Assembly: GCA_025617745.1 (NCBI GenBank)
Contig: CM046863.1
Location: forward strand, 11,662,273-11,726,272
DNA: 64,000 nt
DNA from: Heliocidaris erythrogramma
Taxonomy: Eukaryota; Echinodermata; Echinoidea; Camarodonta; Echinometridae
Direction: 5' to 3'
Shown one piece after another: positions 1 to 64,000 of the stretch (position 1 is its first letter; every line of letters starts with the position of its first letter). The notes under the pieces are model-generated. The model was not told where the DNA came from. It made no database searches and worked only from the letters and a program-made list of their open reading frames with translations. The position numbers and the translations under genes were made by a program.

Positions 1-764
1 TCTTTTTTATGTCTGCTTTTATTGTTGAAATTTAGATCTGCGGGACATAGAACTGTTATCCTTCTTTAAAAAATTGTTTATTATAGTTCCTGTTTATATT
101 CACCTTTTTCTTGGTGATTGTAGTATGTATGTACCAAAGAAAGCATTTTCTGTGTGTAATCATTTAACATAATGTTTACGTTAACATTTATCAGAGAGGA
201 AATATATTCATGTTATTTGAAACAAACAAAAAATGTTATCTGATAAAGGGTTTCCGTTATGACATTGTATAAATCTATTTCCCCCTGTGTATTTCAACAC
301 ATTCCATGACCATGAATATGCATGTCTTCTGTGATGTTTTTCTATTTATGATGAATATTTAGTCTGATTTGTCATGCTGTTTTCAGCTGAACTAGCAGTC
401 CACTGGGTTTACTACATGCTGTACATTGTGTGAAGTGAGATGCACATGAATTACATAAACTTCAATAAGAATTTGGTGATCATAAGAAGTGGTTGATCAA
501 AACGATTGTAATATATTGTATCAATGCATGTAGTTACAACCAAACAATATCACTTGCCAGCGTATAAGTGAATGTGTGTGATGCACATTTAATAACATAT
601 CTTTTGTACCTGTGTTCCTGACTGTAATCATTGTATTTAGGTATTTATGGTATTATAAACTGCAATATGTCAATGTTGCAATATTCAGTGAAAATACCCT
701 TGCCATCGTATTCCTGTGTGAATGTCCATAATATAATTCAGTATGAAAACTGCATACGTTCAAA
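1..764. other. AT-rich non-coding DNA, nothing recognised
   Basis: No open frame of note, no RNA gene and no terminal repeat could be recognised. The stretch ends where similarity to the inverted copy at 8384 begins. Confidence 0.5.
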
Positions 765-1298
765 ATAAATCTGCCAGTGAACGTTGCCATTTTCAGTTGA
801 ATGTTTGGTAGCCTTTGATAATGTGATCACACCACATAGTGAAGTTGTTTTCCTTCCAAGATTTACTTTTATTGTGATCGGTTTACACTGTTTGTTTTAG
901 AATTTGCTTATGCATAGATTCACAAACCTTTCCTGAAGTATGCCTACATGTATACTGTTGAAAGTATAGTTTTACACTTCTGAGCTGATTTTTGTATTAT
1001 ATTTATTACAGTTTGATATACATGTATTCTAGATCCACAAACTTGCCTTGAAACATGCACATTTAGTGCTGAAATAATAGTTTTGCAATATGAAGTTGAT
1101 TTCTTCTCATACTAGTTGTATAGATTTATCAGAAGTTATATAATTTTTAAGAAACGTATGTATTATGCATACAGGGACATTTCTGTTAATTTTTTTTATA
1201 TGCCATTTGCTATTCCATATGGTATGCCTATATACTGTTGAAAGTATAGTTTTATACTACTGAGCTGACTTTTGTATATATTTTATTGTTGACAATAT

Positions 1299-1458
1299 TC
1301 AATTCAATTCAATTCTCATTTATTTCATTTTCAATTAAAAAGTACATTCAAAACAAATACAAAATATGTCATAATCGAAATTAGAAAATGAAATGGGGAA
1401 CTACATAAATAAAGCCCTTGGGCCTTGTACAAGCATAGTTCCCTACAAATATTGCGAA
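1299..1458 (-). mobile_element. Truncated retroelement 3' end with pentanucleotide tail
   Basis: This 160-bp block is absent from the mirror copy in the right arm, which shows it is an insertion. It begins with repeats of TTCAA (a GAATT-type tail on the minus strand) and is flanked by AATAT on both sides (1294-1298 and 1459-1463), a plausible target-site duplication. A similar GAATT-repeat tail ends a block at 43125. A 5'-truncated LINE or a SINE tail fits; the family is not identified. Confidence 0.6.
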
Positions 1459-1733
1459 AATATAGTTTCAATGTTCAGTTGATTTTTACTCTCACTTGGG
1501 TAGTTTTATTACAAGTTATACATTATTTAAAAGAAACTTTAAAAAGTATTACATACAGGAACACCTTTTCTACTTTTCTTTTTCCTTGTGATTTGCCATT
1601 TGCAATGGCACTGCATGTAACATATGAGGAAGTAAATGAAGACAGCATGAAAAAGTACTCTTCATTGTGTGTACGTGTAAGAAGTTTTGAAGTATTGTAA
1701 TCTACATTCCTTTTATTTCATTTTATTTTTGTA

Positions 1734-1903
1734 CAGTGGAGCATCATTAATGAACTTCTGGGGACCAAGGAAATAACCTCTTTATATCGAAACCTTGTTA
1801 TACCAGGGCTAAAAACAATAGAATACAAAAAAGTGGGACTTGCAAAAATACTGTCTTGTAATGAGTATGTTATACCATTGTTCTTTATAAGGAGGTTCCA
1901 CTG
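1734..1903. mobile_element. Small pogo/Tc1-like MITE relic
   Basis: The block starts CAGTGGAGCATC and ends GAGGTTCCACTG, imperfect inverted repeats, and is bordered by TA on both sides (1732-1733, 1904-1905). Internal text such as CTTGTTATACC resembles pogo/Tigger-type MITEs. A diverged copy is mirrored in the right arm near 4145-4325. A relative with the same layout lies at 12276-12448. Confidence 0.6.
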
Positions 1904-2218
1904 TACAAGGTATATATGTGGAGGAAGGCATATGGAGTGAGATAGGAGAAAAGAGAAACAGGAGGGAAATAGAGAGAAAGAGAGAACAGGGGAGAGAACA
2001 AGGGAGAAAAATTATCAAGGTCATGAGAGAAAGAGAGAGTGAAAGATAAGATAGAGAAACGGAACGAGCTAGAATCAGGGCTGTCAAGTAAAGTTTTCCT
2101 CCTCAAGTTTATCAATACAAAATTTAGATTAATCAGGCCCCCTTTTTATTTCTTATTTAAAAAATTTCTGTCAACTCTTTGCACGATGGCCATTCACGAA
2201 GTTAGTGTCCAGTTTTTA

Positions 2219-3124
2219 AAGGAGAATTAACCCCTGAGTACAAATTTACTTATATTGAAAGGTGTAATATATTCCTACTTATAGGCTTAAATCATTTTCT
2301 AATAAGATATTAGAAAAGGGTATAAATAAAGATATTCCAACACCCGGTATCGTCTCTTACTCATTTACATGGGGGCTGCCATTTTCTTGCTGATTTGGAT
2401 TTGTACATGAACCATTGAGAAATGTTCCAGTCAGGAAGATATTTTGAATCCAAGACCTAAATTGATTTTCTTCATTACCTAAAATCCCATATGTGACGAA
2501 AAATATAAAGTGGGTGTTTACATGATTTATAAAAATTAAATCTTTATAATGATACTCTTAAATTGTCTGGTTTTGCTTAACAAAAATCTATTTTCTTGGG
2601 TTTGCCAAACAGAGCAGAACATAATATATGCAGCATGCATTCTGACTTTTGAAGTCCCATTATCCGAAAGCAGGTGAATGCATAGTTTGCCGCTATAGAT
2701 GCTCAGGGAAGAAGCATCCATAAAATTTGAATTAATTTGCTCCGTCCATTGCGTCACAGTATCTAGAAAATAGATTTATATTAAGCGAATATCGATTTTC
2801 AACAGAAATATATAAGGAAATCTTCAGTTTAAGAATAAATTGACATATCTATTCTATATTTTTAATCTCAAATGGGTTTTCAATTTTGAAAAAGGCAATT
2901 GGGCATTTGGATTAAGAAAATCTTCTTGTACACATAAAAAAATGGCAGCCCCCATGTATTGCTAGCAGACGATACATATTGCTAGCAGATGATAAATTTT
3001 GCTCAGAAAATTTTGATTCGTATCGATCTCGTATATTTTGGCGCGAAGCCATATAGTCTAACAAGTAGGAATAAATAACACCTTTGAACACTATCGTCTT
3101 TATTGTTTGAGGTTAAGTCTCCTT
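2219..3124. mobile_element. MITE with long terminal inverted repeats and TA target
   Basis: The left end AAGGAGAATTAACCCC is mirrored by GGTTAAGTCTCCTT on the right, with TA on both sides (2217-2218, 3125-3126). The inverted similarity continues inward for about 190 bp: AAAGGTGT...ATTCCTACTT at the left matches AAGTAGGAAT...ACACCTTT at the right, and ATGGGGGCTGCCATTTT near 2370 is mirrored near 2940. It encodes nothing recognisable. TA flanks suggest a Tc1/mariner-type source. Confidence 0.7.
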
Positions 3125-3139
3125 TAAAGATCGATTCCC

Positions 3140-3300
3140 CTCTTTCGAAATCAGCCAGAGAAGAGAAAGAGGAGGGAGAGAAGAAGACAGAGAGAGAGAG
3201 AGAGAGCGAGAGAACAAGGGAGATAAATTATCAAGGTCATGAGAGAAAGAGAGAAAGAGAGAGTGAAAGATAAGATAGAGAAACGGAACGTAAGTGAGAA
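3140..3300 (+). repeat. Purine-rich direct repeat of 1920-2065
   Basis: The run from the GAGA-rich tract through ATTATCAAGGTCATGAGAG to AGATAGAGAAACGGAACG repeats the block at 1985-2065 in the same orientation. With the mirror copy at about 3985-4110 this makes three copies inside the palindrome region. Frames across it are low-complexity. Confidence 0.75.
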
Positions 3301-3950
3301 CAAAAGAGAAAGTGGAAGGGAATATTAGTGGGTGTAAGGCCATTCGCCAGGGTACAACATGTTATGATCCAAAATCCACAAAAGATACGAATCAAACAAC
3401 AAAAGATATTAACTTTGGATGACTCATGGTTTACTTTAAATATTTACCAACATCTGGTATGACATGATATAAAAGAATTAACAATTTTAGTTACAAATAC
3501 AGTACATGTACTTAAATGCGGTCCGTCGTCGGTGCCCGTGTGTTCCTATACTGTCCCGGCGAAGGGAAGTTCGGAGATTTCCGGAATCGTTCGGATAATT
3601 TGTAAATAGCCTGCGAGCGCAGGGGCGAGAGCTGAGCTTGCCAGCAATACGCTATGTCTCAGGTTCGGGATACTCCATGCTATGGTCTATGCCTATAGGC
3701 ACGAAAATAATAGCGGTTTTCGAACGAAATGGAGGTCGAGAGGAGAGACAGACAGACGAGATTACGTATCCACAGCGCGTACAGTTTGTGGATTGAACAC
3801 AAAGAAATAAATTTTGACGTGGGCAGCTTGTTTCCTCCAGGGAAAGTTTGAATAAAAAGTTCGTGTTGCATCTGCTTGAGCTGCACACCATTTGCAAATC
3901 GTACAGTGTACCTCCACGGGCTACGGTCGCCAGCGCCGGGTGCGCCCCGG
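3301..3950. other. Unassigned, partly GC-rich spacer of the large palindrome
   Basis: This spacer between the palindrome arms is richer in G+C from about 3520 to 3950 than its surroundings. Its longest frame (minus, 3652-4026) runs into the repeat arm, has no family signature and is not called as a gene. Confidence 0.4.
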
Positions 3951-4855
3951 TGGTGAACTTGAGGAGGAAAACTTTACTTGACAGCCCTGATTCTAGCTTG
4001 TTCCTTTTCTCTATCTTATCTTTCACTCTCTCTTTCTCTCATGACCTTGATAATTTTTCTCCCTTGTTCTCTCTCTCTCTCTATTTCCCTCCTGTTTTTC
4101 TTCTCTCCTATCTCACTCCATATGCCTTCCTCCACAAACCTGGTAAATTGGAACCTCCTTATAAAGAACAATGGTATAACAAACTCATTATAAGACAGTA
4201 TTTTTGCCAGTCCCACTTTTTTTTTGTATTCTATTGTTTTTTAGCCCTGGTATAACAAGGTTTCGATATAAAGAGGGAATTTCCTTGGTTCCAAGAAGTT
4301 CATTAATGATGCTAAACTGTACAAAAATAAAATGAAATAAAATGAATGTAGATTACAATACTTCAAAACTTCTGACAGTACACACAATGAAGAGTACTTT
4401 TTCTTGCTGTCTTCATTTACTTCCTTACATGTTACATGCAGTGCCATTGCAAATGGCAAATCACAAGGAAAAAGAAAAGTAAAAAAGGAGTTCCTGTATG
4501 TAATACTTTTAAGCTTCTTTAAAATAATACATGTATAACTTGTAATAAAACTACCCAAGTGAGAGTAAAAATCCACTGAACATTGAAACTATATTGTCAA
4601 CACTAAATAGACATGTTTCAAGGCAAGTTTGTATATCTAGAATACATAAAACTGTAATAAATATATACAAAAATCAGCTCAGTAGTATAAAACTATACTT
4701 TCAACAGTATAGGCATACCATATGGAATAGCAAATGGCATATAAAAAAGTACCAGAAATGTCCCTGTATGCATAATACATACGTTTCTTAAAAATTATAT
4801 AACTTCTGATAAATCTATACAAGTATGAGAAGAAATCAACATCATATTGCAAAAC
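3951..4855 (-). repeat. Right arm (inner part) of the long inverted repeat
   Basis: Reverse complement of about 1083-2112 of the left arm, without the 160-bp tail insertion. It ends at GCAAAAC (4855), exactly where the transposon at 4856-8060 begins; the arm resumes at 8061. Confidence 0.8.
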
Positions 4856-5389
4856 CAGTCGCGGCTCTACACCCCAATTAACGTCTTTGTAAAGTCGTCA
4901 AAGCTTTTGAATTCCTAACGGCTATCGAAGCCCTCCGCTGAGCGAGGAGCAGAAATCCTCGAAAATTCACATTCTCGTATCTCCCTCATTCGGGCCTTAA
5001 ATATCATGAAAATTCCAGAATAGATAGGAAATGAGGATATTATGCTTCATATTAATTTTCCCCGGAAACGGATGAGTATTTTTTGAGATACGAGTATTTT
5101 TATGTTTCAGAGGGCCGAGAAATGAGGTTTTGTTTTTTTCCCGACACAAGTCTGGGACGAAATGAATATGCAAACAAATAACATATTGCTAAACTTTAAA
5201 CTCTCATCACAGTCTCACTCCCTGGGCAGTTTCAAGTTTGCGCAGTTAGTAGTTCTGTGTAAAACTGCCATCACAAATCGAAGACTTAACGTGAAAAATA
5301 CTGAAATCCTTGCAATCTGATTGGCTGAGAACAAATTTGTCGGTAACAATCACTCCCGGTGGAGCCACTCCCCCGCAGAGGGGGACGCG

Positions 5390-5615
5390 TATGACCGTTA
5401 CCAAAAATGCAAATAACCCCCTTTTGCAGTCAATTTCAAGGACATTCTGTGAAATTTAACCCCCTTTTTTACGTCAAAACAAGGACAAAATGGTACTTTG
5501 AAATACCCCTATTTTTAAGATTGTAAGGACACTTTCGGAAACTTTCCCCTATTTTACCATATTTCAAGGACAAGACATTTATGCCCTTCTTTCATTAACA
5601 TAATAGGTGTCCAAG
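5390..5615 (+). repeat. Subterminal repeat units of the nested transposon
   Basis: About four degenerate units of roughly 50-60 bp repeat the pattern CAAGGACA followed by CCCCTATTTT. Two or three related units lie at 7440-7560 in the same orientation next to the other end. Such subterminal arrays are common as transposase-binding regions; that role is inferred here. Confidence 0.6.
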
Positions 5616-5639
5616 ACCCGATTCCTCAAATATTAGTTC

Positions 5640-6920
5640 ACACACAATTAATATAAGGGAAACGCATTTTTTAATGTGTTATTCATTTAAAAATATTTCG
5701 GCAATAGTTCATATAAACTCCTGGGGGAAAACTACTGAACTCTATGGACCATATGGTTATTTGAAATAACCGCTATGTCTGACCACTCACAAATAGGCGA
5801 GGTTAAATAACCTCATACCGACTTATACATGTACAAGCTTATCTGAAGATAACCTTGTACTCCAGACTAGCTTTTATGGGTGAATAGGCTTCAACAGCTT
5901 TTGTGTGTATCAGCGTGCCTATTTCCAGTCTAGATCATTCATACACGAGATGGCCTATGGGTGGGCCCTTGCCTATGTGGGACTGTATCCAACATTCACT
6001 ATTGCAGCGGTCACAAACAGACAACAAAATTGCTCTAAGCAAGATTTGATTATCTTTAATTTGCTAGATTACCTGATTAATGGACTCATCAACTAGTCTT
6101 ACTGTGCCACAAATTTGGGGATTCAGAATTGAAAATAAAATTTTAAATAATTATTTTCCTCTCATGACTCATGATGTATGATACTATGAATTGTCTAGAC
6201 TGGAAAAAGGCCTGCTGATAGTACACACAAAAGCTATTGAAGCCTATTCACCTATTAAAAGCTAGTCTGGAGAGTGGAGTACTACAACTAGGTTATCTTC
6301 AGATAAGCTTGTACATGTATAAGTCGGTATGAGGTTATTTAACCTCGCCTATTTGTGAGTGGTCAGACATAGTGGTTATTTCAAATAACCATATGGTCCA
6401 TAGAGTTCAGTGGTTTTTCCCCAGGAGTTTATATGAACTATTGCCGAAATATTTTTAAATGAATAACAATTAGCACATTAAAAAATGCATTTTCCTTATA
6501 TTAATTGTATAAGCACTACATGTACAAGCTTATCTGAAGATAACCTTGTACTCCAGACTAGCTTTTACAGGTGAATAGGCTTCAATAGCTTTTGTGTGTA
6601 TCAGCAGGCCCTTTTCCAGGCTAGATCATTCACACAGGAGAGGAAAATAATAAATTTCACTTTCTGTTTCAAATTCAAGTCTGAATCCCTACATTTGTTG
6701 CAAAGACTAAAACTTAACATAACTTAAGTAAAACTAAGTAAGTAAGACTAAGACTAAGAGTTGAAGAGTCCCTGAATCAGGTAATATGGCAAAATTAAGA
6801 AAATTTAAATTTAAATCTTGTTTAGAACAATTTTGTTGTCTGCTTTTGACTGCTGCAACACTGAGTGAATGTTAGGCAAGGGCCTATGAGTGAACTATTA
6901 GCAGCAATGGCCTATGGCTA
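5640..6920. repeat. Multi-armed foldback inside the nested transposon
   Basis: Block 5644-5950 is mirrored by about 6190-6510 (shared ATCTGAAGATAACC, CATATGGTTATTTG and others). Part of it recurs in direct orientation at 6518-6645. The segment 5950-6180 is also loosely mirrored at 6640-6920. Successive inverted duplication explains this; no coding signal was seen. Confidence 0.7.
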
Positions 6921-8060
6921 TGAGTGCCTCATACCCATACACCCAAAACTAACATGAAAGCGTATGAATGGGACTGTAGTCTGTAGTGTTACTGTTAGTG
7001 ACTGTGTTAGTGTAAGTTGAACTATTCATACCTGTAAAGTGTGATCACTGTAAAACATAAGTCCTTTCACACGACTTTCACGAACATCACGATTCGTGCA
7101 TCTTCCCACTTCATCTTTGAAGGGCATATGATGAATATGAGTAAAATAGTCCTTCAAACTTGGTCAAAATACAGCGGCGACGTTCCCGAATTGTTTTGAG
7201 GGAAACAAGATGGCGCTGGCGAGCTGCCAGTGGCGTCATGTTGCCTATGCTATGGCTAATCAGCGTGCAGCGAGCGATCGAGCCGAAACAGTGTTATTAC
7301 CTTCACGTCCGCCATCTTGCTGACTGACGGCAGTACGGGGATTTTTTTCTCAACGATGAACGCGCCCTCCGATCCCCGGCAGGCCCGCGCGCAGCTAGCG
7401 ACTCGGCTCCGGGATTTTTCTTCATGCCTTGGATTTTCTTCCCTTTTCCTGACCCCTATTTTATCAATTTCGAGGACACCTGCGCACCCCTATTTTCTAT
7501 ATTTCGAGGTATATTCTGTCCGCGGACGTTCCTTGAAATTTACCCCTATATCCGCAATTTTGGTAACGGTCACGCGGTCCCCAAGTCACATTGAGTGGCT
7601 CCACCGGGCAATCACTGACAAGACACGCCCCCTGTTTAGCATACACTCGAGTTGAAACCAGCCTGCATGCACCGCTATACGTGGGACTACACGCGAAGAA
7701 CGGTAGAGGGTCCATGAATGCATATGTGAAAGTTTTGATCTTGCGCAATGAGAGCAAATGTGAACAATAATGCTACATTTTCAGACTTAAAAAAAAAAAT
7801 ATGGCTCCTCATTTCTCCAAGTTTTCACAAATTAAAAAATGATTTGACTACGAGTGATACTAATTATGGGTTAGAGCAACTCTTATTCTGGAATTTGACG
7901 TTTAGTTCATTTCATTTGGTTGTTTCTAGGGCGAGATTTCACAATTTAGCTGAGGCTCTTCGGTAGCGGTTTTACGTAAACAACTTGTTTATTTCATGCA
8001 AATTAAGCAGGAAGGAGCGAAAGCTTTTGGACAGTTAATCGCAGTGTACAACCGCTACTG

Positions 8061-8384
8061 AAACTATTATTTCAATACTAAATGTGCATGTTTCAAGGCA
8101 AGTTTGTGAATCTAGAATACATGTATATAAAACTGTAATAAATATAATACAAAAATCAGCTCAGAAGTGTAAAACTATACTTTCAACAGTATACATGTAG
8201 GCATATTTCAGGAAAGGTTTGTGGATCTATGCATAAGCAAATTCTAAAACAAACAGCGTAAACAGATCACAATAAAAGTAAATCCTGGAAGGAAAACAAC
8301 TTCACTATTTGGTGTGATCACATTATCAAAGGCTACCCAACATTCAACTGAAAATGGCAACGTTCACTGGCAGATTTATTTGCT
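8061..8384 (-). repeat. Right arm (outer part) of the long inverted repeat
   Basis: Reverse complement of about 766-1083 of the left arm, for example CTATACTTTCAACAGTATAC near 8180 against the mirrored text near 950. It begins after the AAAC duplication of the inserted transposon and ends about 30 bases before the Kolobok-like element. Confidence 0.8.
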
Positions 8385-8589
8385 GTCATATCAAGAGCTA
8401 ATTATTCTGAGCCATTAAAGGTCCCCTTTTATGGAATTACAAAGGAACTTCATTTAATATACTTTTCTACTGTGAATCCAGATCTGTCAATCATATTACC
8501 TGAATTCCATTCATTAATCTGTAACCTTGAAAATAAAAAAATAACTGGGAACGCCCCTAAAAATTTTGGAAAATCGGTCCAGCGATCGA

Positions 8590-8607
8590 TGACGTCATGT
8601 GACGTCA
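8590..8607. promoter_or_regulatory. Two CRE-type palindromes at the left transposon end
   Basis: TGACGTCA occurs at 8590-8597 and again at 8600-8607, about 150 bp upstream of the presumed start codon of the plus-strand gene. The full octamer is the consensus site of CREB/ATF bZIP factors. A promoter role is inferred from position and from the matching site at the other end. Confidence 0.5.
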
Positions 8608-8750
8608 CCCACAGAACGCTCGACTCACACAAGCTGGATCAGTATCGATGTGTGTGTGTTATGGCTATTGAGCTTCGTGTAGATCCCTTCGACTTCGTGC
8701 CATTTCAGCCCTTCATTTTAGCTTTTTAAAGACAAAATCCTACATCAACG

Positions 8751-9478
8751 ATGGCATCATCTTCTTCAGCCAGGACACTTATTCAGGATCAGATGTATCT
8801 GATTTGGAGCATCAAGTCCCAGAACAAATTGAAGAGGAATTAGGGGCCCGGCCGTATACTATGTTTGAGCCAGACATGTCGGATTCTGGGCAAGATTCTG
8901 ATGATGACAGAGACGTCCCTGATTTTAATAACGGAGAGGATATCGACGGGAGACACAATTGGTAATTATTTTTTGATAATAAATTACCGATTAAAGTTTA
9001 ATTCACGCATATCCACGTATTATGAATCTTGTTTACGCTTGCAAATTGCCCGAGAGAGGCTGAGCTGATACTTCGCTGATCGAGGCAGTGAGCTCGATGT
9101 GCGCTGGGCCGGGGTACACCCCGCGCTGTTTGGTTGTTCGCCTGCTGACCCTGCCTGGGCTTGCCCTTGGGCAGTTTTACTGGTGCATGGGGTGGTAGCG
9201 TTTGATTCTAGTAAATTCTAACATTGATATCCAGAAAACTCTTAGCTCTCCTGTTATCTTGCTTGTTTTCTTTGTGCTGCTACACTAAGTAAGTGTAGGT
9301 ACCGTTATAGTTGACAATAGATATGATCTTCTTCTTCTTCTTCTTCTTCTTCTCCACCCAGGGTTTCATCCAGTGTGTCTGGAGCGGTATGTGATGGAAA
9401 CTGCTTACTAGCTATCTGTATCGGCAGCAGTATGGCGGACAGGCAAGGCAGGATGCAACTGAAAATCAGTGAGTACAC
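8751..9478 (+). pseudogene. Broken gene for a P2X7 intracellular (ballast) domain-like protein
   Basis: Two exon-like pieces resemble the cysteine-rich C-terminal domain of P2X7, which occurs as stand-alone proteins in many invertebrates. Piece 1 (8751-8961) opens with an ATG and Ser-rich start, shifts frame once near 8772, then reads an acidic stretch ending in GARPYTMFEPD...GRHNW, and stops at a donor (TG|GTAATT). Piece 2 (about 9355-9478) reads HPGFHPVCLERYVMETAY, shifts frame near 9410, then reads YRQQYGGQARQDATENQ to a donor (CA|GTGAGT). RPYxFEP, HPGFxxVCL and YRQQYG match the family as I know it. The WCxCGxC segment expected between them was not found; a CTT microsatellite sits directly upstream of piece 2. 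The end of the domain is also missing. A relic; two frameshifts and missing exons rule out a working gene. Confidence 0.65.
9330..9353 (+). repeat. (CTT)n microsatellite
   Basis: About eight CTT units lie immediately before the second P2X7-like exon piece. They may double as a polypyrimidine tract or may have replaced part of the exon. Confidence 0.85.
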
Positions 9479-9569
9479 CATATTTTTTGTTTTAATCCTT
9501 ACTGCAGTATTCCTGTATTATATAAAGCAGTTTGGATGCAATATGCCAATTTGGCTCCTTATTTAATAT

Positions 9570-11595
9570 TACGATATTCTATAAAATAATGTTTTAGCCT
9601 TAATGTAAATAGAGGAAGATTATTCTATTTGCAGTGTACATGTATTTTCTTGTCCTATGTGCAGATTAACGTTTGTTTCCTCTTTCCCCATCACAACATT
9701 TTACACTGCGATGTTGACAACTAAATTATTAGCTAATCTTCTATTGTTTATTTGTGAAGTTCAAAGTAAAAGTTACCTCACTATCACCTACATCATAGAC
9801 TACACTGTGCATTGTTTTGAAGTTGTCTAATCATAGTTGTGCCGTGACAAGAATCCGTGCAGCATTTCCATCAGAACCATTGGCGGATCCAGGGGGCACA
9901 GCTGACCCGGTCCCCCCCCCCCCCCCCTTTGGAAGAGAAGTATGATTTTTTTTGTTGCTTGTCAGGGAATTATGGAGGGGAAACTAGACCCCAATAACCC
10001 CTTATTGAGCGATTTTTGAAGGTTTAGCAAATTTCTTTTTTTGCCCCCCCCCCCCCCCCCCTCACTGAGCGACTTTTCGAGAAGCTGACGAGACCAGAAA
10101 AATACGGGTCTACCTTTTGACAAACTTTCATTTTTGTGCCCCCTCTTTTACTCAATCCTGGATCAGAACAGAACAGGGGCTTTGAAGAGGCGTAGACCTA
10201 CATACAATTTTGCTGTTTTTCCCCCACCTTGTCAAGATCTATGTTTACAGAAAAATATATGTTTTACTTCCACCTTATTACTGAGATTTTTATTACTGTT
10301 CTAAGATAGATTTTCAAAGATATTTTTTTTAAATTGGAAATATTCCCTGCATTTTACCTCTTTAGGGTATTTTCTTTTCAAAGTTTACTGTATGTATATA
10401 TATTTTTTTAACCTTTGCAAAAAAATCAAAAGGGAGGGCAGCTCTGTGGAACTTTAATGTAAGCTATGCAACCATTATTCTCATACTTTTTTTTACTGGG
10501 GCTTGGATATGACATGCACAAATCTCAACATTAAGCAAAGGTGATAGTAGATTTTAACATTTTAAAAATATTTATGCATCAGAACTGTTGTTCCATCAGT
10601 GTAAACATTTACACAGTCATTATTTGAAAGAAAAAAATATTCAGTACTAATGACTGGCAAACATCTTTTATTTAATCAGGTCATTCATGTGATCATCATT
10701 ATTGTTGCTTCACATCATATTTCTTTTCAAACTGACATTATTTTTTCTACAGATTTTTTTTTTCTTCTTTCATTTGATTTATTGTATTTGTTATTATGTA
10801 CTGATATATGTTGGTCTAGTTGTTAACTTGATAATGCTTAGATAGCATATACATTTATCATGTATATAACTGTTTATAAGAAATGTTAAAAATGCTAATA
10901 CGTCATTGTTCAGTCTATCTTTTCATGATATTTAATTCCTATACATGGATATCAGTTTTCCTGAAAGTTGGGTTTATTACATGAGGGTGTGCTACACTGT
11001 GACAATGTGGTAAAAATGTTATTGCTGTTTTTGCTTCAAGTATCAGAGGAAAAGAGTAGTCTAGGAGGCTTATTTTGAATTGAATATTCATTTTCACTGT
11101 CAGAAATAAAATTGGAATTGGGTAACTGAGTTCACATCTAAGTATTTGCCCAGAGCATTTTTTGTAATGGATGTTGTAAAGATGCATGTACCTCAGTCAA
11201 GAATGATAACTCTGTTGTTAATGGCATATGAGGTCTGTTATTTTTTATGGCATTTGTTGTTTAATTTGTTAATGAAACACACTTTGGAAGCTAATCAGTT
11301 TTGTTTGTTTTGTTTTGTTATGTTTTTTTTTGGGGGGGGGGGGGGGGGGGGGGGGCATTCTATTGAATGTTTGATGTTCAATTGTAAGACAACCATTTCC
11401 TGGATACATCTATATCTACATTTCTCCAGAAGTAATAATATATTTCAAATCAATTGAATATTTTTGTCATCTCTGGAAGAGCTCAAACACATTTACTATG
11501 CAAGGCTTGTCGTGAATGAAACTAACAATTGAAAAGAAAGGTGTGAGTGCGTGAATGAGATCAAAACCAACAATTGGCAGAATGGAAAAAGAAAA
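9570..11595. other. Non-coding interior of the Kolobok-like element
   Basis: Mostly AT-rich DNA with long C runs (about 9917-9936 and 10047-10062) next to the phrase GGCGGATCCAGGGGGCACAG, and a T/G homopolymer near 11325-11356. A SINE body piece lies at 10410-10495. No further P2X7-like exon and no transposase could be read. Confidence 0.5.
10410..10495 (+). mobile_element. Body fragment of the tRNA-Arg SINE family
   Basis: AACCTTTGCAAAAAAATC through GGCAGCTCTGTGGAAC to GCAACCATTATTCTC matches the body of the SINE copies at 52.2-53.0 kb. The tRNA head is absent. Confidence 0.65.
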
Positions 11596-12108
11596 AAAAA
11601 GAGATAAAGTTGAGAGGAGATGTGTGTAATTGGAGAATATTGGGCAAAAAGAAGGAGAAAGGGAGACAGAAAGCACAAGAGAAGAAATAGTGAAAAAGAG
11701 AGGGAATCACTGGGGGAAAAAGGGAGAGATAAAAAAGTTGAGGGAAGATGTGTGAAAGCGGAGAATTTTGGCATAAAGAGGGAGAAATGGAGGGAAAGCA
11801 CAAGGGAAGAAATAGAGAGAGAGGGAATCATTGGGGGAAAAAGGGAGAGATAAAAAAGTTGAGGGAAGATGTGTGAAAGCGGAGAATTTTGGGCATAAAG
11901 GTTGAGAATTTTGGGCATAAAGAGGGAGAAATGGAGGGAAAGCACAAGGGGAGAAATAGAGAGAGAGGGAATCATTGGGGGAAAAAAGAGATAAAAAGTT
12001 GAGGGAAGATGTGTGTAAGTGGAGAATTTTGGGCATAAAGAGGGAGAAAGGGAGGGAAAGCACAAGAGAAGAAAAGGTGAAAGAGAGAGAGGGAATCATT
12101 GGAAAACA
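11596..12108. repeat. Purine-rich minisatellite, about four units of ~120 bp
   Basis: Units repeat GAAGATGTGTG...GGAGAATTTTGGG...AAAGCACAAG...GAGGGAATCATTGGGGG. Spacing is about 120 bp, with one unit lengthened by an internal ~24-bp duplication near 11890-11915. The long open frames on both strands here (for example minus 11496-12065) are products of the repeat and are not genes. Confidence 0.85.
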
Positions 12109-12275
12109 GATTTTCTGTCAAATGAACTACATGTATAAGGTAGAGAAGTAGGAATCAACCTGTAACTGTGATGTATACCCCTTTTTCCTGCCGAAGGAGG
12201 GGGGGGTTGTAGGTTGAAAATTGCCCGTTACACTTTCACTACATTCAGGGTGGTAACAAAAATCAATATATTATA

Positions 12276-12448
12276 CGGTGGAAACTTAGTATAACGAGGT
12301 CCTTGGGACTATTAAAATTACCTGGTTAAATCCAGAATCTCGTTACATCAGTTTAAAAAAAAAGAATATAAAAAGTTGAGACCAAAATATTGCCTTGTTA
12401 TATCAGGAATATTGTTGTATCAGACCTCTTTATACTGAGTTTCCACTC
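12276..12448. mobile_element. Small pogo/Tc1-like MITE
   Basis: The left end CGGTGGAAACTTAGTATAAC is mirrored by TATACTGAGTTTCCACTC, with TA on both sides (12274-12275, 12449-12450). 173 bp, no coding content. It has the same style as the MITE at 1734-1903. Confidence 0.7.
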
Positions 12449-12599
12449 TACCATGATAAACATTTTTATAACACTCTTTATGGAGAAAGATCTTTTTCTT
12501 CATCAAGAACAAAAAAAAAAAAAATTTAATAGTAAAGACCAATTGAGAGAGGTGCTTGTGAGGTAAAGCTCAGAGTCGCCAAATTTCATATTATTGGTG

Positions 12600-12845
12600 A
12601 AACTTGTTTCAGGGACGGCCTCTTCTTGATGCCATACGCAGCCCCGTGCTATCGACGAAGTCCTCCGCACAAAAGTGCTCGGAGCACACAACACTGTGCT
12701 CACTCGGCCCCTTCCAATGGGCGCGAGTTAATTTTACTTTTGCGGTCCATTTCCTTCTTATATTTGGGTCTTTAGGGAATAAATGTAGACTGACACCCTC
12801 CTTTGTGGTGTTACTGCAACCTGCAACAACGCAGCGTTGCGGCAT
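12600..12845 (-). pseudogene. THAP-domain protein gene, frameshifted
   Basis: On the minus strand a start codon near 12845 opens MPQRCVVAGCSN, followed by LFPKDPNIRRKW and VVCSEHF. This is the C2CH zinc module of a THAP domain: Cys-x4-Cys at residues 5 and 10, then CSEH downstream, with the usual FPKDP and W. Near 12630 the frame changes: the open frame ends RRGRP-stop, while another frame continues GIKKRPSLKQ, the expected end of the domain; the AVPTIF-like close is lost. THAP domains bind DNA and are found in P-type and, as I recall, Kolobok-type elements as well as host proteins. It starts about 320 bp inside the right transposon end and faces inward, so it most likely belongs to the transposon. 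Confidence 0.75.
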
Positions 12846-12951
12846 ACTTCGCTTTAGAGGTGGTTTTCGAGGTGGTATACACAACAACAAGTTAGTTTGC
12901 ACATGTAATACATAGGCAATATTGTAAACAAGCATCGGCAATGTCGGTTTG

Positions 12952-12959
12952 TGACGTCA
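12952..12959. promoter_or_regulatory. CRE-type palindrome at the right transposon end
   Basis: TGACGTCA within GTGACGTCACACGTCA, about 110 bp upstream of the THAP start codon on the minus strand. It mirrors the pair at 8590-8607, which suggests duplicated promoters in the two transposon ends. Confidence 0.5.
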
Positions 12960-13162
12960 CACGTCAATCATGCTCGCGGAACGAGAATTCGGGGTTTAAA
13001 AGGGGGCGGAGCTTAGCAGACTGTTTTGGACATGAATACCTGGGGGAAATATTATTTTAAAAATATCTTGATACGTATTTATTGCAAACGGATGTGATTT
13101 TTCAATTTAGATGAGATGCATGTACAAAATACCAAGAATTATAATTTCATAACAGGGGACCT

Positions 13163-13817
13163 TTAAGCTTCTCCGATTCTTTTGAGCTATGCAAACTGCT
13201 ATTTTCAGGGGCGGCTCTACGGGGGGAGGGGGCGGTTGCCCCCTATGATTTTTCAAGTGCCCAAAGAGAGAGATATAGAGAGAGAGAGAGAGCGAGAGAG
13301 GTGGAAGAAAAACGAAAAAAGGAGAAGAAGAAAGAAGAAAGAAGAAAGAAGAGTATGCAATTATTATTATTATGATTATTATCATTATTATTATTATTAT
13401 TATTTGTTCATCTAAAACTTAAATTAATTCGCTCGTTGGCAGGGGGCGCAATGCCCCCCCCCCCCCCCCCCCCATTCTCACCTTTCCAAGCACCCCACAA
13501 GTCTCCTGCTACCCACAGAAATGCCGCTTTTTATAGTCTTTCACTGCCTTCTTTTTCTCTTTTTAAGGCAGTGGCGTATCTAGGTATTATGACGCCCTGG
13601 GCAAACAGTGAATTTGCACCCCCCCCCCCCCCTCCCCGAGTCAAATTATGTTATGCGAGGAAGCCAAGCGACCGAGCAGCAATTTTTTAAAATTAATTTT
13701 TTTTTTTTTACCCTTCCACAAGGTTCCTTTATTCATCATCAACATGACAATTTTTAAAAAAGATCTTAAATATGTTTTTTTCCATGATTTATCAGCGTAT
13801 AAGCGCATACCATTATA
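13163..13817. other. Low-complexity DNA with poly(C) runs and microsatellites
   Basis: GAGA- and GAA-rich tracts (13265-13350), an ATT microsatellite (13360-13402) and long C runs (about 13453-13473 and 13619-13632) follow the phrases GGGGCGGCTCTACGGGG and CAGTGGCGTATCTAGG. These look like ends of short degenerate elements. Frames here are low-complexity. Confidence 0.5.
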
Positions 13818-15482
13818 CACTGTTGGTCATAAAGGTGGAATATTTTTTTTCACCAAATTTTCACAGCGTAATTATTACAACATGATTTGAATATGGCATT
13901 TATGGTGCATGATAACCACTTTACTTTATTATTCTGCCTTTTACACACGTTTGACAGTGATATTTTACAAGTTTATGTCCTAAGCGATGGATGTCATGAG
14001 CATAGAACAACAATGACGACAATATACAGTAAATTTAAGGATCATGAGATACAGTATTTATTTTCAATCTCTCTCAGTTTTCCAGATGACTTCTTTTTTG
14101 TGATTTCATGGACAAATTTGCATCAAACTTGAGTCATTGTTCTTACTCAGTCACTAGTATCGGGTATGTCCACCCCTGGCACGAACCAGCGCATGCAGAC
14201 GTCGTGGCATGCTGTCCACTAACTTGTTGATGACGTCAACAGGCATAGCGTCCCATTCTTCCCTCAGAGCATCTGCCAACTCCTGCAGATTTTGAGGAAT
14301 GACCTCTCTGTCGTTGATGGCTCGGCCTAGGGCATCCCATGCATGCTCTATGGGGTTCATATCCGGCGAACAAGCTGGCCATGGCAACTGTACGACGCCC
14401 TCTGCCTCCAGGAATTCCCTTACTGCAGCGGCCCTGTGCGGTCTAGCGTTGTCATCCTGCAGTCGGAAATTGTGCCCATACACTCGTCTTGCATATGGAA
14501 GACAGTGGAACTCCAAGATATCCCTGTAGGCGGCGGCGTTGACGTTTCCGTCCGGAACCACCAGTGGCGTTTTCCCTCCATAATGGATGCCGGCCCATAT
14601 CATCACTGAGCCGCCTCCGCCTTGAGTCGTCTCGTGGATACATTCATCGCGAAGGTTTTCCCCGGCTAATCGACGAACTCGTTGTCTCCCATCCTTTCGG
14701 TCAAGGATGAACCGGCTCTCGTCCGTGAAGACCACATGTTGCCAATGTCCTGGATGAAGCCTTCTGTGCTCCCTAGCCCAAAGAAGACGAGCTACTCTGT
14801 GGCGAACAGACAGGCGTGGACATTTGGTCAACCGTCGTGCTCGGTAACCATGTTGGAGCAATCTGCGATTAACGGTTGACCGGGAAACGTTGATCCCATG
14901 ATATCTCCTCCACAAGCGACGAAGACGGCTCGTGGGCAATTTCCGGTTTCTGCGGCTGAAATTCAACAGTTGGCGATCATCTCTTCTTGTGGTCAATCTG
15001 GGACGTCCTGGAGATTTCCGTGGCCGCACATTCCCCGCCTCACGTTGACGTTTCAGGATCTTAGAGACTGCACTCTGTGATATCCCTAGGACTTCTGCGA
15101 TATCAGTCTGCTTGTAGCCCTCCTGTCGCAGTGCTACCACTCTCTCGCGTGTTGCTGTTGCCGTTGGACCAGGCATAGTCCAGGGAACGTCTCTACCGAT
15201 TTTTATTTCAAACGGTACAAGGAACTCGAAAAAATGCAACCTTCTTATACACAGTGCTAAATCAGGGAAAGGGACAGAATATCATATGCATAGGCTTTTA
15301 TAGTCTATCAAAAGAATTTATTACGTAATCCAAATTTCTCATGTTATAATGTCACCTGTGTAATGGGGAAACATTATGTAATCACTCAATTACCATTTTG
15401 TCTACGCGTAGCCTTTCAAATACCAACAAAACTGTCGATTTTTATTCAAAAATATTTTATTCCACCTTTATGACCAACAGTG
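13818..15482 (-). mobile_element. Complete Tc1-type transposon
   Basis: Ends CACTGTTGGTCATAAAGGTG and its mirror at 15463-15482 are identical over about 25-28 bp, with TA on each side (13816-13817, 15483-15484). The interior holds one intact transposase gene. Length 1665 bp is normal for Tc1 elements. Perfect ends, a clean target duplication and an unbroken gene indicate a recent insertion. Confidence 0.93.
14154..15176 (-). CDS. Tc1/mariner transposase, intact
   Basis: Transposase that binds the element's inverted repeats and performs cut-and-paste transposition into TA. The start at 15176 gives MPGPTATATRE and 340 aa, the usual Tc1 length; the frame stays open to an upstream ATG at 15239 (361 aa). 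In the 340-aa numbering a helix-turn-helix region (KQTDIAEVLGISQSAVSK) spans about 22-39, the GRPR linker is at 57-60, and a second HTH follows. Catalytic residues are Asp152 (FTDESRF), Asp242 (QDDNARPH) and Glu277 (SPDMNPIEHAW), with 34 residues between the last two: the DD34E signature of Tc1. No stop or frameshift interrupts it. Nothing shows whether it is expressed. Confidence 0.93.
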   Translation of the reverse strand: MPGPTATATRERVVALRQEGYKQTDIAEVLGISQSAVSKILKRQREAGNVRPRKSPGRPRLTTRRDDRQLLNFSRRNRKLPTSRLRRLWRRYHGINVSRSTVNRRLLQHGYRARRLTKCPRLSVRHRVARLLWAREHRRLHPGHWQHVVFTDESRFILDRKDGRQRVRRLAGENLRDECIHETTQGGGGSVMIWAGIHYGGKTPLVVPDGNVNAAAYRDILEFHCLPYARRVYGHNFRLQDDNARPHRAAAVREFLEAEGVVQLPWPACSPDMNPIEHAWDALGRAINDREVIPQNLQELADALREEWDAMPVDVINKLVDSMPRRLHALVRARGGHTRY

Positions 15483-15484
15483 TA

Positions 15485-15774
15485 TAACAAAATATGCAGC
15501 CGCACAGCGGTGTATTGGATAGTTTGACAAAATATACGTTGTGTGCAATAATATATTAGGTACAAAACAGGCAAAGAGAACATATAGACTCTCAGAAACA
15601 TTTGAAGAAATGCTTTAAGATTTATCTTTGATATATACTTTTCCACATCATAATATATTTTGATAGCTGTCAAAACTTTTTCAAACCTTGGTAACTGACT
15701 TTTACATTTAGCTCAAAATATTACAGGGCTAGGGATGCCCAAAAATGACGCATAGTGTTGTTGGTAGGTGCTTA
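15485..15774. other. AT-rich spacer, nothing recognised
   Basis: Short stretch between the Tc1 element and a minisatellite. The single small frame (minus 15446-15673) overlaps the transposon end and is not supported. Confidence 0.4.
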
Positions 15775-16015
15775 GACGAAAAGGGAATAGCCCAACAGGC
15801 AATTAGCCTTAGTGATAATTAGACAAAGTGATGTTTAGACAAATTGGCATTTCGACCAACTGACAATTAGACTAAATGGAAAATGGACCAAATGAAAGTT
15901 AGACCAACTGCATATTAGACCATATAAATGCCATGTAGACCAGCTAGTTTTAGACTGACTGGGAATTAGACAAACTGACATTAGAGGAACTGGTAGTAGA
16001 CCAAGTGACAACAAA
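15775..16015 (+). repeat. Degenerate minisatellite, ~18-22 bp units
   Basis: Variants of AATTAGACCAACTGACA recur about a dozen times with changing spacing (TTAGACAAATTGGCAT, GACCAACTGACAATTAGAC and others). Confidence 0.75.
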
Positions 16016-16034
16016 ATAAAGATAACTTCAAACT

Positions 16035-17060
16035 CGCAAACATTCGGCCTAAACTTAAAGGAAATTCATTGAATAAAGACGATCTTAAGAATTATCGTCC
16101 AATTGCCAATCTGAAATTCTTTGCAAAGATCCTTGAAAAATTTGCAGCATCCCAGTTGCAAGATCATCTTCGGGAAAATAACCTATATGCTAAATTTCAG
16201 TCAGGTTATCGTCAGTTTTATGGTGTTGAAACAGCTCTTCTTAGAGTTACGAATGACGTGCTAATAGCATTGGATAAAGGTGAAGAAGCAATTCTAGTAT
16301 TGCTAGATTTTTCAGCAGCTTTTGACACCATACGACATGACATTCTCCTGACACGACTAAAAAACAAATTAGGATTAAGAGGCCAGGTCTTGAAGTGGTT
16401 TGAATCCTATCTGTTAGACCGAAGTCATCGTGTGGTCATTGATGGTGAACAATCATCATCTCACCTCATTAAACAGGGAGTCCCGCAAGGATCTGTACTT
16501 GGTCCGATTCTATTTACATTATATACTGCTCCACTTGAATCACTCATAGATCAGTATAATGTACAAAAAATGTTCTATGCTGATGATACACAACTGTATG
16601 TTTCATTTGAAAAGTCAAGTAGTTTTGATCCAGCCGACGAAATCTTGCCTTGCATTCAGGCTATTAAGGAATGGTCCCAAGTCAATTGCCTCAAACTTAA
16701 CAGTAGCAAAACAGAATTTCTCCATATATCCTCACGTTTTCGTGAGTCACAACCTATCAATGCACTAGATATCAATGGAGCGTTAGTTCAAGCAAGCCAA
16801 TCTTGTAGGAATTTGGGAGTGATCTTTGATTCTCGAATGACATTTGAGAACTTTATATTGCGCAAATGTCGTGCTGCTTCATACGCGCTTTACAGAATTG
16901 GTAAAATACGCCATTATTTGGACAAACGTACAACTGAAAAACTGGTACATGCGTTCGTCTTATGTCACATTGACTTCTGCAATAGCCTCATGTTTGGATT
17001 ACCACAACAAAAAATTAGAAAATTACAGACTCTTCAAAATGCTCAAAATCTCTTTATAAT
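16035..17060 (+). pseudogene. Truncated CR1/L2-like LINE reverse transcriptase
   Basis: Reverse transcriptase of an APE-type non-LTR retrotransposon. The open frame begins at RT motif 1 (LKNYRPIANLKFFAKILEK, residues 6-24 from 16069) and shows DFSAAFDTIRHDIL (80-93, first catalytic Asp), QGVPQGSVLGPILF (136-149) and the YADD box (170-173). The thumb follows, with NSSKTEFL and NLGVIF. The DFSAAFD and YADDTQLY spellings fit the CR1/L2/jockey group; the exact clade is uncertain. The endonuclease is missing (5' truncation near 16035). The 3' end is also missing: the frame continues to 17088, but homology stops at about LQNAQN near 17046, where an oppositely oriented LINE begins. No lesion lies inside the retained RT. 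Confidence 0.85.
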
Positions 17061-19314
17061 TCATCTCTTGAGCAACGTCAGGATCTAATGAAAAATAAAT
17101 ACCTAAATGTTTTACAATGCCAACTGCCTTTCCAAAAGGATAAAAAGTTGCAACGCCAACAGATGGCCCCAGAGGCAAAATAAATGTTTTATTTCCATTA
17201 ATCTTAAGTCCGGATATTTTCCTAAAGCTCTCTAAAATTACCTCCTATCTACAAATTGAGTTTATATCGCGTGCAAATATTGTCATATCATCTGCATAAA
17301 GGATCTGCTTTATTTCACCAACGCGAATACCCTTTACCAAGTTATCTTTTCGAATGCAATGAGTTAGACATTCGATACATAAGATGAATAAAATAAGGAG
17401 ACAGCGGATCTCCTTGTCTTAAACCCCGTTCTACTTTGAAATAACCGGTTGATTTCCCTCCGTTGAAAACACAACTTTGAGCTTTAGTATATAGTATTTT
17501 AACCCATTTACTAAACATTGGTCCAAACCCGAATTAATTAAGCACCTTTTGAAGAAAAGTATGCGAAATTGAATCGAAGGCTTTTTCAAAGTCTATTGCC
17601 AATAGATATCCTGGTTTATTAAAATCATATCATTGATTAGTCTTATTGCTTCACCAATGTTTCTATCATTTAAATAACCAACTTGATCGACTGACACAAT
17701 ACTACTCAAACTCGTTTTTAATCTTTTAGAAAGTATCTTAGTAAGGATCTTGTAATCGACATTGAGTAAGGAGATAGGCCTATAATTATTAATACATTTT
17801 GGGACGTTACCATCTTTATGTACAAGTGTAATAATTGCTTGTTTTTGAGAAGGAGATAATTCTTTAAATTTTATATTATCATTAAAAGCATTTACGACTA
17901 AGTCACCGACTACCTGCCAGAATGTAATGTAAAATTCTACATTCAATCCATCATTCCCTGGGGATTTATTCAACCGCATTTCTTTTAGAATATCAATACC
18001 ATCTCCTTGTGGTTAATTTTTCCCTCACAGTGATTTCTCTGATTTTCGGTTAATTTGGGTAAGCTGTTGGGGAAAAAGTTAATGTTCTCACATAATCCTA
18101 CTTCTGAATCGGCATACAATGCTGAATAAAAGTTTCTGATTTCCTGCAAAATATCACTTTCATCATCAATTATATTTTCATTCACCTTTAGCTCTTTAAT
18201 AACACTTTTTTTCCCATTGGAAGCTATTAATTGCTTAAAATATGCCGTTTCTTTCCAGATTGTCAATCCAGCCATTGTCTCTAATATTTGTTGGTAGTTA
18301 TAGTTCTTCCTCTAATTTTAAAATTTCTTGCTCTAAACTGGCAATTTTTTCCTTTCTTTCCTTGGCTTTTTTCTTGGAGTATTTTGTTGTAAAACTGCGT
18401 ATTTCCATTTTCATATAATCCCATAATATTCTGCTATCTGTAATCTCTTCAGATAACCTAAGTTTCAAACGTGTTATTTCTTCTTTCATACTTTTAACAT
18501 AACCTTCATCATTACACAAACTGTTATTAAACTTCCAATAACCCGCCTTTATTGCGGGATTAGTAATAGAATTCAATCTAATAGTCAGTTCTATTGCTGA
18601 GTGATCAGGTGAAATGGAAGGTACTATTTTACAGTTTAACACTGTCTCTCCTAAAATTTCGGAAATAACCCAATAATCCAATTTACTTTGCATAGAAGGA
18701 TTTTCTTGGTGATACGTAAATTGTTTCTTAGTGGCATTTCTTAATCGCCATAATTATGTCTATTGCATTATAGTCAATTAAAACGTTTTAAAACTTATTA
18801 CTGAGCTTAGACTGCTTTTTAAAATATTATTTCCCATGTAATCTAGATGTACATCTCTAACCATATTAAAGTCCCCTCCTATAATAAAAGGCTTATTTTT
18901 AAATACATCTTTTCCTAGGATATGTATAATAATTGTTCCACCTCCTTGCTTCCAACTGGAAAATAAACATTTCATAATATTACCTCTTGATTTTGCAGAA
19001 ACCCAACTGTGAAAATGTATCTACCTTCTGTATCAGTAATTGTATGTTCTAATTTAATATTTACTCCCCTGTCAAATAATATCATAACCCCTTTACCGTG
19101 GTTTGTACCGTGGCTATATATACAGTTCCCCTCCCACATCGAGTTCCAATTATTAAGTATATCTTGTGTACTAAATGTTTCCTGTAGAAAAATAATATTC
19201 CCTCCTTTTTCTTTGCACCATCTAAAAATGCTCCGTCTTTTATTTTTCTCTCTAACACCCTTAACATTTAAAGATATAAAATTGCATACAGAAGATTTAG
19301 TCTTATTTATCATA
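17061..19314 (-). pseudogene. Tx1/L1-like LINE, endonuclease plus partial RT, decayed
   Basis: Read from 19313 leftward. Piece one (18972-19313) is the start of an APE endonuclease: SLNVKGVREKNKRRSIFRW, FLQETFSTQ, SHGTNHGKGVMILFD. Piece two (18778-18975) has IIGGDFNMV. Then follow LDYWVISEIL and SPDHSAIEL (18298-18693), a Lys/Glu-rich linker, SFYSALYA (17985-18275) and RT blocks NKSPGNDGLNVEFYITFW and NYRPISLLNVDYKILTKIL (17593-17979). Further left, in shifted frames, come DFEKAFDSISHTFL, RQGDPLSPYF and ILYADDMTIFA, to about 17100. At least five frame breaks. The organisation matches the plus-strand copy at 46.8-51.2 kb. The region beyond the RT is absent, so this copy keeps its 5' part and lacks its 3' part, the reverse of ordinary LINE truncation. 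Confidence 0.85.
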
Positions 19315-19319
19315 AGGGT

Positions 19320-20102
19320 GTGGAGGAGAACATATTATATAATGGGATGAGAAGCGGATGGGCCGTAGCACACAATTCGCGGCGCGTAAAGCTGACCAGA
19401 TCAAAAAGCCACTACCAATTACCCTCGAAGAAAGAAAGAAAGAATACATACAACATAAAATACTACAAACTAAACACATTAAAAACAAAGAAAATATACC
19501 AAGAAAAGACGTGTCTAAAACAATTCCCATTACCTCCGCTTCCCCTCTCCGTTTACTTCTACTTATATGCTAATGCTTTTCACTATTACATTTCCGACTT
19601 TGTCTGGCATAACCAATTAACCAACATAATAAGTTAACATAATAAATTTACATCATAATGAATCCTTGTTTATTTAAACACTAGGCCTATTTTTATAACA
19701 CTAAATACAGGTTGGGTGATTTCTTCATCTCTCCCCCCCCCCCCCCTACTACAAACATAAAAAAGAACCCCTCCTGTGAATTGAAATACCTCATCTCAAA
19801 CAACTGCAATCATTACATCCACTTAAAAAGCAGTGGGCGTATCCCTGAGATTCCTTGTACTCTATATAGACCCACAAAACAATCATCTAACCAGCATACA
19901 TGTCTTTACATCACAATAGATCCTTGCTATTTCAATACTTTCTATGTAACAATAGATACAATATTCGATTCTACCCATGTTTTTCATTGTGTATACCAGT
20001 GACATAAAAGCTATTATTTTCTCAAAACTATCAATATTTATTGTACTTTGGCTTATGAGAGTACTACCAATGTTGGCATATTTAACCCTTTCATCTGCAA
20101 AC

Positions 20103-20133
<31 letters not shown>

Positions 20134-21710
20134 CTACCTGTCAATCGACATACTTGCATCTCAAACAATTGTAATCATTACATGATCATTACATCCACTT
20201 AAAAAGCGGTGGGCGTACCCCCGAGATTCTTTGTACGCTATGTAGACCCACGAAACAATCATCTAATAATTAACCAGCATACATGTCTTAACATCATAAA
20301 TGATCCTTGCTATTTCAATACTCTCTATGTGACAATGAGTACATTATTTAAACCGACTTACTTGCATCTTAAACAACTGTAATCATCACATCCATTTCAA
20401 AGCATTGGGCGTAACCATGATATTATTTGTACGCTATAGACCCACAAAAACGATCGTGTAATTAACCAGCATGCCTGTCTTTACATCATGCATAATTGAA
20501 CCTTTCAATACTCTCTGTGTAACAATTAATGCAGGTTTGGTGATTTCTTTAATACCCCCTTCAGATTATGTTGTTCTGGATGAAGTTACTGTTTTCTTTC
20601 CCTCCCCCTGCCTTATCCTTTGTTATTGCAGTTACTCTTATTCACACTTAAATAACCAAATTTATCGAATTCTGCTTGAGAAGTTATGACTCGTTTAACA
20701 TCTCATTCTTTAAAATTTTAAAATTTTAAAGATAATCTAATCATTACTAAGGCAGTTTGATCATGTATAGATACAGTAAATAGCATGATAAAATCCTGCC
20801 AACCACTTTGTTCCATCATTTTCTTTCTTTTTTAACTCTTGGACAAAAAGAAAGAAAGCAGGAAATCACCCCTTTTATAATTGACCTCTCACTCATGTAT
20901 TTAAATAGCGAGATAAAATTCTGTCATTGATCTTCAAGCGGCTTCTCCAGAATACCTTTACTTTACTATTTTAAGAAACTGTGTCTCATTGTATATCCTC
21001 TTATTTTTTTTGTTTAACCCATAAAAAGGCAATCTTCCAAATATACAAAAAGGAAACCCTCCCATTTCTCAGGCAATTAGTAAAGTAACTAGTGAGATAC
21101 CATTATCCTTAATTACAATCCATCAAACAAAATCATCAACTGAGATATTAAACAAGTTATACATCGTTTCACATTTTAAATTTTGAAGAAAAAAATTCTC
21201 ATACTTGATATAAGGCAATTCGATCATAATTACACGTACAGTAACCAGCAGGATAGAATTCTGTCCACAAACTTGATCCTTCAAAACGATACCGTCAATT
21301 TACCTTACAAAGAAATTATAACTGTTTTACTTCAACTTCCTTCTCTTTTTCCCCTTCCCCTCCCTTACCTCTTCCTCTCCTCTTTCCCTCTCTTTCCCTC
21401 TTTCATGTTTTTCACTCATGAAAAGAAAAAAAGAAAAGCAGGAAATCACCCCTTTATAATTGACCCTCATGTATTTACTCATGTATATAACTAGCGACAT
21501 GAAATTCTGTCAATGATCATGTTTCTCCAGAATAATACCATTAAATTTACAATTTAAAGAAATTGTGACTCATTGTAGGCTATATCCTCTTATTCTCTTC
21601 TTTTTCTCTTTTTTTTTTAAACCCATAAAAAGCACCTTCCAATTGCTACAAAAAGAAAATTTACCCATTTCTCAGGCAATTAGTATAGCAACTAGTGAGA
21701 TATTATTCCT
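19320..21710 (-). repeat. Two tandem-repeat families, possible 5' UTR monomers of the Tx1/L1-like LINE
   Basis: Family one: about 170-200 bp units at 19783-19960, 20140-20320 and 20350-20540, sharing CATCCACTTAAAAAGC, GTGGGCGTA, TAGACCCAC and ACCAGCATACATGTCTT. Family two: about 300 bp similarity between 20820-21125 and 21400-21706 (AGGAAATCACCCCTTTTATA, TTCTCAGGCAATTAGTA, AACTAGTGAGATA), a period of about 575 bp. All lie directly upstream, in minus-strand sense, of the endonuclease start at 19313. Tandem 5' monomers acting as promoters are known in mouse L1; that role here is inference. No ORF1 was recognised. Confidence 0.6.
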
Positions 21711-22124
21711 TCTCCCCCCCCCCCCCCCCACCACTTCTTTCCCTCTTTCCTACCTTAACACGACGATCGATATCGCGATATCGATAGCGTATACGGTTTG
21801 GCGTGTAAAAACATATAGCAAAATCGAGCCGTATCGTCTGCACTACATAAATGTTTACATGTGCATTCCTTTGCCGTATGTTATCACTCATTTTCGCACG
21901 GTCACGTGGTGTTATTTGACCAATCAGGATGGCTACATTCTTGAACCCGTTTAATAATTATGTTTGTGCGCACTTCAGCTGCGCATCCTGGCTGGTTGTG
22001 TTAAGTGAGTGACAACACTGGGAGAGGATTGCGCGCAGTTAAGACAATGTATACGTACATTTAACACAATGCTTAATAATGGGTACGCAAATGTGTGCAG
22101 TAACCCGGTAAAAATAGATGAAAT
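21711..22124. other. Unassigned DNA with poly(C) tract and 20-bp palindrome
   Basis: A long C run (about 21715-21729) is followed by the perfect 20-bp palindrome ATCGATATCGCGATATCGAT at 21766-21785. The frame 21565-21954 runs through the C run and has no domain. Confidence 0.5.
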
Positions 22125-23655
22125 CAATAATTCTGTATCTGTGAAATATATACCAAATATTAACTAGCGCAATAGTGCTATACTGCCATCTTGTGGCAGA
22201 ATTATGATCAGTTGTTGTTATCATACAATCGGGCCTTTATCGGCGCCGCGATGTGATCCTATCATTGTCTTAATAAAGTTAGGTAACTTAAGTAACTATT
22301 GTGATTGAAGTGTCTCCTTTGTTAGCCTAGAAAGATAACATTCGATGCCCCCTCATTCATTTTCTATAGGCAAAGTTAGTCGTAAAGGAAAAAAATAAAG
22401 ATAGATGTCCTTTGGAATTCATAGCTATGGTCATCTACCTCCCATTTTAGACTAACTTATAGAACAAAAAGAGAGCTGGAGAAAGTCAAATAATTATATG
22501 CCGAAGAATCATTTGTCTATGACATTGGTTCTTAATTTTTTTGTCAGGCCAGAAATATTCTTGAAATTATGTCGCAGGCCATACAAAAATGTATGGGACT
22601 GACGTATCTTGCCCGAAATCATTGTGTATTAATTTTCTGGTTTTCAATTGACACCTTAGAACCGTGAATTGTAATTTCGTCATCAAAATGTGCTAGTTCA
22701 GAAAAGATATAAAAAGCACAAAGAGTCTTTGCACTGCCCGTAAATAAGGTGGCGGTGCCCGAATGCCAAGTAATTTTGATATTCTCGGGAGGGGGCTGCA
22801 ACCCCTATTCCCGGTCTCATACACCTCTGCATACATCTGAATGGCCCATCTAAGGACTGAGGAACAATTTCAGAATACACCTCCAGATTTGTATCATAAA
22901 TAATTATTATCCTTATTTTTCTTTGTTTGACAATAACTCTTTGGTTTGACTTTTTTCAAACTATGCGTGGCAGGACGTGCAGCTGTGATAACTCCTTGGT
23001 AGGACAGGGAACAGATATCGTAAATTGAAATAATCAATGTTGCCATTTATGTGAGATGGAGTATAGCGACCGAGCGAAAAAGGGAATGTAGAGGAATTTT
23101 ATATTAGAGCAAACGTTGGCAAAAAATAATTTTTTTTTTAAATTGTTTAACATTAAAATAATTTTCTTGTGCCACTGTATGAGATACATTGCTCCTATAT
23201 GCGTATAAGGGAGCGGAGGGACCATGTGATGCTGATACCTCGCCTTTTGGAGCACTAGAAAGCTGATCGCAATACTGCAAGTTTTATTGTCTTGGGGGGG
23301 GGGGGGTAGGGGAAAAATATACAATAGACAGGGTTTCTAAATGTTAAGAAACATTGCGTCTATCAATATAGTATGGACCGTGGTGACAAAGTGCGATTTT
23401 TAAGGTTTAAGGTTTGCCTGATCACTGACAATGACTGACTGGCAGCTTATTATACAAATCATCCTTGTCAAGGTTGTAATGCGAAATCAATTAACACGTT
23501 TTTTTTCTTGCGAGGGGTCCGGGGGAGGGGGTTCCCTTTTTGAATGATTGGTAGGGAAAATTTCCCCCCCCCCCCCGCGCTTCCGGTGCCTATGGTCGTG
23601 AATGTATAAAAAAAATGTCAGTTTCATGGCGACATGTCTGATAACAGGCAACGAG
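22125..23655 (+). repeat. Copy 1 of a compound segmental duplication
   Basis: Shares ordered blocks with 25980-27110: ATATACCAAATAT near 22147 and 25987, GATAGATGTCCTTTGGAATT near 22401 and 26074, CTACCTCCCATTTTA, and ATGTTAAGAAACATTGC near 23340 and 27010. The offset shrinks from about 3.85 to 3.5 kb, so indels have accumulated. No coding domain was seen. It leads directly into satellite units. Confidence 0.75.
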
Positions 23656-24455
23656 AATTTGTAAGTTTAAGACTCTCCGACAAACGGAGGTGCTGCTAGC
23701 ACAAAAACCAGTACATCATGGACTTCTCTTCTCTTTTAGTATACTTTTCTCTACAAATCTCGAAAAATGACATGGATTTGTAATGTACACTAGATTTATT
23801 TTTCACCCATCCCATTCCTAGATAGGTTTCCAGCCAGCCTGTGTGTTTTGCAAGGTTTGGACTTTTTTCGCCGCATGACGGCGCTGCTAGCACAAACACA
23901 GTTCATGGATGGATCCCTCTGTTTCTTTTATAACGCCTTACCAGTTAAAATGTAACCGACCAAAGCGCTTACAGCATTAATACCCTTTCTCCTTCTGCAG
24001 TATATAATTCTCTACAAATCTGGAAAAATTACGAATCTGACATGGATTTTGAACGTAGAGTAGAGTTTTTTTAACCCATCCCATTCCTAGACAGGTTCTC
24101 AGCCAGTTCTTACGAGTTTTGCGAGTTTTTTTAATACTTTTTTCCGCCAACTGAGGTCGCTGCTAGCATAAAAACGAGTGCATGGACTCCCCCTTTTTTA
24201 CTTTCTCCTCCTTCAGTGTACTTTTCTCTACAAATCTGGAAGTTTGACGAATATGACATGGATTTTGACAATATTATCTCCGTCTCCTCTACCTTTGGGC
24301 CTAGTGTTTCGTCTAAAAATGCCTTCAGACTTAGCCATTTTTCTAATGTTGATACCTCGCGACGGCCGGCATGCAGCATATCGCCAAATATTCCCGCTCG
24401 CATGGTGGGTTTTCCAGCGATAGCACATATCATGTGACAAAATCTCATCGCCGGG
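23656..24455 (+). repeat. Satellite array A (~200-260 bp units)
   Basis: Three full units are marked by GCTGCTAGCACAAA-like text at about 23690, 23886 and 24149. Each is followed by AGTATACTTTTCTCTACAAA, TGACATGGATTTTGAA and CCATCCCATTCCTAGA. Open frames on either strand here (23696-23899, 24131-24448 and others) are satellite-derived and similar to one another, so they are not called as genes. Confidence 0.85.
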
Positions 24456-25979
24456 ATTGGTCAATTTGCCGTTTATTTTCGAAACTTTCTAAAAATCTTT
24501 TGGAGATTTAAATCAGTATATTCGAATCTCGTATTAAGAACTAGTTTAACAGTATTTTAAGATTAAAAATTAATCTTTTTAGATTTGATTTCATTTTAAT
24601 CCTGATTAAGATTTAAATGTTAAATCCCTGTATTAAATGCAGGTGCTATCAGTGGCCCCCCATGTTCGTTTATCAGCATCTTATAGCATGTTTAGTAGTC
24701 CGGAATTATCAGCAAATTGTTGCTGGTGTAAAAGTAGCACCGCCAGTACAGTCACCAAGGTCATTATACGAGCACGTGTAAAGTACTGAAACTCTAAATG
24801 TGCTAGGACCAGCACTTCATCTTTGAGTGTATGTGCTACGAAGTAGATTTACACAATTGTTACAAACAAATGCAGAACTGATTGAATTAAAAAAAAATAT
24901 TTTCTCATAGCACACAATGTTTTTTTTTTTTGTGACATGCATGGTCGAGCTAACAAAATATATTGCAGTGTTACACTGTACTCACCCTGTCGGTGGTTGG
25001 AAGTGCTTCTAAACATGCATTACTTATCGAGCAGGAAAGTGATGAATAAGTTGTGTCAGTAATATAACTTATGTGAGCAAGCACACCTTGCCATCATAGT
25101 AGGATTTGATTAATCACACAGAAACAACTAACCTAACCTAACTGACAGGCTAAATCTTCCTACAGAGCTACAGATATCAATCCGAATAACCTTGTTTTGG
25201 AGCAAAACGGAAAGCAGTTTGACATATAGACATTTTCTCTCGGGTATAAAAGAGGCGTTATAACAGGTGAGTACAAATGGGTCTAATATTGTACACTTAA
25301 GAAGTATTGAATTGCCAATGAAACTGTCGGTTCGCCTAATAATAGGTACGTTCACACGTAGAGCGATAGCATCGATGCTATCGAGGTGTCGATGCTATTT
25401 TGGTGAAGACCAGATAGTGTCGAGACCAAACGCTGTCTGAACGCAGATAGTCACGAGATAGAAGCGAGTTTCCAAACTATTCTTGCAGCGAGTTTAGCAG
25501 GAGTAAATCTCAGGATCCAGCGACAAAGCATCGACGCTTTGCGGTAGACCACCCGCCGCGCTTGTGACTATTTGTAATGTGAGCGCAATCGCTGCTATCT
25601 TCACTCGCTGCTATTGTAATTCTGTCTGTTTCATGTGGTGCTATACTATAATGCAATGTATGTATTCATGTGATGTACCCTCTTCCCTACTTTTTTTCTA
25701 TTATCATTATGTCTGTAATGTGATGTATATAGGGGTAAGTAGGCTAATGTGTATACTGTGTGGTAAGGAAGGGGATTGTTTTGTTGTTTGTTTGTTTTTG
25801 GGGGGTTCCTTCTTTTTATCTGTTTCTTTTTTATATATGACTAGGCACCACAAAACCACCCAAAAGTCGCATTGTGTGATTTTCAGTTAGAGCTCAATCA
25901 ATGTGTTTTGGTTGGCATGCATGGTCAAATTTTAGGTTTGGGTATTTCCTGAAAGAGTATACTTTTTTCTAAGTAATCT
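24456..25979. other. Spacer between satellite arrays
   Basis: AT-rich DNA with no recognised gene. Near 25364 there is an 18-bp perfect palindrome, GATAGCATCGATGCTATC, in a GC-richer patch (25350-25560). The frame at 25564-25890 (plus) shows no family motif. Confidence 0.45.
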
Positions 25980-27110
25980 AACATATATACCAAATATAAA
26001 CTAGCTTGAGCTGAAATACAATATTCGCTGCCCCCTCGTGAATTTTCTATACGCAAACTTATATAGGAACAAATTAAAGATAGATGTCCTTTGGAATTCA
26101 TAGTCGTTGTAAGCTACCTCCCATTTTACTGTACACTAACTTAGCACAAAACGAGTGCTGGAGAAGTAAAGTATAATATATGCAGAAGAATCATCATTTT
26201 GTTTATGCCATTATTTCTCCTTTTTTTTTTTTTTTTTTTTTTTTTGGGGGGGGGGGGGGGGGGCAAACACACTGAGGGGCCCCAACCCATACGAATATGT
26301 GGCCAATCTCAAACGCTTGGTACCTGCTTACAGCCCCCCCCCCCCCGTTTTCTTCCATATTCCTTGATATTTCCAAATTGCGAGGTTTAGAAATTTTCAT
26401 TTCAAAAAGATGCAATATTTGCATCATCCATCCTTATTTATTTATTTTGTTTCTAAATGGTGTGCACCAAATTTCTAACAATTTTTTGGGGGGATTGTAA
26501 ATGTACAGAAATTACATGATACTGGCACATTGCTGCCAGAATATGAGGATTATATTCGAGCACCTTGCAATATTATTATTATAAAAAAATTTAGGGGGCT
26601 GCAGCCCCGCCTCGTACACCTATGGGGCTATTCATTCAAAATATCCTTAGGAGACTATTCAAACATCGCTAGCTTCCAAGGGCATGTTTTAATGCATATT
26701 ACAGAATCATTCAACACTTTTTTAGAACAATATAACAGAATTTCTGCAGTATGGCGAAAAATTTGCTTTCATAACATTGAAATTTGCATTCAAGAGAAAC
26801 TTTACTCACACATGCAGGTTACAGCTTACTTAAAATTGTCATTTACATAACATTAAAGGTATACATATACTTTCATTTTGCCTTCTTTCAAGGCACAGAG
26901 AAGCACCTCCGTAATGACCAAACAAGAAAGGAAAGAAAAGAATGTAGACGTACTGCCAATTTTATTGGGGGGGGGGGGGGGGGGGTTATACGATAGACAT
27001 GGTTTCTAAATGTTAAGAAACATTGCATCTATAGTAGGGACCATAGTGACCGAGTGAGAAAAAAAAAGGCGGCTTAGTAGAAGAAATTATTGTTCCCGAC
27101 AAGAATTTGT
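25980..27110 (+). repeat. Copy 2 of the compound segmental duplication
   Basis: Ordered matches to 22125-23655, interrupted by copy-specific stretches and by T/G and C homopolymers (about 26220-26263, 26334-26346, 26967-26985). Also leads directly into satellite units. Confidence 0.75.
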
Positions 27111-28215
27111 AAGTTTAAGACGCTCCGCCACAAAGGGGAGCTCACAGCACAAAAAACGAGTATGGAGTACATGGACACGCCCCCCCCCCCTTTCAAACAT
27201 TTTCCTCCTTCAGTATACCTTTCAATGCAAATTTTGCATGTTTGATGGAAATGAAATGGATTATGAATGTAGAGTTATTTTGCACCATTCCCATTCCTAG
27301 ACAGGTTCCCAGCCAGTTTTGCGAGTTTTTAACTCCTTCGACAACGTGAGGGCGCTGCTAGCACAAAAACGAGTGCAATGATCACCCCCCCCCCCCCTTT
27401 CCAAACTTCTCCTCCTTCAGTATACTTTTCTCTACAAATCTGGAAAGTTTGATGAAAATGACATGGATTTTGAATGTACAGTAGAGTTATTTCGAACCCA
27501 TCCAATTCCTAGCAAATTTCCCGGCCAGTTTTTGCGAGTTTGGAAGTTTTTTACTCCTTCGACCACGTGAGGGCGCTGCTAGCACAAAAACGAGTGCAAG
27601 GGCCCCCCCCTCTTTTTTTGTTCAAACCTTCTCCTCCTTCAGTATACCTTTCTCTACAAATCTGGAAAGTTTCATGAAAATGACATGGATTTTGAATATA
27701 CAGTAGAGTTATTTTGCACACATCCCATTCCTGGACAGATTCCCAGCCAGTTTTTGCGAGTTTTGCGAGTTCTTTACCTTTTCCGCCACATGAGGGCGCT
27801 GCCAGCACAACAACAAGTGCACGGACCCCCTCCCTTGTTAAACTTTCTTCTCTTTCAGTATACCTATCTTTAGAAATCTGGAAAAATTGACGAATTTGAA
27901 TGTACAGTAGAGTTATTTCGAACCTACCCAATTTCTAGAAAATTTCCCAGCCAGTTTTGTTTTTGTTTTGTTTTTGTTTTGGTTTTTTACTTTTCCCGCC
28001 ACATGACGACGCTGCTAGCACAAAAATGAGTGCACAGACCCCCTTTTTCCTCCTTCAGTATACTTTTTCTACAAATTTGAATAATTGACGAATCTGACAT
28101 GGATTTTGAATGTACGGTAGAATTATTCGGAACCCATCCCTTTCCTAGACAGGTTCCCAGCCAGTTTTTGCGAGGTTTGATTTTTTTCCGCCACATGAGT
28201 TCGCTGCTAGGACAA
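27111..28215 (+). repeat. Satellite array B (~221-bp units)
   Basis: Unit markers GCTGCTAGCACAAAAACGAG or variants lie at about 27130, 27351, 27572, 27793, 28009 and 28201, so the central units are spaced at exactly 221 bp by eye. Each unit carries CTCCTTCAGTATACTTTTC, TGACATGGATTTTGAATG and CCCATTCCTAGACAGGTT. The minus frame 27551-27931 is two satellite units read through and not a gene. Confidence 0.88.
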
Positions 28216-29142
28216 AAACGAAAGCAAAATAATTATTAAAAAAAAAATAATAATAAAGGGGGGGGGGGTGGATGCGAGAAGTGGGAGTGAGAATGAGTGT
28301 GTGTGTGATTGGTAGGAGAATGGTGAGGGGGGAAGGATGGGTGGATGAGATGAGTGTGTAAGAGTGAGTTCGGGTGGGCCATGTATATCTTCCTCTAAGA
28401 TTTTTTAAAATCTTTTTTAAATAAAGAATCGTTTCAAGAAATCATGTATAATTGATATTTTTTTTTCTAAATGCATGTTCAATGATCGATATATTGTATT
28501 TGTTTTCTTTCTAAAAATAAAGAGCCTTTGTTCTGTTATTCCGATTTTAAGAAGACCTTATATTGTTTTAAAGTATAATTGGTCTATGTAAACTCTGTTC
28601 TTTAGTTCCTTTTTGTCTGAATATTATATACACTGTATTATGATTTAATGTGATATTAATGTATCTTTCAAGACGAAGGAATAATATATTACTTGAAAGA
28701 AAAAGCTCTTTATTATTACTATAAAGTATTATATGAAAGAAAATAGTTATATATCTATGTCCAACGATTGATGCATTGTATTTTCTTTTCATCGAAAAAT
28801 AATTATGGATAATTTCAGAGAATTTTATAATTTTTACTGGTATTAATGTATTTCATTAAGTGTCCTTGTATATGCAAATTATTTTATATGTGACTTATCA
28901 TGATTGTTTCTTGAAATGTAATATTGTTCTTGAGAGGAAGCAATAAAATATTATTCAAAACCCCCAAAAAATAATAATAATATTAAAAAAAAAAAAATGG
29001 ACCCCCATTTTAAGATAAGCTGCTTAGGCTAACTGACTATTTGTCTGATTTAGGCGCTGGCATGTCGAAAAATAAACAGGAGCATTAACTTCTTTAATCT
29101 CTTAGTAACATTAAAACTTATGTTTAAAAATATATAAGTCAT
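28216..29142. other. Low-complexity and possible retroelement 3' tail
   Basis: GTGAG-rich text at 28260-28380 gives way to AT-rich DNA with several AATAAA signals, ending AGCAATAAAATATT followed by C runs and A-rich repeats (28960-29000). A LINE 3' UTR is possible but unproved. The rest up to 29142 shows nothing. Confidence 0.35.
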
Positions 29143-29221
29143 AATGAGAAAAATCGATTGAACCTAGCAACTCATGAAAGTACATTTAATGAGTTGCTAG
29201 GTTCAATCGATTTTTCTCATT
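29143..29221. repeat. Perfect 33-bp hairpin
   Basis: Arms 29143-29175 and 29189-29221 are exact reverse complements (AATGAGAAAAATCGATTG... and its mirror) around a 13-base loop. It lies about 300 bp upstream of the first coding exon. Confidence 0.9.
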
Positions 29222-29540
29222 TACTAAGTCACATCATAGTCCCCTGCTAAAGTACTAAAACAATATCAAAAACACACATTTCGATTTTGTACTAAATTCC
29301 AAATAATGAATATAATTGGAAATACATAGGATTGGGCAGAGAAACCTTTTTTTACGTTACTATTCATATCATAGTCATTTTGTGGTAATAATAATGACGA
29401 AAAGTTTGCTTATATGTAGAATAATTTAAGCATAAATGGAATATTTTTTAAATGTATAATTTCATTTATCTTCATCTACAGTTCATCAGTGACAAGAGCA
29501 AAATCTACAGCTTCTTTTTTTTATCAGGGTGCATTTAGTC

Positions 29541-29601
29541 ATGAAAGCAAAAGGCCTGTTCCGTCGTTTGAGAAATGCCTTTTCAACTTCATTCAAAACA
29601 G
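29541..29601 (+). CDS. Exon 1 (coding part): start codon and basic N-terminus
   Basis: Twenty codons plus one base (phase 1). The exon itself probably begins at 29528 after a strong pyrimidine tract and CAG, so a non-coding 5' exon should lie upstream. The donor is ACAG|GTGATA. The leftover G joins AC of exon 2 to give Asp21. The residues read MKAKGLFRRLRNAF and on, basic and without acids. Confidence 0.7.
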
Positions 29602-31721
29602 GTGATAAAATCGGAATGCTCCTAAATCAATATTAAAGCAAAAAAGAATCTGGTCACTCTTTATTGTTCAAACTTACCATATAACCTGTCAATACGATAT
29701 ATATCAAATATATATAAAGTGTCCACTTTCTCTTTTGGTGAATGTATTATGTGTGTATATATATATATATATATATACGTGGTAATTTGAGGGAAATTAA
29801 TTTTACACAGATTGCTCGTATATGTATTGTTTTTTCTCATTTATTGGCAACAAAGCACATTATTTTGGCATTTTATATTTCATATGAAATGTTATACAAA
29901 TCTGTAGATCTATAGCTTATTTTCCTAAGTGATATTGATGCTTGTACACTACAAGTGATGTTGTTGCGTGTATTCAAAAATTCAAAATGGCCGTCGACCT
30001 GTCTATAGTGGCCACCGGTCTATAGCGGCCACTTTTACCGTTTCCCTAGGTGGCAACTATAGACAGGTTTTACCGTATATACGTGTTTTGTACACATATA
30101 ATTTTTCATGGAATACAAAGGCATAGTCATATATGACCTAAAAGCTGTTTCCCCCTCATTATTAATTTTCCTAGCTGTATCAAACTTATTTTCGTACATT
30201 TATATCATGTATCAGTGACTCTAATAGCAAAGTTCTCAAATACAATCATCAAAGTGTATTACTCATGATCATTGATTACTAATATTTATCAGACATATTA
30301 CTGCCACGTGATCCGGGACATATACGAGCCACAGATTCGAATGACTCGCATCCTGCAGGCTTACCAACATTTGGCCGAAGCTTGCGACAACAAGAATTCC
30401 TTTTACCCAATGACGCCTGTCTGGCTAACAATGGATCATTTGGAGCTGTTCCAAAGTGTGTCCTTGACTTTCAGATGCGGTAGGTTTTTTTAAATTCAAT
30501 ATTAATGTACATGCAGGTATAGATCTTAACTGTTTCCATATATTCAGACACTGATTTCTCTTTTTTTAAATTTTTATCGTAAGATGTAACGTTCTCTCCA
30601 ACAATGTCCAAACTGTTTAAAAAAAAAAAAAAAAATTTCTTACACCTCTATGACAATGAGGTCAACCCCCCATGTGGCCCATGGATCAAATTTGTCAGAA
30701 GGGGTATTGGTGTGCATTACAGAAATAAAACGTATAAAAGGTAGTTTTAGCACAACCTTAATGAATGATTTGGGTCATAGTCATATTTTTTCTTATATCA
30801 TTTCGTATGAAGATTGATGGAAGAAGCAGAAAAGGACCCAGAAATATGGTTTCGTCTAAAGATCAAACAGTTGTACAGAGAAGCGGTTCAACACGTTGCT
30901 GAATTTGTTGGTTCTAGTTACGATAACATTGTCCTTATTGAAAATGTTACGACAGGTAATTTGCGATTCATTCATTTGACTTTATTAACTTGGCTAAACT
31001 CTCCTAAGGGTAATCTCACTGTCTCCTGTTCTTGTGTTCACCTAGTTCTTTTTCGCCTTTAAACGGCACCTAACGTCACTGAAAGAACCAAACCGAATTT
31101 TCTCATATTGCATTGGGTAACATTTGGAAGAAATCGCAACTGCACGCCAAACCATTCTGTCCACTTCTGAATTTAAGACCAGCGATATATTTCATATTAT
31201 GTTGGTGATGCCAGTGAATTCAATACATTTATTTTGATCATATGTGTGAGCATATATATATATATATATATATATTAACAAATAATGATGGAACGGAATG
31301 AAGCAGGTCACTCGGTGTATTTACAATTTTTTTCGGCTCCTGGCCTTCTTCATGTTTATTTGCTAAATCAAACAGAATGAAACAAATACTACTACTAATA
31401 ATAAACAACTTAACAAAACCAATGACAAGACAACAGAATTATCATGAAGCTGGCAACATAAATCAACAAAAATACATGTTTCATTCTGTTTGCTTTAGCA
31501 AAATTGTAAATACACCGAGTGACCTGCTTCATTCCGTTCCATCATTATCTGTTCATATATATATATATATATAGATATGATCAAAATAAATATTTTGAAT
31601 TCACTGGCATCACCACCATAATATGAAATATATCGCTGGTCTTAAATTCAGCTGTGGACAGAATGGTTTGGCGTGCAGTTGCGATTTCTTCATTTCTTCA
31701 TTACGTTTCATCATATTTGTT

Positions 31722-31752
<31 letters not shown>

Positions 31753-33698
31753 TTTTGAATAAAGCCTGAAAAAATCTTAGCGCCCCGACCGGGAATCGAA
31801 CCGGGGCCACTGGCTTAAAGTACCGATGCTCTACCACTGAGCTACCGAGACACGGCCGGACGATACAATCGGTACAATCATTTCAGGCTTAAGGCATTTC
31901 AGGTTTATAGTCACTTGTTTTTACAAAACTATACAGGGTGATGGATTTCACCGCTTCTATGTGGCCGTCACTTAAATTGGAAGAGGCCTGCTATGCGGTC
32001 AAGATGAATAGTGGATGCCTCCCCTGTATAATTTGGTAAAACAAGTGACTATAAGCCTGAAATGATTGTACCGTCCGGCCGTGTCTCGGTAGCTCAGTGG
32101 TAGAGCATTGATACGTTAAACCAGTGGCCCGGGTTCGATTCCCGGTCGGGCGCCAAGATTTTTTCAGGCTTTATTCAAAAAATATTATGATTATAAATAA
32201 TCTCCTCTTTATAATTACAATAATATATATATATACACTAAAGGAAAAAAGAAACTTATAAAAGTTCAAGAGATCACCAAATTAAATTCTCTGCATGGAA
32301 ATGTACCAAATTTGGATATAATGTTGATTCAATGCATGGCTTTAAATGACAGTCAATAACAAAAAGTTTTCTTCAATGCCACAAAAGAAATGTGCACTGA
32401 AACAAAGGACTCTCTAATCCCAAAGTCACAAAGATAAACTGCAGTCTTGTACACCATATGCATGTCAATGAATGAAACAAAAGAATTTCAAAAGGGATTT
32501 GCAAGTTCATATCCAAACAGATTAATAGCCAGTATGTCCACCTCTAGCTTGCTGGCAAGCTGTACACCGTCTTCGCATGCTTCCGATCAGATTCGCGATG
32601 GTAGCCTGGGGAACATTGTTCCATTCCTCTTGCAGTGCTGCAATGAGCGTCTCCCTATTGATGGGTTGATTGTCACGCCTTGACACACGTCGACCAAGCT
32701 CTTCCCAGAGATGTTCAATTGGGGAAAGGTCTGGTGAACGGGCGAACCATGGCAGAACATCAATATCCTCTTGCTCGAGGGGTGCAAATCCCTTTTGAAA
32801 TTCTTTTGTTTCATTCATTGACATGCATATGGTGTACAAGACTGCAGTTTATCTTTGTGACTTTGGGATTAGAGAGTCCTTTGTTTCAGTGCACATTTCT
32901 TTTGTGGCATTGAAGAAAACTTTTTGTTATTGACTGTCATTTAAAGCCATGCATTGAATCAACATTATATCCAAATTTGGTACATTTCCATGCAGAGAAT
33001 TTAATTTGGTGATCTCTTGAACTTTTATAAGTTTCTTTTTTCCTTTAGTGTATATTATGTAGATGGTAAAAAATAAATGAAGACACTCCTTAAACAAGTC
33101 AAAAATACGAATTTTCGCCCTTAGGGCTTTATCAAGTATAATCTATTTTCAATGAAAAATAGTAATTTTATCCCAAACAAAGATGCGTCAAATATACACA
33201 TGCCCATACAAAAGGAAAAAATGCGTTAAGGCTCAAGATATATACATGTACGTCACAATGAATGAATGCGTCACAAAGAAAACTGGATACAGAGAAAGAA
33301 AGAACAATTCCCCCCTCCCTCTCTTCCCCCTCTCTCCTTCTCTGTGTTCTGCTCCATTGATGTCATGTATACCCCCGTCCTCTTTCTTCTTCTCTCTTTT
33401 TTTTTCTTTATCACGCATTTATACTCGTCTTCTTTCCTGCGCGCTTGTTCTTACATTCTCTGTTTCCAGTTTCATTTGTGAAGTATTCATTCATTGTGAC
33501 GTACATGTAAGTATCTTGCACTCTAGCGCATTTTATGTATGCGTATGTGTATATTTGGCGCATTTTTGTTTTGGATAAAATTATCATGTTTCAATCAAAA
33601 TAAGTCATATTTGATAAAGCCCTAAAGGGCGAAAATTCGTAATTTTAACTTGTTTACGGAGTCTTTTCATTTATGGTGTGCAGTTTACATATATACGG

Positions 33699-33733
<35 letters not shown>

Positions 33734-36700
33734 CCGAAGATCCGAAGATCCATAATTCCGAAACACTAAATTCCCATATCAGTGGTTCATAATTTTATGA
33801 ATTAAAAAGGGTGCGTAATTCGAACATTTGTTGCATTACTCCGACGGTTACTTATTCCGAATGTTTGTTTATCCGAAGGTTCGTGATTCCGGGAATAAAG
33901 TAGGGTTTATAATTCCGAAAAGGAACAAGGGTTCATTATTCCAAAGGTTCATAATTCCGAAAAGGTAAAGATGGGTTCATTATTCCAAAATTTCGTAATT
34001 TCGAAAAATGAAGTAGGGTTCTATTACATTTTCGGTTATACGAACCTTCAGGGTAACGAACTTTCATAATTATGAATACTTCGAAAAAACGACATGTAAC
34101 CTAACAAGACATGTCACCATATACTTAAACATAAAAACCCAACATTTCACTTTGAGTTACCCCCATATTAAGGTGTAATGCGCATTCCAGTTTTACATAA
34201 TCATTGCAAATGGGACATTATCGTAGAAGTAAAAACAGGATTTTTAATGATACCATGTTCAAGTATGATGATACAGTAACAAGACACTTAATAACGTTCA
34301 AATGTGAATTGCAAAACTTTTAGAGAGCTTTCGGTATAAAAAGGAAAGCCAGATTAAAAATATATATATTGTAAATAAGACCCGGATAAGAAATTTAAGT
34401 CATTTAAAGTAACAAGTCATTATGCTTCCACATGATACATTTTATTTCAGTTTATAGGGTCATGCATCACTGAATAGCATTGTGTCCAAATTACTTGAAG
34501 GATTCTCCTTGGTTTACTTTTTAGTTGAAAAATATAGAGATGATGCCTTTTCTCAAACGGTGTGGGTGCACCATTGTCTCCATGGTAGATTGTGTCTGTA
34601 TGTGTGTGTGTGTGTGTGTGTGTTTATGAGATGCTAACCGTCAACGATTCATAAAGGTTATTAAAACAAGAATATGGACATCTTTCTGCAAGGAAAACAG
34701 TCTAGGATAGATTGTCTTCATGGTAGATTGTGTGTGTGTAAGTGTGTGTGTGTGTGTGTGTGTGTGTTTATTAGATGCTAACCGTTCAGGATTCATAAAG
34801 GTTATTGAAAAAAAAGATAGAATGCTTCCTGCAAGGAAAACAGTCTAGGCTAACTTTGACAAGCTTGCATATCAAGGAAAAAAAACACAAAATCTATATC
34901 TCATTATTTAAAAGGAAAATAAAAGGCGAAGAGCATTAAAAAGATGAAATTAAGAAGTAATGATTTTGCTTGAAAATTCTACTTTACTGTATTCCATTTC
35001 ATCTCTGTTTTTTTTTTATTAAAAAAAAAAACATTCGAGATAAACGAATACAATAGTCATTTTGCTTTCATAATATTCTTCTTGGTCGAAATTCGTCACT
35101 TACATCTCGTTCGGTATTTTGTGAAGTTCATAAGACTCTTCATTAATGTTTCGTTAACCCAGTGCCTAATGGAAGCGGATGGGCACAGTAATAAAGCTAT
35201 GTAAACGAGAAATTTCAGTAGTCAAGGGGTTATTGTCAACCATGGTAAGATTTTCTCACTTATGGATGGCTAGGAAGAGCAACGAACCGATTTCCCCACC
35301 CCCATTTCTATTATTTGTAAGTAGATATATTACTTTTTAATCCCCCTTTTCATGTTTTAATTACTTTCTTATAAATCATTGTTTTCACATCTTCCTCTGT
35401 TCGTTTATTTTTGGTTCACCCACTTTATTTTTGTTATGAAAAATAGTTGAAACTAGCCTAGAATTTCTCCGTTTAGTACGTTTTCTATCCGAGAAAAAAG
35501 GTTTTAGCACGTTACCACCCTTTACCAAGGGAGGATAACATCTCATCCACACATAATTGAAAAAGGGAAAGAAAAAAAAAAAACCTTTATGAAAATTGGA
35601 TTACCCAGACCATTTGGCAAAAGGCATCATCCTCAAACATCATGCCTACCGCGTTTTACTAGAAAGTTAACAAACCTGAAATCTGCACAAAACATTGAAG
35701 AAAATCATGTTCATTAATGCCTGATCCTAGAAACTTAACGAAGGTATTATTATTATTGTGATATGAATATGATTGCCGACAAACATAGTCTGGTTACAGG
35801 AATTTTTCGAAGTTTCTTTTCTGGGATACATCAAATAATTTTTTGTTTCTTATTACACACAGGAATAAACAGCGTCCTGAAGTCCTTCAAATTCAGCCCA
35901 GGAGATCAAATCCTATTGACTAATCATACATATGGAGCAAATATTGCACTTGCGAAACTTATGACAGAAACCGTACCGGGTGAGAATGCAATGTAGACAC
36001 TACAAAAATTACTTACTATGAAACAAAAAAAAGAGGTAAAATGTGCATCTTTAAACGATGTTTTATTTACTATTGACCCATGCTGCTACTTTGTTTTTTT
36101 CCTTATCAAATTTCTATTTGTTTTCACAGCACTTTTATTTGGCCCATACTCGAATAGCTATTTGAAATAAAACTTTAGACTAAATTTCATCCTGGGAAAA
36201 CACTTACAACTCAACTCGGGACTTTTAAAATGTGATTTCGATCTCAGTTTTATTCTAGTCCACCTGATTGAAACCCAGGCTTAAAAATGTTTCCTTCGGG
36301 AACAGAATGGTTCCGATATTAAGACTGTAATAATCTGAGAAATCAGTGTTCTAAGGTTTCTAGTTTAATTCACAAAACTGTTAGATGCATAGGAAGAGTT
36401 ATTTTTAATGGGGATTCTAACATATCTACTGCCCACGGCCAGCAGAGCACATTAACCTCCAAATATGAATTATCAAGATTGAGGAATACGGACTCCATTG
36501 TGTGAAATATAGTGGAAATTAAAAAAATGTAAATGTACTAGTACAAATAAGCATGCCGATAAACGGAAGAGAGAGAGAGAGAGAGAGAGCTGCAGCAACA
36601 GATGTGTTTACCATGCAAAGACGAAATCAAAGACGCAATGTGATCGAGCAACTACTGCGGTGTAATTACACATGTGATTTAAACGGAAAAGGATATAGTC

Positions 36701-39700
36701 AATGCAACACACTGTAATTTTAGATTCAACTACGCTGATCAGTCACAAAGACTTTGTGAATGTGCATTGTCGGAAAGCCATAAACGAATATAGGATACAA
36801 TTTGTGATAAAAAAGGTGTATTTGATAGTGAGAATATTTCATCAAAATACTAATGAATAAATCATTTACGAATATCTTATCTGTCAAGTAATCTGTAGAG
36901 ATTATTCTCTATCATTAATCTCCAGAATAGTCTTTCAAGTTGAAGGTCATGCGCAATTCTATTTTCTCTCATTAAAATAACAACAAACAGCAACAAAAAT
37001 ATATACAAGCACAAAACATTAGTAAATGATAAGCAAATACACATACATATCAACAAATATTTAATTTTAAAAGGAAATTGACTTTCGAGTGGAGGAGCTA
37101 GCTAAAGCCGGAGGCCTTTCGAAGGGTAGCTCCTATATTAAGGATAATCTAGAAACATTTAAAACGGGAAGGGGGAAGAAAATGAAAACTATTTACAGAT
37201 GAGGTCATTTATAGTGTATGAAGACTAATTTCATGAATTGATTTGATATTTTTTTTTGGCTTACATTTCACATTTCTTGATGAAAAGGTGTTGGCTAATG
37301 TCATTAGTAGTATAAACTATGATGGGTGTGAAAATCAGTACACTGATAACATGCCCAAAATATATCAAGCTAAAATTACTCCAAGGGGATAGAGTACAGC
37401 ACTGACTGTTTTTTTTTTAAATTTGACCAGTTTTATATATCAATATATATATATCAATATATATATATCAATATATATATATATATACCGGGTGTCCCCC
37501 CCCCCCCCCCCTCAAGAAAAACGTGGAACAGTGGATTTTCAGTACTTTGCCTTCAAAAAGTAGATATATTTTTTTTCATCAATGAATAAAGCATCTTCTA
37601 CCAAAGAGAATGATATCAAGATCATTGAATTTGGTTAAGTAAGTTTGATTCTATTCCCGTTTCTTAAAATTCAGTCATTTTCAAAAATTTTCAAATTTCA
37701 CATGTTTTTTGAACCATTTGAACCACTTTTATATGGCATGTACGATGTTTGGGGGAAGCCCATGAATGCTTGTCAACAAAAGCCACAGTGGAAACGGTAA
37801 AAAGGCGTTACTCTTTCCATGTATTTTTTCCTTCTAATCACGAATCTGCAAATCGATTGTCCAAATTATGTCTCGTTTTGGCGAAATAGGGGGAAAAGTA
37901 GAGGTTTTTGGACCGTTCCTTAAAACTCGTGAGATGATTGGCTAACCCCAAGTGACGTATGAAGAGTAAGAGGCACAAGATCTGCAGGCTGCAGCATATA
38001 ATATTGTACACAGAATTCGGTATTTGACCCCTCTGTTCAACGGACAATTTATGAAAAAAGGAAATTAATCAATATAATCTTAGGAGTGAATAATCATTAG
38101 CAATACATTTTCTACGAGATCAGAAAACGCTTTTGCCCAAATATACAGCTCTTGTTTTGTTTTTTAGCTTTTCTTTTGAACAATGTTCTCATCTATCTGA
38201 GCTTGCCGAACGAAAGTTTTGCATTGGTCTTAAACGCGTGCACAGCCGTTTTATGCGTCTGTACAATGTCCTACACATCTTTAGTACGGCAGTGACTATG
38301 TTCCCCTCGTACATAGCGACTGGTGAACGCTTTTGTTTTGTTTATGTCACTTACCGCTTTTTTTTTAATTCGCTTTACATAGTACGGTAGTACTGACTTA
38401 GATTTTGGCTAAATTCGAGTAACTTATATAGAGAGAGGAAAAGTGCCCGCGATTCCGAGTTGGAGGACTTTTCTGAGCCATGCAGATATCCCATCAAAAT
38501 GAAAACTGCAAAAGTTGTCCCTATTTTTAAAAAAGGAAATAAACTCAGCCTTAGTAATTACAGACCCATCTCACTCCTAACTTCACTATCAAAAATCCTT
38601 GACAAAATTATATACAAACGTACAGTATCCTTTCTTAAAGACAACAATATTTTTTGCAATTTCCAATTTGGATTCAGAGAAAAACACAGCACTTCTCAAG
38701 CAGTCTTAACTCTTATTAACACAATAACCAGCGCCATCGATAAAGCATTACACACGGTTGGAGTCTTCCTGGACTTCTCCAAGGCCTTTGACACTATTGA
38801 TCACACTATTTTATTATATAAATTATCCCACTACGGGATTAGAGGAAAGGCCTTGGAGTGGTTCAGGAACTACCTTTCTAATAGAAACCAATATGTATCA
38901 CTCAACGGGCACAGTTCTTCTATTAAACCAGTAAATTGTGGAGTACCACAGGGATCTCTCCTTATATATCAATGACTTTTATAAATCTTCCTCCATTTTA
39001 TCTTTCATATTGTTTGCTGACGATTCCAATCTCTTCTTTTCCCATCGAGACCCAGCAATTTTACTTTCAACAGTAAATTCGGAGCTGAAACGTGTTACGG
39101 ATTGGATAAAAGCGAATAAGTTGTCTTTAAACCTAAATAAAACAAATTACATGCTCTTCAGCAATACTCTTCAATCCCTGCCTGGTAATATTCTTTTTGA
39201 TAATATACCTATCGAAAAAGTGAAAACTACTAAATTCTTAGGTATAATAATTGACGATAAGCTCTCTTGGAAACCACATACTGATAACTTGTCAAATTTG
39301 ATTTCGCGAAACATAGGAGTAATTAATAAGTTGAAATATCAATTCCCATCCTTCATTTTGTTGTCTCTTTACTTAACCTTATGTTTTCCACATCTTAATT
39401 ATGGAATTCTAGCATGGGGCAACTCTACCGCGCAACAACTAAACAGATTACTATTACTTCAAAAAAGGTCATGAGGATTGTATCTCTCACAGGTTATCTC
39501 TCACATACTGACCAGCCCTTTCATAGTAATAAAGTTCTCAAAATGTCTGACTTATACCTTTATAATCTGGGTCAATTTATGTTCCAACTAATAAATAATG
39601 AACTTCCGAATGCTCTCTCGGACCTTTTCACAACTAACAATACACTCCACAACTACCCAACGAGACAATCAAACTTTTTCCATCTTCCACGCACGAGAAC

Positions 39701-42700
39701 GCTCCTAGCACACCAAACATTCGTCTTTACAGGTCCCAAATTTTGGACAGTCTCGATCCAGACCATAAGGAAATAGAGAGACTGCACCATTTTAAAAAAC
39801 AATTGAAATCTCTTTTGCTGAAACCATATACTAGAATGGTGCATGGTTGCTGATCTCGATCTGTACTTCGCTTCTGTCTTCTCTCTTCTCTTTTCTTTCT
39901 TTTCTATCTCTCTTTTCTTTCTTTTCTATCTCTCTTTTCTTTTCTCTCTCTCTCTCTCTCCACACACACACTCTCTCTATCTCTCTTTCACTCTATAGCT
40001 ACTTAATTTTTATATGTTTTCTTTTGTTTCCATCTGCTGATTCCCGTCCTTTCTTTGTTTCTTCTCATCTAAATCTCTCCATTTTACTTTCCAGCTCCTT
40101 TTATCGCTAAATGGGGACCTAACTCGACAAGCCTCGCTTTTAATAGGTTCCCCCACAAGTGTATATACTGTATACGTTTATTACTTTTACTGGAAGATAT
40201 TTATTATACTGAGTTGTCATGATATATGTTTTATCCTTTGTATTATGCCATATGCTTATATTTATATTTCTCATGTACATATGTAAACCGATTGTGGAAA
40301 CATATAAAATCAAATCAAAATAAAATAAAATAATACAATACACAACTGTATAAAGAAAAACAAATATTTACATGACAAAAGATTGGCAATATAGTCGAGC
40401 AATATTTTCTAAAATTTATATTATTTGTTTGAATTATATAACTTTCATATCCAGGAATTTACAAAGTGATGAAGATTACTAAATTTCTGCATTTTTGTCT
40501 ACATTTTTTGTCTATTGTCGAAATAGTTTCGATTTAAGAGTGTTTTCACAGAAAATTATTTATGTTAGCTGGGATAAAATCGACCCGACTCGGGGGGGGG
40601 GGGGGTGGGGGTGGTGGTCAGGGGCCTAACTCGGCAGCTTCGTTCAGGCTGACAAGCTTTTGTGAATAACATGGATGGTCTAAGTAACTTCATGGGCTCA
40701 AATTTCATATTGGGTGACTATTTTGGGACAGGCTCCTGGCGTATAATGTTTGGTATACATCATTTGACGAATTGACAAAAATTGGGCCCCTCTATTTTCC
40801 ACGGTTCGCTTCATTTTCAAATGGATTTTGTTGGACCTCTTATATGCTTTGTCAACTAGACATGTTATAAATTTATTTCCATACAATAAATTCATTGTGA
40901 ATTCACGAAATAGCATTCAAACCATGTGCCTATGGTTTCAACACTGGCGTCTCGCCGGGGTCAAGAACAGGTGACTGTCCACAATCAACTGGCAGTAGAG
41001 AATAAGCAGATAAAGATAAAGGTGGAAAATAATTGCTTCTCTTGCTTGTTTCGGGTCTCTGACGATAGACATTTTCCCCCCAATACGATGACACAATGAT
41101 TACGAGTCAAGGGAGTCCTACACTCTCAATTGGCCTGCAAAAATGCATAGATTATACCCGACCTGCCGTGAATTTCGAGGTCACATACCAAAGCTACAAT
41201 TCATGCAATTCATATTTCAAGATTGAAAGAGAACAAACCTGGCGTATAATGTTTAGTATACATCCTTTGACAAACTATAGGCCCCTCTATATTCCATGGT
41301 TCGTTTCATTTTCAGATTGATTTTATTTGACCAAACATGGTGTTTACAATTTCTTTTCCATACAATAAAGTCATTGTAAATTCACGAAATAGAAAGAAAG
41401 CATTCAATCCATGTGCCTATGGTTTCAACACTGGCGTCTCGCCGAGGGCCAAGAACAGGTGACTGTCCACAATCAATTGGCAGAAGAGAAGAAGGAGATA
41501 GAGATAAAGGTGGAAAATAATTGCTTCCCTTGCTTGTTTCGGGTCTCTGACGATAGACATTTTTTCCAATACGATGACACAATGATTACGAGTCAAGGGA
41601 GTCCCTACACTCTCAATTGGCCTGCAAAAATGCATTGATTATACTTGACCTGCCGTGAATTTCGAGGTCACACACCAAAGCTACAATTCATATTTCAAGG
41701 TTGAAAGGAAACTAACCAGAAACTGAAATTTGCTTTTCATATTCCCGCTCTAAGACAGACATGCACTCATTGTAGCTTTTAAGCATCGATATTCCTTGCT
41801 ACCTCAGACAGGACCTACCATAACTGTATCACCACAAATAATACATTGAGGGGATTGTGACTGCTTTTCAAATATATCTTCATTTATTACATTTTTTCAC
41901 CGCTCGTTAACGTTTAGTTTCTTCTCTACTTCCTCATACAACCCAAGCATGAAATATATTTGGTGTCACATGATAGAAGAGACCTTCAGCTATCCATATA
42001 TATATATTAAACTTTCCCCAAAATCATTAAAAGAATTTATTTGGGGGCCATTTTAAAAGTGTTTCCCTCTTGGGGGACACTCGGTATATACTCTACACTG
42101 TAAAACTACAGGTTTTTCAGTCCTTGAAATTACAAGTTATTGCCGTTATTTCAATTTTTACAGTCTTTACCTGTAAAACAAGAGCAAGTGTGTTGGTTAA
42201 AACGGGCATTCCCGGCATCCTGACTGCCAGGAAATTCCCGTAAAAAAACGACATTCTTTTTTTACTGTGTGGACGTTGATGGTAGTATACCATCCTGAAT
42301 TTTGCTTTCGGCTAAGAGTGGGGTTATTGTGGTCTGTGCATAGCACGTGCATAGATAGCTAGCAAACTTATATTGAACTCCGGCATACATTGCATACAAT
42401 GTAATCATATACGTATACCGGTAACTTAGCAAGTCCAAATTATTTTATCCCGTTCGCTGCACGTCGAAGGTTTTAATACAACCGGTACATAATATTATAT
42501 GTAATAATAGTATGAAGTTCAAAGATATTAGTAATACTCGAGTATAGGTCAAACCATGGTCAGATTTTTCTTTAAAGTGAAATATCACATTTGTCATTTT
42601 GCCATCTCTTTCTTATGTGTACTTGTCTCCTTTGGGTCAGTACTTTTGCTGTGGCTCGGCAGGCACGCTCTTTTTCTCCCCCATTTTTGTATAGCTCCTG

Positions 42701-45700
42701 CTGTGTTCGATGTGCTCCGTTGGGTTGGTTGCCCCTGTGGTGAGCCGCTTGCCCGATTGCGTGCTTTGATCGCCTGGAGGCGCTGAACTTAATCGGTTCA
42801 GTGCTTCCAGGTTGTTGAAGTTTGCATGCTCGGCGGCGGATTGCGATGGGAGCGCTGACTTGGCGGATCGGTGGGACGCGGCGGGGGTTAGGTCTTTAGG
42901 AGTGAGCATGCGTGCTGGGTCACGGTAGGAGCGCTGTTTCAGATTGTAATGTATATTTTTTTAAGAAGTTGAATAGTTTTAATATGTATAAATTACTTAT
43001 CTTGTATTTGTATTTATATTTATATGTTGTTTGTTTTTAATTGTAAACTCACACTGTTAGTCTTCGGGCCTTTTTGCTGAGTCTTTTTAATAAAACCGAA
43101 CTGAATTGAATTGAATTGAATTGATGTCAAATTAAAATATGTTCAAAACTCCGCAATACTTGATTAGGTATGGGGCACCAAACACCCCATTACCTTGGGA
43201 ATTCCTAATTGTTTGCAGGGATTGAATTCATACAAAAAATTGAATTCATACATCTGTTGGCACAGATATAGCTGGGGGGTTTTTTTCTTCTTTATTTTGA
43301 CCCAACATATGTTCCATAAAGTAATAATACATCGTGATATTTTAAAGCACTGAATCTGTTAGTATTAGATTTTATTAATTTTAGTTAAATGAGATATGCA
43401 AAAAAGCGCATTTATTAAAGTTGATATGATAATTGTGTTTATTCTAGAAAATGGACAAAACTTACAACCTGAAGAATGAATCAGATATCAAACTACATTA
43501 TTCGCCAATAATGGTTCCTGGGGTTTGACTTGAGCCTCTTAATCCGAAAGACCTCCAATGTTTGATTGTGCACTTACTTAAAACACAATGTGTGTATACG
43601 AGAAAGGCAGACTGGCAAAGAAAGGGACACTCTTAGACTTAAGCAAAGATTTACTTATTGTTACTCATCTATCAGAAATGAATTATGCCACTTTCTGGTG
43701 TTACCGTTGAAAAGAGTGCAGGGCACTGGACCTAATGCCCTCAACCCACTGGGCCATTCTGGACGTTGGTATCAGCTATTGCGAGTGTTATTGGTAGAAG
43801 TATATCTTTTAACATGTGTGACCCAACAAGTTTCTGTTATTTGTATATACTTACTTATTGATATCAACTGTTTTGTCAGTTGTCATTTGATACCCAAGTT
43901 TACAAAAATCGGTAATACCGTTACCGAGTCACGTGATATTTTATGACCTCGTGTCATCCCGAAACGGAGAATTTCTTAGTTTTGTGTACAAAAGTGCGTG
44001 GCTTAGCCAGGAGGGGGGGGGGGGGGGGGCACAAGGGGGACACCCCCATTCAGCCCGCCCCCCCCAAAAAAAAACTATTGTGATATACTGATGGTGTTTT
44101 TATGCTGCCTTATCGTGCCCCCTCCCCTTAAGTTCCCTCTGTTCTTTATTGATATTTACGAGCAAAAAAAAGTATTTGGCCATTAAAAACTCTCTTAGAG
44201 CTCAAACATTACTCCTTTCTTTCTTTTTTCTTTCTTCTCGGCCTCTTTCTTCCCTTAAAAAAAATGTCCAAACAATGATTAGGCTACCCAGCCCACCAAA
44301 TGGCGTGGGAAGGGGAAATAACCCCCCCCCCCCCCTCCCTGCACCCACCCCTGTTACAAAAAGGGCAATATTGCGTCCAAATAATTGAACAGCAGCCAGG
44401 GCGTCGAACTATAACTTTCCGCCTAAAAGAAATTGTTTGCTACGAGCCGTTATCTTTCTCTCAAGTCTGCTAAAACGTCACAGCTTTCGCTTATGCGCGG
44501 GGAGGGGGAAAGTCCCCCCTCTCTGCACCCACCCCTGTTACATACAGTACACTATTGCGTCCAAATAGTTAAAAAGCAGTCCGGCGTCGAACTAACTTTC
44601 CGCCTATAAAATGTGCTACGAGCCGTTGTCTTTTTCTCCAATTTGCTATAAAAGGTCAGAGCTTTCAAGCTTTGCGCGGGAGGGGGGAAACTCCCCCTCC
44701 TTGCACCCACTCCCCTGGGGAGTACACTTCGCGTGATCATCACCAATTTTGCACCCCCTAAAATGAAATCCTGGCCACGCGGTCGGATTCTTCACTAATA
44801 ATAATAATAATAATCCAATTAAAGTCCACTCCGAAATGGAAATTCTTTTTGCCCAGCTGATCGTGGGCCCGGCAGCTACTGTGCAGCGTCAGATCAACGT
44901 TGGCTCTATGCCTTCAATTGTTGAACGCCAAACAAGGTAGCAACTCCCATCTTTTAACGTCTTTTTGGTATGACGCGGCCGGTCGGTCTATCGGACCCGC
45001 TAACTATCGGACCTTCTAGCTATAGGGCTGTAACCGATAGGGGGTGGGGGGGGGGGGGCATTTTCTACGTGGGAGGAGAGGGAGGGGCCGGGTGTTCAGC
45101 GATCTTCAGCAAATTAAAATTTCTAAGGATACATTACAAAATGAAAAATATCGAAAACATAAGAGATCAAAAATGCTAAATCCTTGAGCGACATTACCTT
45201 TCATATCAATAAGACAATATTAAAGCAGTTACATTATGTACGTAAAGAGGCTATGCCAATCATGTAAAAATATTGTCAACACCATGGGAAGATTCCAAAG
45301 GACGTGTAGTGGGAAAAAAATAAGTATTTCGTGAAAATATTATTTTTGGCCATCATTTTTCAAGGAATAAAAAAATATCTTGAAATTCAAGATAAAATCT
45401 GTCACTCTGTTATGTGTTGTACATGTTGATACTTTTCAATGTATCAATCAACACTATGAATAGGCCAGCACCAACTGACTAGAATAAATAGGGGGAAATA
45501 TTAATGTATTACTATCTCTTGGTTAATCATCCTTATAAAAACATGCTAATATCTAATAACATGTAAACTTGCTCTCTATTGATTCTATATTGGCCCTAAC
45601 GTGATAACCTAAAAACTTTTCGCCCTATTGACTTTATATATTCGGCCTAAGGTGATAACATATAAACTTTTCGCCCTATTGACTATCTATATTCGCCCTA

Positions 45701-46479
45701 AGGTGATAACATATAAACCTTTCGCCCTATTGACTCTATTTTTCGGCCTAGGACCACATAATTATAGACCTTTCCTCGATTTCCTAATAACCGTTATAGG
45801 GTAAAAATTCCCTTAGGGCGAAGTGAAATCAGGCTGGAAAAGAATATACCTTTATACTCACATTTAAAATTCTTTTAAGCTTCATTAAAACATTTTGATA
45901 AATGTTTTCATTTAGTTTAGGTGAAATTGCGTTTATTTACATGTGTTCTGGCATAACACGGTCACAATTTTAAAAATTTTCATTATTGACTATCTTGTTA
46001 GCATTTCGCCCTAATGACTGATCTAAAGTAATATATATATATATATATAGCCATGGAAAAAAATATTAGACCAAGAATGGTTACTGATAGTGTTATTTTA
46101 GTGGTAACAAGGAAATAAAATATCATAAGAGCAAGGTATACTTGCTGGAATTTGGTATTTATTCAACGAGGTACAAAGACAAATCATTTTTATAATTTTA
46201 TATGCATATTATAGGACCCTTATTACAGAAGTTTGGTCTAATATTTTTTTACAGGGCTGCATATATATATAAATATATATATATATGTGTGTGTGTATGT
46301 GTGTGTATGTTTGCTTTTACATAATTATGCAGTTGTGGGGTACAGAGAACAAAAGAGCACAATGATGGCCTTTATTCCGTCATGCTTGTGGAGTACAAAA
46401 TACAATAGGAGAAGTACTTGCGGGGTACAAAATACAATAGGAGAAAACAATAAAGTTCCCCACAAGTGCATGTATGTGA

Positions 46480-46512
<33 letters not shown>

Positions 46513-49500
46513 TGGGCGTGTTTAGCCGTATGTCCGAGGACATTTTCGGACAGAGAACAAAAAAAAAAATCATGAGAACATTGGTCCTCGGAAGACGGAC
46601 AATAGTCCTCGAAAGTCGAACAATGAATTTGTGCCTTATTCCGTCGACTGTCCGAGGACAAGGAACAATAGAGGAACAATAGTTGTCCTCGGAAGTAAAG
46701 CAATACAAGACTGTGTGAGTGTGCGTGTGTGTGTGTGTACGCTGATTTCTATTGTAACTACTTTGTCATTTTTAGATGCCTTGTTGCGAATGACACTGTG
46801 CTAAATGGATAGATCGTCACAACTTACGTTACTTTCCTTAAACGTTCGCGGGATAAGAGATAGAGTTAAAAGGAAAAATGTTTTTGAATGGTGTAAAAGT
46901 AAAGGAAGTGATATTGTTCTCTACAAGAAACTTACAGTACAATTGACATAGAGGAAAGGTGGAAATTAGATTGGGATGGGCCCATGTTTTTCAGTCATGG
47001 ATCTAACCATAGTAGCATGGGCGTTAATCGTTACGTAACTCTATTCATCATGGGGGGGGGGGGACGGCTATTGTGTCGTCCCCCCATGATGAATAGAGTT
47101 ACGTCACGATTAACGCCCATGCATAGTAGAGGTGTTTTGGTTTTATTATCTTCGGATTTAAAGTTAAAAATTGATAATATTACTGTTGATAACGAAGGAC
47201 GAAATGTTATACTTAAAGGAGAATTACGAAGGGTCATATTATTGATAGGTAATTGTTATTTTCCCACAAGGGATAGAGAGAAAATGCAACTTGAATTTTT
47301 GGAAAAGTTAAACACTTGTATTTCTCAACAGTTTGAGCCGTCTCAATTTTTTCTGGGTGGAAATTTTGACACAATAATGAATGGAAGTTTGGACTACATG
47401 GGACCAAGAAATGTCACAAAAAATAAATATAATAAGAATTTTGAAGATTTTCTCAGTAGATACAATTTAGAAGATATATGGCGAAAGAGAAATCCAAACA
47501 AGATGCAATTTACTTTTAGGCAAAAGTGGCCGATTATTGAAAGTCGTCTCGACTATTGGTTCGGCTCATCTAATTTATTAAAACTTGTAAGCAAATGTGA
47601 TATTTTAACGTCGATTACCCCTGATCACTCAGGTATTCTGTTACAGCTTAAGCATTTGGTGGACAATTACTGCTTTGGTAAATCGTATTGGAAATTTAAT
47701 AACAGTTTATGTAACAGTATGAGTATTTGTAAATTTGTTCAATGATAAAATAATTGAACGGAAAGAACAATTGGTACATGATATTACAGATAAATTACTC
47801 TTTTGGGATTTTTTGAAAATGAAAATGAGAGAATATATTATTAGTCACTCAAAAGAAAAAGCAAAGCGTAGAAGACACGAAGTTGAAAAATTGGAAAGGG
47901 AAATTAAGACGTTAGAACATCAATTACTTACTTCACCTACAACAGCCATAGTTAATGAAATTGAAGAGAAAAAGTGCATGCTGCATAAAATTCACGAGTA
48001 TTCTCGTCAGGGTTTAAAAATTAGATCGAGGGCTGAATGGTGTGAGGATGGAGAAAATAAAACACAGTTCTTTGAACAGTTGTTAAAGTCTAATAAAAAT
48101 AAAAGTGTGATAAGAGAAATTATGATAAAGAATGGAATAAAATTAAAGATAACGAAATATTGAAGATTATTAAATCATTTTATGCAAAATTGTACTCTCA
48201 TAAAGAATTAATTTTGGATGAAAATTCGATATTCTTTATTAATCTCCCAAAATTAAGTAAAGAAAATAAGGATATATGTGAAGGTAAAATGACTAAGAAT
48301 GAATGTTATAATGTGTTAAAAGAAATGAAATCCAATAAATCTCCGGGAAACGACGGTTTTACCGTAGAATTTTATTTAACCTTTTGGCCTGCTTTAGGGG
48401 ATATTTTAGTGGAAACATTGAATGAAACCTATAATAGGGGGGAATTATCGACGTCACAAAAGCAAGGCGTTATTACATTGATAGAGAAGGAGGGAAAAGA
48501 TACAATGTACGTTCAAAATTATAGACCGATTACGCTGTTGAATGTGGATTACAAGATTTTATCTAAGGTATTAGCAAAAAGAATAAAAAAGGTATTATGT
48601 GAAATAAATCATTATGACCAAGTAGGTTATATAGAAGATAGAAATATTGGAGAAGCTGTAAGGTTAATAGATGATATGCTATTTCATTCTTTAAATCAAA
48701 CAAATGGTTTTTGGTCACTGTGGATTTTGAAAAGGCATTTGATTCTGTGGCTCACGCCTTTTTGTCCAATGTTTTGAATTTGTTTGGGTTTGGCGATTCT
48801 TTCCGATCTTGGATTAAGGTGTTATATACGGATATAAGCAGTTGTGTAATTAACGGTGGGCGTTCGACTGGGTACTTTGATATCAAACGGGGGGTTAGAC
48901 AGGGTGAACCATTATCTCCTTATCTGTTTTTGTTAGCCATAGAAACATTGGCGCAGGTAATAAGGAAAGACAATAACATTAAAGGAATTCAATTTGGGAA
49001 AAATGAGATTAGACAAATACTGTATGCAGATGATATTTCTTTATTTGTAAAAGATAAACCTTCGATTGATAGGTTACAAACTATTTTTGAACAATTCGAG
49101 AAAATTAGTGATCTCAAAGTGAACAAAGGAAAGACTAATTTTTTTGTGGATGGGTAAAAATTGTGATAGACCTGATATAGCCTGGTTTGGCAAACTTGTT
49201 CAGGAAGTTAAAATTCTGGGTGTTTATTTTTCCATGGATGTTGGAAAAAAAGAGGATTTGAATTATAAAGAGATATTAAGTAAAATCAAAAGGCTTTTAG
49301 GGTGGTGGAAAGAACGGGATTTAACACTTATGGGGAAAATACATCTGATCAAAACATATGCATTATCAAAACTTAATTATGTTTCGTCACTTATAGTGGT
49401 TCCTCAGTGGATATATTGAAGTAGAAAAGATTGAATTTCTCTGGCGTGGAAAAGACCGAATGAAAAGGAAAATAATGTATCAGGATTATGCAAATGGTGG

Positions 49501-52163
49501 CTTAAAAATGACAAGTTTCAAGCTGTTTGTCAAGACACAACGTATTATGTGGTTAAAGCGCTTATTATATGGAGAAAAGAATGCAGGATGGAAATTGTAT
49601 TTTGATCACTGTCTTAGATCAGTTGGTGGAAGATTTGTTTTTAAATGTGATTTTGAGCCGTCCAATTTGAGATTGGTTTGTCCACCATTTTATTTGGAAA
49701 TTCTGAAAGCTTGGGAAAATATGGAAAAATGCAGGAATTTTGAAAGTGATGTTATAAATCCAATAATATCTAATAATAGAAATATACGTATAGGAAATAA
49801 AACTTCTTTTTATAGTGATTTATATGATATTGGCATATGCTAGCTAACAGATATTTACGATAAGGGACATATGAAGCCTGTGGAATACTTTCAAAGCCTG
49901 GGTATTATAATTACTGCTATACAAATGAATAATTACTGCTATACCAATGAACTGGAAGGATATTGAAGCCGTAGACAGATTTAAGCAAGTTGATTTAACA
50001 AATTTTAATATAGTCTTGAATATTTTTGAGCAGAAATCTAATTTTCAATGCATAAAATCTAGGAGAATTTATGAACATTTTGTCAAAGAGTTGCAAGACA
50101 CTTATAGTTTACAGATAAGGGATGGTCACAGCAACTTTGATTTTACGGATAAGGAATTGAGGGAACTATTTGTCAGACCGAGAAGCTCAACACTGATTTG
50201 GAAATGCAGAGAATTTCAATTTATGCTAGTACACGGGGTCGTATATACCAAAGAACAGCTTATGAAATTTGGTTTTGGAGCTGATAACATATGCTCCTTT
50301 TGTCAATTTGAGCCAGAGACATATTCGCATTTATTTTTGCAGGGTGAAAAGGTTAAAGAGATATGGAAATTTGTGATTGAACATTTTGATATAGCTGAAT
50401 TGAAAAATATGAATTGGCAAGAAATATTTTTGGGAATCACGGGTAATTCTGATAGATCTAAGTGTGTAAATAGTCTGATAATTATGTTGAAATATACTAT
50501 TTTTAAATCTAGGTCAGAAAATAACTTGCCAACCAGAGAAAAGATAATAAAAATTATTTCGGAATTTATAGAGGATGAAAAAGCTCCAGCGTCAAAAGCA
50601 GGTACACTGCACTTGCATTTACGAAAATGGGAACATAATTATAAACCTGGATTGATTGACCTTGGGGTACTTTCTATTATTTTCAGTTCATTCCCGGTTT
50701 CCCATTCATTCTATGCTCGATTATTTCCTCCAGTTATGGGTATATGTCGTTGCTTATTGCTCATTCAAATATTCAAGTCAGGAGTGTTGGACAGGCGGGG
50801 GAACCGGAGACGATATTATGAATAGGTGGATGCGTGTGGGTGCTTTTGTGTTTGTGTGTGCTGTGTGGGTGTGTGTGTATGTGCTGTGATATGGGTTAAG
50901 TAGGGGGATGAAAGGGGGAGGGGAGATGGAAGTAAAGTGGAATAAGGAGTCTATAGTAAGAATGTATTATGTTATAAAGTTTGATATTCATTGTTTGAGG
51001 TAAGGAGGGGGTGGGGGTTCGTCTTTTCTTTTAATGATTACATTTCATTCAATGATATTTTTGGTATATGCCTTGTTTCAATGATTTTATTGTTTGTAAT
51101 TTGTTATATTCATTCAAGACGAATATTCCTTTATAAAAATATAGAAATGAATAAAAACTATTGAAAAACAAAAAAAGTGTACGTGTGTGTGTGGGTGTGT
51201 GTGTGTAGCGCCATGAGCGTCATGCTTGACGTATGGAGGGGGGCATTTTTTTTCCTTCGTCTTGTTTTAATGATTACATTTCATTCAATGATATTTTTAT
51301 TGAAAATGCCTTGTTTCAATGATGTTATCGATCGTAATTTGTTTTATCCATTCAAAACGAATGTTATGTTATATATAGAAATAAATAAAGATTACTGAAA
51401 AACAAAGAAAGTATGTATGTGTATACTGTAAAAACACAAACATTCACCAGATATGATGTTCTAGTTTAGGTCTGATTCTAATAAAGGAGATTCTCAGCTT
51501 CACAACCGGATGTTCCTCAACCAGTGAAAGAAAAGAAAAGGATGTCCAGTTTAGAAAAAAATAATGATGTATCTAGTCTATTTCAAGCACTCTGACCCAC
51601 GAGGTTTGTGCAATGGGACAAAAGGAGTAATTGAACTCAATATAAGTTTTTGAGTAGAAAATGATGAAATTGTTGTAAAACTTGGCACACCGATTAAGCA
51701 CATCCTCCTCTTTATCTTGCCCATATACCAATGGAACCGTTTCCTCTATTTCAAAGTTATCATGGTTAAGGGAGATCAAAATGAGACAAGTAGGCAGGGT
51801 TGTAAAGGACAACTAAACTAACTCCAGATCAGACCATCATACAAGTATATCTACAAATATGTGTCCAAAATACCACTTTTAGCTTGTTTGGTGATTCCAA
51901 CTTTTGAAATTACATACATGAAAATACGCTCTTTTAGAACAAAATGCAAAAATTTGACCATGCTAAACAAATATGCCTTTATTGTGCTCTAACTGAAAAT
52001 CACCGTGCAAATATATATATCTATATATATCTAAATGGTACATTACAAGGACATGCAACAATGCGGTTTATTCCGTCATAATAGCGCCCTTTACATTAGA
52101 TGGAAATTTCGTACATTAAGCGGACATTTGAACAGAGAAATAGGACAATAAATGTCCTATATA

Positions 52164-52194
<31 letters not shown>

Positions 52195-52408
52195 GCATAT
52201 ATATAATTATATGTATATAATTGTAAGGAAATAACATATATAACAGCTTTGAGCTTTGCTTAAGGCATTGGCGTTCTAAGCCAACGACCCGGGTTTGATT
52301 CCCGGCGGAGACATTTTTTCAACCTTTGCAAAAATTACCAAAAAGGAGGACAGCTCTGGGGAACTTTGATTTAAGTTACGCAACCATTATTCTCTCATTT
52401 CCTTTCAC

Positions 52409-52453
<45 letters not shown>

Positions 52454-54738
52454 AACAAGTGTAAGGAAATAACATATACAACAGCTTTGGCAAATCTCGT
52501 GGGAATAAATACAATGTGAAAGAAATGCGAGAATAACGTTGCGTAGCTCAATCAAAGTTCCCCAGAGCTGTCCTCCCTTTTTGAAATTTTTGCAAAGGCT
52601 GAAAAAATGTCTCCGCCGGGAATCGAACCCGGGTCGTTGGCTTAGAACGCCAATGCCTTAACCACTAGACCACGGAGACGGGTTAGTGGTTTCGGCGACA
52701 CCAGATTCAATTGACCGACAGATTTGACAAATCTTCAACCTTATTAATTAATTCCTTTGTCGGGGGCAGGTGAGTTTTGAACAAAGACAAGCCGCGTGCC
52801 TCAGCTGGATCCAAGCGAATGCTTTGAGATACATGTATACATTAGAATAATTATTAACAAGTGTAAGGAAATAACATATACAACAGCTTTGGCAAATCTC
52901 GTGGGAATAAATACAATGTGAAAGAAATGCGAGAATAACGTTGCGTAGCTCAATCAAAGTTCCCCAGAGCTGTCCTCCCTATATATATATATATATATAT
53001 ATATATTCACATGAATATAGTAAAATATATCAACAATTTAATATTCTTGTAAAAAAAAATCTTTATATGATGAATCTGCTTTGTTATTACCGTAAATTTG
53101 TGACTGTGTTTATCTTGATTTGATTATGTACAGAATACTTTTTCTTTGTTTAAAGGTTTAGGCCTTGCTATTTTAGACGTATCCCTGGAAACGACGAAGG
53201 AAGAACTTCTAAACGCCTATTCGGATATCCTCGAACAAAATCCCCGAATAAAGATAACCATAATAGACCATATCACGTGTTCCTCTGCAATGCTAATGCC
53301 GATCAAGAATTTGCTGGATTTATGCCATAGTCAAGAGGTGATGGTCGTCATTGACGGGGCTCATGCACCTGGCCAACTTCAACTCCACTTGGATGATCTG
53401 GGTGCTGATTTCTATGTCGGTAACACAATTTCTCATAATGCACTCTTACTAGTTAATGTGGCACAATTTATGATAATGCAATTAATCAGGTTGATATAGC
53501 CCTATTTTATCATACATCTTTTTTCTGATAAACAGTCGATCCCCAGGCCAAAACGTTGTTTACGCCGTGACAATATTTAGTTAGCTTTCTAAAATTCTAT
53601 TAAAAAGAGGGTTTTGAGAGTTTAAAAAAAATGGTTATGATTGATGGAAATCTTGATTTTTTTGTCAACATATTTCATTTTACAGAAACAAATTTATAGA
53701 GTTCAATAAATCTGAGAGTTGAACTATATAGACATTCAGATTATTGTTATAATTATTTTCCGAAAGTCAAAAGAGGAATGTAAATGTATGTTGAACCGTT
53801 ATTTTGGAAAATTATTCCATTCTGACTAAGGAATTTAAAATCCTAATCTATGTACGAAAATAAAATTGCAGATGAATTCTGAGGAGATTTAACGGAGAAA
53901 AAAAAATCATAATTAAATTTTTTAAAAAGGTCTTTAAAGTAATCATATTCTAAACACCCTTTGCAATGAGTAAAGAAAATTCTTATCTGGCGGAAATTGT
54001 ATTTTCGACAGTAAATAAGTTTATGGATCAAGAAGTAAATCGATGGCCAATTTTGAAATATGTTATCATAATCTACTATATTTGTATTTATAAGTAGAAT
54101 TGCAGTTAGGAAAAACTCAAATACATGGAAGGTGATATAGAAAAAATGTTCAGCCTTATAATGATGACAATAGTAATATACATGTGTATACCGGGTGTCT
54201 AAAAAAAAAGCGGAACGGCGGATTTTCAGTATTTCAGTACTTTGCTTTCAAAGAGTATCATTGGGTAAAGCATCTTCTACCGAAGAGAATGATACCAAGA
54301 TCATTGAATATGCTTAGTCAATCCGTCGGTCCTCCCAAGACCCATATAAGGGGGCCATAATCCCCCTGAAAAGAAAATGACAAATTCATTTTTTGCTAAT
54401 TTTTGTATTCTTTACAAGGGACGTTAATTATGCATGTTATGTTTTCATGGCTTTAATTTCTCTGCGTATTACCCCATAGAAACATGGCAAGATCAAAAGT
54501 CGCTCCCTCTAGCTCTATGCATGGATATGTTACTACTCGAACATAATTATATCCAGATCATTTAGTCTTCATCAAGATGAACATGTATTTTCTTCAGAAC
54601 TCATGCAAGATTTGGATAAATAACACATACTCACATGTTGTAAATACTTAAAAAAAAATATATTTAACACTTTACCCGACTTTTTTTTATTCACTTGATT
54701 ATTGCGTAGCTAGCGTCCGTGCTGCTTCTGATAGTATT

Positions 54739-54787
<49 letters not shown>

Positions 54788-57700
54788 AGGTTGATTTTTA
54801 ACGTAGTAGCAGTGACATCGGCAAAGACAAAGACGCAGTTAATGCATTGTAGCGAGTAAGGTTGATGTTTTATATTCTCAAATTTTCGACACTCCCTGGC
54901 GTCTTCTTCAAGAGAACGATAAATGATAAATTATCATATAAATAATTGAAATAGTTATAGTGCTTATAAATGGTCTATCTTCGAGATCTGACTGAGGACT
55001 TTACAATGAAAATATCATGGATAAATAAATGTAAATGAGAAAAGAGTAATGTGCGCGCATCATCTTACGTAATTTATGTAATAATACCAAAAAAAAATCA
55101 AATAGTATTATAGCGGCAAAGATTCAGAATTATAGTATTGAAACAAAAAACGACGATTGATACCAAATCATTATATAGAACTTGTGGTTGAAAATTATAA
55201 AAAGGAAAAAAGGAAACTAGCGAAAGTATGTAAATCCATTGAGAAAGTAAAGATCATTGTTCAGACTTTTTCCTTCAAAACTTCTACTCTTAACAAGCTA
55301 ACAAGCTAACAAGCAATTTCTGATACCCCCCCCCCCTCCCGCAACAATTCACCTACAATATATGACATGATCAAATAATATGATCAGTGAGGAGGAGGAG
55401 GACCATGATGATTAGTATTCATAGGATCACGATCGATCAACATGGTCATAATTTTTGTCATGAGTTTTGTTAAGATTATGATTAGGATTAAGTTAGTAAT
55501 TACCATGAAACCACACTCAAATGCTCTGAAAGGTGATTTTAACTCAGGGAAATTTAAAAGTCCCAACCGTGGGAGGGCATACTTCATAAACAGGGGCACA
55601 TTGTAAGAACGGTAGATACCAATAAATTGTACGTTACTAAATGATTATGAAAATTATGAAAATATTGCTACGAGGGCTTCATATCCCAAAGCAAAATAAA
55701 ACAAAATCAAATTTCTCCCGGCAATTTCTAATCCCGTATCCGGATAACTACCCCCTACAATTAATTTCCAGAAGAACTTCCCCGAAGGACAATCCCCCCC
55801 CCCCCCCCTCGCCGTGCAACTTTCCTCTCAGCTTCCACAAATGGACGATTGTTGGAACTTGAGATAAAGGCTGAGGATTAGGATCTGGATCTCTGTGTGT
55901 GTTGGGGGGGGGGGGGGGGGAGTGGGTGTGTCTCCAATAATGAAGTACCGTTGGGTTGTACTTCATCTATTTCTCTTTCTTATTGAAATTATGAATAGCG
56001 ACCCTCTAATTCTCCTATTATGAATAGCGTCCCTCTTCTCTGATTATTAATAGCGACCGTTCTTTGATTATGAATAGCGACCCTCTATTTCGCTTAAGAA
56101 TAGCGACCCTCTTATTCGATTGTGAATAGCGACCCTCTTCCCTGATTATGAATAGCGACCCTCTTCTCCTATTATGAATAGCGACCCTCTTCTTCCTTTA
56201 TGAATAACGACCCTCTTCTCCGATTATGAATAGCGACCTTCTTCTCCTATTATGAATAGCGCCCCTATTCTCTGATTATGAATAGCGACCCTCTTCTCCG
56301 ATTACGAATAGCGACAGTCTTCTCCGATTGTGAATAGCGACCCTCTTCTCCTATATATTATGAATAGCGGCCCTCTTCTCCGCTTATGAATAGCGACCCT
56401 GTTCTTTGATTATGAATAGCGACCCTCTATTTCAATTATGAATAGCGACCCTGTTCTTTGATTATGAATAGCGACCCTCTTCTTCGATTATGTATAGCGA
56501 CCCTTATGAATATTGACCTTTATGAATAGCGGTCCTTATGACTAGCGAGCGGACTCCAGGACAATTACCCTCTATAATATTTTCATTCTGTTAGTTTAAT
56601 CTGAATTATATTTAGATTTAGATCTAGATCTAGATCTAATTTATGGATAATTGATCGGGGGCATTGTCCTAGGATACAAAATCAATAAGGTAGAATAACC
56701 GCAAAATAGTGAATTGATCAAAAGCGAAGTTCCTAGTCAGAAAAGGATTGCCAGCGATACAGACCTTAGTTTACAAACAACCAGAAAATCACAATTTCAC
56801 TGACATCAAAAACCTACAAAAAGGGTCAACAACGCGCAGCCTTGGTAGAAATAAACAAAGCCGAACGGCAGGGCGATTCACATAAAAACACAAAATTGCC
56901 TTCCACAGCCAACACCCAGGCACTCCCCCCGTGTCTGTCTCTCTCTCTCGCACTTTCTCCTTCCCACCACCCTCTCCTCCTCTGACCACCCCCCCCCCCT
57001 CCCCCGCCCCGAGAGGCATTACAATTTTTGTCACTTCTAAGCACACCGCTCCAACAACATACAGTAAACCAAAAAATCGCTCCACCACTCGACCCCGTTC
57101 AGTCCAGCCTTGTTTTAGGGAGTATTATCATCCACGCAATATAAGTTAGGTAATTCAATTACTGATGTAACCAACCCTTCCCACATACGCCTTTAAAAGG
57201 AACTGGTGGTGTTTCATAAAGCTGCTCGTAATGTTACGCATGACTTTACGAATGACTTAAATACAGTCACACTTTGTTAAAACATCAGGGAAAAAAAATT
57301 GGGCATCCTATCTGGCACTAAATATTCAAGTCGTTTATAAAGTCATGTGTAACTTTACGAACAGATTATGGAACACCCCCAAGTCTAATATTTTTTTTCC
57401 AGGGCTGTATATAGAGGATGAAGTCGAAATAAATATTCTGAGAGTAGAAAATTCGAATTTTCCTCGTAAAAGTATGTATCATATTAGTGGTATCAAATGA
57501 AAGAAGAGGTTCCAAGCTTTACAAATATGTGTCATTTATTAGTCATAATTGTGATTAAGATATTAAACATCGATACATCTCGGTTTCGTTTTTCTCTGAG
57601 ACGCACTGTATAGTCTTGGCAATTCACAAATGCAATCCAGATCATAATCCATGCCATTCTATTTATATCTACAGTACTTATAGTATATGATAATTATGGT

Positions 57701-58657
57701 ATAGATTAGTAATTTGCTATACATTTACTACTCTTCGATGTAACTTAATTACTGTATAAAATACTAATTCATGCACATAACCATATTTTTACCCATTGTA
57801 GAGTGAATCTAAATATAACATGATTAAAGACCTATGAGAAATTGTTTTAGTTATGTCTTTTTTCTCCAATATTTATTCTCCGAAATCATCTGCAATAGTA
57901 TTTCAGTACTAGCAATTCACATTCCTAATGCGGTATAGATTCATAATTACAATTGAAATAAAAAATAATAAAATAATACAAAAATCATAAGAATTCGAAA
58001 ATCATTTTTTTTTCATGTCCGACTAAATAGCTTCAAATTCATGTTAAATTTTGAAAACAACTTCTTTGAGCATTCCCCAAATGTATACTTCCTCTCAATT
58101 ATTTCAAAAACCCTTTTTTTTAATCCATTGACAACAGACTAGTGTATTCACGATAATAAAATAATACATACCATTAAAACTGTCCTTACGACGTTTTCAG
58201 TTATATGCCCTTTTTCAACTGTGGGATATTTGTTTTAATTTATATCTACAGTTAACTCTGGGATAATCTGAGATGCACTGCATTACACTAGTCTAATCAT
58301 TACATAAAGAAGTGTTGTTTTTTATCGGTTTCTTGAAAATGACTCTTCATAACAGCTCGGTAGTTATCATGCATTAATCTTTCATTGTCTTAAGGATATT
58401 AAATACAATTTCCAAAATATAATATCGCTCATGGTTTGAATATAGGGAATTTGAACAAGTGGCTGTTCGCGCCGAAAGGAAGTGCATTGATGTACGTACA
58501 CCCTAGGCACAAACATTGGATCCGAACCAGCGTATCTTCTATCTGTACCTTTGACGAAAATCTACAAAACAGATTCCACCTTACCGGTACTGCCAACTAC
58601 ACATCATTCTTCACCGTCCACAAGGCTATCTCCTTCCATAACTCTCTTGGAGGCTTG
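29541..58657 (+). CDS. PLP-dependent class V aminotransferase-like gene (isopenicillin-N-epimerase-like), six exons, 3' end beyond window
   Basis: Gene-level entry. Joined exons 29541-29601, 30293-30479, 30813-30955, 35863-35979, 53156-53419 and 58446-58657 give 984 nt, 328 codons, with every junction GT/AG and phase-compatible. Family landmarks: LANNGSFGAVPK (residues 64-75), VTTG (128-131), NHTYGA, IDHITCSS (206-213), IDGAHAPGQ (235-243; Asp236 should contact the pyridine nitrogen) and GNLNKWLFAPKGSA (258-271; Lys262 should form the Schiff base). Members of about 430-450 aa include bacterial isopenicillin-N epimerase and plant L-cysteine desulfhydrase; the substrate here cannot be told. The first 20 residues have six basic and no acidic residues, so a mitochondrial presequence is possible. 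Roughly 100 C-terminal residues are not in the window. No stop or frameshift: a live host gene. Confidence 0.88.
30293..30479 (+). CDS. Exon 2: N-terminal substrate/PLP loop
   Basis: Acceptor TTATCAG|AC at 30291-30292, donor ATGCG|GTAGGT at 30480. Read in the phase fixed by exon 1, it encodes residues 21-82, ending NDACLANNGSFGAVPK and CVLDFQM. The NNGSFGAVPK loop is a hallmark of this aminotransferase group, where the usual text is NHGSFG. A longer chance frame (30272-30493) covers the same DNA one base out of register and should be ignored. Confidence 0.85.
30813..30955 (+). CDS. Exon 3
   Basis: Acceptor ATGAAG|A at 30811-30812, donor ACAG|GTAATT at 30956. Arg83 is split across the intron (CG|A). 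The exon encodes LMEEAEKDPEIWFRLK, the helical segment that follows the N-terminal loop, then YDNIVLIENVTT, the start of the PLP phosphate-binding region. It ends in phase 1. Confidence 0.88.
30956..31127 (+). other. Start of intron 3
   Basis: No feature recognised before the first palindromic element. Confidence 0.4.
31128..31690. repeat. Palindromic element 1 of 4
   Basis: Left arm about 31128-31385, right arm about 31475-31690. Mirrored phrases include AAATCGCAACTGCACGCC, GGTGATGCCAGTGAATTCA and GAAGCAGGTCACTCGGTGT. Each arm carries an AT microsatellite at a matching position. No coding content. Confidence 0.85.
31785..31856 (-). tRNA. tRNA-like sequence (degenerate), left arm of palindrome 2
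   Basis: Has intact internal promoter text (A box with TAGCTCAGTGGTAGAGC, B box GGTTCGATTCC), but the acceptor ends do not pair properly and the anticodon stem is weak. Best read as a tRNA-derived SINE or MITE head and not as a working tRNA. Confidence 0.35.
32083..32152 (+). tRNA. tRNA-like sequence (degenerate), right arm of palindrome 2
   Basis: D arm and T arm are well formed. The acceptor 5' GTCTCGG against 3' TCGGGCG gives at most five pairs including wobbles, and the anticodon stem is poor. Probably not a functional tRNA. Confidence 0.35.
32236..33050. mobile_element. Palindromic element 3 of 4: Tc1-derived, 268-bp identical arms
   Basis: Arms 32236-32503 and 32783-33050 are reverse complements with no difference found by eye. 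The ends read CACTAAAGGAAAAAAGAAAC, with TA outside both (32234-32235, 33051-33052). Between the arms are about 280 bp coding the C-terminus of a Tc1 transposase on the minus strand. One transposon end has replaced the other by inverted duplication, and arm identity implies recent formation or gene conversion. Confidence 0.92.
32522..32782 (-). pseudogene. Tc1 transposase C-terminal fragment
   Basis: Within a minus-strand frame that enters from the right arm, the last ~86 residues read PLEQEDIDVLPWFARSPDLS, then PIEHLWEELGRR, and end ARGGHTGY before a stop. SPDLSPIEHLW carries the final catalytic Glu of DD34E. Both catalytic Asp residues and the DNA-binding domain are missing, so it cannot act alone. 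The ending resembles that of the intact transposase at 14154 but the two differ clearly, so they are different Tc1 families. Confidence 0.9.
33062..33690. repeat. Palindromic element 4 of 4
   Basis: Left arm about 33062-33310 and right arm about 33435-33690 mirror each other: CGAATTTTCGCCCTTAGGGC, ACATGTACGTCACAATGAAT and others, diverged by scattered differences. The spacer is pyrimidine-rich. Frames crossing it (33183-33578) are low-complexity. Confidence 0.85.
33735..34085 (+). repeat. Degenerate minisatellite based on ATTCCGAA
   Basis: Variants of GGTTCATAATTCCGAAAAGG and GGGTTCATTATTCCAAA recur about a dozen times. No coding value. Confidence 0.8.
34086..34569. other. AT-rich intron, nothing recognised
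   Basis: No repeat structure or coding signal found. Confidence 0.4.
34570..34860 (+). repeat. Tandem duplication (~145 bp x 2) around GT microsatellites
   Basis: CATGGTAGATTGTGT, a GT run, GATGCTAACCGT, ATTCATAAAGGTTATT and GCAAGGAAAACAGTCTAGG occur twice in the same order. Confidence 0.85.
34861..35862 (+). other. Intron 3, 3' part, nothing recognised
   Basis: AT-rich; no gene, RNA or mobile element recognised before the exon 4 acceptor. Confidence 0.4.
35863..35979 (+). CDS. Exon 4
   Basis: Acceptor TTACACACAG|GA at 35861-35862, donor ACCGG|GTGAGA at 35980. It encodes residues 131-169 plus one base: GINSVLKSFKFSPGDQILLT, then NHTYGANIALAK. The GDQILLTNHTYGA text is the expected PLP-domain strand and loop of the family. 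A 17-kb intron follows. Confidence 0.9.
35980..37440 (+). other. Start of intron 4, nothing recognised
   Basis: AT-rich. A GA microsatellite lies at about 36568-36590. No coding or transposon signal found. Confidence 0.4.
37441..37487. repeat. (AT)n/(ATCA) microsatellite
   Basis: AT run with three interspersed TCAA interruptions, ending at the TA next to the mariner-like element. Confidence 0.85.
38460..40335 (+). pseudogene. 5'-truncated CR1/Crack-like LINE with complete 3' end
   Basis: Reverse transcriptase pieces in three frames. 38460-38975: KTAKVVPIFKKGNKLSLSNY, FGFREKHSTSQAV, FLDFSKAFDTIDHTIL and CGVPQGSL; then a small deletion around 38965. 38950-39474: LFADDSNLFFSH (catalytic FADD), LNKTNYMLF and FLGIIIDDKLSWKPH; then further frame changes to about 39855 (HHFKKQLKSLLLKP). 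The endonuclease and first RT motif are absent. The 3' UTR has a CT microsatellite and ends in an ATAAAATCAAATCAAAATA-type tail near 40335. Typical 5'-truncated dead copy. The clade (CR1 group, Crack/Daphne type) is a judgement from motif spelling. Confidence 0.85.
39875..40005 (+). repeat. CT-rich microsatellite in the LINE 3' UTR
   Basis: TCTTTTCTTTCTTTTCTATC repeats and CT/CA runs. The frame 39847-40110 is low-complexity. Confidence 0.8.
40735..41712 (+). repeat. Tandem duplication, two ~505-bp units
   Basis: Units start at about 40735 and 41238 (CTGGCGTATAATGTTTRGTA). They share TTTCAACACTGGCGTCTCGC, ACAGGTGACTGTCCACAATC and TGATTACGAGTCAAGGGAGT in order with few differences. Frames in both units shift relative to each other, so no protein is conserved. 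Confidence 0.88.
42085..42555. other. Nothing recognised
   Basis: AT-rich DNA after the mariner-like element. Confidence 0.35.
42556..43125 (+). mobile_element. Possible retroelement 3' end with (GAATT)n tail
   Basis: A GC-richer block with open frames on both strands (42556-42786 plus, 42637-42909 minus), then AT-rich sequence ending TTTAATAAAACCGAACT and four repeats of GAATT (about 43100-43124). The tail resembles the insertion at 1299-1458. No RT domain remains, so this rests on the tail. Confidence 0.4.
43126..43995. other. Unassigned DNA with one orphan open frame
   Basis: A 126-codon plus frame (43566-43946) has no recognisable domain, and no splice or promoter context supports it. 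I do not call it a gene. Confidence 0.35.
43996..44760 (+). repeat. Poly(C/G)-rich tandem units (~200 bp)
   Basis: After a long G run near 44018 and C runs near 44056 and 44320, two to three units repeat TGCACCCACCCCTGTTACA, TTGCGTCCAAATA, GCGTCGAACTA, CTTTCCGCCTA, GCTACGAGCCGTT and AGCTTTCGC. Confidence 0.75.
44761..45544. other. Unassigned DNA
   Basis: An AAT microsatellite near 44797-44812, a short CTATCGGACC-type repeat at 44985-45030 and a G run near 45045-45058. No gene. Confidence 0.4.
45545..45775 (+). repeat. Minisatellite, ~64-bp units
   Basis: About three to four units of AACTTTTCGCCCTATTGAC followed by TTCGGCCTAAGGTGATAAC. Half-units extend to about 46010. Confidence 0.8.
46050..46259. 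mobile_element. Tc1/mariner-type MITE
   Basis: The left end GCCATGGAAAAAAATATTAG mirrors the right end, read inward as GCAGCCCTGTAAAAAAATAT. Both continue into ATTAGACCAA. It sits in an AT microsatellite, so its exact TA target cannot be fixed. A third end of this family lies at 57381-57407. Confidence 0.7.
46260..46803. repeat. GT microsatellites and short inverted phrases
   Basis: GT runs at 46286-46312, 46480-46512 and 46708-46740. Between them GTCCGAGGAC/GTCCTCGG phrases and TACAAAATACAATAGGAGA occur in repeated and inverted copies. The long frames on both strands (46287-46708) arise from this and are not called. Confidence 0.7.
46804..51165 (+). pseudogene. Tx1/L1-like LINE, nearly full ORF2, frameshifted
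   Basis: Read in order through about seven frame changes. The APE endonuclease starts with ATG at 46804 (LTLLSLNVRGIRDRVKRK), then FSHGSNHS, FLGGNFDTIMNGSLDYMG, SRLDYWFGS and TPDHSGILL (to about 47620). A coiled Lys/Glu-rich linker follows (47735-48163). The RT lies at 48160-49157 with NKSPGNDGFTVEFYLTFW, NYRPITLLNVDYKILSKVL, DFEKAFDSVAHAF, RQGEPLSPYLF and the catalytic ILYADDISLFV. The C-terminal region (49144-50825) contains CSFCQFEPETYSHLF, a cysteine/histidine cluster like that of L1/Tx1 proteins. The 3' UTR ends in AATAAAAACTATTGAAAAAC near 51165. It is dead, but it preserves the order of the whole protein and so explains the shorter minus copy at 17-19 kb. It lies inside intron 4 of the host gene. 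An ORF1 was not recognised. Confidence 0.87.
47016..47121. mobile_element. 106-bp palindromic MITE inserted in frame in the LINE endonuclease
   Basis: Arms beginning CATGGGCGTTAATCG are mirrored with one mismatch over about 42 bp around a G/C-run centre. CATAGTAG flanks both sides (47008-47015, 47122-47129), an 8-bp target duplication as made by hAT-type elements. MITE plus duplication is 114 bp, 38 codons with no stop, so the frame survives. Removing it restores the text expected from the sister LINE (NHSRGV against NHGKGV). Confidence 0.92.
50915..51405 (+). repeat. Tandemly duplicated LINE 3' UTR
   Basis: ATGATTACATTTCATTCAAT, GCCTTGTTTCAATGAT and the AAAAAC end occur twice (about 51032-51165 and 51270-51405), separated by a GT-rich stretch. 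Either a second truncated copy inserted next to the first or a local duplication. Confidence 0.8.
51406..52019 (+). other. Intron 4, nothing recognised
   Basis: AT-rich DNA without gene or element signals; one small minus frame (51573-51812) is unsupported. Confidence 0.4.
52020..52215. repeat. AT microsatellites
   Basis: TA runs at 52010-52030 and 52158-52215, with a short unique piece between that shares TTATTCCGTCATA with 46370. Confidence 0.75.
52247..52410 (+). mobile_element. tRNA-Arg-headed SINE, copy 1 (head partly lost)
   Basis: Begins inside the tRNA-like head (TTAAGGCATTGGCGTTCTAA...), continues through the B box and then the body ATTTTTTCAACCTTTGCAAA, GGACAGCTCTGGGGAACTTT and GCAACCATTATTCTC, and ends in a TA run. 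The 5' part of the tRNA head is replaced by other text. Confidence 0.8.
52450..52679 (-). mobile_element. tRNA-Arg-headed SINE, copy 2 (complete)
   Basis: Read on minus: an intact tRNA-Arg head (52609-52679), then body ATTTTTTCAGCCTTTGCAAA, GGACAGCTCTGGGGAACTTT, GAGCTACGCAACGTTATTCT, ATTTATTCCCACGAGATTTG and GTTATTTCCTTACACTTG, then an AT tail. About 230 bp. Internal A and B boxes would serve as a pol III promoter. Confidence 0.85.
52609..52679 (-). tRNA. tRNA-Arg (anticodon UCU) or intact SINE head
   Basis: 71 nt. Acceptor GTCTCCG pairs fully with CGGAGAC; the D stem is GTCT/AGGC; anticodon stem TTGGC/GCCAA encloses GTTCTAA with TCT as anticodon; T stem CCGGG/CCCGG encloses TTCGATT. All stems are complete. 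It forms the head of a SINE with a body attached, so it may be a retrotransposed head and not a free-standing gene. Confidence 0.6.
52855..52980 (-). mobile_element. tRNA-Arg-headed SINE, copy 3 (body only)
   Basis: Nearly identical to 52455-52580 from CAAGTGTAAGGAAATAACAT to CAGAGCTGTCCTCCCT, where it breaks into a TA microsatellite at 52981. The tRNA head is missing. Confidence 0.85.
53156..53419 (+). CDS. Exon 5: central PLP-binding region
   Basis: Acceptor GTTTAAAG|GT at 53154-53155, donor GTCG|GTAACA at 53420. It encodes residues 170-257 plus one base: LAILDVSLETTKEELLNAYS, IDHITCSSAMLMPIK and VVIDGAHAPGQ. Asp236 in IDGAHAPGQ is the residue expected to pair with the pyridine nitrogen of PLP, and His239 the stacking neighbour. 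The longer frame around it begins inside the intron and runs past the donor. Confidence 0.93.
53420..54185 (+). other. Start of intron 5, nothing recognised
   Basis: AT-rich; no element ends or coding signals. Confidence 0.4.
54186..54320. mobile_element. End of a mariner-like element related to 37488
   Basis: TATACCGGGTGTCTAAAAA, then GGATTTTCAGTATTTCAGTA, AAAGCATCTTCTACC and AGATCATTGAATATG match 37484-37640. The opposite end was not found in the window. Confidence 0.6.
54321..55984 (+). other. Intron 5 DNA with microsatellites and homopolymers
   Basis: TA microsatellite at 54742-54783, C runs near 55326-55336 and 55795-55808, G run near 55904-55921. The text TTTCGACACTCCCTGGCGTC near 54885 is repeat-like but was not assigned. 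No gene. Confidence 0.4.
55985..56545 (+). repeat. Minisatellite, 26-27 bp units, about 20 copies
   Basis: The core ATGAATAGCGACCCTCTTCT followed by CCGATT or variants recurs about 20 times with point changes and small indels. No frame stays open through it. Confidence 0.95.
56546..57204. other. Unassigned; polypyrimidine tract
   Basis: AGATCTAGATCTAGATCT repeats near 56617-56637 and a CT/C-rich tract at 56930-57008. The frames on both strands at 56789-57149 come from this tract and are not called. Confidence 0.4.
57205..57380. mobile_element. MITE with GGGGGTGTT-type ends
   Basis: The left end GGTGGTGTTTCATAAAG and the right end read inward, GGGGGTGTTCCATAATC, continue as mirrored CTCGTAATGTTACGCATGAC / TTCGTAAAGTTACACATGAC. 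176 bp, non-coding. The target duplication is not clear. Confidence 0.7.
57381..57407. mobile_element. Solo end of the Tc1-type MITE family of 46050
   Basis: Read inward from the right: CAGCCCTGGAAAAAAAATAT then TAGACTT, with TA outside at 57408. It abuts the preceding MITE; the other end is gone. Confidence 0.55.
57408..58445 (+). other. Intron 5, 3' part, nothing recognised
   Basis: AT-rich without element or coding signals up to the exon 6 acceptor. Confidence 0.45.
58446..58657 (+). CDS. Exon 6: Schiff-base lysine
   Basis: Acceptor TTGAATATAG|GG at 58444-58445, donor GGCTTG|GTAATC at 58658 (phase 0). It encodes residues 258-328: GNLNKWLFAPKGSALMYVHP, then LTGTANYTSFFTVHKAISF and HNSLGGL. 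The AAG at 58457-58459 is Lys262, the PLP lysine of the NxxKWLFAPKGSA motif. Homologues continue for about 100 residues after this point; no following exon was found before 64000. Confidence 0.93.
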
Positions 58658-59399
58658 GTAATCATTGTTGTTGTTTTTTTTTTCTTTTTTCTTCCTCTTC
58701 TTCTTCTACACGATTGTGCAAAAATAGAAAGTTCGTACAAGCGATATAAATTATCTCCCTGAAATACAGTGTTTATCAAATAAAGGTAATCAAAATTCAA
58801 AGGGTTTACATTCCAAGGTTATTTACTTTGACAATTTACATGTAGCTTACAAATAAAGAGCAAATCTTAACATTTCAAGTGATATCCTACTTCCATCACT
58901 AATGTCATGCATGCCCGAATAAGTTATTGCCGATTTTCTTTTTTTTGTGCAAGTTTGAGAAAATGGATGAAATGGATACTTCCACTGGTGTCACACACGA
59001 TTAATTACGTGTACATTGCTGTTTAATATGACACTCGCAAAAAAATTTCTCCGGTGAGGATTGGAAGGATTAATGTCTTCTCGTTATTCTGTGGATATTC
59101 ACTTTGCGCTAGTATCATAGGATTCTGGAAACATTGATGCCTTGCCGCTGCAGTATTCCCTGATCGCCCATTGCTCCTCCTGCCAGATTTCACCTTGTTT
59201 CGGATGAGGCTAGTGCCATGCTCTCGGAATTTCATAACATTCTTTTAGATTGTTTTTGGCTGATTGAGGACCTCTTTCTGGGATATGTTCCCTGAAAGCC
59301 TCCTGAGTTTTACTGCAAACTCCCTGTCTGGTGAAAAGTTGTAACCATGAAGCCGAATTTCCGTTGCTCAGTGGTAAGTACTCAGTGATCAATGATGAT
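58658..59399 (+). other. Start of intron 6, nothing recognised
   Basis: No expected downstream exon motif was found. Two small minus frames (59023-59434) have no recognisable family. Confidence 0.4.
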
Positions 59400-59770
59400 A
59401 ATCGATGACTACCGCCCTTATAAAAAAGTACCATGGTAATACTACGTTTGTCATGGTATTATCGCCATAGTACCACGAAAACATGGTAATTGCGTGGAAC
59501 ACATGTATTACCACAGTATTACCATGAAGAACATTGTATAATTATTGTATTTGAATCTTTGAATTCATAGTACTTTCATCTTGTACCATGGGCAACGCTG
59601 TAAATTCGTGGTACTTTCATAAGGTACCATAAAAAACGTTGTATATTCATTGTATTTGCATCGTGTATCATGAAAAGCATTTGCACATGCATATAGTGCT
59701 TTCATCTTGTACCATGGGTAACGTTGTAAATTAATGGTACTTGCATTGTGTACTATGAATAGGGGAGGAG
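59400..59770 (+). repeat. Degenerate minisatellite, ~60-65 bp units
   Basis: TACCATGGTAAT/ATTACCATG phrases, then about four units containing TTCATCTTGTACCATGGG and ACGTTGTAAATT. The minus frame at 59565-59849 crosses it and repeats within itself, so it is not called. Confidence 0.7.
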
Positions 59771-60424
59771 GACATGGAGTAGACAGGCTGCTGTCTTGCT
59801 GAATTCTCCCATTTCGTGACCACCAAAAAGGTGGGCACCAAAACGGCATGACAATTATGTAACAAATTTAATATAAATATAGTAGCTTTTCAGAAAGACA
59901 GAAGCTTATTTCTTGTACGTTAGTTCGTAAATTAATTAAAAAGGGATATAAATGATAATCTGAAGCGTATGTATCCTACAAATAAAGCCAATCATTACGC
60001 AGTACATACTTTACTGGGCAATTTGTGATTGGTATTGACCAATCACAAACGACCGTAGTAAAATTACACGGAGGAAGTCGCGTCTATCGTTTTTGCCGTA
60101 TTTACATGATGGGCAGCCTCCACTGATGAGGAGTGCACTCCGGTAGACGGAGGGTAAGTGTGTGTTATGTGTATTTTCTCTGCGAAGAAATCCACAATGC
60201 TACCATTTTTTGATAAGACATGGTCACCTTCTTTTTATACAATTTGTTGACAAATGGGAAGGATTCAGAAGGGGACCATGCAGAAATAGCAAGACAATAC
60301 ATTGATGTTACTGCAGCTGCTGAGTGAAGGTGCTATTTTGTGACTGTGTGAGATGCCGATCAATGTAGGGTTTCATCAAATTTGTTATTCCTGGTTACCG
60401 ACAAGCAAAGGATTGAGAGGGTGA
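59771..60424. other. Unassigned DNA
   Basis: A short inverted text (ATTTGTGATTGGTATTGACC / GGTCAATACCAATCACAAA-like) lies near 60020-60050. Otherwise nothing recognised before the LINE remnant. Confidence 0.35.
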
Positions 60425-62480
60425 CTAAAAACATGAAAAAGAAAGAACAACTTGGGCTTGGGCTCTCCGTTCTTGTAGGGATGGCCACTGAAGGTGGTCA
60501 AGCATCGCTGTAACGCTGCTTGTTATTTGATGGTTGTTACAGACAAAGCGAACGTATCGTCTCTGGACCATCTCCAACTTCTTGATGTTTGCTTGGGTAA
60601 AGGGATCCCAGATGACGCTAGCACACTCCATGACTGGTCTAAGAAATGTGAGGTAGCACAGCACTTTGACTCTCCGTGGGCAGGATCTAATTTCCTCTGG
60701 AGAAAGGCTCGTGTGGAGTTGGCCTTCTTACTTATCTGGTCAATGTGCTTATTCCAGCTAAGTTTCTTGTGTAGGTGGATTCCAAGGCATTTCGCTGTGG
60801 ATGCCTCCTTCAGGGTGTGTTCATTGTTGAAGTGAGTTGATATCTTCCTGGAGTTGCAAACTGTCAGCTTCCGACCTGATGCCAGGTACCTTTCATTGTC
60901 CATTGAGTTGTTACTAGCCTTTGCTCTGTCCAAGCTACGTTTCTTCCTTCGTGTCAACTGCTTCAGGGAGCGAGTGATCCAAACCTTGTTGAGGTCATTT
61001 CAGATGGAACATGCTTCCCCACGAGTTGTAGGAAGGTATACTTCATGTTGTCCCACATGGCTTGCACTGAGCTAGAGCTGTTGAATCGTTCAGTGAAGGC
61101 TTGTTGAAAGGCAAGACAGTATTTTCTAAGATCCTCCATATTGGCATGTTTCCACTGAAATACTTCCCTCTTTGCAGGTCTTTTCCTACAGGCTAAAGCA
61201 GAGGATTCTACAAGCACAATGTCATGGTCACCAAGACCTGGTAGTGCAGCATATTTGTTGACAAGAGTGGGTATGTTCGATAGGAGGAGATCAAGACAGT
61301 TGTTCAGCCTAGTGGGGAAAGGAGACCATCTGCTCTAGGTCACAGTTTCAAGCATTTCAAGGAACCGTTGCTTAATTGGCATGGGGTATTGACTGCCAGA
61401 AGAAGACCATGTTTCCCAGTTGATGTCAGGTAGATTATGGTCACCACCTAGTCAGATGACTGCATTTCCGTATTGGCTGTGAAGACTTTCCACTGACTGA
61501 CAGAGATGATCCATGTACTTGGATGTGCTAGAAGGAAGTCTGTACACGGCGTCCACAATGAGGAAGTTGTTGTATTTTGATGAAGGTTGTTTCCATATCA
61601 AGGCCTGGTATGCTTCTGGAGTTGCTCAAACACGATGTTTCTTTCAGCGCAATGAAAACACTGCCATATCCATCAGAGCGGTCGTTGCGAATCAGTTCGT
61701 AGCTTGGATGGAACAATTCAGCACTGTAGACATTGCTATTGAGCCAAGTCTCTGTACCCAGGACAATATCGGGATCAGAAGATTCAATCAGGTTATTAAT
61801 CTCTTCCTGGTTTTTTTTTTTGTTGCACTCTGGAAGTTTACAGTTAGGATCTTCATCTTCCTTTTCTGGTCTGGGTATTCTCTTCTCGTAGTTTGGCGAG
61901 ATGGAGATGAAGATGCCAGTGGTGGTCTGGGGCTGAGTGGCACTGTCGAACTGTCATCAGAGGTGAGAGAAGACAGAGTGGAGAAGGCATTGCTGGTGTC
62001 AGCAACATAGAAGTTGAAAAGACTTGTGGAAAACTGTTGCATCCCACATTTACATGAACAAGAGGCTCGTAGACTGGCGTAGACATGTGCATACATTCCA
62101 CATGGTATCACTGGTCGCAGTCATCACATGCTACTCCTCGCTGCTGCCATGTAACAGGGCGAGTGCAAATCTAACATGGATATTTGTTGATAGGTCCTGG
62201 ATTAAGTTCAATATCTGATGCATTTGTTAGAAGTAGTAGGGTGAGATATATAACAGATAGGGGTTTGCTCCTGCATGTGGTACTGAACAAGTGAGTTTGG
62301 ATTTTCTTCTGCACTTTTAAATGGTGGAGAGAGTTTGTCACTACCTCGATGTCCAAGATTTGGATTGCCCGATGTGTACCTGAGGAAGGGCAATCCATAT
62401 CCATGTGTTGGAACACAATCCATTAAGTAGATGACATTCAGAATTGTCAGAAGCAGAATCAGAAAACATAACTTGCACAT
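60425..62480 (-). pseudogene. L2/CR1-like LINE with 2A-like motif, PHD finger and endonuclease; RT core deleted
   Basis: Read from 62480 leftward. A hydrophobic Leu/Ser/Thr-rich stretch ends in DIELNPGP (near 62185-62210), the 2A-like ribosome-skipping motif known at the N-terminus of some CR1/L2 LINEs. Next, with a frame change, comes a PHD-type finger: QRGVACDDCDQWYHVECM (about 62085-62150). After a Ser-rich linker the APE endonuclease begins MKILTVNFQSATKKK and continues SSDPDIVLGTETWL, DHNLPDINWETWSSSGSQYP and GDHDIVLVES (to about 61190). Then KRSLDRAKASNNSMDNERY jumps directly to KCLGIHLHKKLSWNKHIDQI and PVMECASVIWDPFTQANIKK, which lie after the RT palm. The RT catalytic blocks, including YADD, are absent: a clean internal deletion near 60890. 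Several frameshifts as well. The 3' end is cut near 60425. Confidence 0.85.
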
Positions 62481-63180
62481 CCGTTACATTCTGGACCAGC
62501 CGTGTTGACCAAGTCAACTATGCACAGATATTCACAATTACCCAGAATAAGATACATTCAGATTCAGTCTAACAGTTAGCTGAACGTTGCAGAGTCCAAG
62601 ACCAATCACAAAAATCAGGGCAACGGTTTTATATTTATTTTATCTTACACATGAGGTGGGAAAATCGTCCTAAAATCGGCCTAAAATGAGTATGGTGCTG
62701 AATCAGCAGCACAACAGTTTCTTAGTCTGAGCCTAAGAGTAAGACAAACCTACATGTAACTTACATGTGAAGTCAAGGGAGCTTGACAGTCAAAAATGTC
62801 TGTTAAATATAGAAGTCAGTAATGTCAGCAAATATATGTGATAAATAAATTATAGGCTACTGGTAATCATCTTCACTGTGCAATTAATACTTGCTATAAC
62901 ATTGCTCCAGGTGTGAGTTGTTAGGCTGAAGCAATGATACAGTCTTCTGTTCCCACCATTTTTGTTGCTTGTTGATCTGGAGCTCCACTCAGGATACAGT
63001 AGGTGGGACTGTGGAGACAGGGAGCTTGTTTGGGCAGGTGAGAGTTGGTCAGAGTGCCTGGTAAAAATCCTGATTAATCCTTGCAATCTCCGTCAAAAAG
63101 CAATCTAAAGCAATATAAATGTTGGATATGCTACATAACCATACTAATGATTTCAATTTTGAATGAAAAAAATGACTCCT
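62481..63180. other. Possible 5' UTR of the LINE and unassigned DNA
   Basis: Directly upstream of the LINE in minus sense. No repeat units or frames of note; the minus frame at 62850-63086 has no domain. Confidence 0.35.
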
Positions 63181-63315
63181 GGGGAGCGTTTCATCAAGTG
63201 TTTTGTCAGTGATTTTTACCACCAAATTTGTTCTCAGCCAATCATATGCAAGAATTTAGTAGCTTATAACAGTTACGGTTAAATTAGTGACAAAACACTT
63301 GATGAAACGCTCCCC
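63181..63315. mobile_element. MITE with 28-bp inverted ends
   Basis: GGGGAGCGTTTCATCAAGTG...TTTTGTCA is mirrored exactly over 28 bp at 63288-63315. 135 bp, non-coding. No target duplication could be read with confidence. Confidence 0.8.
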
Positions 63316-64000
63316 TCATGATGTTTTTCGCGAGCTAAAATAGTAGAGACACTGCACAAAAAAAAATCCTTTTATGAATGTCACTTGATCGTCTGATCAG
63401 ACGAAGGTGTGTCCTCAATGGAATCGTGATTTTAACGTGTATTTTACCTATCTCTCCCGTAGAAGTGCCAGCCCAGTCCTGTGCAAAAATTAGAGCCTAT
63501 ACAGGTCTTCGTGTGCTGCGTATGGTTACACCTACTTTGGCTAATACCATATGTGACCCGCCGCCTCAAAACCTACAATAAGTCGCCCGGACCACAACGT
63601 AGCAAACAGCCCAAAATAGTAAATTTGTTTAGATCAGGCGATTTTCAGTTTTTGATAGAAATTGGTAGTTTCATTATCATTCTATCATGTCTCAAGTTTG
63701 TGAGTCGTAATTAGAAATATGCTTTTGGGGGCATTTTAAAATGACTCCTTTTTTCCACCTGTCGAGCTAATGAATGTTTGGAGAGCTTTTGTAATACTTT
63801 CATTCAATGCCAAATTACTACTTTACCTCCAAAGGTATTAAATTGATGTTTGGAGTGAGTAATGAATTGGTCCTCTTGGAGCAAAATGCCAAAATTCAGC
63901 CTAATCTAATAATCCCTTCATACTGCTTGCTATGGTCATTTGATTACCCAGTTTTACTTGGGCGCACACAGAGAGGGAAGGTTTAGCGCTCTTTTGTTCC
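63316..64000. other. Nothing recognised
   Basis: Two small plus frames (63378-63714) lack domains and splice context. The remaining exons of the aminotransferase gene were not found here. Confidence 0.4.

Follow-up and report, generated by a model that had tools for sequence, protein, structure and literature searches.

The window analysed here, a stretch of 64,000 nucleotides from the sea urchin Heliocidaris erythrogramma (contig CM046863.1, positions 11,662,273 to 11,726,272), contains a DNA transposon bounded by terminal inverted repeats and TTAA. Two genes face each other within it: a broken gene resembling the intracellular tail, or ballast domain, of P2X7 at the left end and a THAP ORF at the right end (Table 1). 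The preliminary description of this DNA had placed a TTAA-flanked inverted-repeat transposon at 8415..13166; these coordinates were exact, and the ends were confirmed by copies elsewhere in the genome.

Table 1. Features of the transposon insertion, in window coordinates.
Feature	Position	Strand	Remarks
Whole DNA transposon insertion, including TTAA on each side	8415..13166	.	element proper 8419-13162
Left terminal inverted repeat with TTAA, 5'-AGGTCCCC	8415..8442	+	
Ballast gene exon 1 (PYxFEP part)	8751..8963	+	frame broken near start; reading frame 8672-8965, judged against L041, where exon 1 has an open start; no Pfam match by itself
Latter half of ballast gene exon 2 (HPGF to ENQ)	9355..9469	+	frame broken; zinc-binding first half, present in L041, is gone
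Ballast gene exon 3 remnant (SCAVTRIRAAFPSE)	9835..9876	+	fuller exon 3 in other copies
Purine-rich repeats within the element	11593..12102	.	copy number varies among copies
THAP ORF, 78 aa counted from its Met	12612..12845	-	Pfam THAP match about 12660-12833
Right terminal inverted repeat with TTAA	13139..13166	-	

With TTAA counted, the two arms (8415-8442 and 13139-13166) are 28 nt long and 89% complementary, and the window contains TTAAAGGTCCCC exactly two times, once at each end of the element. Anchored on TTAA, the arms pair at 21 of 24 bases, compared to at most 19 of 24 for the top-scoring pair of any of 100 simulated first-order Markov windows. The real window contains ten further TTAA-anchored pairs with scores of 21 to 24; since inverted repeats are this common in the window, the pairing score is by itself no proof of a transposon, and the proof lies in the copies.

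The motifs RPYTMFEP (from 8850), HPGFHPVCL (9355), YRQQYG (9419) and SCAVTRIRAAFPSE (9835-9876) follow one another in this order on the plus strand, bearing out the broken RPYxFEP/HPGFxxVCL/YRQQYG protein that had been read at the left end. They are the remains of a three-exon gene that has lost its zinc-binding stretch and most of exon 3 and whose frames are broken. Domain searches on the joined exons, proposed in the preliminary description, gave a divided result: the window's own ballast pieces had no Pfam match to the P2X7 intracellular domain, while the spliced exons of a fuller copy, L041, were recognised as P2RX7_C and the THAP ORF as PF05485. A Pfam match of the window pieces to another family (E 0.15) was taken as chance, the joined pieces had no match in the PDB, and viral contigs searched with the ballast pieces and with THAP yielded no relatives. 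The window gene is identified as a ballast gene because fuller copies match P2RX7_C.

Following another proposal of the preliminary description, we searched the source genome (1.06 Gb, 26 contigs) for further copies from the ends of the element. A 34-base left-end pattern, allowing up to 3 mismatches, was present at 424 places, compared to 0 for the reversed-pattern control. The first 301 bases as query gave 471 first-look candidates, of which the best 40 were scored; 20 copies were fetched from these 40, a sample biased to young copies, and together with the window they make up 21 rows. TTAA was present at both ends in 15 of the 21 rows. In five (L009, L018, L020, L026 and L027) the right-end TTAA was absent at the place taken, and in L024 the left end was cut off. 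Homology ended sharply at the element borders in the 20 fetched copies, and the flanks were different in every row save L010 and L011, which have common flanks. Divergence from the majority base averaged 0.80% in the left part (21 rows) and 1.13% in the right part (18 rows, leaving aside L018, L020 and L024).

These copies share much of the decay of the ballast gene. A short insertion in exon 2 was common to 17 of 21 rows (absent in L009, L019, L023 and L027), and in none of the 20 fetched copies did the alignment show, where the zinc stretch would lie, an insertion big enough to contain it. The youngest copies have therefore multiplied with a dead ballast gene, and since most fetched copies have the same break, the gene was not needed in cis during their multiplication.

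The C2CH THAP domain claimed for the minus strand at the element's right end was found there as PF05485 (E 4.5e-14). In 15 of 21 rows its ORF was unbroken from the Met to the end of the domain; it was open without that Met in L009, and broken, cut or missing in L017, L018, L020, L021 and L024. Relative to the majority, the THAP ORFs of 18 rows carried 7 silent, 18 replacement and 0 stop changes, set against 27%, 70% and 3% expected without selection; the changes are consistent with an absence of selection after insertion. A genome search with the THAP protein gave 3595 first-look candidates, and of the best 150 that were scored, at least 32 had a scored ballast row within 10 kb, compared to a mean of 0.15 under random placement. 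All 32 pairs were convergent, which speaks for the Kolobok0-like reading developed below. That few of the 150 scored THAP rows (at least 32) had a scored ballast partner weighs against it, although each of the two lists ends at the best 150.

Searching at the protein level with pieces of exons 2 and 3, we obtained 1063 first-look candidates and scored the best 150. Ten small loci were taken from these matches, among which L034 and L035 retain the zinc half, and longer stretches were read at five such ballast places. A fuller copy is L041, with one frame break in exon 1, open exons 2 and 3, a THAP ORF on the minus strand and TTAA at both ends. Its joined exons matched Pfam P2RX7_C with 60.6 bits (cut-off 23.5; E 2.6e-16) and human P2X7 in the PDB (E 1.7e-05). 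L042 has TTAA ends, but both its zinc stretch and its THAP are cut; L039/L040, L043 and L044 are partial copies. None of the fetched copies of the window family had every ballast exon open. As to whether intact members hold both ORFs, a check that had also been proposed, at least one fuller member (L041) has both ballast and THAP.

The ballast gene is not confined to this family. With the zinc exon used as query there were 610 first-look candidates; among the matches listed for the best 150 that were scored, we observed groups with identities of 59-67%, several of which had dispersed copies nearly identical to one another. One of them, group B (L046), is 66% identical to the window family in exon 2 and has three open predicted ballast exons. 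In three copies, each flanked differently, its homology starts at TTAA/AGAGGGGATCGC. The group B end pattern, allowing up to 3 mismatches, was found at 55 places (reversed control 21); of the eight ends with 0 or 1 mismatch, seven have a ballast exon about 0.4-1.6 kb downstream on the same strand, C11:21605988 being the sole exception. Because the 1.7 kb of sequence past L046 has full-length matches in three more copies, and piecewise matches in a fourth, we place the group B element at 6.4 kb or more. L046:5663 was considered as its right end and rejected, since homology continues in both other copies. In the part that was read (L046 and L051; the right end lies beyond) no THAP or transposase ORF was seen, which likewise weighs against the Kolobok0-like reading. 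Group C (L045) has at least 2 kb in common with five other places, and its left end is covered by another repeat inserted in L045.

L041, L046, L045 and human P2X7 have seven invariant cysteines in common, and the RH and AYR motifs of the ballast protein are also present in human P2X7. Differences at the three codon positions were 32/22/71 between L041 and L046, 28/22/73 between L041 and L045, and 35/33/76 between L046 and L045; dN was 0.22-0.31 and dS was saturated in these comparisons. These codon patterns show that selection has maintained the ballast protein along the lineages that separate these families. Constraint alone is no discriminator between a transposon gene and captured host genes.

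Kolobok transposons are described as having TTAA duplications and 5'-RR ends (PMC9587614), and a THAP domain is usual in their transposases (PMC6004289). Within them, elements of the Kol0 group encode two proteins, a transposase and the ballast-fold protein KolX, which resembles human P2X7 476-595 and has seven conserved cysteines (PMC9587614). The window element shows the superfamily features of a TTAA target, 5'-RR/YY-3' termini and a THAP domain: its termini are AG ... CT, as in the rows with both ends, and AG also starts L041, L042 and the group B left end. The Kolobok-like ends assigned in the preliminary description, a TTAA target with 5'-AG inverted repeats, were thus found. The ballast fold with seven conserved cysteines, the Kolobok0 feature, was found in L041, the window copy being broken and without the zinc part. 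No DDE transposase core with an H2CH zinc finger was present in the ORF lists of the window element, L039-L046 or L051, and no autonomous partner of the window family was found among the elements read. The family therefore looks non-autonomous, and its Kolobok0 placement rests on the ends, the THAP domain and the ballast gene, there being no transposase for a tree. On this evidence we consider it highly probable that the window element belongs to a Kolobok0-like transposon family, in which it is a young copy, decayed and non-autonomous. The element would have been moved into TTAA by cut-and-paste, through a transposase from an autonomous relative that recognised its inverted repeats, and the THAP ORF may be the DNA-binding start of a lost transposase. 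The ballast protein would most likely be an accessory factor provided in trans by fuller relatives. That it is a working regulator of transposition, perhaps a sensor of guanine nucleotide or zinc, provided in trans by intact families, is a speculative proposal to which we give a rather low probability.

The preliminary description had proposed that the P2X7-tail-like domain spread as cargo of a THAP-bearing transposon. The domain did multiply within a transposon, as seen from L041, which has both genes, and from group B with its own TTAA/AG end. However, the term "cargo" is probably mistaken, since PMC9587614 presents the ballast protein as KolX, Kolobok0's own second protein. A true passenger would be a host ballast gene captured once or several times by THAP transposons and spread by them, and several observations fit such a history: next to the ballast gene no transposase was found, introns interrupt the gene as they would a host gene, and protein constraint between families is also expected from separately captured, constrained host genes. 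Stand-alone ballast genes of animals, with a common gene neighbourhood in some invertebrates, are moreover described in PMC7016195. Against capture, the gene has the same orientation in the window family and in group B (66% identity in exon 2), with its Met lying some 330 and 370 bases, respectively, in from a left TTAA/AG end that differs between the two. KolX is furthermore reported in Kolobok0 of vertebrates, annelids, cnidarians and sponges (PMC9587614). Weighing both sides, we regard capture of a passenger gene as improbable. A piggyBac-type element is less probable still: piggyBac shares the TTAA target, and a few of its families are mentioned as having a KolX-like C-terminal part (PMC9587614), but the ends here are 5'-AG, RR ends being a stated difference from piggyBac in the same paper, the element has a THAP domain, and the fuller copies retain the seven cysteines, most of which piggyBac proteins are said there to lack. 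Lastly, the preliminary description had named two findings that would speak against a transposon gene, exons absent from other copies and a host gene spanning the borders; copies with the same ends do contain ballast exons, which recur inside the element in 20 of 20 fetched copies and stay within its ends, where homology halts between flanks that differ save for one pair (L010/L011), so that an ordinary host gene around and across the repeat is already refuted by the copies and has a negligible chance of being correct.

The main idea, a transposon-encoded ballast protein as the source of the P2X7 tail, is already in print, P2X7 having been proposed to stem from a fusion of a P2X4-like gene and KolX (PMC9587614, Kojima and Bao 2022). 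What is new here is the window family, including its ends and the course of its decay, together with a second family in the same genome that has a left end of its own. Sharp TTAA borders, two differently ended families and constraint give independent, copy-level support to the published view of a transposon-owned ballast domain. Transposon copies can also inflate counts of "P2X7-tail" genes in invertebrate genomes; in the present genome a single exon gave 1063 first-look candidates. One genome here contains both families whose ballast gene is open and families whose ballast gene is broken, which, if the regulator reading is true, makes the original job of the P2X7-tail precursor testable; a role of KolX in transposition, if found, would reveal the activity of the P2X7 tail prior to its becoming part of a channel.

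Among published systems, Kolobok0 with KolX (Kolobok-1_XT; PMC9587614) is alike in its TTAA target, 5'-RR ends and second gene for a seven-cysteine ballast protein, a likeness drawn from description and not from alignment; unlike Kolobok0, the window family has no DDE transposase among the elements read, and the window ballast gene is broken. Xenopus Kolobok and its T2-MITEs (PMC6004289) share the TTAA, AG ends, THAP and high-copy non-autonomous relatives, whereas Xenopus Kolobok has intact transposase genes and its account there leaves a ballast gene unmentioned. The stand-alone ballast (ZCD) genes of PMC7016195, whose treatment there makes no mention of transposons, likewise encode a short protein with zinc cysteines, and one tick protein in that work combines a THAP-type domain ("TAHP") with ballast. 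Such genes number fewer than 10 per species (PMC7016195), in contrast to the 1063 first-look candidates, the best 150 of them scored, that one exon gave here.

In the source genome, a protein search placed at least five matches to exon 2 of the ballast gene (encoding the P2X7 intracellular domain) on one strand of contig C10 at 29958246-29962564, spaced ~1.05 kb apart, an arrangement that is a tandem array. Downstream of it and convergent with it lies a THAP match at C10:29965732, among the THAP matches listed. An exon of group C, a divergent ballast family, lies directly downstream of a 2.35 kb repeat present in dozens of copies (L045:1-2353 of the fetched genomic stretch). An end-pattern search also found 21 occurrences of TTAAAGAGGGGGTCTCATGG in the source genome, which differs by two mismatches from the end of group B, another divergent ballast family. 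None of these 21 places had a zinc-exon ballast match beside it among the best 150 of 610 candidate matches, and they may belong to a related family of transposons that lacks the ballast gene.

The window holds further features (see table). The Tc1/mariner-like frame lies ~1 kb from the Kolobok0-like element, on its right side. The five TTAA-anchored inverted repeats are probably additional inverted-repeat elements. Two of the three tRNA matches are close to the inverted repeats at 31–33 kb and the third adjoins the one at 52 kb, so these matches may be tRNA-derived repeats.

Further features of the window
Feature	Position	Strand	Basis
Candidate LINE reverse transcriptase piece (reading frame)	16009-17088		Judged by eye
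Candidate LINE reverse transcriptase piece (reading frame)	38397-39474		Judged by eye
Candidate LINE reverse transcriptase pieces (reading frames)	46912-50825		Judged by eye
Tc1/mariner-like transposase frame, 375 aa, long and open	14154-15281	-	Pfam DDE_3 and HTH_Tnp_Tc3_2
TTAA-anchored inverted repeat	1147-4791		24/24 bases paired
TTAA-anchored inverted repeat	5687-6458		24/24 bases paired
TTAA-anchored inverted repeat	31173-31645		24/24 bases paired
TTAA-anchored inverted repeat	32282-33004		24/24 bases paired
TTAA-anchored inverted repeat	52260-52661		24/24 bases paired
tRNA match	31781-31851	-	Rfam
tRNA match	32083-32152	+	Rfam
tRNA match	52608-52679	-	Rfam
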